Made by a program: the position numbers and the translations under genes
IMG/VR virus record: IMGVR_UViG_3300006052_000015
Span: 1 to 43,736 of that record
DNA: 43,736 bases
Source of the DNA: a virus
Direction: 5' to 3' (one strand)
The notes under the pieces: generated by a model
Seen by the model: the letters and a program-made list of their open reading frames with translations, nothing else
Told to the model about the DNA's origin: nothing
Database searches by the model: none
Shown: in pieces, positions 1 through 43,736 of the stretch
How the letters are laid out: every line of letters starts with the position of its first letter
Position numbering within the stretch: position 1 is the stretch's first letter

Positions 1-1
1 A

Positions 2-679
2 TCAAGTAACGAACACCAAGAAATTCCTTTAGAAGATAAGATTTTATCTTTAAATGAAGCTCAAATAAAGCTTATAAAGCAGAAACTTGATGGTCCAAAT
101 ACAGTTTCTGGTTTAGGGTTAGATGCTTTTAAGAAGCGATATGAAGATTTACAAAGACTCGTAGAGAGTTATGAAGATCATATTCTTCCGTTAAAAGAAA
201 CTAACATACAATTAAACAAGTGGACAGCATCTTTGGCTACTGTTAAGCCTGCCTATATGTTCTATATTGATAGCTATGTATTAGCTGACAAAGGACAATG
301 TAAAGACAGAATAATCAGAATAAACCAGGATTTAGCTAAACATGGAGACCTACAGGTAATACTCAACAATGTGCATTATAAGCCTTCGTTTGAGTATCAG
401 GAGACGCTCAATATTATCTCATCTGATGAAATATCTATTTTCACTGATGGAACATTTACGCCAACTGCTCTATATCTTTCTTACCTGAGATACCCTTTAT
501 ATATTGATAAAGCTGGGTATATCAAATTTGATGGATCTGAATCTACAGATCAAGACTGTGAACTTAAGAATTATCTAGAAGATGAGTTAGTTGACTTAGC
601 AGTTGAAGCTCTGGCACAATATACAGAGAATCAAAGTGCTGCTCAAAGCGCTCAATATAGGATAAAAACTGACGAATAA
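2..679 (+). CDS. Virion structural protein, C-terminal part (gene runs in from the left edge)
   Basis: The frame is open from base 2 to the TAA at 677-679, giving 226 residues with no start in the window. A TTG at 233 could be taken as a start, but the upstream 77 codons are open and protein-like, including a charged, probably coiled-coil stretch (KKRYEDLQRLVESYEDHI), so this is the end of a longer gene. The C-terminal part has a pattern I associate with structural proteins next to capsid genes in Bacteroidota phages: a proline-and-tyrosine strand (YLRYPLYIDKAGYIKFDG), then an acidic helix (LKNYLEDELVDLAVEALAQY) and a Gln/Ala-rich end. It lies 22 bases upstream of the next virion gene. The exact role (neck, adaptor or capsid-associated) cannot be told from this piece. 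Confidence 0.7.
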   Translation, partial: SSNEHQEIPLEDKILSLNEAQIKLIKQKLDGPNTVSGLGLDAFKKRYEDLQRLVESYEDHILPLKETNIQLNKWTASLATVKPAYMFYIDSYVLADKGQCKDRIIRINQDLAKHGDLQVILNNVHYKPSFEYQETLNIISSDEISIFTDGTFTPTALYLSYLRYPLYIDKAGYIKFDGSESTDQDCELKNYLEDELVDLAVEALAQYTENQSAAQSAQYRIKTDE

Positions 680-701
680 ACAATTTAAACTTTAATAAAC
701 A

Positions 702-1862
702 ATGGCTAAAAATGATGCACTAACAACCCTTTTCGTTCTTCCAGTAGGCAATAGCCTGCCTAGCTCTGGATCTACGCAAAATCTAGCACCTGGTCAGGTT
801 GGGGTTTTCAAAAATGACTACACTGTTGCCAACGCTGGTAACATTGCTTCTGCTCCATATTTCTATGTAGCACAAGGACGTATTAACACTTACCTTCAAG
901 GTTCTAAGAGATCTGACAAGATTGCTGGTTCTTTGAATGCTGGTGGTAATTCAAACGTAACTGATTGGTATAAAGTAAGTGGTTGCCCAGTGGCAGTAAC
1001 TCAGGTAACTGATGTTTCTAATTGGACAGCAAAGTGTGGAGACATTGTCACTTTGACATTGCGTGCTCACTCTTCTTATTTGGATACCTTGTATTTCAAT
1101 GGTTTCACACGTAGTGTAACTGTACAAGCTCCTTGCTGTAATTGTGGTGGAGACCCATGTGCCGATGTAGATGTTCCTTCATTGATTGATGCTTTCATCT
1201 TCAAATTGGAACAACAAGCTCCTGGTACAAACCCTGATAACATCAGCTTGAATGATTTCTATCAGTTCCAACGTATAGGAAATGATGCTAATGCAATCCT
1301 GCGTATTTCTGGTAAGGCTCTTACCAAATATGGTCAGCCTTGCGATGTTGCAGCATTCCCTTATGAGTATGACAGAATGTACTTCCGTACCTTCGTTTAC
1401 TCTGGTCCTGCTACCACTGCTGACTTTATTGTAGCTGACAATTGTAACTTAGTTGCAACAGCCGCAGTAGTTCAACGTGCTGACTACCCTAAAGGTACTT
1501 CAGACGAGATTAAGCAATTGGAGAAGAACTATTACAGCTACCAAGCTGGATATTTGAAGCATTTGTACAGAATGGCTGGTTATAACGAGAACTTTGAGTC
1601 TTGGGTAACTGATGGTACAAATTATGATACTCTCTACATTCGTTTTGTAGAATTCGGTAAAGGTAACTACACTTGGGGTGATTATATCCCTGAGGCAGAG
1701 CAAGTTATTATTGCTGGAGCATCGGCTGATCTTTCTGCCATCCAAACTGTCCTTGAGGCAGCTTTAGGTGCAGCAGTGAACGATAGCCAGTGTATCACTA
1801 CAACGTCTACAACGACAACTGTTTGGCCTACAACTAGCACAACTACTACATTACAACCGTAA
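702..1862 (+). CDS. Probable abundant virion protein (capsid or head-surface protein) with Thr-rich tail
   Basis: This 386-residue protein starts at an ATG in A-rich DNA without a clear Shine-Dalgarno. The N-terminus (LTTLFVLPVGNSLPSSGS, then LAPGQVGVF) looks like a beta-rich virion protein. A Cys-rich insert near residues 144-153 (CCNCGGDPC) could bind metal. The last 25 or so residues are almost only Thr and Ser, a likely exposed low-complexity tail. A strong terminator follows directly, as is common after very highly expressed capsid genes. That makes the major capsid protein one candidate. However, the protein is shorter than the crAss-like capsid proteins I know (around 490 residues) and I see no definite HK97 signature, so a decoration or fibre-base protein is equally possible. 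Confidence 0.55.
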   Translation: MAKNDALTTLFVLPVGNSLPSSGSTQNLAPGQVGVFKNDYTVANAGNIASAPYFYVAQGRINTYLQGSKRSDKIAGSLNAGGNSNVTDWYKVSGCPVAVTQVTDVSNWTAKCGDIVTLTLRAHSSYLDTLYFNGFTRSVTVQAPCCNCGGDPCADVDVPSLIDAFIFKLEQQAPGTNPDNISLNDFYQFQRIGNDANAILRISGKALTKYGQPCDVAAFPYEYDRMYFRTFVYSGPATTADFIVADNCNLVATAAVVQRADYPKGTSDEIKQLEKNYYSYQAGYLKHLYRMAGYNENFESWVTDGTNYDTLYIRFVEFGKGNYTWGDYIPEAEQVIIAGASADLSAIQTVLEAALGAAVNDSQCITTTSTTTTVWPTTSTTTTLQP

Positions 1863-1883
1863 TAGTTACTAGATGAATAACCT

Positions 1884-1919
1884 AAAGGGAAGGGAGTAAA
1901 AAACTTCCTTCCCTTTTTT
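1884..1919 (+). terminator. Intrinsic terminator after the abundant virion gene
   Basis: AAAGGGAAGG (1884-1893) pairs perfectly with CCTTCCCTTT (1907-1916). Four more pairs, one of them G-U, extend the stem inward to an A5 loop at 1898-1902. A run of T follows to 1919. The stem lies 21 bases after the stop of the 386-residue gene. The A-run on the 5' side means it could also work on the opposite strand, but I see no converging gene. Confidence 0.85.
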
Positions 1920-1937
1920 CTTTTAAACCCTTTCATA

Positions 1938-2504
1938 ATGGCAACTTTGAATCTAGACATATTAGTAATCCAAACATTTAACTCTCTTACGTTAGGTATA
2001 GCTGATATTTCTACATATCCTCCTACACCTCCTATTTCTCAGCCCCAAATAAATATTGTCATTCCTAACGGATTTGGCAGTGTTACTCTCCCTTTTGTTC
2101 CCAACGACTTTAACGTATTCAATTCTGCCAGTTTAGGATTAAGTGATCCTTTATCTGGTCTTACTCCTCTACCTGATGGTGTGTACACTCTAACGTACAG
2201 CATCTATCCTAATGCTCAGAACTTTGTCACAAAGACAATAATGAGAGTAGAGCAGCTTCAAGAAAAGTTTGATGAGGCTTTCATGAAACTAGATATGATG
2301 GAATGTGATTATGCTATAAAGACCCAGGCAAAGGTAGAACTGAACTCAATCTATTTCCTTATACAAGGAAGTATTGCCGCAGCTAATAACTGTGCAGTGG
2401 ATCTTTCAAATACACTTTATATCCAAGCTAGTAAACAACTGGCTAATTTTATTAAAGGTAATTGTGGATGCTCTGGAAACAATTATATCGTAAACTTTAA
2501 ATAA
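1938..2504 (+). CDS. Conserved virion-associated protein of Bacteroidota phages, function unknown
   Basis: This 188-residue protein has two parts. Residues 1-100 are beta-rich with many Pro, ending in LPDGVYTLTYSIYPN, which resembles an Ig-like or fibre-base fold. Residues 105-175 are helical (QLQEKFDEAFMKLDMMECDY, then an Ala/Asn-rich helix). The C-terminus is GNCGCSGNNYIVNF. I recall this arrangement as recurrent in Bacteroidota phage virion clusters, usually next to a small Cys-rich protein as it is here, but I know no assigned function. The gene follows the terminator at 1884-1919. The Cys residues are concentrated at the end and match the Cys-rich theme of the next genes. Confidence 0.65.
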   Translation: MATLNLDILVIQTFNSLTLGIADISTYPPTPPISQPQINIVIPNGFGSVTLPFVPNDFNVFNSASLGLSDPLSGLTPLPDGVYTLTYSIYPNAQNFVTKTIMRVEQLQEKFDEAFMKLDMMECDYAIKTQAKVELNSIYFLIQGSIAAANNCAVDLSNTLYIQASKQLANFIKGNCGCSGNNYIVNFK

Positions 2505-2510
2505 ACCAAT

Positions 2511-2645
2511 ATGGCTAAGTGCTCTAAATGTGGCGCACAACAAGGATGTTCCTGCCAACTAAAAAATGGACTGTGTCCTTCATGTTATTCTATCTCTTTA
2601 CAAGTTAATAATCCTAATACAAATGCTCAACCCAAAACTAAATAA
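2511..2645 (+). CDS. Zinc-ribbon-like Cys-rich mini-protein (44 aa)
   Basis: ATG at 2511 opens a 44-codon frame ending in TAA at 2643-2645. It begins six bases after the preceding stop. The protein has six Cys in the order CxxC, five residues, CxC, six residues, CxxC (Cys 4, 7, 13, 15, 22 and 25), which fits one or two small metal-binding knuckles. The rest is a short polar tail. The regular Cys spacing, the tight fit between genes and my recollection of similar MAKCxKCG-type mini-proteins beside the same neighbours in other Bacteroidota phages argue for a real gene. The role is unknown; a small structural or assembly protein is a guess. The last seven codons overlap the start of the next gene in another frame. 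Confidence 0.7.
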   Translation: MAKCSKCGAQQGCSCQLKNGLCPSCYSISLQVNNPNTNAQPKTK

Positions 2646-2889
2646 TTGTGTTGACTGTACAACGATTCCTGTATTACTTAAGGACATTGACTGTAAATTA
2701 ACTCAATTAGCAAAGACTGAATATAATAACATAGTGTTTATATTGAATCTCTATCTTCCAGGACAAGTATTTTTTGACCTCCTGAACTATAAGAGAATTC
2801 TAACATATAAACTCTGTAACCCTGACTATGCTTGTAATGTTTCTATACAAAAAATAGCCAGTAAAGTAAAACTCTTAATTCATAAATAA
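2623..2889 (+). CDS. Small conserved virion-cluster protein (88 aa), function unknown
   Basis: I place the start at ATG 2623, giving an 88-residue product beginning MLNPKLNNCVDC. A longer frame from ATG 2566 exists, but its extra 19 residues are hydrophobic and lie almost entirely inside the Cys-rich mini-protein gene, so it is less likely. The sequence has a CVDC motif, then IDCKLTQLAKTEYNNIVF and a helical segment (LLNYKRILTYKLCNPDYAC). The C-terminus is basic (IASKVKLLIHK). I recall this pattern from phages with the same 188-aa / Cys mini-protein neighbourhood. No enzymatic motif is visible. It overlaps the preceding gene by 23 bases, suggesting translational coupling. Confidence 0.65.
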   Translation: MLNPKLNNCVDCTTIPVLLKDIDCKLTQLAKTEYNNIVFILNLYLPGQVFFDLLNYKRILTYKLCNPDYACNVSIQKIASKVKLLIHK

Positions 2890-2896
2890 AAAATCA

Positions 2897-4003
2897 ATGT
2901 GCTCAAATTGCTATAACGGATGTACTGAAGTAACTTCTGACCAGTGTGTAAGATATACTGGTATAGATGTTCCTGTTCTTGGTATTCAAAATGGTGATAG
3001 CCTTTCTTATGTAGAACAGGCTCTTATCACATTTTTAAGTTCTACTCTTGATGGAACAGGTATTAAACCTACGATTCCTACAAATATCATTTGCTCTCTT
3101 GTACAAAGCTATCTTCCTAACTGTGAGGATATTACAGCAGTTAATTTGTTTGAAGCTTTGATTCAATCAGCTTGTAGCTTACAGGCTCAGATTACAGCTA
3201 TTGATGCCACCCTTACTACTCTCAATGCTCCTTATGTAACAACATGTCTTGCATCAGTAATTGGCCCAGATACTCATAGTGTACTTCAAACAGCTATCAA
3301 TAACCTCTGTACTACTAATACAAATTTAGCTGCTTTGTCATTAGATGTTTCTACAAACTATGTAAAGCTTGCTGATCTTAACACTCTGATTGCTGCATAC
3401 CTTGCATCAATTGCTCCTTCTGCTAACTATTCTAATAGAATGGTTCCTTACGCAGTACAGGAGTATTGGGGACCTCTTTCTAACTTTGATTTGTCTGGCG
3501 CTGGTATTGGACTGTTTGCAAACATCTATTTATGTAATGGTAATAATGGTACACCTGATAAGCGTGGTAGGGTAACGGTTGGTGCAATTGCTGGTGTACC
3601 TGGAGGTACTTTAGCTCCTGCTGTTAATCCAAGCTCATCTACTTTCAATCCTAACTATGCACTAGGAGATACTATCTATGGTACTAATAGTGTTATTCTT
3701 GACACCACTACAATACCTTCTCATACTCACCCTATTACAGATCCAGGTCATTCCCATTTTACTGTAAATGATTATCAGAATCCAGGTATTAATCCTGTGA
3801 CTAATGCCTTTCCTATGGCTAAGTCTTTCTTGAACACCCTGAATGCTGACTATGAATTAATGACTGGTATAGCTCCAGCTACATTATCACCTACTAATAC
3901 AGTTCCTACTGGTATTACGCAGGCTAATGCTACAGGTGGTGGACTTCCTCATGATAATAAGCAACCAGCGATAGCTTGTTACTATATCATGTACATTCCT
4001 TAA
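2897..4003 (+). CDS. Fibre protein with C-terminal phage collar domain
   Basis: This 368-residue protein has a modular fibre build. Residues 1-45 are a short Cys-containing module (CVRYTGIDVPVLGIQNGDSL, then YVEQALITFL), which recurs in the other fibre proteins of this window and is probably the virion anchor. A long Ala/Thr/Leu-rich middle follows. Residues from about 195 to the end form a collar or microcystin-dependent-protein-like domain: a LCNGNNGTPDKRGRVTVG strand pair, the TIPSHTHP motif, GHSH, and LPHDNKQPAIACYYIMYI at the end. In phage T4 and relatives such domains lie at the base or tip of short fibres. Here it could be a tail or head fibre; the sequence does not decide. The gene is eight bases after its upstream neighbour. 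Confidence 0.8.
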   Translation: MCSNCYNGCTEVTSDQCVRYTGIDVPVLGIQNGDSLSYVEQALITFLSSTLDGTGIKPTIPTNIICSLVQSYLPNCEDITAVNLFEALIQSACSLQAQITAIDATLTTLNAPYVTTCLASVIGPDTHSVLQTAINNLCTTNTNLAALSLDVSTNYVKLADLNTLIAAYLASIAPSANYSNRMVPYAVQEYWGPLSNFDLSGAGIGLFANIYLCNGNNGTPDKRGRVTVGAIAGVPGGTLAPAVNPSSSTFNPNYALGDTIYGTNSVILDTTTIPSHTHPITDPGHSHFTVNDYQNPGINPVTNAFPMAKSFLNTLNADYELMTGIAPATLSPTNTVPTGITQANATGGGLPHDNKQPAIACYYIMYIP

Positions 4004-4020
4004 TCTCTAAATCAATCTAA

Positions 4021-5793
4021 ATGAATTGTGTCCCAGGAATGCCTTGCTGGCAGAATACTGAAAATCCAGATACTGATTGTAATGAAGAGTGTTTTACTGA
4101 ATGGGTTCCATGTGGATGTGAACCTTTCAGAATAAATAGTTCTGATGTAATATACTCAGGTGCTAATCTCCCTTGTACAACAATCAATTTTGGTGATAAT
4201 CTTACGCTTATTCTTAGTAAGCTAGAGGTTGATCTTTGCTCTCTTGGTGGAGCTTCTGTTCCTAAAACTCGTCTTCTTACTATTAATGGTGTAGCTCAAG
4301 ATTTGTCTGCTGACAGAACTTGGAATGTAGGTGATTTATTGTCTACAAGCAGCTATGCTAATCCTACATGGATTACATCATTAGCCTTCTCTAAAATAAC
4401 AGGTGTACCTCCTTTTATTACTCTCACTAGCCTATCTGCTGGTGTAGGTATTAATTATAATTCTGGTACAGGTGTTATTACTAATACAGCGCCAGATCAA
4501 ACAGTTGGACTCACTGCTGGTGCTGGTATATCTGTTGCAGGTTCCTATCCTAACTTTACTATCACTAATACATCACCTGGTTCAGGAATAACTCTTACTG
4601 CTGGAACAGGAATTATTATAGGTGGCTCTTCTCCTAACTTCACTGTTACCAATAGTGCTCCAGATCAAATAGTAGTACTTACTCCAGGTACAGGAATTAA
4701 TATCACAGGATCTTATCCTAATTTTAGTATCATAAACACAGCTCCAGATCAAGTGGTATCTATAGGAGCAGGCACAGGTATATCCATATCTGGAAGCTAT
4801 CCTAATTTCAATGTAACAAATACAGCTCCTGACCAAGTAGTAAGTCTTACGGCAGGTACTAACATTACTATCACTGGTAGCTATCCAAACTTTAATATAT
4901 CAGCATCTGGTACAGTTACTCCTCCTGGAGGATCTAATGGATCAGTCCAGTTTAATAACAGTGGTGTATTTGGAGGAAATAGTAATTTTGTTTACTATCC
5001 AGGTAGTAATGCTCTTATACTTACAGGATCAGGTGGAACTACTGTAGCAATTGGTGCTACAAATACTGCTGGTTCAGAATATTTACAATTAGGTGATTCT
5101 ACTTATGGAACTGTAAGTCTTGGTATAGGAGGTCTTAGTTATGTAGGTTCTAACGCTGGAAATTTTTATATTCTTTCAGAATCAGCATCAGGATTTACTG
5201 GTAAGATTAATTATGTTACTGATATAGCTCACGTCTTTGATTCCAGGCTTTCTAACACTGCTGTAATAATCAAAAGAGTAGGTACTAGTAATCCTTCTGT
5301 AACAGATCAAATATGGAATCTAAATGGATTCTTAGTACAAGGAGCTGCTGCATTTCCTACCTTTCCAGTAAATGTTAATGCTCCATATACAGATAATGGT
5401 AGTCCTAATGCTTATGGCGCTGGTGCTAACTCTGGAACTATTTCATTTGGATCTAGTGCTGGAGGAGATGCTAATTTCATTCCTAGAATAGATGTATTCT
5501 TAATGTACTTCTCAGGAAGCAATAATACATATATAACCTTCACTATTGAAAGATCAATTAATGGAACTTTCTCTGATGCTGTCACTATATCAACAATGCA
5601 AGTAAGAGTTGTAAATAACGTGAATATTGGTACACCTGTTCGTCTTGTAGGTATTGATGGCTCTAATACAGGTAACACTGGAGCTACTAAAACGGCTACT
5701 AAGTACTATAGAGTGACCTGGACAACTAGTGGATCTAACTTCAGTGTAACTACTAATGCGAATTGGACTCTAAGCTGGTTATACGGGAATTAA
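4021..5793 (+). CDS. Repeat-rich fibre or receptor-binding protein
   Basis: This 590-residue protein has a Cys-rich N-terminus (residues 1-75), including CEPFRINSSDVIYSGANLPC and INFGDNLTLILSKLE, which resembles the N-terminal module of the neighbouring fibre genes. A short TRLLTINGVAQDLSADRTWN element follows; the same element recurs in the long fibre starting at 41471. Residues about 133-297 are six tandem repeats of 27-28 residues (GTGI..SGSYPNF.I.NTAPDQ). The C-terminal half is Gly/Ser/Thr-rich beta structure with a likely globular tip (from about residue 440). No enzyme motif is apparent. It is the last gene before a double hairpin terminator. I infer an elongated trimeric fibre with a beta-solenoid-like shaft. 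Confidence 0.75.
   Translation: MNCVPGMPCWQNTENPDTDCNEECFTEWVPCGCEPFRINSSDVIYSGANLPCTTINFGDNLTLILSKLEVDLCSLGGASVPKTRLLTINGVAQDLSADRTWNVGDLLSTSSYANPTWITSLAFSKITGVPPFITLTSLSAGVGINYNSGTGVITNTAPDQTVGLTAGAGISVAGSYPNFTITNTSPGSGITLTAGTGIIIGGSSPNFTVTNSAPDQIVVLTPGTGINITGSYPNFSIINTAPDQVVSIGAGTGISISGSYPNFNVTNTAPDQVVSLTAGTNITITGSYPNFNISASGTVTPPGGSNGSVQFNNSGVFGGNSNFVYYPGSNALILTGSGGTTVAIGATNTAGSEYLQLGDSTYGTVSLGIGGLSYVGSNAGNFYILSESASGFTGKINYVTDIAHVFDSRLSNTAVIIKRVGTSNPSVTDQIWNLNGFLVQGAAAFPTFPVNVNAPYTDNGSPNAYGAGANSGTISFGSSAGGDANFIPRIDVFLMYFSGSNNTYITFTIERSINGTFSDAVTISTMQVRVVNNVNIGTPVRLVGIDGSNTGNTGATKTATKYYRVTWTTSGSNFSVTTNANWTLSWLYGN
4420..4914 (+). repeat. Six tandem 81-84 bp coding repeats in the fibre shaft
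   Basis: Six degenerate repeats encode 27-28 residues each, with the recurring core GSYPNF followed by I.NTAPDQ and a TAGTGI turn. They differ at the third codon position and in some residues, so they are old or diversifying copies rather than a fresh duplication. There are no spacers and the repeats are in frame, so this is a protein repeat and not a CRISPR array. Confidence 0.85.
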
Positions 5794-5801
5794 TATTGAA
5801 A

Positions 5802-5833
5802 AAGCTCTACTGTTATTGGTTTCGGTAGAGCTT
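5802..5833 (+). other. Stem-loop immediately upstream of the terminator
   Basis: AAGCTCTAC (5802-5810) pairs perfectly with GTAGAGCTT (5825-5833) around a 14-base loop. The second hairpin begins at the very next base. The stem has no T-run of its own, so it may assist termination or protect the transcript 3' end. Confidence 0.7.
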
Positions 5834-5870
5834 CTCCCCTTGGTGGAAACACTAAGGGGAGTTTTTGTTT
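5834..5870 (+). terminator. Strong intrinsic terminator with GAAA tetraloop
   Basis: CTCCCCTTGGTG (5834-5845) pairs with CACTAAGGGGAG (5850-5861), 12 pairs including one G-U, closed by a GAAA tetraloop at 5846-5849. TTTTTGTTT follows at 5862-5870. It separates the fibre genes from the phosphoesterase and connector block. Confidence 0.92.
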
Positions 5871-5914
5871 ATAACGGGCTTAATTATTTACAATAATCAA
5901 ATTAATTAAATAAG

Positions 5915-5947
5915 TTTGGGAATATCAAAAGTTTCTTCCTATCTTTA
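5915..5947 (+). promoter_or_regulatory. Bacteroidota-type promoter before the phosphoesterase/connector block
   Basis: TTTG at 5915-5918 and TATCTTTA at 5940-5947 are 21 bases apart. This matches the Bacteroidota housekeeping consensus (TTTG at -33 and TAnnTTTG at -7) except for the last base. The predicted transcript start is near 5951, about 24 bases before the ATG at 5975. A terminator lies 45 bases upstream, so a fresh promoter is expected here. Confidence 0.7.
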
Positions 5948-5974
5948 CCACTGATTTAACTAAAACATCATAAA

Positions 5975-7198
5975 ATGAGCCAAAATCAGGATTTATTGAA
6001 CCAGCTCTCTCAGCTATTGAGTTGGAAAAAGTCAAAGAGTTTTTATGCAGCAAAATTAAATATATCAGAATCAGAAGTAGAAGAATTGTTAAAAGAACTA
6101 AAAGGAGATAAGGAAGAGGAAAACGTAGAGGTAACACAAAAGGTCAATGTAGAAAAGGGTACATTAGAAAGTACAAGAGAATCAGTATTTGATCCTAAAA
6201 CCGTAGAACAACTAGCTAAATTACACAAAATTGACCTTTCTAAGTATAAGATAAGTAACTATTGGTCAAAGCTTAAATCTAACGGTAAATTCACATCCTC
6301 AGTATTTGCCACCCTTAAAAAGGCCAGCAATGACTACACTCCAGAGGACTTTGCTAAATTCCTTAAAACCTGGGAACCTAACATAGGTTATGATTTCTAC
6401 TACCATGAGGTGGGTGGAGAATTAGAAAAAGAGGAAGTAGATGTGGAACTAAATATCGCTGACTTCCATTTAGCTAAAAAGACCTTCCAGGGAGATACGC
6501 TGGAAACAAAGGAGTTTGACTATTACAGGACAGTTAATAGCCTTATCAGTAAAATAACTGCTAGCTACAAGATTAAGAAGCTAGTATTCCCTATTTCAAA
6601 TGATTTCTTTCACACAGATAATGTACACAATCAAACTACTGCTGGCACACCTCAAGATGTCACTGCATGGTATGATGAAGAATATGAGAAAGGATTTGAC
6701 ATACTGGCGAATGCTATCAATTTTCTGGTTTCACAGTGTGAAGAAATGGAAGTAATCCTTGTACAAGGGAACCATGACAAAGCTAAAGGATTCTATGTAG
6801 CTCATGCTTTGGAAGTGTTTTTCAAAGGATATAAGAAAATCAAATGGCAGAGACAAGCAGCCAGAGTTAAACATACAGTGGTAGGAAATACCTTCATTGG
6901 TTATCACCACGGTAATGCTTGTAAATTAGATGGTCTTCCTATCCTATTTGCCACCTCACCAGAGAGTGCTAAGGACTTTGGAAATGCTACATATAGAGAA
7001 GTACATACAGGTGACAAACATCATTATATGGCTAAGGAAGTTACAGGATCTGGAGTTAGAATTCAGCAAGTACCTTCATTATCAGGCCATGATAGATACC
7101 ATGTAGACAATGGCTTCATAAACCAAATTAGAGCAGCCTTAGCCTTTGTATATCATCCTACACAAGGAAAGATTGCAGAATTTGAATCAAGAATTTAA
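5975..7198 (+). CDS. Calcineurin-like metallophosphoesterase with N-terminal HTH-like segment
   Basis: This 407-residue protein has residues about 1-45 resembling a small helix-turn-helix (WKKSKSFYAAKLNISESEVE), then a charged linker (45-75). The C-terminal domain (about 155-407) carries the metallophosphoesterase motifs in order: IADFHLA (D-x-H), SNDFFHTD (usually GDxxD, here with Asn-Asp), GNHD, GYHHGN, and HTGDKHHY (the terminal H-x-H region). The Gly-to-Ser change in the second motif is mild, so the enzyme is probably active on a phosphodiester. The substrate could be DNA, RNA or a cyclic nucleotide signal and cannot be read from the sequence. It sits inside the virion block behind its own promoter, six bases before the neck protein gene, so it may be a late nuclease or a virion component. 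Confidence 0.85.
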   Translation: MSQNQDLLNQLSQLLSWKKSKSFYAAKLNISESEVEELLKELKGDKEEENVEVTQKVNVEKGTLESTRESVFDPKTVEQLAKLHKIDLSKYKISNYWSKLKSNGKFTSSVFATLKKASNDYTPEDFAKFLKTWEPNIGYDFYYHEVGGELEKEEVDVELNIADFHLAKKTFQGDTLETKEFDYYRTVNSLISKITASYKIKKLVFPISNDFFHTDNVHNQTTAGTPQDVTAWYDEEYEKGFDILANAINFLVSQCEEMEVILVQGNHDKAKGFYVAHALEVFFKGYKKIKWQRQAARVKHTVVGNTFIGYHHGNACKLDGLPILFATSPESAKDFGNATYREVHTGDKHHYMAKEVTGSGVRIQQVPSLSGHDRYHVDNGFINQIRAALAFVYHPTQGKIAEFESRI

Positions 7199-7203
7199 AA
7201 CAT

Positions 7204-7932
7204 ATGTCAATAGCAAGAAAATTAGTTTCAGATGTAAGAGCCACTCATAAACTGTTATCTACAGATAACTTGATTACTGATCGTGCTGTATTATCTGAGA
7301 TAAGGAACAATACTATCAAGCTTGTAAAGAGAGAAACTAACATGAGGAAACTCTGGGCAACAGACACTCTCTTTACTACTATTCCATGTTTGGAAATGAT
7401 TGAAGTTCCTATTTCTGAATGCTGTGACTATGTAGATCCTTGTACCGTTAGTAGAACTAAACTCAGACTCCCACGTATATCTGAAGGTAACTATCAGTAT
7501 ATTATACAAGGGGTATGGAGCATTAATGCTATGGGAGGGAAAGGAAAGAAACTTAAGGAGATAACTATCAATCGTTATGTAAGTCTGTTAAAACTTCCTA
7601 TCATTAAGAAGGAGGTTTATTACTGGATTGTAGATGGATATTTGTACACAAATGATCCTCTATTGAAAGCTCTTAGGTTAGCAGCCTTCTTTGAAGAAGA
7701 TGTTCCTAATGAGATAATGTATCCAGATTGTGAGTGTGGTGGAAAGAAATATACTAATGAGGAAATATGTAAGAATCCTTTAGATAAAGAATTTGCATGT
7801 CCTGGGTATCTTGAAAAAGATGTATTAGAACTTACCTCTCAGAAATTACTAAATACATACTACAGAATTAAAACAGACCTCACTCAAGATAATGTAGATG
7901 GACAGGCTCCTAATACAACGAATGCAAACTAA
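7204..7932 (+). CDS. Neck/ring structural protein of crAss-like phages
   Basis: This 242-residue protein has N-terminal helices (ARKLVSDVRATHKLL, then AVLSEIRNNTIKLVKRETN). Next come a conserved-looking PCLEMIEVPISECCDY stretch and a beta-rich middle ending in YYWIVDGYLYTNDPLLKAL. The C-terminus is Cys-containing and helical (ECGGKKYTNEEICKNPLDKE, then ACPGYLEKDVLELTSQKLLN). I recall this pattern from a family of phage structural proteins in crAss-like and other Bacteroidota phages. They sit just upstream of the IHF-like and tubular protein genes, and the order here is the same. A role as a connector ring below the portal is inferred from position. The stop TAATG overlaps the start of the next gene by one base. 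Confidence 0.65.
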   Translation: MSIARKLVSDVRATHKLLSTDNLITDRAVLSEIRNNTIKLVKRETNMRKLWATDTLFTTIPCLEMIEVPISECCDYVDPCTVSRTKLRLPRISEGNYQYIIQGVWSINAMGGKGKKLKEITINRYVSLLKLPIIKKEVYYWIVDGYLYTNDPLLKALRLAAFFEEDVPNEIMYPDCECGGKKYTNEEICKNPLDKEFACPGYLEKDVLELTSQKLLNTYYRIKTDLTQDNVDGQAPNTTNAN

Positions 7933-8408
7933 TGAGAGTAAAGGTAGATTGGTCAAGTGGCAGCAAAGATAACTATGTAAGCTTCTGCAAAAAACATCCT
8001 AACATAAAGGTTAGTTTTGACCAATGGAAGAAGATTGTATATGAGTTTAATGAATCTTTCAAAACTTATATACTAGAGACGGGAGAAAAAGCTAGAATTC
8101 CATCTGGCTTCGGGGAATTTACAATTACAAAGAAGAAGAGGAAGAAAATGAAACTTGGCCCTGATGGGAAAGAAAGAATCAATCTTCCTATTGATTGGCA
8201 AAAAACAAAAGAAAAGGGTAGATACATATATAACTTCAACTACCATACTGAAGGATTCTTCTTTGGATGGAAGTGGTTTAAGAAGTCAACTAGATTAAAG
8301 TTTGTAGACTTATGGTGGTTTAAACCAGCAAGAGCAACTTCAAGACTTCTTTCACATTATATAAAAACCGATAGTAAATACCAGTATTTATATCACGAAT
8401 GGAAGTAG
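7932..8408 (+). CDS. IHF/HU-like protein of the crAss-like virion block
   Basis: This 158-residue protein has residues about 32-75 matching the HU/IHF core: an amphipathic helix (FDQWKKIVYEFNESFKTYI), then ETGEKARIPSGFGEFTITKK, which fits the HU/IHF pattern GEKV.L.GFGTF.V. Unlike bacterial HU it continues for another 80 residues, including an aromatic segment (GFFFGWKWFKK, then FVDLWWFKPARATS). crAss-like phages are known to carry IHF-subunit-like genes next to the tail tubular gene, as here. It may bend DNA at the portal or be a structural protein that reuses the fold. The stop is TAG, the only one among the complete genes in the window. Without it the frame would run through six codons into the next gene's ATG. 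Confidence 0.7.
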   Translation: MRVKVDWSSGSKDNYVSFCKKHPNIKVSFDQWKKIVYEFNESFKTYILETGEKARIPSGFGEFTITKKKRKKMKLGPDGKERINLPIDWQKTKEKGRYIYNFNYHTEGFFFGWKWFKKSTRLKFVDLWWFKPARATSRLLSHYIKTDSKYQYLYHEWK

Positions 8409-8426
8409 TCTACTAAAACACAACAC

Positions 8427-9365
8427 ATGTCATACTATTACAAATACGCATTTACTAGCCCAGAAGGAGTTTATTCCACTGTAAAAGAGGAATTTAAAAG
8501 CTACTTTGATACAGGTGCTGTAGATGATTTAATGTTTCCTACCTACCTTAATAAATGTTTAAATAAGCTAGGTAGGTCATCTTATGCAATTGTCCCACAG
8601 ATGTTGTATATAGATCATTTTGAAGCTCGTCTTCCAGATAATTTTTATGCTGTAAGAGAAGCTTGGTTATGTACTAATGTAAATGGCTTCCCTGTACAAA
8701 CAGCTAATTCCTTTTATTCTCAGGCAGCATCTCAGACAACCATTCAAGTTTCCCCTGTTATATCAGGAGGAAAGGCTTGTCAAAATGTAGATTGTGCTAA
8801 TGATAGTTGTGATGGTACTCAGTGTATGCCAGCTCTCATCCAAGCTGTATATAAAACTAACAATGCTGTCACCCAGACATTTCATAAGCAATATCTCTTA
8901 AGACCAGGTAATATCTCTAGTCATAAGCATTGCTCTTTGGATTGTGCTAACTTTGGATCTAATGCTCCTGATAGCTTTGATATTAGGGACAATAAGTTTG
9001 TTGTAAACTTTAGACATGGTCATGTATATCTATTGATGTATGTAACTGACTATGATAATATTGGAAATCAATTGATTCCTGATAACTACCGTATTAAAGA
9101 ATTTGTAGAACATTTTATCAAGTACAAGGTGGTAGAAACTCTTACCAACCAGGTTAATGATGAAACTTTCAATCAACTTCAACAGAAGCTTGGTTATTAC
9201 AAGAATTTAGCAGATGAGGCATATATTATGGCTCAGATGGAAATCCAGAAGCAAACAGCTAATGAGAAGATAATGTCCATCAAAAAGAACTTGAATAGTT
9301 TCAACAAATATGAGCTTCCTACTAGAACTTATAGATATGGATGGAGGCGTAATGGTACTCAATAA
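8427..9365 (+). CDS. Tail tubular/adaptor protein (P22 gp4-like) of crAss-like phages
   Basis: This 312-residue protein begins YYYKYAFTSPEGVYSTVKEE. It then has LNKCLNKLGRSSYAIVP and FEARLPDNFYAVREAWLC, which fits the head-to-tail adaptor family where helices are followed by a loop with LP..f..v. A Cys-containing variable insert spans about residues 112-125 and 165-180. The C-terminal 90 residues are helical (IKEFVEHFIKYKVVETLTNQ and following). In crAss-like phages this gene lies between the IHF-like gene and the muzzle gene, as it does here. It should form part of the dodecameric neck or tail tube under the portal. It ends in TAATG, overlapping the muzzle start by one base, so the two are probably translationally coupled. 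Confidence 0.75.
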   Translation: MSYYYKYAFTSPEGVYSTVKEEFKSYFDTGAVDDLMFPTYLNKCLNKLGRSSYAIVPQMLYIDHFEARLPDNFYAVREAWLCTNVNGFPVQTANSFYSQAASQTTIQVSPVISGGKACQNVDCANDSCDGTQCMPALIQAVYKTNNAVTQTFHKQYLLRPGNISSHKHCSLDCANFGSNAPDSFDIRDNKFVVNFRHGHVYLLMYVTDYDNIGNQLIPDNYRIKEFVEHFIKYKVVETLTNQVNDETFNQLQQKLGYYKNLADEAYIMAQMEIQKQTANEKIMSIKKNLNSFNKYELPTRTYRYGWRRNGTQ

Positions 9366-12300
9366 TGGCTGATCAACAAGAAGGAAATATAAGACAAGAA
9401 AGCACTGTAGCCAGAGCTGGTATGAATATGGACTCTTCGGTAAATCAAGTACCTAAGGGCCAGATTACATATGGTTTAAATGCTTCTGTAGAAAACTTTG
9501 ATGCTAATGGTATTTCCTATCAGAATGAACCAGGTAATGAATTCTGTTTAGAATTTCCTGAAGACTTTAAGGTGATAGGTAATCATTTCATTCCTGAACA
9601 AAATAAACATATCTTCTTTCTGGCTAATCCTTTAACTAGTGATTCCCAGATAGGATATATGGATAATAATGACTGTGTCTACAGAATCTACATCCATGAC
9701 AAGTGTTTAAACTTCAGCGAGAAATATCCTATTAAAAAGTGTGTACATAAGATCACCAACTGTACCACTGAGATCTACTGGACTGATGGATTAAACTCCA
9801 GAAGATTCCTAGATTTGAATAATATTCCTTATCTGACTACTATTGGTGGTACTGTATGTGAGGTAACAACTTCTACAGCTATTGATTGTAATAAGCTTAA
9901 GATACAGCCTAACTTCTCTATCCCTGAACTTGAAGTGGTAGATGTAGTTAATGGAGGTAATAATTTAGCAGGAACTTACCAGTTTGCAATAGCCTACTGT
10001 GATGTAGCTGGAGATCAGTACACATCATACTATTCAGTGACCAACCCTGTTCCTTTAGCTAATATTCAGATTGACACCCTCAATTTTAACTACCAAGTTA
10101 ATAAGTCTATTGTAGTAGATATTAAGAATATTGATGTTACAGGCTATTTCCAGTATTATAATCTGGCAGTTATAAAGACTATCAATGACATCACATCAGT
10201 GGAATTGGTTGGTACTTATTTGATTGATCAAAAGACTAAACAGGTAATTTACAGTGGTCAGAATCAAACTCAGATTAAACTGACTATTGATGATATATTT
10301 GAGAAGTTTCCTTATTATGATATTGCTCAAGATGTAACAGCAGTACAAGATGTATTAGTATGGGACCAATTAACCTCCATTGATAGGATTAACTACCAGC
10401 AAATTGCTAGCGGTATTAGACTGTATTGGGAATCTTATAGAATTCCAGCTACAGAGAATTATAGTAGTGAACTAAATGCTGCCAACTTACGTGGATATTT
10501 AAGAGATGAGGTGTATCCATTTGAAATTACCTTCTTATTAGATAATGGTAAGCAAACTGATAGTTTTCACATTCCAGGTAGAGAACCTCTTCCTCAAGAC
10601 CTACCTACCATCTATCCTTCTAATGAAGACTTTATAGGAACTCCTGATGAAACTACAGGGGGTCTTCCTACATGGAAAATCTATAATACAGCTTCTGTAA
10701 TTGAAACTAATCAAGCTTATACAGGACAATCTGATTACAAAGGATCTTACCAAGTGGGTGAATTTGCTTACTGGGAATCTGTAGATACATATCCTTGTAA
10801 CACTGATTTATGGGGTGATTTAGCAGGACAGCCTATTAGACACCATAAATTTCCAGATGTGTCTGTTAGTCCTATATTTGAAAGTTCTTTCTACACTACA
10901 GGAAACCCTGTCACTCCAGTTATGGAAGATAGGGCTGTTTTCCCATTAGGGGTGAGAGTTGATATTAATCGTATCTATCAATTAATTACAGACTCTAATT
11001 TAACAAAGGATCAGAAATCTGCTATTGTAGGATTTAAGATTACAAGAGGAGATAGAAGTGTAAATAAGTCAGTAGTAGCTAAAGGTATTCTTAGGAATGT
11101 AGGTAAATATACCAGAGAAGGTACAGATTACTACTTCCCTAACTATCCTTATAATGATTTGAATACAGATCCTTTCATTCTTGCAAAACCTAATGCACTG
11201 AATGCCATCTGTAATAGCTATCAATTTACAGCTAACCAAGCTGGTGTATATCAATATACAGATTGCTTTACCAATCTTGCACAAAGTGCAAACATGTCCA
11301 GTGGAGAACTTATTACAGTGTGTTCACTTACTGTTCCTGTAGTTCCAGGTAATCCTACTATCACTCAATTGAATGGTGATAACTATACACTTACAGCAAA
11401 AACTAATCAGTTTATAGTAAGCTATACTGATGTTTTAAATGCTCATCATTCTGTAGTTGTAGTTCCAGGTAACCCTATCACTGTAGAAGTTAAATCTGCA
11501 ACAGTACCAACAGTTGTTCCTTTTATAGGAGGTGCGGGTACAATTGTGCAAATAAATTCATTTAAAAACTCTAGATGTTATCCAGATCATTTATCAGCAT
11601 TCTCTACAGATGATAGTAAATATAGATTTGTATTCAACTCTCCTGAGACATCATTTGGACAACCTTATTTAGGTAACATCCTTAAACTTGAGAATGTTGT
11701 ATTTGGAGGTGGAAAAGCACACTTTGTAGAAGTAAAGAAAAATGCTCTCTATAAATTGCTTACAAAAGAAGCACAAGAGGATGCATTAGCTTCTAGCTTT
11801 GCTATTGCTAATATAACATCTCCTTTCAGTGCTTCAGCAATGTTCACTGCATATTCTGCTTATCTTCAAATATATATAAATGGCATCACCCGAAAAAACT
11901 ATGGATGGAGCTACAACTCTATTGCTGATTATAACTACTCTGCTCCTATTCCTAACGGTAATGGTATAAAACAAAGACAATTAGATATATACCAATATCT
12001 GATTCCAGCAGTTCAAAGTGTAAATGAAACCAATAACATTGTAGTTAATAACTACCAACGTGAGTCTTCAGTCTATCTTAAAACTGATGGAACTAAAGAT
12101 CCTCTACCTTTTGCTGAACAAACTCCATCTATGATTATACCTGGAGGAGGTAGCTATGTAACTGATAAATCAAGATATATTAACTCTCAACAAGATTGTA
12201 CAAATCCTGGTAATCAGTTTGATATTAGTGTAGTGAGCTATTATGCTTCTCTTAAGAATGAAGCTTTAAACCAGTGGGGTGAAATCTACACTTATGATAC

Positions 12301-14314
12301 TATTGATACAGGATTTCAATCGTTCTTAACTGATGGAGTGGATACAGGTACAGTGTTTGGTGGAGATACCTTTATTGGTAAATTCTCCTTTAAAACTAAG
12401 CTTCCTTTCTTTATTGACAATAGAGTGGGTGCTCCTGATGATAGTGATATATTCTATGATGAGATAGGTAATGTTGCTTACCCTGAATACTGGCATTCAG
12501 CAAGATCACTTCTGTTTGACTACAAGGTGGGAACTACTACAGTGTATGGTAAGAATCTGATTTCTATAAAAGCTCATTATTTAGATTGTCCTAATAATCA
12601 GCTTCCAGCGCCTGATCCTTCACAGACACCTCCTATAGTTAATCCTAATAGGACATACTATGATGGTAAGATGTATATGTTTGCTTATGGAATTCCTACA
12701 TTCTATGTAGAAAGTTCTATTAACGTAAACTTAAGACAAGCATTTAATAACAGAGAGGGTGACTTCTATCCCCATGTAACCAAAGGAATTCCTGATGATT
12801 GGGTACAAGAATACTTTGTTCCTATTGCCCAGGATAATACATACTATTACAATGTTAGTTATTCAAAACAAAACAAGGAAAACTACTTCTCCCATCTTCC
12901 TGTTAATTGGAAATCTGAACTGTGTTATACATATTTTCCTTTCAGGACTATATACTCAGATCCTCAACAGAGCTTCTCTGATAACAAGATAAATAGTTGG
13001 TTGATTTACAGACCTATCTCTTATTTCGATTTCCCTCAGAACTATGGGAAATTAGTATCTTTGGATGGTATTGAGAATAAGGCTGTATTAGCTAGATTTG
13101 AGAATAAGTCCCTGTTATACAATACATTGTTAACAGTAGATACATCTAATCCTAAAGCTGCATGGTTAGGTAATGATACTTTATTTAGAAGTGCTCCCCC
13201 TATCGACTTTGCAGAAACAGATTTAGGATTTGTAGGAAGCCAACATAAGTTCTTATTAAAGATTCCTCAAGGACAAATCACTGTAGATGCTAAAAGAGGA
13301 CAGGTATTCCTTATATCAGGAAATGGTGTAAAAGACTTATCACAGTTTGGAAGCGGATTAAACAGATTCTTTACTGATCATTTACCTTTTGAAATTCTGA
13401 GATATTTCCCTGATGTAGATATTGATAATGCTTTTGTAGGTGTTGGTTTACACGGAGTGTATGACTCTAAATATGATAGGGTGATTATTTCTAAGTTGGA
13501 TTATATTCCTACCTATCCAGGTGTGATGTATGATTCTACTAACAAGGAATTCTATATAGAACACACCTATCCACAAAATAGCGGTAATCCTCTTGTAACA
13601 AGAGAAGTGGTAGATTTAACAGATCCTCTCTTCTTCTGTAATAAGAGTTGGACTTTGTCCTATAATGTTAATACAGGTAGCTGGATTAGCTTCCATAGCT
13701 ACATCCCTAACTACTATATAGCAGAAAATAACTTCTTCTATTCAGGTATTAACAATGGTTGTGATTTGGAAGCATTGGCTATAGCTGAAATACCTCCAAC
13801 TACAACTACGACAACTACTACCAGTTCAACAAGTTCTACAACAAGTACGACAACTTCTACATCAACTAGTACAAGCACAAGTACAACTACGACTACCAGT
13901 ACAACTACAACAGCTCCTCCTCCAGTAAATACATTCTACGGATCATTCAACATATTTACTAACGGGAATAATAACAATATGTATAATTTGTCAGGTACTA
14001 ATCTGACTCCTGTTTCTTCTGTAATGCCTCCATTTGATTCATCAGCAGTAGCAGTTAATCCTACATTTGTTTCATACGCTTCTCCTACTACATTCACTTT
14101 AGTGGTTAGTGGAAGTCATTCAATTAATGGTGATATTAGAATTAATAGCAACACTGCTGTTTTACATGACAATGTTAGTTCAATAAACTATCCTTGTGTT
14201 GTAACCAATGACAATACACCAGCTAATGCTGTAACATTAACATTCACAGTACCAGGTACAGTAAGTGGACATTCATTCAACTTCCTGGGTACAGTAACAT
14301 TTGACGGAGGATAA
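9365..14314 (+). CDS. Muzzle/tail stabilization protein, N-terminal part, with Thr/Ser linker and extra domain
   Basis: This 1649-residue protein begins with the pattern of crAss-like muzzle (tail stabilization) proteins (MNMDSSVNQVPKGQITYGLN, then NPGNEF-type strands). Residues about 30-1470 are beta-rich, consistent with a large propeller-like tail-tip protein. The stretch around 1425-1460 (LTDPLFFCNKSWTLSYNVNT, then SWISFHSYIPNYYIAENNFF) is where relatives, as I recall them, run straight on into a LW.H / PYILEYPF segment. Here it breaks off into a 38-residue Thr/Ser tract (1479-1516), Ala-Pro-Pro-Pro and a roughly 130-residue Ig-like beta domain. The missing segment appears in the next gene. 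In crassviruses the muzzle closes the tail end and holds cargo in the tail, so the split may be functional. Confidence 0.8.
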   Translation: MADQQEGNIRQESTVARAGMNMDSSVNQVPKGQITYGLNASVENFDANGISYQNEPGNEFCLEFPEDFKVIGNHFIPEQNKHIFFLANPLTSDSQIGYMDNNDCVYRIYIHDKCLNFSEKYPIKKCVHKITNCTTEIYWTDGLNSRRFLDLNNIPYLTTIGGTVCEVTTSTAIDCNKLKIQPNFSIPELEVVDVVNGGNNLAGTYQFAIAYCDVAGDQYTSYYSVTNPVPLANIQIDTLNFNYQVNKSIVVDIKNIDVTGYFQYYNLAVIKTINDITSVELVGTYLIDQKTKQVIYSGQNQTQIKLTIDDIFEKFPYYDIAQDVTAVQDVLVWDQLTSIDRINYQQIASGIRLYWESYRIPATENYSSELNAANLRGYLRDEVYPFEITFLLDNGKQTDSFHIPGREPLPQDLPTIYPSNEDFIGTPDETTGGLPTWKIYNTASVIETNQAYTGQSDYKGSYQVGEFAYWESVDTYPCNTDLWGDLAGQPIRHHKFPDVSVSPIFESSFYTTGNPVTPVMEDRAVFPLGVRVDINRIYQLITDSNLTKDQKSAIVGFKITRGDRSVNKSVVAKGILRNVGKYTREGTDYYFPNYPYNDLNTDPFILAKPNALNAICNSYQFTANQAGVYQYTDCFTNLAQSANMSSGELITVCSLTVPVVPGNPTITQLNGDNYTLTAKTNQFIVSYTDVLNAHHSVVVVPGNPITVEVKSATVPTVVPFIGGAGTIVQINSFKNSRCYPDHLSAFSTDDSKYRFVFNSPETSFGQPYLGNILKLENVVFGGGKAHFVEVKKNALYKLLTKEAQEDALASSFAIANITSPFSASAMFTAYSAYLQIYINGITRKNYGWSYNSIADYNYSAPIPNGNGIKQRQLDIYQYLIPAVQSVNETNNIVVNNYQRESSVYLKTDGTKDPLPFAEQTPSMIIPGGGSYVTDKSRYINSQQDCTNPGNQFDISVVSYYASLKNEALNQWGEIYTYDTIDTGFQSFLTDGVDTGTVFGGDTFIGKFSFKTKLPFFIDNRVGAPDDSDIFYDEIGNVAYPEYWHSARSLLFDYKVGTTTVYGKNLISIKAHYLDCPNNQLPAPDPSQTPPIVNPNRTYYDGKMYMFAYGIPTFYVESSINVNLRQAFNNREGDFYPHVTKGIPDDWVQEYFVPIAQDNTYYYNVSYSKQNKENYFSHLPVNWKSELCYTYFPFRTIYSDPQQSFSDNKINSWLIYRPISYFDFPQNYGKLVSLDGIENKAVLARFENKSLLYNTLLTVDTSNPKAAWLGNDTLFRSAPPIDFAETDLGFVGSQHKFLLKIPQGQITVDAKRGQVFLISGNGVKDLSQFGSGLNRFFTDHLPFEILRYFPDVDIDNAFVGVGLHGVYDSKYDRVIISKLDYIPTYPGVMYDSTNKEFYIEHTYPQNSGNPLVTREVVDLTDPLFFCNKSWTLSYNVNTGSWISFHSYIPNYYIAENNFFYSGINNGCDLEALAIAEIPPTTTTTTTTSSTSSTTSTTTSTSTSTSTSTTTTTSTTTTAPPPVNTFYGSFNIFTNGNNNNMYNLSGTNLTPVSSVMPPFDSSAVAVNPTFVSYASPTTFTLVVSGSHSINGDIRINSNTAVLHDNVSSINYPCVVTNDNTPANAVTLTFTVPGTVSGHSFNFLGTVTFDGG
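13799..13912 (+). repeat. ACN-type low-complexity tract encoding a Thr/Ser linker
   Basis: Thirty-eight consecutive codons are ACN or Ser codons (mostly AGT/TCA/TCT), encoding residues 1479-1516 of the muzzle protein. It joins the propeller-like body to the C-terminal beta domain. Similar ACN tracts end the 386-residue protein (about 1797-1859) and the 100-residue protein (about 40988-41013). Confidence 0.9.
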
Positions 14315-14315
14315 C

Positions 14316-15182
14316 ATGAGTAAAACTATCACTATAAAGCTAACGAAAGCTGGTAACAAAACCAGCTTATTCTCCATTTCTGATGATTTGGGGAATTTGC
14401 TTGCTGATCAAGTTCCTAAACAACAGTTAATCAATGGAATGTCATTTGTTGTAAATGACAGTGTCAAAGTGATGATTCTTAAGACTGTTGCTGGGAATTG
14501 TGTAAAGGTATTAAATATGCCTATTGTCACAATGCCTTTAGATGAGGTGGCAGCTATCCAGTTTCAGGATGCTAATACAGGTAGTTTGTGGAGACATCTT
14601 ACAAACCCTCTATTATACAATTCATTCTTTGGAAGTGTTGCTCCTTATATACTAGAGTATCCTTTCGCTTATCAATATTATGATGAGATTCTTCAGAATG
14701 TAAAAGACTACACAAAGGTATATAAATACCTTCCAGATCAGTCAGTATTTAACTATAACCGTAGGATACAGACAGATAATGATTATTTCAATAAGGCTGT
14801 ACTGTACAATGACCAGCAGTCTTCAGGAGTATTGGAATTAGTTCCAAAGCCCCAGAATAACCTCTCGAAATATTTATCCTATCCTATATATGGAGTTTCA
14901 AGTAAAACTATTACCTTTACCAAAAGGGACAATTTTTACCAATACAACACCTTCTGGTCATTAGTAGTAGATAAAACTCAACCCTTGTTTATTACTTCCT
15001 GTGACTATCTGTCATTAGATAAAGTGGTAAATCAGGATAATATGGACTATTCAGTTAGATCCTTTAGGAAAGATAAAATCAGGGCTAAAGACCTGAAAGT
15101 TAGACATATACTTGACAATAGAAGTGACATCCACTTAGTAAGTCAATTCATCATTACTCCTTCACAAATAAGCTATAATTAA
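14316..15182 (+). CDS. Muzzle protein C-terminal part encoded as a separate gene
   Basis: The start is set at ATG 14316, because GGAGG at 14306-14310 lies five bases before it, one of the very few good Shine-Dalgarno matches in the window. A TTG at 14301 would add five residues and is less likely. The 288-residue product has residues 1-85 as an extra small beta domain (KTITIKLTKAGNKTSLFSIS and following). From about residue 90 it reads GSLWRHLTNPLLYNSFFG, PYILEYPFAYQYYDEILQ, FNKAVLYNDQQSSGVLELVP, and RAKDLKVRHILDN near the end. These are features I recall from the C-terminal end of single-chain crAss-like muzzle proteins. It starts one base after the first muzzle gene stops. The two chains probably assemble into one tail-tip protein. 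Confidence 0.72.
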   Translation: MSKTITIKLTKAGNKTSLFSISDDLGNLLADQVPKQQLINGMSFVVNDSVKVMILKTVAGNCVKVLNMPIVTMPLDEVAAIQFQDANTGSLWRHLTNPLLYNSFFGSVAPYILEYPFAYQYYDEILQNVKDYTKVYKYLPDQSVFNYNRRIQTDNDYFNKAVLYNDQQSSGVLELVPKPQNNLSKYLSYPIYGVSSKTITFTKRDNFYQYNTFWSLVVDKTQPLFITSCDYLSLDKVVNQDNMDYSVRSFRKDKIRAKDLKVRHILDNRSDIHLVSQFIITPSQISYN

Positions 15183-15183
15183 C

Positions 15184-18100
15184 ATGGCAAAGAAAAATAA
15201 ACTCACTAAATCCAAAGCAGCAGAAATTCTTCATGATAAAACTGCTCATGGTCATCCTCTTACAGATAAACAAAGAAAGTTCTTTGCTGCTAAAGCTTTT
15301 GCTGATATTGGGGTAAGTCTTCCTAATTATAATGAAAGTCAAGTGTCTGTTCCTCCTGGATTTGTAGGGCAAGGTAATACCACTAAAGGCTTTAATTATA
15401 ACGGTGCTTGGGGTGGAACTATGCAAGATGGTGGACAAGTTAATATTGATAGTGTATTAAATGCTAATCGTGATAAGGATTTTGTTAAAAGGTTATTTGA
15501 AAAGGACACTCCAAGTATCAAGAAGGGTGGTCAAACTATGACTCATTTTATGGAGTCATCTGATGGGATAGTTTATCCTAGAGTTGTTAGAACCCCTAAA
15601 GGTGAAATGAAGTTTTTAAGTAGTGATAAGGCTTACAAGTATGCTCAGAAAACAGGAGAATTTATTCAATTCCCTAATGATGAACAAGCTCAATATTTTG
15701 GTAAAAATTATAAGCAAGGAGTTAATGTATTAAAAGATTATGAAATGGGAGGTTCTATGCCTGGACTTACAGGTGCTATGTATGCTAGAATTGGTGCTCC
15801 TTCTAATGGCCCAGGTGCAAAGAAGACAAAAGCTTCTGCTAAGAATGGTAAGAAAATGCCATTAGGGGGTATGCTTCCAGGTGGACCAGAAGGTCCCTCT
15901 CCTGCTTCTGATATGTCAGTAGCAGGTTCTAGAAAGATGACTATTGCTGATTTAAAACAAAGTAGAGCTATTCCTACTAATCAATATAATTCTAATAACC
16001 TAAGAGGATATAAGGTTCCTGTAAATGAGGCTGCTCTTTTATTTGGTCAAAAGCCAAAAAGAGCTGATGATACTATGGTGCATGTATGGAGTGCTAAATC
16101 TCCTTCTGAGTTATTGTATGAAAAACAACATCCAGGTGTACCTGTAGCTACTACTGATATTTTTGGTAATAGAGCTACTGCTGTACACCCACAAGGTGCT
16201 AATGTTAATAATTTTCAAGATGGTGGTCAAGTGAGTCCTTATTACATTCATGGTAATGATTTCAAAACCAAAGGAATGCAACAAGGTGGTGCTATGCCAT
16301 TTGATGTAAATGCTCTCAAAGCTAGAAATGCTAAGAGAGATTCTGTACGTAATGCATTATACCAAAAGTATAATAAGCCTGGTGAATATCATAAGATTAA
16401 TGATGCCATGCTTGAATACTTCCAGCAAGAGAAACCTATTCATGATAATCAAGGTCAATATAATCACCCAGGTAAGGTGACTAAGATTGATTCAAATAAG
16501 ATTACCATGCAAGGTGTCCCTTATCCTGTACTAGGAGTATCAGATGTAGGTCATACACAAATAATGCATCCAGGTGGAGAATATGCTTATGATGGATCCA
16601 CTGTAACAGAATACCCTATTCTAGCATCAGGAGGGGATGTACAAAATCAAGGTCAATTGAAGAATCTTAATCAATTGATAGATTTCACGAATAACAATCA
16701 TATGGAGCAAGCCAAATCAGGCATACATATTAAACCTTCTCATAAGGGAAGATTTACTGCTTACAAGAAAAGGACAGGTAAAACCACTGAAGAGGCTTTA
16801 CATTCTAAAGACCCCCATGTACGCCAAATGGCTAATTTTGCTAAGAATGCTAAGAAATGGAAGCATGAAGATGGAGGTTTAATTCCTTATGCACAACAAG
16901 GATTTACGATGGATGAGGTGGCTCCTCAAGGAAGTACCCCTGTTAATCTTGCTTCAGTGGCAACCCCTCAACAACAATTTCCTCCTGTACAACAAGCTCC
17001 TAATATAAATGCTGGTCCTTCTCAAACATTTGGACAAGATAATAGTGGTAGTGCAACTCCTGCTTCCTCTAATGTACCTGGAATTAGTGGTATTGGTGGT
17101 GTTGGTGGAGCAATGGATCTTGCTGGAGGTGTAATAAAAGGATTGAAGATGTTGAAACAAGAGAAGGTACAAGCTCAGCAATCTAAACAAAATGCTGCTC
17201 TTACGAATGTTGTAGCTAATGCAGCTTCTACAAGACCAGAAAAGGTTAAACGTAAATATACAAGACCAGAAGATATTGCTATACAACCTGAACAAATGTT
17301 CCCTACATATGGTGTAGGTACAAACTATCTTGCTAAGAATGGTACTGAAATTCAGAATACTTATGCTCCTACTAACACTCTATACGATGATTTAGGATAT
17401 GAGCCATTGGATGATAGTAATGTTAAGCAATTTCAGATTGGTGGAATTATTAGTTCTGTAGGTGCTGGACAAGCTGGTAACATAGGCTCTGTATTAGGAT
17501 CCTCTTTAGGAGGTGGAAACTTTACTACTAATCCTAATGGTGGATCTATGATAGGAAGTAGTGTAGGGGGAGCATTAGGTAATGCTTTATTTCCTGGTGT
17601 AGGAGGTATTGTAGGTAAATTTGCTGGTGGACTTGTAGGGGGAGCATTGGATAGAAAAGGAAGGGATATTAGTAAATATAACAACCAGGCTAGCCAAAAT
17701 ATGAATAGAACAGCTATTCAAGAAAGCGCTCAAAATCTTCAGTCTCAAAACACTTCTTTCATGGAAGACGGTGGTAGATTAGACCAAGCTGGTAATTTAA
17801 GCCATATCTGGCAACCACAAGTAATTACTAAGTTTGGTGAGCATTCATTAAAAGAACTGTTAAAACCAGATCCTATGATGGATACATTTAGAAGTGGTGG
17901 TCATTTGAAAGATGAGTGGTACACTCCACCTTCTGCAAGAGCATTACAAACTTATGCCTTAGGTGGTGAACTTGAAACTCATTGGGGTGGAAAGGCTGAA
18001 CCTATGTCCTATAATCCTTATCTTCCAGATGGAGGTGAAACTGTAATGTTTAAAGGACAGTCCCATGATGAATCTGATGGAAAGGGTAACAGTGGTATTG

Positions 18101-19728
18101 GTGTAACCTTTGGTAACTCTCCTGTAGAAGTTGAGAGAGGTGAACCTGCTGTTAAATTACAAGATGGTGGAACAGGTGGCAATAACCTTGTTGTATTCGG
18201 GAATATGAGAATACCTTCTTATGGAGCAGCAGAACTTGGAGACAAGGATGCTAAAGGTAGGAAGTTTAAGAGCTACGTCACTGATTTGTCTAACCAAGAG
18301 GCTAAACAAAACAAGGTGGTAGAGAAGGGTACTAAATTGGTTAATGACGATGTTCATACATCATTTGATATGCTTAAAATGAATTCAGGTAAACTCCTTA
18401 TGGAAGGTGGAAATATGAAATTGAAAAATATAGCTAAAAAGAAAGAAGCAGCAGCAATGGTACAAAATGCCATTCTGGAAGCAGCACAAGAGCATGGAAT
18501 TGATTCTGATGCTTTATCCCAGGGTAAGATAAAGAAGGCCAAGATGGGTGGTAAATTCTCTATGGCTCAAAATGGTAAAACAGCAGCAGCTAATATCTGG
18601 GATAACCTCTTTGGTAGCTTTGAAGATACTCCAGAAAAAAGAGCAGAATTAGAAAGTAAAGGCTTTAAACCAACAGCTAAACCTCAGGTTTTAAAGAAGA
18701 CAAGTTCTGCTAAGGAAGCACTTGCTCCTAATAAGACAGATGTTATTGAGAAGGATATTCCTAAGTATATGAGAGAGAAGATGGCTCACTATCTTCAATC
18801 TGGTGTTACCCCTGAAGAGCTTGTAGCAGCAGGAAAAATAGCTAAGAAAGATGTTCCTGAGGCTATGAAATATTACAATCCTAATGCTGGAAAGAGTCAA
18901 TATGCTACTCTTCATAAAGGTCTTGATTTGAGCATTCCTCAATATAGACCTGATATAAATATGAATGTAAAAGGTGGTCCTAATATGACTCCTATTACAA
19001 CAGAAAAAGGAGGGTATGATGGTGTAGAACCAACAGCTAAAGGAAGAGGTTTTAATCCTGGAGATTTAGCACAGTTAATTCCTTATTTCCGTCCTACTAA
19101 TAAGATGGGATTGGATCCTAACCAGTTAGCAGGTGAATACTATGCTTTGGCTAATAACCAGTTAGATCCTGTCAATGCACAGCTTTACCATCCTCAATTA
19201 GATCAGCCTTATGACATTAGCTTACAAGATCAATTGAATGCTAACCAGTCTGATTTCAATGCTATTCAGAAGCAAACAGGTTATAGCCCAGCAGCTCAAG
19301 CAGCACTTGCTGCCCAGAAGTATGCAGCCAACAGTGGTGTATTAGGAGAACAGTTTAGACAGAATCAAGGAGAGAAAGCAAGAGTGTATGGTAAGAATAG
19401 AGATATTCTGAATGATGCTCAATTGAAGAATCTGTCTATATTGGATCAGCAGTATGTTAGACAGTCTCAAGCTAAGTCTAATACCAAGGCTATTGCTCAG
19501 TCTGCTCTTAGCTCAATTGCTGACAAAATCCAGCAAAACAAGCTGGAAAACCGTACTTTAGGTGTATATGAGAACTTGTACAACTACAGGTATGACAATG
19601 AAGGAAGAGCTTATAACTTGAACCAACCTATTGATTTTCAGCAAATGATAGACAATGTTAAATCAACTGTTGCTGATAAAAAGAAAGCTAGAAATGGTTC
19701 TATAGTTAAAGCTATCAAGAATCTCTAA
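15184..19728 (+). CDS. Large virion cargo/internal protein with recurring GG motifs
   Basis: This 1514-residue protein begins with a basic helix (KKNKLTKSKAAEILHDKTAH, then GHPLTDKQRKFFAAKA), a beginning I recall from cargo proteins of crAss-like phages. Up to about residue 1150 it carries at least twelve short glycine-pair motifs (MQDGGQ, KKGGQ, EMGGS, FQDGGQ, MQQGGA, HEDGGL, MEDGGR, RSGGH, ALGGE, PDGGE, LQDGGT, KMGGK), separated by variable segments. Residues about 515-550 contain SGIHIKPSHKGRFTAYKKRT. Residues about 750-820 are Gly-rich and may insert in membranes (GGALGNALFPGVGGIVGKFA). Near 1000 is LVVFGNMRIPSYGAAELG, then a helical region (SNQEAKQNKVVEKGTKL and following). The C-terminal 250 residues are Gln/Ala-rich helices. 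No catalytic motif is recognised. It is probably ejected with the DNA. Confidence 0.72.
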   Translation: MAKKNKLTKSKAAEILHDKTAHGHPLTDKQRKFFAAKAFADIGVSLPNYNESQVSVPPGFVGQGNTTKGFNYNGAWGGTMQDGGQVNIDSVLNANRDKDFVKRLFEKDTPSIKKGGQTMTHFMESSDGIVYPRVVRTPKGEMKFLSSDKAYKYAQKTGEFIQFPNDEQAQYFGKNYKQGVNVLKDYEMGGSMPGLTGAMYARIGAPSNGPGAKKTKASAKNGKKMPLGGMLPGGPEGPSPASDMSVAGSRKMTIADLKQSRAIPTNQYNSNNLRGYKVPVNEAALLFGQKPKRADDTMVHVWSAKSPSELLYEKQHPGVPVATTDIFGNRATAVHPQGANVNNFQDGGQVSPYYIHGNDFKTKGMQQGGAMPFDVNALKARNAKRDSVRNALYQKYNKPGEYHKINDAMLEYFQQEKPIHDNQGQYNHPGKVTKIDSNKITMQGVPYPVLGVSDVGHTQIMHPGGEYAYDGSTVTEYPILASGGDVQNQGQLKNLNQLIDFTNNNHMEQAKSGIHIKPSHKGRFTAYKKRTGKTTEEALHSKDPHVRQMANFAKNAKKWKHEDGGLIPYAQQGFTMDEVAPQGSTPVNLASVATPQQQFPPVQQAPNINAGPSQTFGQDNSGSATPASSNVPGISGIGGVGGAMDLAGGVIKGLKMLKQEKVQAQQSKQNAALTNVVANAASTRPEKVKRKYTRPEDIAIQPEQMFPTYGVGTNYLAKNGTEIQNTYAPTNTLYDDLGYEPLDDSNVKQFQIGGIISSVGAGQAGNIGSVLGSSLGGGNFTTNPNGGSMIGSSVGGALGNALFPGVGGIVGKFAGGLVGGALDRKGRDISKYNNQASQNMNRTAIQESAQNLQSQNTSFMEDGGRLDQAGNLSHIWQPQVITKFGEHSLKELLKPDPMMDTFRSGGHLKDEWYTPPSARALQTYALGGELETHWGGKAEPMSYNPYLPDGGETVMFKGQSHDESDGKGNSGIGVTFGNSPVEVERGEPAVKLQDGGTGGNNLVVFGNMRIPSYGAAELGDKDAKGRKFKSYVTDLSNQEAKQNKVVEKGTKLVNDDVHTSFDMLKMNSGKLLMEGGNMKLKNIAKKKEAAAMVQNAILEAAQEHGIDSDALSQGKIKKAKMGGKFSMAQNGKTAAANIWDNLFGSFEDTPEKRAELESKGFKPTAKPQVLKKTSSAKEALAPNKTDVIEKDIPKYMREKMAHYLQSGVTPEELVAAGKIAKKDVPEAMKYYNPNAGKSQYATLHKGLDLSIPQYRPDINMNVKGGPNMTPITTEKGGYDGVEPTAKGRGFNPGDLAQLIPYFRPTNKMGLDPNQLAGEYYALANNQLDPVNAQLYHPQLDQPYDISLQDQLNANQSDFNAIQKQTGYSPAAQAALAAQKYAANSGVLGEQFRQNQGEKARVYGKNRDILNDAQLKNLSILDQQYVRQSQAKSNTKAIAQSALSSIADKIQQNKLENRTLGVYENLYNYRYDNEGRAYNLNQPIDFQQMIDNVKSTVADKKKARNGSIVKAIKNL

Positions 19729-19746
19729 TCCCGCTAATTATACCAG

Positions 19747-19777
19747 ATTACCGAATTTAGTTAGAATATTTGGTAAT
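19747..19777 (+). other. Hairpin overlapping the promoter before the 858-aa cargo gene
   Basis: ATTACCGAAT (19747-19756) pairs with ATTTGGTAAT (19768-19777), 10 pairs with one G-U around an 11-base loop. There is no T-run behind it. The 3' arm contains the -33 TTTG of the promoter described next, so it could be an operator or partial attenuator rather than a terminator. Confidence 0.5.
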
Positions 19778-19800
19778 TATAATCACTTACATTAAATTTG
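19769..19800 (+). promoter_or_regulatory. Bacteroidota consensus promoter inside the cargo block
   Basis: TTTG at 19769-19772 and TAAATTTG at 19793-19800 are 20 bases apart, a full match to the TTTG / TAnnTTTG consensus. The predicted start is near 19804, twelve bases before the ATG at 19816. It would drive the 858-aa protein and the downstream polymerase and nuclease genes. Confidence 0.75.
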
Positions 19801-19815
19801 CTAATTCTCTAATTC

Positions 19816-22392
19816 ATGGCTTCATTTACCGATATAAACCCCCAATTAACCACATACACTCCATATAGGGAACAACTCCCTGTGGAGGCTATGGTTAATG
19901 TTGGCGTTCAAAAACAAAAGCAGTATCAAGAGGGTGTAGAAAAGATACAAGCTCAAATTGAGCAAGTAGCTGGGATGGACGTAGTTAGGGATGTTGATAA
20001 GCAATACCTTAATTCTAAGCTTAATGAGCTTGGTTCTAAACTTAAGGGTGTAGCTGCTGGAGACTTCTCAAACTTCCAATTAGTTAATAGTGTAGGAGGG
20101 ATGGCTAAGCAAATCTCCAAAGATCCTCATATTATTAATGCTGTTGTTTCTACTTCCAGATATAGGAAAGGTATTGAGGATATGGAAGCTGCTAAGAAGG
20201 AAGGTAAATCTTCCCCTTCTAATGAATGGGATTTTAACCAACAAGCTAATCAATGGCTGTCTTCTACAGATATTAGACATACATTTAATGGTGGATACAA
20301 CCCTTATACAAACTATAAGAAGAATGCATTAGATGTTATTAAGGCTTTAACTAAAGATGAAACTATTACAGATGATGCTTTTACAACTGATTCTAAAGGT
20401 AATTTAGTTATCGGTGATTCTACTGTTAGAAAGAAGTTAGCAGGTATTGCACCTGAAAAAATTCAACAAGCATTAATGGCTACCTTGTCTCCTGCTGACT
20501 TTAAACAGATGGAGATTGATGGTAGATATAACTATTCTAATGTAGATCCACGTAAATTTGTCAGTGATATAAGTTCTTCTTATAATGACAAAATGGCATT
20601 CTATAATAAACAGAAAGCTACATTAGAAAATGCTAAGAGTTCTACTACTTCTAATTTAGAAAAGACCAAGCTAAATGACCAGATTGAATCTCTCAACAAG
20701 ACTATAGCTGGGATAACTTCTCAACATTCATCAATGATGGATGCTGTTAATCATGGTAATATAGAAGGAGTAAAGGCTCAATTACATACAGCTAATTTTA
20801 TTGATAATTTCTCAAAGGCTTTCTCTTATACAGAAACCTCTCAAACTTATAGCGGAAAAACTCCTCAAGAAATGGCTATGTGGAGGTCAGATAAGGAACA
20901 AGATTGGAGAAAGTTTCTTTTACAAAGACAAGATCAGAGAGAACAATTTGCTGCAACTTTTGGTCAGAAGGAAAGAGAACTAGCTCTTAAACAAAAAGAA
21001 GTAGGAGGATATGGTGGATTACCACAATCTGTAGATCAATCAACCCTTCCTAAAATTACATTAGATAGGGTGGTAGATGATACTACTCAGTCCTATATGG
21101 CTATCAAGAATGCTGATGCTAATTTTCTTGATCAACAAGGTAAGTCTCAAGATTGGTTAGAGCAACAGAAAGAAGCTTGGGCTAAAGGATTGGCAGTTGA
21201 CCCTACTGTTAAAAACCATTTTGATAAAACTGAAGCTCAGCGTAGAGATGCTGATGCTAAGATGAAAATGGTAACAGATATTAACAAAGAGGCAATAGCT
21301 AAATTTGGTGATATTAAGAAACTTATTCCTGCTGGTGCTCCTCCAGTTCCTTATAAAGATCCTTCCACTGGAGAGGAATATTTATATACACCTGAAGATC
21401 TTGTTAACTATAATCAAATCTCTAATAAGTATATTAACACTGTACCTGCTGCTGGACCAGGTGGTAGATCTTATGTATCTTTTGACTATGATAAAGCTGC
21501 TCAAGAATTATCTCCTAAGATGTTACATCTATTGAAAGTACAAGGAAGTACAGCTCCAGCTACTCCTCAGAATCAAACTCTTATAAATGCAATACAGCAT
21601 TACAATAAAGTAGTAAATGCTCCATTTAGAAGTACAGTTGAGAAGATAGATAATTATACTGCTGAAGAAGTAAAGAAAAGAGTGTTAGCTTCTCAAGGAG
21701 TATCTTATCCTATTGCTACAGCTAATGAGACTCAAAAGAGTACAATAGGTACAGCACTTTCTCAATTTGCTAACTTAGCAGATCAAACTCAAGGAGGACT
21801 TCCTAACTCTCCTAAATTTAATTCATCTACAGCTAAAGCTCTTGCTATTGATCCTACTGCTAATTACAGTATCACTGTAGTTGAAGGAACAGATTATCAA
21901 CCTAAGATGTACAAAGTGAATGTACAAGGTAAAGCAGGTGAGACAGAATTTGAAGTGACTCCTGAACAGAAACAAGCTTTATTTGGTAATCAATTTGAAG
22001 CTTCTCCAGCAGCACAAGCATTCCAACCTTATGATAAGCAAATTAAGTTGATGCGTGGATATTCTACAGCTTTAGAAAAAGGACCTTCTTCACATGCTAA
22101 TGCATTCTTGAATAAAATAGATTTTCCTGCTGTTGAAAACTATGGTGTTAAAGCTAATATTATTCAACCTGAACCAGGTAAATATTCTATCAGAGTAAGT
22201 GCTTATGATCCTGTTACTGAAAAATGGTATGATGATCTACCTTTTCCTAGAAATAGTTTGATTACTTCAGAACAAGTTGTACCTTTGTTACAAGGATTAA
22301 CAGATAGTGCTCTCTTTGAGCTTTTAAATGAAAAACCTGCAACAGCAAAAGATATACAAGCTGTAAAACAAGCCTCTAAAAAACCTTTATAA
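19816..22392 (+). CDS. Internal virion (cargo) protein of crAss-like/Bacteroidota phages
   Basis: This 858-residue protein starts with a conserved-looking pattern (NPQLTTYTPYREQLPVEAMV, NVGVQKQKQYQEGVEKIQ, then DVVRDVDKQYLNSKLNEL) that I recall from cargo proteins of crAss-like and related Bacteroidota phages. Residues about 20-110 are helical and probably coiled coil, and further coiled coil occurs at 265-300 (SSTTSNLEKTKLNDQIESLN) and 355-395 (rich in R, Q and E). The C-terminal 300 residues are more globular (ATANETQKSTIGTALSQF and following). No enzyme motif or signal peptide is visible. It is expressed from its own promoter and overlaps the polymerase gene by one base (TAATG), suggesting matched synthesis. 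It is probably packaged and ejected with the polymerase. Confidence 0.72.
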   Translation: MASFTDINPQLTTYTPYREQLPVEAMVNVGVQKQKQYQEGVEKIQAQIEQVAGMDVVRDVDKQYLNSKLNELGSKLKGVAAGDFSNFQLVNSVGGMAKQISKDPHIINAVVSTSRYRKGIEDMEAAKKEGKSSPSNEWDFNQQANQWLSSTDIRHTFNGGYNPYTNYKKNALDVIKALTKDETITDDAFTTDSKGNLVIGDSTVRKKLAGIAPEKIQQALMATLSPADFKQMEIDGRYNYSNVDPRKFVSDISSSYNDKMAFYNKQKATLENAKSSTTSNLEKTKLNDQIESLNKTIAGITSQHSSMMDAVNHGNIEGVKAQLHTANFIDNFSKAFSYTETSQTYSGKTPQEMAMWRSDKEQDWRKFLLQRQDQREQFAATFGQKERELALKQKEVGGYGGLPQSVDQSTLPKITLDRVVDDTTQSYMAIKNADANFLDQQGKSQDWLEQQKEAWAKGLAVDPTVKNHFDKTEAQRRDADAKMKMVTDINKEAIAKFGDIKKLIPAGAPPVPYKDPSTGEEYLYTPEDLVNYNQISNKYINTVPAAGPGGRSYVSFDYDKAAQELSPKMLHLLKVQGSTAPATPQNQTLINAIQHYNKVVNAPFRSTVEKIDNYTAEEVKKRVLASQGVSYPIATANETQKSTIGTALSQFANLADQTQGGLPNSPKFNSSTAKALAIDPTANYSITVVEGTDYQPKMYKVNVQGKAGETEFEVTPEQKQALFGNQFEASPAAQAFQPYDKQIKLMRGYSTALEKGPSSHANAFLNKIDFPAVENYGVKANIIQPEPGKYSIRVSAYDPVTEKWYDDLPFPRNSLITSEQVVPLLQGLTDSALFELLNEKPATAKDIQAVKQASKKPL

Positions 22393-25300
22393 TGGCCGAC
22401 AATACCCCTCTGGTAGATTTGAATTCCTTAGAGAAGAGTTATAGTAATTATACTCCTCCTACTAATACTGACATTCCTAATCTTCCTTTTAAAACGCCTT
22501 CTCTTTCTGTTCCTACTAATGATGGAATTCCTGTCTCTGCTTTAACAGCATTGGAGAACTCTGTTGCTTCTAAGAAAAATGGTAAGCTTACTGGTGGAGG
22601 TATTTCTAGAACTTTAGCTGAAGTTAGCTCAGACAGATACTCTAACTTCGTACCTGGAGATTATGATAATGAAGATGCTTATGCCCAGGGACAAGGATGG
22701 ACATCTAAAATGGTTAATGGTGTAGGTAAGGGATTATCTCTTACTGGCACTACCTTATTACAGTCCACTGTAGGACTTGTTAATAGTGTAGCAAGAGCTA
22801 TTGGTGATGGTAGGGCTGCTTCCTTCTATGACAATGATTTTAACAGAGCATTAGATGAGTGGAATAAAAAGCTTGAAAACGATCTTCCTAACTACTATAC
22901 TAATGTAGAAAAGAATGCTAATTGGTATTCTCCTAAAAAGCTTTTAACAGCTAATTTCTTCTGGGATGGTATTGTAAAGAATCTTGGATTTAGTGCTGGT
23001 GCAGCTCTTTCTGGTGGTATTTATGCTGGTGCATTAAAAGCTATTCCTTTGACAGCTAGACTGTTCTCAATTGGAAAAGCAGCAGAAACTTTAGCAGCTA
23101 CCGAAGAAGCATTATTGTCAGCAGGTAAAGCTGCTGAAACTTATGGAAAGATAAAGAATCTTTCTGATAAGTTTGTACAATCTTATAACATCTTAAATCC
23201 AGGTGGAAGAGCATTAGTTGCTGGACTTGCCACTACAGGCGAAGCTGGTTTTGAAGCTTATAACAATCTTAATCAATTCAGAGATGAAAGGATTCAAGAG
23301 TATAAGAATAGTCACAATGGACAAGAGCCTATTGGTGCAGATTTAGATGCTATCAATTCTGAGGCAGATCATGTAGGTAATAGCTCATTCCTGTTAAATA
23401 CAGGGTTGTTATCTGCTACCAATTACATCCAATTCCCTAAGATTCTTGGCTCCTCATATACAGCAGAGAAGGGATTGGTAAACGGATTAGCTAAGGAAAC
23501 TAGAGATATTGTAAAGAATGAAGCTGGACAATTCGTTGAACAACTTCCTACAACACGCTTTGGTAAACTGTTACATACAGTAAATAAGATTAGACCATAC
23601 ACCTTCTCTACATCTGAAGGTTTTGAAGAGGGTGCTCAGTATGCTATTCAAGTAGGTACACAAGACTACTATAATAAGAAGTATAAGGGACAAGCAGCAG
23701 ATTTTGTTGGATCCCTAGCTGAAGGTATTACTCAAACTCTTGGAACAAACGAGGGTATGGAGAACGTACTTATTGGTGGTTTATCTGGAAGCCTAATGAT
23801 GGCAAAAGGTAACTTCCAACAGGCTAGAGAAAAAGGTCTTAATACAGCACAAGCCATTCAATCATTCAATAAGTGGAAGCTCTCTGACTTTACCAAAGAT
23901 ACTATTGACTCTGTAAATAGAGGTACAGCTATCCAGGAAGATAGAGAAAAAGCCATTAAAGCTGGTGATGTTCTTGAGGCTAAAGATCTTTCAGCAGACT
24001 ATATCATTAACTACCTTACTCCTAGAATTAAGTATGGTAGAATGGATTTAGTTAAGTCTGATATTGCTGATATGAAAACTCTTGCAATGTCAGATGAAGG
24101 ATTTGCTCAACTTCAATCAGAAGGTAAAGCTCTTGCTACGGACACTAAAGATAAGTTCTTACAAAGACTTGCTAATCTTGAGTCTACAGCAGAGAATGTC
24201 AAATCATTATATCAGAGTTTAAATCTTCGTTATGGAGGATTAGTAGACAAAAATGGTAAAGCTGTTTATTCTCCAGAGGTGATGGATAAGATGGTATACG
24301 CAGCTTCTAAAGTGGCTGACTATGACAAGCGTATTCCTACCATCTCTAATAACTTGTTATTAAAAGGTATTGATCCTACATTAGTAATTAATGATTTAGC
24401 TAAAGGAAATAATGCTTCTTATGAGAAAGCGTTAGCTGATATTAATGAACTCTCTGTAAATGCTGATGTTAAGGAAGATCTTATCAGAGATTTACAAGAT
24501 GTTTCTGAATTGTCATTACGTAGACAGAAGTTCTTAAAGGAGTATGACGAAATTAAGAAAAATCCTAATGGTGCTAAAGAAGTAGAGGAAGTACCAGCTC
24601 CTGTAGCTCCAGGTGAGAAACCTGCCACTATAAAGATAAAGACTAAGACAGGAGAAGGTGACTATGAAATAGGTACTGAATACTTCTTAGGTAAAGTGGT
24701 AGATCATGATGCTAAAGGTAATGAGATTGTTCGTTTCCCTAGACTTACTATATTAGGAGAAAATGAGGATGGAACCATAAAGATAAAAACATCTAATGGT
24801 AACACCAGAGATATATCAAAAGCTGAATTAGCTGATTATAAGCTTAGCAAGGTGTCTGACACCCTGGCTAATAAGAAGGCTAAGTTCTTCATGGATAATG
24901 TTAATAATGTCTTTGAATTCAACTTTGGTAAAGGAAAGAAGCAGAAAGGTAGACTTGAATACTCTCCTAAGGAGAAAGTGCTTAACTTTGTTTACAAAGG
25001 TAAGGATGGTAAAATCAAAAGAATCGAAGTAACAGGTGATCAATTTGTTGCTAAAGAAGGATTCAAGAATGCTCTTATTACTAAGATTGGTGAGGTTACA
25101 CCTGCTGAGCAGAAGTCTATGGAAGACTTTGCTAAGGAGAAAGATGAAAGACAAGCTGAAAAGCGTGCATATAGACTCCAGGTACTGAATGATTTATTTA
25201 ATGATCTGAGTGAAAAACACACGGCTGCTAAAAAGCTTATTGCTCAAAAAGAAAGTCAAGTAAAGACTATCAATGAAGAGCTAGCTGAATTAGAAGAGAA

Positions 25301-28300
25301 GATCAAAGGATCTGATCTTACTAAGAAGAACAGATTCAAGGCTTCTACAAAGAGAGCATTAAATGCTGCAATGAAGCTTTCTAGAATGAAAGATCAACTC
25401 ACTAATGAGATTGAATCTCTTAGGTCTGAGTCTGATGAACTGGAATTGAATGCTTCTTATGTAGCTGACTTAGCTGATAATATTGATCAACTTCCTACAG
25501 ATAGCAAAGAGTTCTTAGCTGAACTTAAGGATCAGAAGGCTATCATGGAGGATTTAATCCTTGAGACAGGTAAGCAAATCAACTCTATTTCCTCTCTTAT
25601 TGATAAGGTGGGTAGAGTGTTGGAATCTGCTATTGATTTAGTAAGATATAATGTAGCTCAATTTAAGGCTAAGTTCCCTAAAGCTCCTTTAGCTCTAGGT
25701 GCTGAGTTTAATGATTTCTTGGAAGCTAATCCTAACTTCCTTAAGAATAAGCCTGAATACATTTCTGATCTTAATACATTAGAAGACTTTGTATCCCAGG
25801 TAGAGGATCTGGACATCACTCCTAATGAGCGTACTCTTGGGGAGTTAAAGGATGAGCTTAAAGAATTACAAGCTCAATTGGCTGATCTTGAAAAAGAATA
25901 CAAAGCTAAGGATGCTATTCTTAGTAGATTCCAAGAAGTAGCTGAGCAATATAAGGTACAAAAGCAACAAGAGGAAAAGTTAGCTAAAGATGAAGGTTTG
26001 AGAAAGTCTCTCTTAGGTACTAACTCTAATGATGTAGAGAATAACGTAGATCAAAAAGACTACCAGCCTGAGGCTAAGAAGTCTGATCTTAATGTCGTAG
26101 GATCAACAGTTCCTGTGAATGATGCTATTCCTTATCAGGAAAGAGTAAATAAGTTTGGTGTGAAGTTCCACTCTATGCCAAACAGAGATAAACTGAAAGG
26201 TGTACATGTTACTCTAAAAACAGAGGATGCTATTCTACCTGGATTAATTGGTCATTTAACAAAAGATGCCCCAGGTGTAGATAAGAATGATGTTATCGCT
26301 TTTGTTATAGTGCAAGAGAATGGTGATGGATCTATCAATCTTGTTGATGAAAATGGAGAGGTAATCACAGAAGGTAAGGATTTACTAAATACTGCCATCT
26401 ACCAAGTTAAGCCAGCTTCCAAATTGGAAATGACTTACAATGGTAAGAAGGAGACAATGTTTAGAAGCTCCACTCCTTTAAATGTTCAGGAAGAATTATC
26501 TAAACAATATGTAGCTGAAAGAGCTGCCATATTGGCACAGACTAGTTTAGCACCTGCTTTAGATATTGATGCTTCATTTGGTCAATTGGAGTATGTAAAG
26601 ACTACAGATCAGAAGGGTAATGTAAAAGTGGACTATGAAGCTCGCACCTCATCAGAGGATGCTGGACTTATTAAGTCTACAGATTTAGCTGAAAAGAGAC
26701 TTATCCGTGTTGCCACTACTAACACTGCTGAAAGTAATGGTTCAGTGACATTTAACACACCTCTTGGAAGAGTATTCTTAGAGATACCAGGGGGGTTAGT
26801 TAAGCTTATCAATTCTAAGTTTAACAAGAAGAAAGCAGAAACTATCTTCAAAGCAATACATGCTCTTGCTAAAGAAGCTGTATCAGCAGAAAATGGTATA
26901 AAGAGTGAGAAGTCTACACAGTTATTAAGCTGGTTAAAATCAGTGGTATATTGGGGTATTCCAAAGAACAAAGCTGGATATAACTCCATATGGTTCCAAG
27001 AAGTGGCAGATACTGAGACTAAAGCCCTCATGCCTAAGTTATTCATATCTGGAGAAGGTGCTTCATTTGATTTTACCCCTTCAGGTTTAGAGCAAAACAA
27101 AGATGTTATTATAGCCCTTTTAGAAGGACTTTACCACAATACAAACGCTACAATGGTTAATGTAGACAGCTACAATAAACCATACTATGAGATTACGGAT
27201 ATAGCCCCAGATGGCACAATTAAGACACAAGAATGGCCCAATTATCAAACCTACCTGTTATCAGGAAAAGGTAGAGATGCTAAAGATATACCACTATCTA
27301 CAAGAGTTGCGCCTGCCCAAGAAGGTAAGCCTAACAGAAAGGGGATATATTTCACCATCTCTAACACAGCCGATAATTACGTAATTCCTAAAGAAGCGCC
27401 AAAATCTAAAACTCCTAAGAAGGAAGAGAAAAAACAAGAGCCTAAGAAAGAAGAACCTAAAGCCCCATCTCCACAGTTTGTATATGATGGTGAAACTAAG
27501 AATGTCTTTGATAGTGCTATTGGTAGAATAGTATTTGCTGCTGACAAAACTGGCAAGATATTCTTCTTTGAAGATGCTGAAGGTAAACTTGATGAAGAAA
27601 CAGCAGCCACTGTAAAGAAGCTTGCTGAATCTAAGGGTATATCTGAAGATAAGGCTAAGGATGTTATTTATGCTTCTCTTAAAAAGCATATTGGTCCAGA
27701 TATAGCTGCTATTAAAATCCCTAAACAAGCTCCCCTCACTCCTGCTAAAATCAGCACTAAAGCTGAAAAAGGTCCTTCAGAAGCTACAGCTCCTGGTAAG
27801 GTGAGGAATCCTTTTGGTCAATCTAAAGCGGTGGCTCCTGATGATGAGGTGTACAGACTTAAACTTGTAGAAGAAATCAAGAAGTTTGAAGGCGAAAACT
27901 GGAAAGCAGTTGAAGCTTTCCTTAAAAAGAATTTTCCTAATATCCCCGTATATAGAGTTAAGAATATTATCCAGGCTTCTAATGGAAGACAAGCATGGGG
28001 TATGCTCCAGAATGGCGCCATCTATCTGTACACCAATGCAGAAGTAGGTACAGCCTACCATGAAGTGTTTGAGGCTGTATGGAAGATGTTTGCTAAGCCT
28101 GCTGAACAACAGTCTGTTCTTAAGGAATTCAGAGGTAGAAAAGGATCTTTCACTGATCGTCCTACTGGTAAAACTGTAGAGTATTCAAAAGCTACAGATG
28201 AGCAAATTAAGGAAGAACTAGCTGAAGAGTTCAGAGACTATATATTGTACAATAAAATTCCAGCTAAACCAACTGATGGAAGGCCTTTCATTGTAAAACT

Positions 28301-31300
28301 GTTTGCTGATTTAGTACAGTTCTTAAAGGAATTCTTTGTAGGAGAGAATGCAACATTCAATACAGAGAAGCTTTTCAAGCAAATTGGTAATGGATATTAC
28401 AAAGACTATGTTCCTTATGAGGCTCCTTTGGCTTTTGCTAAACAGGGACTTATTGACATTGATGATGTTCAAACTGGTCCAGATGCTGAATACAGGATAG
28501 TAAATATTCCTGCTACACAAATCCATGAGATTATGCAGCAGATGACCTACTCCACTCTTAAGTCTTTGACTAAGAAGGATGAGAGTTTATTCACTATCCC
28601 TAAGGTTAATAAGACCATCCTTTACACTCAATTAAAAAAGGAAATACTGGATTTGATTGAACATAGAGCTAGCTTAATTGCCCAGGCTCTGGATAATAAA
28701 GAAATCACAAACGAAGAAGCTGCTGATAAGTTCAACAACCTCAAGTATTTACATGATAATGTAAATGCTGAGTGGGATAATCTTACCAAGAAGCATGAAG
28801 AGGAATATCTGAAACAGTATTCTATTGAGTTTGATGATAATGACAACACTACTATAACAGATGAAAACAACTCTGGTAAGGAAGACTATATTGATGCTAG
28901 AAAAGTAGATAACTTTAGAAAGGCTAATAGTGCTATTAAGTTGTTATTGGCTACTCTTCCAGAGACACAGGTAGGGGAGAATGGTAAGCTTAGCTTAAAG
29001 CGTTCTTCTATACATGGAGCAATGCTTATGCCATTAGACAGAGTGTTTATCACATTGATGAACAATCTACATGAGTCCACTACATTAGAAGATATGTTAA
29101 ATAAGCTTAGAGAGTTTGCTAGACAGAACCGTAACTACGAAGCTCTTTATACAAGATTAACTAAGAATGATGTAAATTCAGATAGTGTAGATTTCAGTAA
29201 AATTACTAATGAGCACAACATCCAACTTTTAGCTTCTTTCTGGAAGACATTCAAAAAGCAGAATCCTGATGTTAAAACAGTGTTTATCCTTCCTACAGGA
29301 GAGGTGATTATTGGAGAATCTAACTTGTCTAGCGCTGCTAAGCAAGCTAAGAATGATATGTACAACTCTGTATTATCTTCTGCAAAGGATAACAAAAATC
29401 CTTATATCAAGTTTGATAAGAAGGATAAGGTATATAATGCCACTCCTTTAGCTAAGTCTTATAAGCTTCTTCCTTCCACCCTGGACACATATATTGCATT
29501 CTTAAAAGGAATGGGTGTACCGTTTACAGTTAAAGAATTGAAGAGATTGAAACCTAATCAATTGAATCAGTTTAAGAAAGCTACAGAAGGCTTACTTTTA
29601 AGCTTGTCTAAAATTGAGGGATTGGTTGATATTAACAAGAAAACTCTTGATGTAGAAGGACGTTTGTTGGAATTGGGAACTATCAGGGCTATCCTTGAGA
29701 ATCCTGATTTTGAGAGCACATTCTTTAATATTAACGGTGAGCGTACCCAGACTTACATTGGAACCAACTCTGTAAGTAATCTTTATGATGTTATTTCCAA
29801 GTTGAAGAATATCAGTGAATTAGCTAACACCCCATATAAGTATTTGTTAACTGATGCCTTTACAAAAGGATCTACTGTTATCAATGCTATGTTCAACCCA
29901 GAGACAGGAAATAGAAGAGAGACAGGTGAGGAATTCCTTAAAACTGGCTATGTCAATGGATTAGTTAATGAGGCTAAAGGAAGAGAGAAAGATCCTGCAA
30001 GATATAACCTGAAAGACAGATTCATCCAGGAGTTGAATATGAACAACGATGGTTGGTATCTTAACCTCATCCCAGGTGATGCTTCCATAGAGCACACTAA
30101 TTATGTAGGAAATCATATCTCCAAGGAAGGATATACAAATAATGCACATCATAAAATCTTCAAAGACTATTTCATCTCTGAGCTTAATGTAGCTAGAGAG
30201 GGTAGGAAGATTGTCTATGTAGGTGATAGAAAGTCTGATGACTTGAGATTCTTCAAGGATATACTTGGAGCTTCTTTACACAAAGATATAGTAAAAGAAG
30301 AGGGTAGCCCTGAGGAAGTATATGCTAAATACGAGAGTAAAATCAATAGTGCTTTAGACAAGTTCATAAAGGATAAAGCTGCTGCTCTTAGACAAACACT
30401 CCAGAAATACGGTATCGTAAGCTATGAACAAGAAGGACTCACTGTAGATGGACTTTCTTTCGTAGAGGAAAATCCTACAGAAGAAGCTTTAAACAAGGCT
30501 TTGGAATTATCTACAGCTAACTACATGGTAGCTAATATTGAATTCCACAAGCTGATCTATTCTGATCCTTACTTCTATAAGGATGAATTAAAACGTATTA
30601 AGAACTTCAATTCTCCTGGTCAAGCTTTATTGGCTAATTCTCCAGAGATCAATGATAGACTTAACTCCATCTATAACAAAGGTTATGAGAAGGGGGATAT
30701 TGGTTTCACAGATATGACTAGAGATCATTTTAGATCTTCAGTGATTTCTGACGTATTTAGCTCTAAAGATCTTGAAGGTTATGATCCTTTCGAGGAAACT
30801 GATGGTGGTGGTTACATCTCCATGAAGGCTAATCGTGTATTCAGACTTAGAGCTGGAGATTGGACTGAGGATAATGAAAGACAATACAGATATGATGTAG
30901 CTTTTGAGAAAGAGAAAAAGAAAATTGATCTTTCTAAGGAAGAAGAAGAATTGCTGAAAAAAGGTAATCCTTCTGTGAAGAGTACCTACACTCCTATTAA
31001 GCCTATTGTACGTGGATCTAAAGATGATGGTGAATCATTCAATGATGTAGTGTTGGATAAATTCGCTTTAGTTCCCCTATCATACAGAATCTTATTTGAA
31101 CTGAATCCTTCTTCTAATGCCATTAAGCATTACAATAAGATGCAGAGAGAAGATGTAGATTACACTGTATTTGCATCTGGTAGGAAGGTGGGAGCTGGTA
31201 TCACTACACCTTTATATAATGAGGACGGTAGCTACAACACTCTTCCTTTCAATGAAGTTAATAACATTCCTTTTGAAATTGTAGCTGTACAAACTGAAGT

Positions 31301-34300
31301 TCCTTCTAAGGAATCTAACACTGTAACCCAAGGATCACAGGTAACCAAATTGGTTACATTGGATTACATGGAGAATGGTGTACCTGTTGACTACAAAGGA
31401 TCTAACTGGGAAGCTGAAACTGACAAAGAAGCAGCTTCACCTATATACAAGGAGATAAAGAATAACCAAACCCTGCTTGAGGAGTCTATTAAAGAAGGAT
31501 ATAACATCCTCTTAAATAAGCTTGGAATCAAGGCTGTAGGGAAAGGTTTTGAAATTGGTGATGTAGACAAGCTTGTTGATACCCTTAAGAGTGAAATCTT
31601 CAAAAGAGAAGTAAATGATAATATTGTAGATGCCTTCAATGGCTACAAGAAAGGTGACGTTATCCTGGAAGCTACTCCTGCATACCAGAAAATAAGGAAT
31701 ATCCTCTATTCAATTGCTGATAAGTCTGTCGTAAGACGTAAGATTAATGGTGGACAGAAGGTTCAAATTCCTTCTACATTATTAGAATCTGTAAAGGCTG
31801 AAGCTACAAAGGTGAAAGGTAAGAATGTATATTCTTCTGACACCTTGAATTTCTATGTAGATAAGGATGGTCAGAGAGTATGTGAGGTGATGGTTGGAAG
31901 ATGGTTTGATTCTGATAAATCAGACGCTGAGCTTATTAAGGAGCTAAATGAAACTGGCGCTTTAAATGGCGTAGGTTTCCGTATTCCTACACAGAAACAG
32001 AACTCCATTGATGTATTCAAAATTAAACAACTTCTTCCTAGGGAGTTTGGTGATAGTGTTGTAATTCCTTCTGCTCTTGTTAAGAAAGTAGGATCTGACT
32101 TTGATATAGATAAACTTTCTGTCTACCTTAAGAATGTCTACAAAGACCTTAAGGGTAATACGAAAGTTGTACCTTTCTTAGGATATGGTGAGCAAGCTAA
32201 AAAGCAATTTGCTTCCATGTACGAAGAAGGGGCATTCCTCACTGATGAGCAAAGAAAGAAAGCTCAGAAATGGATTAAGAATAGAAAGATTGAAGATAAA
32301 GACGAAGCTACGGAATCCCTCTTCAAGGCTATATTTGGAGAACAAGGGTTTGAAGCTTCTTATGAGCAAGAAGTAATTGATGATCTATTAGACTCTGAAA
32401 CTGATGCTCAGTTCAAAGAAAAGGTAGTAAATCAGAAATATAAGGAGAGCTTAGAGAATGCTTACATCCAATCCCTGGAAAACCTTATAAGTCATCCTCT
32501 TAACTTTGAACGTCTTACCACTCCTAACTCTGCTGACCAGTTAAAGGCGCTAAGCAAGGAGATTGTTAAAAAGACCAATTCTGAGGAATATGACTATAGC
32601 TCTGTAGGTAACATGTTGGATAGACAGTTTATGTCATCCTTAAGACAGGACTTCCTGACAGGTAAGTATGCTATTGGTATTGCAGCCACTAGCCAGACTA
32701 ACCACTCTCAGAATCAAAGAACTAACATCTATATCGACACTGATAAATTAGCTGATCTCCCAGATACAGACAAAAGATGGTTGGGCGATGGACAAATTAA
32801 GTTCAAGAAGTTCAACACTGTAGATGTAAATGGTAAGAAAAGACCATCTCTATCTGGTATCAAGAATGCAGCAGGTGATTACATCTCTGACATTATTGGT
32901 CAGTTTATTGATGGATATGTGGATATTTCAAAAGGTCCTTGGATTATGCAAATGGGAGCTTCTCCTAATGTTGCTGGTCTGTGGTTGTTCCTTACTAAGA
33001 TTGGTGTACCTATCAAAACTGTAGGTTATTTCATGAACCAGCCTATTGTTAAGGATTACTTACGTTCTGTGGAAAATGCTGGATACACCTACCTTTTCAT
33101 GGAAGACTTTGTCAATAAGACTAAGGATGAGTATGCTACTACAGAAAAGGCTATTGTAAGTTTCCCTACAGAAGCAGAACTTGAGCGTACATTAGGTAAG
33201 GACGTAGAAAAGATGTCTGGTGCTCAGAAGCTCCAACAACAGCTTATTCTTGATGAATTCATGAAGTATGCCAAAATGGCTGAGCAATTGTTCTTAGTAC
33301 AACAGGCTTCTAACTTTGATACAGCTACCCTGAATGATCCTTATCTAATCTTCAAGAAGCTTAAGCAATTAGAGCGTTCTAAGACTAGTATTATATCATC
33401 CGTAGATAAGCTCATCTCTAACTCCTTCATTGGAGCTTTGAAGAATACAATACAAGATGTAAGAAATGCTTTCTCTACAATCCTTATATCTGATAAATCA
33501 GAGAAACCTACCCCAGGTAGCCAATCTGTGAGAGAGGTGTTAGAGACAGTGTTGTCTCCATATATAGACCTTAATGATAGGGACTTTGTAAAGATTAGCC
33601 AAAAGGCTGTAGCTGATATGTTCGATTGGGCTGTTCAGACTAACCAGCAATTAAATGCTAAAGTGAAAGATATTCTTCTTGGAAGCGACACTGAAGAAAG
33701 CGCTGCTGAAGAGATAATGAAATTTGTCAATAAAGTGAAAGCTGATGAAAGCCATCCTTTACATGATAATTATATCATCAATTCCATCAGAAGAGAGACA
33801 GGAAGTGCTAAAGAAAACACCCCTAATAACCTATCCCTGGTAGCTAAGAGTAGCAAGGTGTATGACCAAAATCAGGTGATTTATGGATTTAATGAACTTA
33901 AGAAAGGAATGAAGGATGAGAATTCCAACCTTTATGATAAGTTGGTATATTTGGCTGTGCTACAGAGTGGGTTAGTTAATTCTAAAATTTCCTTCACGCA
34001 ACTGCTTCCTTATGAGGACTTTAAAAATATATACAATGAAACCTTGTCTATATTAAATAAAATGCCTAATTTAGCGGACTTTAAAAAACTGAATGTCTTT
34101 GAAAGAAACAATTGGAATAACTCAGACATTGTGCCATTCTTAAAGTCTAGGCCGTTTAAGAGTAAGAAAGGAAAGTGGATATTTAACAGGGAAGTTGAAT
34201 TTGCAGATAGAAAACTGAAGAGTGCCTTTGAAAAAGGAATATTACCAAGAACTATCAGTGTATCTGCTAACTCCAGAGAAGGAAAGAATGACTTCATGGT

Positions 34301-34685
34301 ATATTCATGGGAACCTTATATTACTAAAGAGAAGAAGAAACAGCTTAGAGCTAAGGGTGATTACTCTTATATTAAGAAAGGGTTATTCCAAAAGGTCTAT
34401 AATAGTGTAACAGGAGAGCCTGAAAAAACAACATACAAAAGCCCAGAGGGTAGAGTTTACGAGAGTTATGTTTATAAGGCAGTTAATGCATGGGGAGATA
34501 GTTTTAGAGCTAACGAGTTCTATAATAGTCCTCAACAGTCTGTTATCAATAATGGATTTGAATCGGTAAAGCAGGAAGTTATTGATGATGAGATCATAAG
34601 CATTCTTAACAAGAAACCAGTTAAGAGTGTGATTAAAGTCAAGAAGGAAAAACCTTCTAATAGTGACGTACCAAACTGTGCATAA
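22392..34685 (+). CDS. Giant virion protein with crAss-like DNA-dependent RNA polymerase
   Basis: This 4097-residue protein has residues about 100-260 and 440-480 with Gly/Ala-rich hydrophobic stretches (GFSAGAALSGGIYAGALKAI) that may contact membrane. Residues about 920-1170 are a long charged coiled coil. A Lys/Glu/Pro linker lies near 1665-1690. A zincin-like motif occurs at 1890 (HEVFE, H1890 to E1894) with a possible third-ligand helix (EELAEEFRDYI, about 1938). The polymerase region is roughly 2780-3430. It includes YISMKANRVFRLRAGDWTED, then VTQGSQVTKL near 2980, a possible beta-like barrel. GFRIPTQKQNSIDVF leads to GSDFDIDK with D3236, D3238 and D3240, matching the magnesium-binding DxDxD of virion polymerases such as Cellulophaga phage phi14:2 gp66. 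That protein is about 2180 residues, so here a cargo-type N-terminus appears fused to the polymerase. Confidence 0.85.
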   Translation: MADNTPLVDLNSLEKSYSNYTPPTNTDIPNLPFKTPSLSVPTNDGIPVSALTALENSVASKKNGKLTGGGISRTLAEVSSDRYSNFVPGDYDNEDAYAQGQGWTSKMVNGVGKGLSLTGTTLLQSTVGLVNSVARAIGDGRAASFYDNDFNRALDEWNKKLENDLPNYYTNVEKNANWYSPKKLLTANFFWDGIVKNLGFSAGAALSGGIYAGALKAIPLTARLFSIGKAAETLAATEEALLSAGKAAETYGKIKNLSDKFVQSYNILNPGGRALVAGLATTGEAGFEAYNNLNQFRDERIQEYKNSHNGQEPIGADLDAINSEADHVGNSSFLLNTGLLSATNYIQFPKILGSSYTAEKGLVNGLAKETRDIVKNEAGQFVEQLPTTRFGKLLHTVNKIRPYTFSTSEGFEEGAQYAIQVGTQDYYNKKYKGQAADFVGSLAEGITQTLGTNEGMENVLIGGLSGSLMMAKGNFQQAREKGLNTAQAIQSFNKWKLSDFTKDTIDSVNRGTAIQEDREKAIKAGDVLEAKDLSADYIINYLTPRIKYGRMDLVKSDIADMKTLAMSDEGFAQLQSEGKALATDTKDKFLQRLANLESTAENVKSLYQSLNLRYGGLVDKNGKAVYSPEVMDKMVYAASKVADYDKRIPTISNNLLLKGIDPTLVINDLAKGNNASYEKALADINELSVNADVKEDLIRDLQDVSELSLRRQKFLKEYDEIKKNPNGAKEVEEVPAPVAPGEKPATIKIKTKTGEGDYEIGTEYFLGKVVDHDAKGNEIVRFPRLTILGENEDGTIKIKTSNGNTRDISKAELADYKLSKVSDTLANKKAKFFMDNVNNVFEFNFGKGKKQKGRLEYSPKEKVLNFVYKGKDGKIKRIEVTGDQFVAKEGFKNALITKIGEVTPAEQKSMEDFAKEKDERQAEKRAYRLQVLNDLFNDLSEKHTAAKKLIAQKESQVKTINEELAELEEKIKGSDLTKKNRFKASTKRALNAAMKLSRMKDQLTNEIESLRSESDELELNASYVADLADNIDQLPTDSKEFLAELKDQKAIMEDLILETGKQINSISSLIDKVGRVLESAIDLVRYNVAQFKAKFPKAPLALGAEFNDFLEANPNFLKNKPEYISDLNTLEDFVSQVEDLDITPNERTLGELKDELKELQAQLADLEKEYKAKDAILSRFQEVAEQYKVQKQQEEKLAKDEGLRKSLLGTNSNDVENNVDQKDYQPEAKKSDLNVVGSTVPVNDAIPYQERVNKFGVKFHSMPNRDKLKGVHVTLKTEDAILPGLIGHLTKDAPGVDKNDVIAFVIVQENGDGSINLVDENGEVITEGKDLLNTAIYQVKPASKLEMTYNGKKETMFRSSTPLNVQEELSKQYVAERAAILAQTSLAPALDIDASFGQLEYVKTTDQKGNVKVDYEARTSSEDAGLIKSTDLAEKRLIRVATTNTAESNGSVTFNTPLGRVFLEIPGGLVKLINSKFNKKKAETIFKAIHALAKEAVSAENGIKSEKSTQLLSWLKSVVYWGIPKNKAGYNSIWFQEVADTETKALMPKLFISGEGASFDFTPSGLEQNKDVIIALLEGLYHNTNATMVNVDSYNKPYYEITDIAPDGTIKTQEWPNYQTYLLSGKGRDAKDIPLSTRVAPAQEGKPNRKGIYFTISNTADNYVIPKEAPKSKTPKKEEKKQEPKKEEPKAPSPQFVYDGETKNVFDSAIGRIVFAADKTGKIFFFEDAEGKLDEETAATVKKLAESKGISEDKAKDVIYASLKKHIGPDIAAIKIPKQAPLTPAKISTKAEKGPSEATAPGKVRNPFGQSKAVAPDDEVYRLKLVEEIKKFEGENWKAVEAFLKKNFPNIPVYRVKNIIQASNGRQAWGMLQNGAIYLYTNAEVGTAYHEVFEAVWKMFAKPAEQQSVLKEFRGRKGSFTDRPTGKTVEYSKATDEQIKEELAEEFRDYILYNKIPAKPTDGRPFIVKLFADLVQFLKEFFVGENATFNTEKLFKQIGNGYYKDYVPYEAPLAFAKQGLIDIDDVQTGPDAEYRIVNIPATQIHEIMQQMTYSTLKSLTKKDESLFTIPKVNKTILYTQLKKEILDLIEHRASLIAQALDNKEITNEEAADKFNNLKYLHDNVNAEWDNLTKKHEEEYLKQYSIEFDDNDNTTITDENNSGKEDYIDARKVDNFRKANSAIKLLLATLPETQVGENGKLSLKRSSIHGAMLMPLDRVFITLMNNLHESTTLEDMLNKLREFARQNRNYEALYTRLTKNDVNSDSVDFSKITNEHNIQLLASFWKTFKKQNPDVKTVFILPTGEVIIGESNLSSAAKQAKNDMYNSVLSSAKDNKNPYIKFDKKDKVYNATPLAKSYKLLPSTLDTYIAFLKGMGVPFTVKELKRLKPNQLNQFKKATEGLLLSLSKIEGLVDINKKTLDVEGRLLELGTIRAILENPDFESTFFNINGERTQTYIGTNSVSNLYDVISKLKNISELANTPYKYLLTDAFTKGSTVINAMFNPETGNRRETGEEFLKTGYVNGLVNEAKGREKDPARYNLKDRFIQELNMNNDGWYLNLIPGDASIEHTNYVGNHISKEGYTNNAHHKIFKDYFISELNVAREGRKIVYVGDRKSDDLRFFKDILGASLHKDIVKEEGSPEEVYAKYESKINSALDKFIKDKAAALRQTLQKYGIVSYEQEGLTVDGLSFVEENPTEEALNKALELSTANYMVANIEFHKLIYSDPYFYKDELKRIKNFNSPGQALLANSPEINDRLNSIYNKGYEKGDIGFTDMTRDHFRSSVISDVFSSKDLEGYDPFEETDGGGYISMKANRVFRLRAGDWTEDNERQYRYDVAFEKEKKKIDLSKEEEELLKKGNPSVKSTYTPIKPIVRGSKDDGESFNDVVLDKFALVPLSYRILFELNPSSNAIKHYNKMQREDVDYTVFASGRKVGAGITTPLYNEDGSYNTLPFNEVNNIPFEIVAVQTEVPSKESNTVTQGSQVTKLVTLDYMENGVPVDYKGSNWEAETDKEAASPIYKEIKNNQTLLEESIKEGYNILLNKLGIKAVGKGFEIGDVDKLVDTLKSEIFKREVNDNIVDAFNGYKKGDVILEATPAYQKIRNILYSIADKSVVRRKINGGQKVQIPSTLLESVKAEATKVKGKNVYSSDTLNFYVDKDGQRVCEVMVGRWFDSDKSDAELIKELNETGALNGVGFRIPTQKQNSIDVFKIKQLLPREFGDSVVIPSALVKKVGSDFDIDKLSVYLKNVYKDLKGNTKVVPFLGYGEQAKKQFASMYEEGAFLTDEQRKKAQKWIKNRKIEDKDEATESLFKAIFGEQGFEASYEQEVIDDLLDSETDAQFKEKVVNQKYKESLENAYIQSLENLISHPLNFERLTTPNSADQLKALSKEIVKKTNSEEYDYSSVGNMLDRQFMSSLRQDFLTGKYAIGIAATSQTNHSQNQRTNIYIDTDKLADLPDTDKRWLGDGQIKFKKFNTVDVNGKKRPSLSGIKNAAGDYISDIIGQFIDGYVDISKGPWIMQMGASPNVAGLWLFLTKIGVPIKTVGYFMNQPIVKDYLRSVENAGYTYLFMEDFVNKTKDEYATTEKAIVSFPTEAELERTLGKDVEKMSGAQKLQQQLILDEFMKYAKMAEQLFLVQQASNFDTATLNDPYLIFKKLKQLERSKTSIISSVDKLISNSFIGALKNTIQDVRNAFSTILISDKSEKPTPGSQSVREVLETVLSPYIDLNDRDFVKISQKAVADMFDWAVQTNQQLNAKVKDILLGSDTEESAAEEIMKFVNKVKADESHPLHDNYIINSIRRETGSAKENTPNNLSLVAKSSKVYDQNQVIYGFNELKKGMKDENSNLYDKLVYLAVLQSGLVNSKISFTQLLPYEDFKNIYNETLSILNKMPNLADFKKLNVFERNNWNNSDIVPFLKSRPFKSKKGKWIFNREVEFADRKLKSAFEKGILPRTISVSANSREGKNDFMVYSWEPYITKEKKKQLRAKGDYSYIKKGLFQKVYNSVTGEPEKTTYKSPEGRVYESYVYKAVNAWGDSFRANEFYNSPQQSVINNGFESVKQEVIDDEIISILNKKPVKSVIKVKKEKPSNSDVPNCA

Positions 34686-35143
34686 TGAAAAACCAATTAT
34701 TTTTAGACAAAGCTATTAATGTATTTTTAGCTGTCGGTGTCGCAACATTTATTATATTAATAAACATGGCCATTCTGAATTTACTAATACCTGGATGGCA
34801 TATGATTCCTGGTGATAAAAATGCTCCTTGGCAAGCTGCTGTAAGAGGAATAACAGCAGCTCCTCTTCTTGAAGAACTTATATTTCGTTTTATTCCCATT
34901 TCTTTAGCATTGAAATTTGACTGGTTTAAGAGTGATGAAAAAGCTCAAATATTACTAGTAGCATTAATAGCCTGTGCATTTGGATATATGCATGGCGGCA
35001 CATATAATATTGCCATACAAGGTGTAGCAGGATTTGCTTTTGGATGGGTATATATAAAGAATGGAATGTCCTATTGGTCATCAGTAGCAGCCCATGCATT
35101 CTATAATTTCTTAATTTATTTCGTATTTCCTGTAATCATGTAA
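34685..35143 (+). CDS. CPBP/CAAX-type intramembrane metalloprotease (Abi family)
   Basis: This 152-residue membrane protein has three family motifs in order: EELIFRF with E63, E64 and R68; FGYMH with F99 and H103; and HAFYN with H137 and N141. These are the metal-binding and catalytic residues of the CPBP (CAAX protease and bacteriocin-processing, formerly Abi) family, and all are intact. There are about four hydrophobic segments, beginning with residues 8-34. It is short for the family (often over 200 residues) but keeps the core. The start overlaps the polymerase stop by one base and the next cargo gene starts ten bases later, so it is co-translated with virion proteins. The substrate is unknown; processing a phage ejection protein or attacking a host membrane protein are both guesses. 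Confidence 0.85.
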   Translation: MKNQLFLDKAINVFLAVGVATFIILINMAILNLLIPGWHMIPGDKNAPWQAAVRGITAAPLLEELIFRFIPISLALKFDWFKSDEKAQILLVALIACAFGYMHGGTYNIAIQGVAGFAFGWVYIKNGMSYWSSVAAHAFYNFLIYFVFPVIM

Positions 35144-35153
35144 ACCATATATA

Positions 35154-38100
35154 ATGGCTTGTACAATTCCTTATATACAGCAAGAACCTTTTAGCGAATC
35201 AGAGAAATCTAGGTTAGAGGATATTCATGTGTCCATATTTAAGAGAGCTAAAGAAAGTAAAGCTTTCAGATCTTTTGAAGGTAAACTCTACACTCTTAAA
35301 AATGACTATAATGCAGGAGTTGTATTTGCTAATTCTATAAATAAAGAGTATAAGCAAGAAGTAGCTAGCATTGAAACTAAAGCTCCAGGACAACATTTCT
35401 TATCTGTAGATGTACTTCCTTTAGCTAATGAAGAACAAGGAGTATTGTTTCAAGAAGCTCCAGCTACAATAGCTACAACTAGTGCTCTTAGAACATTTGA
35501 TTTTGGGTCATTAGAAGGCCAGCCACAAACTGATGCTAAGAATAAAGCTATTCATAATAACATTGTAAACATCCCTGATGAGCTTATGTCAGAAGAAGGA
35601 GAAACCTTCAATCAGGCAAGTGGTAGAGTGATTAGGGAAATGGAGAATATTGTTGAGAATGCCCCAGCTAACACCGTACTAGTTACCCATAATTCCGTAT
35701 TCGGAGTAATTAATCTTTGGAACTCAGAGGGAAGACCTTCTGAATTTAATAAGGAACAGAGAGAGAAATATGTAAACCAGGATGGTACTTTCAAGACTGG
35801 TGATAACTTTGAAATAGAAGGAGCTAAAGGTAAGATATATGTCGTAAGACATGGTCAAACTAATGACAACCTTAAGCGTGCATTCAGAAGCAAAAATACA
35901 GATTTAACAGGTGTAGGTATTAAGGAAGCTGAGGAAATAGGTAAGAAACTTGCTGGTGTTAAAATCAGCCAAATCATCTCTTCTCCTCTTCCTCGTACAT
36001 TACATACATCTAATATCATCCTTTCTAAGCAACCAGGCGCTGTTACAAAAGCTAATGAAGCTACAATTGAAACTGTAAAGCAGGCTGCTGATAAGATGGG
36101 TATTACCATTGAAGGCTTAGCTGATTATGCTAAAAGAACAGGTTTAGACACTACATCTATTAATGGTGTAGCTGATTTAACAAGAGGTATTATAGCTATT
36201 GCTACAGGTAGAGAATCTATAGCTTTAACAGAGGAAGTGGTACACTTTGCCACAGCCATCCTGGAACAAACTAATCCTCAATTGATTACAACCCTTATCA
36301 GTAAGATTGATAAGTATAAAGTGTACAAGCAGACACTTGAAGCCTATAAAGGTAAGAAGCAATATCAAACCTCTGATGGTAAGCCAGATATACGTAAGAT
36401 AAAGAAGGAGGCTGTAGATAAACTTATTGCTGAGGTGATAGTTAATCAAAGCCAAGGCTCTGAAGCTTATCCTGAGCTTGCATCTAAAGAAGCCAGAAAC
36501 ATCATTGAAGAATGGTGGAATACCATCCTTGATTACATTCGTTCCTTATATGGGAAATCAGACATCTCAATATTTGAGGATGTAGCACAAAAGGTGGCAA
36601 GAGGTGAGGTAGGGGGTAGGATAACTAATATCAAAGAAAATGGTCAATATTTCAATGTAGACCAAAAACCTGCTATTGATAACCTGTATGCCACTATTGT
36701 AAATAAGAATGATCAACTCCAGCTTAATCCTGAAACTCCTACAGATAAGCGTCATTACACCTTCAACGGTGAGAAGGTAGCTAAGTCAGTTACAGAAAAG
36801 GTGAAGGAAGGTCATAAGATGCCTGAAAGAGAAGGTATTGAAGCTCTTCAAGATGAACAAAAAAGACAGTGGGGTGAGGATGGTCACAAGTATTTAGAGA
36901 ATTACATCACCCAGGTATTGATTGATAAAGATGGTTATAAGCTAGCTAAACCTAATGATACAGCTATCACTTCTAACTTGGATCCTAAAGTACAGGAAAA
37001 GGTGAGATTGTTTGCTAAAGAATTGATTAATTCCTATCCAGAAGGTACAAGATTCCTTGTTGAAAAGAAGGTAGTTAATGAGAAGGTGAAAGGAATGCTA
37101 GCATCTACAGTTGACTTTATTGCTTTAGTGCCAGATGCTAAGACAGGTGTTAAAGCTGATGTTCTTGACTGGAAATTCACATCTGTTAATAAGTCTCGCA
37201 CTGATGATATTCCTTGGTATAAGAAAAAGGAATGGAATGAGCAGATGAATGAGTACACTAGAATAATGTACAACTATGGGTTAAAACCTAATCAATTAGG
37301 AAAAGCCAGGATGATACCTTTTATTCTTAACTCTGAATATAAGGTGATGGGAAGTCCTAAATCAGGACTTAAGATTGAGTCTATTGAGATAGGTAAACTT
37401 GACAGTAAAACTGAAACTAATCTCTATTTACTTCCTGTTCCTGTAGAATCTGAATCTACTGGAAATATTGAGGTGGATAAGCTTTTGAAGTCCCTAAGAG
37501 AGCATTATGAAAAGCTCTATAAGACACCTGTTTCCCCTGAAGAGAAGTCTCTGAAGGATATACAGATGAATGAGATTTCCAAGGCCATTCGTGTATTACA
37601 TATGCAATTGGATTTTGAGCCTCTTGCATCTGTGGGTAAAACCTTCTTGAATAATGCTAATAAGACATTCAAAACCTACGAGGATGTAGATTATGATAAG
37701 CTTACACAAGATGAAATTGAGAAGATATTAGCTGATCTTATTGAGTATGAGAGAAGTGCTCTTAAGTTTAGTACACTAGATGAGGTGTTCTTATCACACT
37801 TTCCTAAGGAAGGTTTGGATAATGAACAACGACAACTATTACACTCTCTGGAGCAAATAGCAGCATCCACTGAAAGGATGGTTAAAAAGATTAGAGAGAT
37901 ACAGAAGAACTATGTGGTCCATTTGGCCCTTAAGAAAGACATCACTACAGAAGCTTCTAAGGAGACTATTTTGGATGCTGAAACTGAAATAGGATTCTTT
38001 GCTAAGACATTCTTGGAAGCATCTAAACTTTCATCTAAAGTTATCAAGCTTGCTGCCAATCTTATTATCAATGCTAAGAACTTGGTAGATATTAGAGTGA

Positions 38101-40637
38101 GTGAACTTTCTAATGAATATTCCAAGCTATTACAGGCTTTGGAAACAGAAGCTAAATCTGCTGGGAAGTCAGCTTTTGAGATGATTGGTAATGTAACAGA
38201 TGGTGGTCTTAATCTTGTTAAGAAGATTGATAAGAAATACTATGATGCTCTGGCTGAAGCAAAAGCTTCTAAAAACAAGAAGTGGTTGACAGCTCAGATA
38301 GATGTAGAGAAATATAAAGAAGAAGTAAAGAACTTTTTAGATAAGGCTGAAAAGCGTATTAGAGAAACCCAGTTTTCCTCTGATAAGAGTGAAAATGATG
38401 TCCAGATAGAGGAGAGAATTATTAGGCTTCGTAACTCAGTGGATCTTAATAGATCAACCTTTGATGGATATGAGGGATATGATTTCAATCGTCTATATAG
38501 AGAAGCACTTATAGAAGAACCTCATTATTCTGAAGACTACAAGAAGATGGCCCAAAGTAAGGCTGCTCTTGATATGTGGAATTTCTATACAGCTTTGAAT
38601 AAGAAAGCTAGAGAGATGGGATATTTACAGAACAAAGGATTATCCTTCTTCCCGTTGATTGAAGCTTCATTAATTGAAAAGCTAGGTAAGACAGATAATA
38701 TTCTTACAGAGGGTAAAGACTTCTTTAAAGATATGTTCACTGCTAGAATTGATGAGGAAACTTCATTATCTAAAATAGACAAAGAAACTGGTGAGGTGAG
38801 AAAGGAAATTCCTAAACTCTTCACCCGTACAAACAAAGCTACACATCAATTATCTACTGATCTTAATAGGGTGGGGGTGTTGTGGATTAAGGCTCTATTA
38901 GAATATGAAAGTTCTAAAGAAATAGAAAACACCCTTTTGACACTCTATTCCATAGAGAAAGCTAAAGGTCATTTGGTAACAGATGCTAACCAGGAGGTTA
39001 TATTTGAGGGTGGTGTTCCTAAGGTGGATGACAAGTCTAACAAGAACGCTGATATTCTTCAAACTATTATAGATGATGCTATATACGGACTTAAGGAAAA
39101 CCTTACATCCGTAGGTAATGTTGGACTTGGTAAGGTGACGGAGAAGTTTCAGAAAGACGAAGAGGAAAGAGAGAAAACTAAACTCTCTATAAAGAAGAGT
39201 CTACAATCTGGTAATAAACTTACGCAATCGTTAGCTGTGGGATTGAAACTCCTAGTAACCATTCCTAACTACTTTGGTAATAATATGCAAGCTCATATTA
39301 ATGCTGGTAATCTATATACATCAGGTGAATTTCAAAAGAATAATCTTAAGCTTACAATACCATATGCACCTGGATTTAGTGATATACAAAAAGCTTTATT
39401 AGATTTATTCATTCCTTTGAATGATAATATAGCTGTAGAGAAACGTAGAGAATTAGCTAAAAAACAAGGATTGTTAAAGTATTTGAGCACATGGACTTTT
39501 CATGATGTTATGATGGCTACCAACTCCTTTCCTGAACGAAAGCTCCAGTTAGCCAATGCATTATCTATTCTTGATAATACAATGGTGGTAGATGGTAAAC
39601 TGGTTAATATCAGACAACATCTTAAAGCCCTTGACAGACAGACAAAATATACTCTATCTGAAGGGGAGAGAAAAGTTTTAGAGAAATCGTTTGAAGACCG
39701 TGTACAAGCATTAAAAGAGTCTTCTGCTTTGAGCAAAATAGTTAAAGTGGAAGGAGACTCTATATCCATACCTGGGGTATCAAATGAAGAAATAGCTAAA
39801 TACAGAGTAAAGATTATAGAATATAACCGTAATAACTCTGGTCAGATGAGTGAGAATAACAAAGCTGACTACCGTAGGGATACAATTCTAAAGTCCTTTA
39901 TGATGTTCAAAGGTTGGATTCCTAAGCAAATAAGCCTTCGCACCCTGGATATTCAAAAGAACACTGAATTAGGGGAATGGGAATATGGTAGAGCTAGAGC
40001 TTTTGCTAAAACCTGGGCTTTCATAGGACTTAAGAATATAGGTGATATGAGAGACATCATCCTTGGAACTGAGAAGGGATTGGCTATTCTTAACGAAATG
40101 CTCCAAGAAAAGAAAGATGCTTACTATCGTAAGACAGGTCAACAGCTTGAAATCACAGAAGAGGAGTTTTATGACCTTATGCGTACAGCGCTAAGTAACC
40201 AGATAAAGGAGCTTATTCTATTATTCTCATTGTTAGGATTATTAGTAGCAGTGAAGGCAGCAGCACCTCCAGATGATGAAACTGACAAATATACCATTAA
40301 CAGGTATAAGTTCTGGGCCAAGGCTGCTAATAAGATAACAGACGAATTATGGTTCTATTACAATCCTCTGTCATTTGAGAGTATGACTAAAGGATCTGTA
40401 CTTCCTTCCTTGGGACTATTAACCAAGGCTGAAAAGGCTATTTCTGCTATAGCTTTAGAAACCTATGCTATTTCAGCAGGAGATGAGAAGCTTGAAGAGA
40501 AGACTCATCCTACTAAATACATCCTAGATTTGATCCCTGGACCTTCACAATTCAATAAAGAAATATTACCTGTCATTGACCCAGAACTAGCTAAAGAGCT
40601 TGGAATCAGGGTAACAGAACAAGCAAGACAGAAATAA
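35154..40637 (+). CDS. Giant virion protein with permuted histidine-phosphatase module and PD-(D/E)XK nuclease
   Basis: This 1827-residue protein has residues about 112-285 carrying histidine-phosphatase motifs in swapped order: FDFGSLEG (115-122), GETFNQASGR (149-158) and VTHNS (H179) come first, then VVRHGQTND (R232, H233, G234) and ISSPLPRTLHTSNIIL (271-285). Residue 360 starts EEVVHF, a degenerate zincin-like helix. Residues about 570-710 fit a PD-(D/E)XK nuclease of the RecB/Cas4 type: GEDGH (H578), VDFIAL (D654), LDWKFT (D672, K674) and NEQMNEY (Q697, Y701). The middle (about 830-1150) is coiled coil. A hydrophobic segment lies at 1686-1700 (ELILLFSLLGLLVAVKA), followed by a conserved-looking tail (WFYYNPLSFES). 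Position beside the polymerase argues for packaging and ejection with the DNA. Confidence 0.82.
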   Translation: MACTIPYIQQEPFSESEKSRLEDIHVSIFKRAKESKAFRSFEGKLYTLKNDYNAGVVFANSINKEYKQEVASIETKAPGQHFLSVDVLPLANEEQGVLFQEAPATIATTSALRTFDFGSLEGQPQTDAKNKAIHNNIVNIPDELMSEEGETFNQASGRVIREMENIVENAPANTVLVTHNSVFGVINLWNSEGRPSEFNKEQREKYVNQDGTFKTGDNFEIEGAKGKIYVVRHGQTNDNLKRAFRSKNTDLTGVGIKEAEEIGKKLAGVKISQIISSPLPRTLHTSNIILSKQPGAVTKANEATIETVKQAADKMGITIEGLADYAKRTGLDTTSINGVADLTRGIIAIATGRESIALTEEVVHFATAILEQTNPQLITTLISKIDKYKVYKQTLEAYKGKKQYQTSDGKPDIRKIKKEAVDKLIAEVIVNQSQGSEAYPELASKEARNIIEEWWNTILDYIRSLYGKSDISIFEDVAQKVARGEVGGRITNIKENGQYFNVDQKPAIDNLYATIVNKNDQLQLNPETPTDKRHYTFNGEKVAKSVTEKVKEGHKMPEREGIEALQDEQKRQWGEDGHKYLENYITQVLIDKDGYKLAKPNDTAITSNLDPKVQEKVRLFAKELINSYPEGTRFLVEKKVVNEKVKGMLASTVDFIALVPDAKTGVKADVLDWKFTSVNKSRTDDIPWYKKKEWNEQMNEYTRIMYNYGLKPNQLGKARMIPFILNSEYKVMGSPKSGLKIESIEIGKLDSKTETNLYLLPVPVESESTGNIEVDKLLKSLREHYEKLYKTPVSPEEKSLKDIQMNEISKAIRVLHMQLDFEPLASVGKTFLNNANKTFKTYEDVDYDKLTQDEIEKILADLIEYERSALKFSTLDEVFLSHFPKEGLDNEQRQLLHSLEQIAASTERMVKKIREIQKNYVVHLALKKDITTEASKETILDAETEIGFFAKTFLEASKLSSKVIKLAANLIINAKNLVDIRVSELSNEYSKLLQALETEAKSAGKSAFEMIGNVTDGGLNLVKKIDKKYYDALAEAKASKNKKWLTAQIDVEKYKEEVKNFLDKAEKRIRETQFSSDKSENDVQIEERIIRLRNSVDLNRSTFDGYEGYDFNRLYREALIEEPHYSEDYKKMAQSKAALDMWNFYTALNKKAREMGYLQNKGLSFFPLIEASLIEKLGKTDNILTEGKDFFKDMFTARIDEETSLSKIDKETGEVRKEIPKLFTRTNKATHQLSTDLNRVGVLWIKALLEYESSKEIENTLLTLYSIEKAKGHLVTDANQEVIFEGGVPKVDDKSNKNADILQTIIDDAIYGLKENLTSVGNVGLGKVTEKFQKDEEEREKTKLSIKKSLQSGNKLTQSLAVGLKLLVTIPNYFGNNMQAHINAGNLYTSGEFQKNNLKLTIPYAPGFSDIQKALLDLFIPLNDNIAVEKRRELAKKQGLLKYLSTWTFHDVMMATNSFPERKLQLANALSILDNTMVVDGKLVNIRQHLKALDRQTKYTLSEGERKVLEKSFEDRVQALKESSALSKIVKVEGDSISIPGVSNEEIAKYRVKIIEYNRNNSGQMSENNKADYRRDTILKSFMMFKGWIPKQISLRTLDIQKNTELGEWEYGRARAFAKTWAFIGLKNIGDMRDIILGTEKGLAILNEMLQEKKDAYYRKTGQQLEITEEEFYDLMRTALSNQIKELILLFSLLGLLVAVKAAAPPDDETDKYTINRYKFWAKAANKITDELWFYYNPLSFESMTKGSVLPSLGLLTKAEKAISAIALETYAISAGDEKLEEKTHPTKYILDLIPGPSQFNKEILPVIDPELAKELGIRVTEQARQK

Positions 40638-40699
40638 TAGCTATTGCTATATTAAGGATACTATTACAACTTAGATCTTTCTATTTCCATTATTTTACT

Positions 40700-40707
40700 T
40701 ACTTTTG
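40700..40707 (+). promoter_or_regulatory. Candidate -7 element for a nearly leaderless fibre-anchor transcript
   Basis: TACTTTTG at 40700-40707 fits TAnnTTTG exactly. It lies in the 77-base gap after the nuclease gene. The expected start, about base 40711, is only three bases before the ATG at 40714. The -33 box is weak (TTTC at 40678-40681, 18 bases away), so the call is tentative. Confidence 0.45.
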
Positions 40708-40713
40708 TACCAT

Positions 40714-41016
40714 ATGAGAACTGCCGCAATTTGCCCCACCTGTGCCACTTATCAGAATGCAGCCTGCATTATATATGACGGTTTATACCTCAGTAATCTG
40801 AATGTAAACCCTCTGGATGCTTTGGATGTAATTCTGGGTAAAATTAACACCAGCCTAGAAACTTTCACAGGTTCAGGCGTCCCTACAGCTATTCCTAAAT
40901 ATATAGGAGAGCTGTATTTGGATACAACTAATGACATTCTTTATGTAGGATTGTCTACAGTTGTAGCTAACTGGGCTAAGGTTGCTTTAACTACTACCAC
41001 CACTACTACTACATAA
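40714..41016 (+). CDS. Short fibre-anchor protein with Thr-only tail
   Basis: The start is set at ATG 40714, giving 100 residues; a TTG at 40705 lies inside the candidate promoter. The N-terminus has CPTCATYQNAACIIYDGLYL, then VNPLDALDVILGKINTSLE, the same Cys / Y-x-G / helix module seen at the start of the other fibre proteins. The middle (IPKYIGELYLDTTNDILYVG, then NWAKVAL) is a short beta unit of a kind found in phage fibres. The protein ends in eight Thr. It may be a stand-alone anchor or a fibre that has lost its distal part at the Thr tract. The stop is followed four bases later by the next ATG. Confidence 0.65.
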   Translation: MRTAAICPTCATYQNAACIIYDGLYLSNLNVNPLDALDVILGKINTSLETFTGSGVPTAIPKYIGELYLDTTNDILYVGLSTVVANWAKVALTTTTTTTT

Positions 41017-41020
41017 TGCT

Positions 41021-41449
41021 ATGTTGCATCAAACAAAAACCCTCCCTATGATACACACAATGGTTCCAGGATGGAAACTCTTTGGAATATTCTTATACAC
41101 ATTCTTATTAAAATGGATTCCTTTATTCTTGGTAGCTGTCACTTCCAAGAATATATTATTCATTTTTTTCATTATAATGATGTTCCTTCCAGAAATGGGA
41201 ATGCTCTTTAATAAGAGTTTTCGCATGTGGGTAAAATCTGGTGTAGAAGATAGCGATGGTCAATTCAATAGTGAAGACTTAGCCAACCTCTTAAGGCACT
41301 ACTCAACTCTCTGGTGTGCTCGTTTATACGTACTATTTGGACTATTGGAAGCTTTTTATCACATTGAAGTAAGAGAGATTTTCGTCATGGGTTCTTTAGC
41401 TGGAGCCTTTGGTATTGAAGCAATAGGCTTCCTGACCAAGAAAAAGTAA
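41021..41449 (+). CDS. Small multi-span membrane protein, possible holin
   Basis: This 142-residue protein has hydrophobic segments at about 18-40 (WKLFGIFLYTFLLKWIPLFL), 43-62 (NILFIFFIIMMFLPEMGMLF) and 99-136 (ARLYVLFGLLEAF, then VMGSLAGAFGIEAIGF). A polar loop lies between the second and third (SGVEDSDGQFNSEDLANLLR), and the C-terminus is basic (TKKK). Size, span number and basic end fit a holin, but I recognise no holin family motif and no endolysin gene is adjacent. Another start at ATG 41048 would remove nine residues. It lies between two fibre genes, where lysis genes are sometimes found. Confidence 0.6.
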   Translation: MLHQTKTLPMIHTMVPGWKLFGIFLYTFLLKWIPLFLVAVTSKNILFIFFIIMMFLPEMGMLFNKSFRMWVKSGVEDSDGQFNSEDLANLLRHYSTLWCARLYVLFGLLEAFYHIEVREIFVMGSLAGAFGIEAIGFLTKKK

Positions 41450-41470
41450 ACCCCTTGAAATCTATTCTAC

Positions 41471-43736
41471 ATGAATGTAAACTGTGGAGCACCTGTATGT
41501 CCTATTATTCTATCTAGTAAATGTGTATTTTACGAAGGGCCAGATCTTGTCTATACAGGAATAACCACTAATGATAACCTAGAAGATGCTTTACAAAAGA
41601 TAAATGCAGCTATAGGTTTTGCTGAAACAGGTTATGCTTATCAGAATGGTGTACATATTGAAACCTCTAATATAGTAGAATTAGGAGGCTCCCTTCTACA
41701 CGACACTCATATATCAGGAGTATTTACGCTTTCATTTGACGGCTTTTTACAAGCTGCTAAATTCATCACTACAGGAGGTTTAGCCTCTCAATTTGTCAAG
41801 GGAGATGGTTCTCTTGATCCCACCGTATATCAAATAGCAGGAAATTATATTACAGCTTTAACAGGGGATGGAACAGCATCTGGCCCTGGTAGCTCTGTAT
41901 TGACTTTATCCACTGTAAATGCCAATCCTGGCACTTATGGAGATAGTGGTACTGTTCCTGTTGTAACAGTTAATAATAAAGGACTTGTCACCAGTGTCAC
42001 CACTACAGCTATTAATTATCCTTCCCAGAGTGTAAGTATAGGGGGGGATATTACAGCTAATGGTTTTACAGGAGCGCCTATTACAGCTACATTACAAACT
42101 GTCAATCCTAATGTATTTGGAACCAATAGTTTATTGAAATTTGCTGTAAATGGTAAAGGACTTGTTACTTCGGCTGCCCTTATTACTAGTCTAGATTTAG
42201 ATGGTATATATGGGTACACCCCTGTTCCTCCTAGTAGGACACTGACTATTAATGGACAAACCTATGATTTGTCAGCTAATAGAACCTGGACAATCAATAG
42301 TATAACTACTATTACAGTTAATGCTCCTCTATCTTCTACAGGAGGTTATACACCTGTTATCAGTATATCTCAAGCTAACTCTACTACAGATGGATATTTA
42401 TCCAGTGTAGATTGGAACACCTTCAATAACAAGCTTTCCTTAATAACAGGCTCTGCTCCTATTGTTATTACTGGAGGTAATAACGTAACTATCAGTAAAG
42501 CTACTAATGCAGTAGATGGTTATTTAAGTGCTATTGATTGGAACACCTTTAATAATAAGCAAGGTGCTATAACTCTTACTACTATTGGTTCAGCAGGCCC
42601 AGCCACTTTAGTTGGTAATACTCTTAATATTCCCAATTACACTCCTTTAGTATCCTATGTAACAGCAGTTACAGCCTCCTCTCCTTTGTCTTCCTCTGGA
42701 GGTACATCTCCTAACATTTCTATACAGATAGCTAATGGCTCACAAGATGGCTACCTATCTTCTGTAGATTGGAATACTTTTAATAACAAACAGTCTGCTT
42801 TAACTTTTGGAAATCTAACAGATTCAGGTACAGATGGTATTACTGTCACTAATGGCACTGGTGCTGTAATTGGAACTGGAACTAGTATTTCACAACAAGT
42901 GGCTAATGCTAGCCAGAATGGATATTTGTCTTCCACTGACTGGAATACGTTTAATAATAAACAAGCTGCTGGTAACTACATTACAGCACTAACAGGAGAT
43001 GCTACAGCTAGTGGACCAGGTTCTGCTGTATTAACATTAGCTACAGTGAATGCTAATGTGTATGCAGCAAACACCTTCTTAAAATTTGCAGTGAATGGAA
43101 AAGGTCTTATCATCTCAGCCACTCCTGTACTTTCTGCGGACATTATATCAGCTTTAGGATATACACCTTACAATGCTACCAATCCTGCTAATTATATCAC
43201 ACTTGCATCTTTATCAGCCACTGCTCCAATTGTCTATAGTGCTGGTAATTTCTCTCTTGACACTACTAAAGTTCCTTATATACCAGGAGGATTCTCTAAC
43301 GGATTCCTAAAATGGAATGGAGCTTCATGGATATTTGATAATTCCACCTATTTAACAACAACAGCAGCCGCATCCACCTACTTAGCGCTAGCTGGGGGAA
43401 CAATGACAGGTAATCTCATCCTGAATGCTGATGCTACATTAAGTTTACAAGCTGTCACTTTACAACAATTAAATGCTGCTGTATTAGGGGTATATAAACT
43501 CCAAGGAGGCTATAATCCTACAATAACCAGCCTCTATCCTGTAGCTGCAAATACGACAAACCCTGTTTCTGCAATAGTTAAGCAAGGAATGATTTGGAGC
43601 ATTACAGCAGATGGTACTATTAATGGTATTCCTGTATTCCAAGGAGATGAGGTGGTGGCATTAGTAGATAGTCCAGGACAGACTAACGCTAACTGGAATA
43701 TTATAGACAGAAACATTGGATATACACCACTGTCTA
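41471..43736 (+). CDS. Long tail fibre protein, N-terminal 755 residues (gene runs off the right edge)
   Basis: ATG at 41471 opens a frame with no stop to the end of the window. The N-terminus (NVNCGAPVCPIILSSKCVFY, then TTNDNLEDALQKINAAI) repeats the anchor module of the other fibres. A long Thr/Asn/Gly-rich shaft follows with recurring units: ITALTGDGTASGPGS-type (twice), LLKFAVNGKGLVTS-type (twice), and four GYLSSVDWNTFNNK-type units. TLTINGQTYDLSANRTW near residue 259 matches an element in the fibre at 4021. Near residue 640 is LALAGGTMTGNLIL, and later LQGGYNPTITSLYP and SPGQTNANWNIIDRNIGYTP. These are standard building blocks of phage tail fibres. The receptor-binding tip lies beyond the window. 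Confidence 0.85.
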   Translation, partial: MNVNCGAPVCPIILSSKCVFYEGPDLVYTGITTNDNLEDALQKINAAIGFAETGYAYQNGVHIETSNIVELGGSLLHDTHISGVFTLSFDGFLQAAKFITTGGLASQFVKGDGSLDPTVYQIAGNYITALTGDGTASGPGSSVLTLSTVNANPGTYGDSGTVPVVTVNNKGLVTSVTTTAINYPSQSVSIGGDITANGFTGAPITATLQTVNPNVFGTNSLLKFAVNGKGLVTSAALITSLDLDGIYGYTPVPPSRTLTINGQTYDLSANRTWTINSITTITVNAPLSSTGGYTPVISISQANSTTDGYLSSVDWNTFNNKLSLITGSAPIVITGGNNVTISKATNAVDGYLSAIDWNTFNNKQGAITLTTIGSAGPATLVGNTLNIPNYTPLVSYVTAVTASSPLSSSGGTSPNISIQIANGSQDGYLSSVDWNTFNNKQSALTFGNLTDSGTDGITVTNGTGAVIGTGTSISQQVANASQNGYLSSTDWNTFNNKQAAGNYITALTGDATASGPGSAVLTLATVNANVYAANTFLKFAVNGKGLIISATPVLSADIISALGYTPYNATNPANYITLASLSATAPIVYSAGNFSLDTTKVPYIPGGFSNGFLKWNGASWIFDNSTYLTTTAAASTYLALAGGTMTGNLILNADATLSLQAVTLQQLNAAVLGVYKLQGGYNPTITSLYPVAANTTNPVSAIVKQGMIWSITADGTINGIPVFQGDEVVALVDSPGQTNANWNIIDRNIGYTPLS
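42389..42964 (+). repeat. Four interspersed fibre-shaft repeats (GYLSxxDWNTFNNK units)
   Basis: Units of about 15 codons (DGYLSSVDWNTFNNK and variants) begin near 42389, 42515, 42746 and 42917, so spacing is roughly 125, 230 and 170 bases. The third positions differ between copies. This is a common fibre-shaft motif repeated in frame. Confidence 0.85.

Follow-up and report, generated by a model that had tools for sequence, protein, structure and literature searches.

Computational evidence for a mobile, circularly permuted histidine phosphatase domain in a probable virion cargo protein of a crAss-like phage

The closest described enzymes are two histidine phosphatases (HPs), the broad-specificity phosphatase PhoE of Geobacillus stearothermophilus (PDB 1H2E, 1EBB) and the alpha-ribazole phosphatase CobC (PDB 6E4B, 6NRU). 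Both halves of the phage domain described here align with PhoE, with the RHG histidine, the second histidine and the pocket arginine conserved, and CobC is matched by the N-half of the predicted model at 1.7-2.5 Å in Foldseek. Compared to these enzymes, however, the two halves are exchanged, about 45 poorly matching residues separate the second-His helix from the RHG strand, and the proton-donor glutamate of PhoE, which we take to be Glu83, is replaced by a threonine. Among phages, the most similar described locus is that of gp076 and gp077 in Cellulophaga phage phi14:2, where gp076, listed as structural on the basis of MS/MS, is encoded next to the polymerase gene. The virions of crAss001 contain cargo associated with RNA polymerase, and this cargo has to unfold in part before it can exit through the tail (PMC10172136); the crAss001 cargo proteins gp47, gp49 and gp50 also count among the nearest described systems, and the structural paper names no phosphatase. 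The polyvalent proteins of phages and conjugative elements (Iyer et al. 2017, PMC5512222) are likewise large and multidomain, and the main text of that survey mentions neither phosphatase, phosphoglycerate mutase nor permutation; HPs are also unmentioned in the main text of a jumbo-phage survey.

Based on profile searches, structure prediction and comparisons across virus contigs, we here analyse a stretch of 43,736 nucleotides (the window; IMG/VR record IMGVR_UViG_3300006052_000015), for which an earlier note had proposed HP motifs in circularly permuted order within a cargo protein. The features are collected in Table 1.

Table 1. Features of the window discussed in the text (positions in nucleotides of the window, residues of the 1827-aa protein).
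Feature	Position	Strand	Basis or remark
4097-aa ORF with virion RNA polymerase region, two ORFs upstream of the HP ORF	22392..34685	+	DFDID at about 32097-32111
Rce1/CPBP-type intramembrane protease gene, between RNA polymerase ORF and HP ORF	34685..35143	+	PF02517, E 2e-13
1827-aa ORF housing the HP domain, crAss-like cargo-type protein	35154..40637	+	full-length relative in L001
N-terminal region, residues 1-100	35154..35453	+	common to L001, L016 and L065
Circularly permuted HP domain, residues 103-294	35460..36035	+	
Domain part 1, canonical C-terminal half (FGSLEG, GE....R, VTHNS)	35460..35828	+	His_Phos_1 profile 68-154, PhoE 74-157
T114-F115-D116; T114 at the position of the presumed PhoE proton donor Glu83, D116 two residues further	35493..35501	+	alignments
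Glu150 of the GE motif	35601..35603	+	invariant in 12 permuted domains aligned
His179, second catalytic His	35688..35690	+	invariant in 12-sequence alignment
Domain part 2, canonical N-terminal half (VVRHGQT, SPLPRTLHTSN)	35829..36035	+	His_Phos_1 profile 1-68, PhoE 4-67
Arg232-His233-Gly234, RHG motif, predicted nucleophile His233	35847..35855	+	invariant in 12-sequence alignment
Asn239, pocket Asn	35868..35870	+	invariant in 12-sequence alignment
Arg281 of the S-x-L-x-R helix	35994..35996	+	invariant in 12-sequence alignment
Core of the housing protein directly 3' of the HP cassette, residues 297-463	36042..36542	+	conserved; query for relatives

In the window protein, residues 103-186 correspond to positions 68-154 of the Pfam His_Phos_1 profile and residues 228-294 to positions 1-68, each half being significant alone and far above chance (E 5.2e-9 and 5.7e-16, respectively). 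Residues 1-350 score 90.1 bits against PF00300 (curated cut-off 21.7), either half alone also exceeds the cut-off, and the HP is the sole domain that Pfam recognises in the protein. The linear motif order that is usual for branch 1 HPs, without formally defining them, is replaced by one in which the C-half precedes the N-half, and we therefore describe the domain as a permuted variant; the stretch GDNFEIEG in its first part is probably the ancestral last strand. The same exchange is seen when a profile of 12 permuted sequences is aligned to PhoE (profile positions 124-186 to chain residues 4-67, and 2-82 to 74-157), and when the window is compared to the linear phage HP L121, which is matched in two segments of exchanged order (E 1.7e-12 and 3e-7), likewise to L126, a near-copy of L121. 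In these profile searches linear order shows as an unbroken match from profile position 1 through both halves, and this was obtained for five of six bacterial HPs and for the phage loci L112, L121 and L126. All motifs listed in the earlier note are present in a single open frame, with FGSLEG at F117-G122, GETFNQASGR at 149-158, H179 in VTHNS and H233 in VVRHGQT, and its base range of 35490-36015 is right; SPLPRTLHTSN occupies residues 277-287, however, not 273-283. A broken linear order would also result from two separate half-domain fragments, from a decayed tandem repeat or from faulty metagenome assembly, and permutation by tandem duplication would include such an intermediate. A second full set of motifs was looked for in the window record, and the profile search finds a single C-half and a single N-half, as the note had claimed, which argues against two degraded domains. 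With one copy per half in the same order on 13 separate contigs, strong purifying selection and a one-domain model, this alternative is largely refuted and hardly tenable.

The predicted structure is in agreement with a single domain. Supplied with the alignment of 12 permuted sequences, AF2 builds one compact domain with a mean pLDDT of 93.2 and a pTM of 0.89; with a two-sequence alignment the pLDDT is 44. Foldseek in sequential mode, which cannot score a permutant, gave no match to the model in the PDB at E 0.001, and in solved HPs the N-half alone was matched (6e4b_C, 64 columns, 1.7 Å); in a viral structure library one match passes 0.001, a giant-virus HP at 14.6 Å rmsd. The lack of a full-length HP match in sequential searches is expected for a permutant, and by these searches a structure with swapped order is evident neither in the PDB nor in the predicted viral library. 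In the open-licence PMC literature we found no work joining circular permutation with histidine phosphatases, a description elsewhere being possible, and passing mentions only for phosphoglycerate mutase, in line with the earlier statement that no such permutant was known in a phage virion protein. We note that L107 (ORF 1-5601) keeps both halves although they are separated by about 170 extra residues at the junction where the ancestral N- and C-termini meet, as expected if that junction is just a linker. Such a long linker would also suit a domain-swapped dimer, in which the halves pair between two polypeptides to form two active sites of canonical order; AF2, however, gives a compact monomer of high pTM from a single chain and the linker is short in the other members, making this arrangement very improbable. 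Judged by Pfam, the solved PhoE structure, the linear phage relatives and the confident AF2 model, the claim of circular permutation holds, and residues 103-294 appear to be a genuine circular permutant of a branch 1 HP, with both fold and permutation well supported.

The same order is present on 12 further IMG/VR contigs (L001, L098, L101, L106, L107, L110, L111, L120, L122, L125, L127 and L128). Apart from L001, they were found in scans with a DNA pattern specific to the permuted order (HN[SAG]V, gap, RHG[EQ]T), an N-half alignment and a V-RHG[EQ]T-x-DN pattern. The resulting count of 13 contigs is a lower bound, since the collection-wide pattern scan missed L001 despite an exact match there and such scans may hence omit hits. 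By profile search, a match starting at profile position 64-71 lies upstream, on the coding strand, of one starting at position 1-3 in 12 of the 13 records; for L128 the N-half only was returned, with the C-half motifs standing upstream of it. The domain is hosted by unrelated ORFs, including a standalone gene, a lytic-transglycosylase fusion and polyvalent proteins. No cultured phage carrying it was found, and 50,697 phage and 72,556 plasmid records yielded no permuted members at the search sensitivity applied, the matches being to the N-half only and, where inspected, linear HPs. Several candidates were rejected: MT836799, the single INPHARED match to the window, is an ordinary linear HP, as are both Lachnospiraceae matches of a genome-contig scan, and the pattern matches in L097, L099, L100, L118, L119 and L123 are due to chance. 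PADLOC found nothing.

The full-length relative of the housing protein (36% identity) is encoded on L001, a 120-kb contig of a close relative with the same permuted domain, and the core together with the C-terminal part has relatives in about 90 loci. By eye, the housing ORF also shows a PD-(D/E)XK-nuclease-like pattern (TVDFIAL...DVLDWKF) at 36876-37223, i.e. residues 575-690, and an EExxH stretch at about 36231-36245, residues 360-364, both without Pfam recognition. Upstream, the 4097-residue ORF is similar to 6vr4, the solved virion RNA polymerase of phi14:2 (E 2.7e-12), and to phi14:2 gp077 (E 1e-16); this 43.7-kb fragment thereby shows a Crassvirales trait, a DFDID-containing virion RNA polymerase of the phi14:2 type. 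A profile of the core and tail of the housing family detects phi14:2 gp076 (5e-8, 19 bits) by its C-terminal part only, a weak homology, and the 1421-residue gp076 is homologous to the family only in part. The polymerase neighbour and the C-terminal gp076 homology nonetheless resemble the arrangement in phi14:2, and this synteny, together with distant homology to a virion protein detected by MS/MS, supports the virion-cargo setting put forward earlier, such that the 1827-residue protein is probably carried in the virion. An ORF similar to the Rce1/CPBP-type protease was seen by eye at 5269-5724 of L001, in the same place as in the window. Among contigs with the permuted HP, some only have a detectable homologue of the window's RNA polymerase, and the domain thus extends beyond phages closely related to that of the window.

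L016 and L065 carry the same N-terminal region joined directly to the same core without an HP, and represent clean empty sites. Among about 80 relatives collected via the core, L001 alone contains both RHG[EQ] and FG..EG, as determined by motif scan and not by profile search, while in the others the N-terminal part ranges from 0 to 925 residues and in several includes ART-PolyVal. This ADP-ribosyltransferase domain was observed in the N-terminal parts of L068, L064, L071 and L095, marking a variable effector region. In L098, the permuted HP is a standalone gene of 313 residues (5822-6763, minus strand), and a cargo-protein homologue on the same contig (G003:C1:852-5570) aligns with the window protein only past the HP motifs, starting at residue 286. 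In L101, an 845-residue protein (5293-7830, minus strand) combines an SLT transglycosylase with the permuted HP, in a frame that needs TGA to be read as Trp at eight in-frame codons, and in L116 the permuted HP and Kinase-PolyVal share one protein; the ART-PolyVal and Kinase-PolyVal domains are a likeness to the polyvalent proteins. Short GG-containing stretches near the C-termini are common to several ORFs of L098 and L101. Window and L001 are 65% identical in the HP region and 26-34% over the last 1350 residues (dN 0.28, dS 1.2), and the selection on the HP domain is purifying. Taken computationally, these comparisons indicate that the permuted HP is a mobile cassette, which has probably moved among large virion-cargo proteins and polyvalent proteins, in crAss-like phages as well as in others.

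In a tree built with the halves aligned separately, the permuted sequences and the linear L121 and L112 split from other linear HPs with 97/97 support. When the tree is left unconstrained, L121 is placed on a long branch among the permuted sequences; a single permuted clade is not rejected (p-AU 0.254). The linear phage HPs L121/L126 and L112 (IMG/VR) resemble the permuted clade in GSLEGQP, the P-x-x-P....ES stretch, THS/VHS and tree placement, and further motifs are common to the clade and single linear HPs (GRPE in L112, PGTVEPF in L121), yet their motif order is canonical. The best PHROG for the permuted members and for L112 is phrog_12933, a phage family with function unannotated, whose model has linear order and is matched in pieces by the permuted members. 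We propose that a linear phage HP gave rise to the permuted form within phages, probably once: a short turn (GDNFEIEGAKGKIYVVRHG) would have linked the ancestral N- and C-termini, with the new termini lying where the S-x-L-x-R-x-x-x-T helix was once followed by the strand that runs into fG..EG.

Whether the domain acts as an enzyme is judged by its pocket. Across the 12 aligned permuted sequences, which diverge down to 36% identity, R232, H233, G234, T236, N239, S277, R281, H179 and E150 do not vary, and the catalytic histidines and key arginines are thereby kept, as previously suggested. In place of a PhoE-type glutamate, Thr114 is near-invariant across the permuted clade and also present in the linear L121, and since nearly all clade members have this replacement, the activity could have become weaker, been restricted to substrates with good leaving groups, or disappeared. 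The domain might then have kept the fold and lost the enzyme, binding a phosphorylated ligand or serving as a structural module. Against this stands the invariance, in 12 divergent sequences, of the nucleophile histidine, both pocket arginines, the second histidine, the asparagine and the GE glutamate. Glutamate serves as proton donor in HPs, but the donor residue differs between HP families and is therefore not a defining feature (PMC12051542); the near-invariant D116 could stand in for it. We consider loss of the enzyme unlikely, and computationally the phosphate pocket is conserved in a domain spread among phages.

The nearest NCBIfam model is that of the alpha-ribazole phosphatase CobC (8.5e-20, versus 3e-4 for SixA), while the equivalog cut-offs of CobC, SixA, dPGM and others are not reached (70.9 versus 162.9 bits for CobC, 20.6 versus 74.5 for SixA). 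By sequence, the closest curated models are thus CobC-type small-molecule phosphatases, all far below their equivalog cut-offs, and a small phosphorylated metabolite or nucleotide signal would be a likelier substrate than a protein. Host phosphoproteins, e.g. phosphohistidine, might be targeted instead: the missing acid would suit good leaving groups and a kinase occurs in the same kind of protein elsewhere (L116). As the sequence is closer to CobC/PhoE-type small-molecule phosphatases than to SixA, we regard a phosphoprotein substrate as somewhat improbable.

With a probability of roughly 0.7, we favour the reading of a mobile, probably active, circularly permuted phosphatase that is ejected into the host. 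The housing protein would be packaged and, along with the virion RNA polymerase, ejected; once refolded, the domain would hydrolyse a phosphate via phospho-His233 chemistry early in infection, possibly in host takeover or counter-defence. It is conceivable, if rather doubtful, that the permutation itself is adaptive, the swapped order, or the option of attaching other domains at the new termini and the old junction, suiting an internal cassette that is threaded partly unfolded through the tail and refolds in the host, kept and spread as an ejected host-takeover or anti-defence phosphatase; the linear L121 might in that case even be a reversion.

In conclusion, we rate the domain as belonging to a known superfamily, but with a new topology and in a new place. 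The HP superfamily is large and well studied, and a permutant was found neither in the searchable literature, nor in the PDB, nor among predicted viral structures. The permuted domain, at about 200 residues, is small enough for direct expression and testing. The permuted clade, its linear phage relatives and the empty sites together illustrate clearly how a natural permutation can be followed by domain shuffling, and a predicted phosphatase is added to the enzymes that crAss-like phages may eject, beside ADP-ribosyltransferases and kinases.
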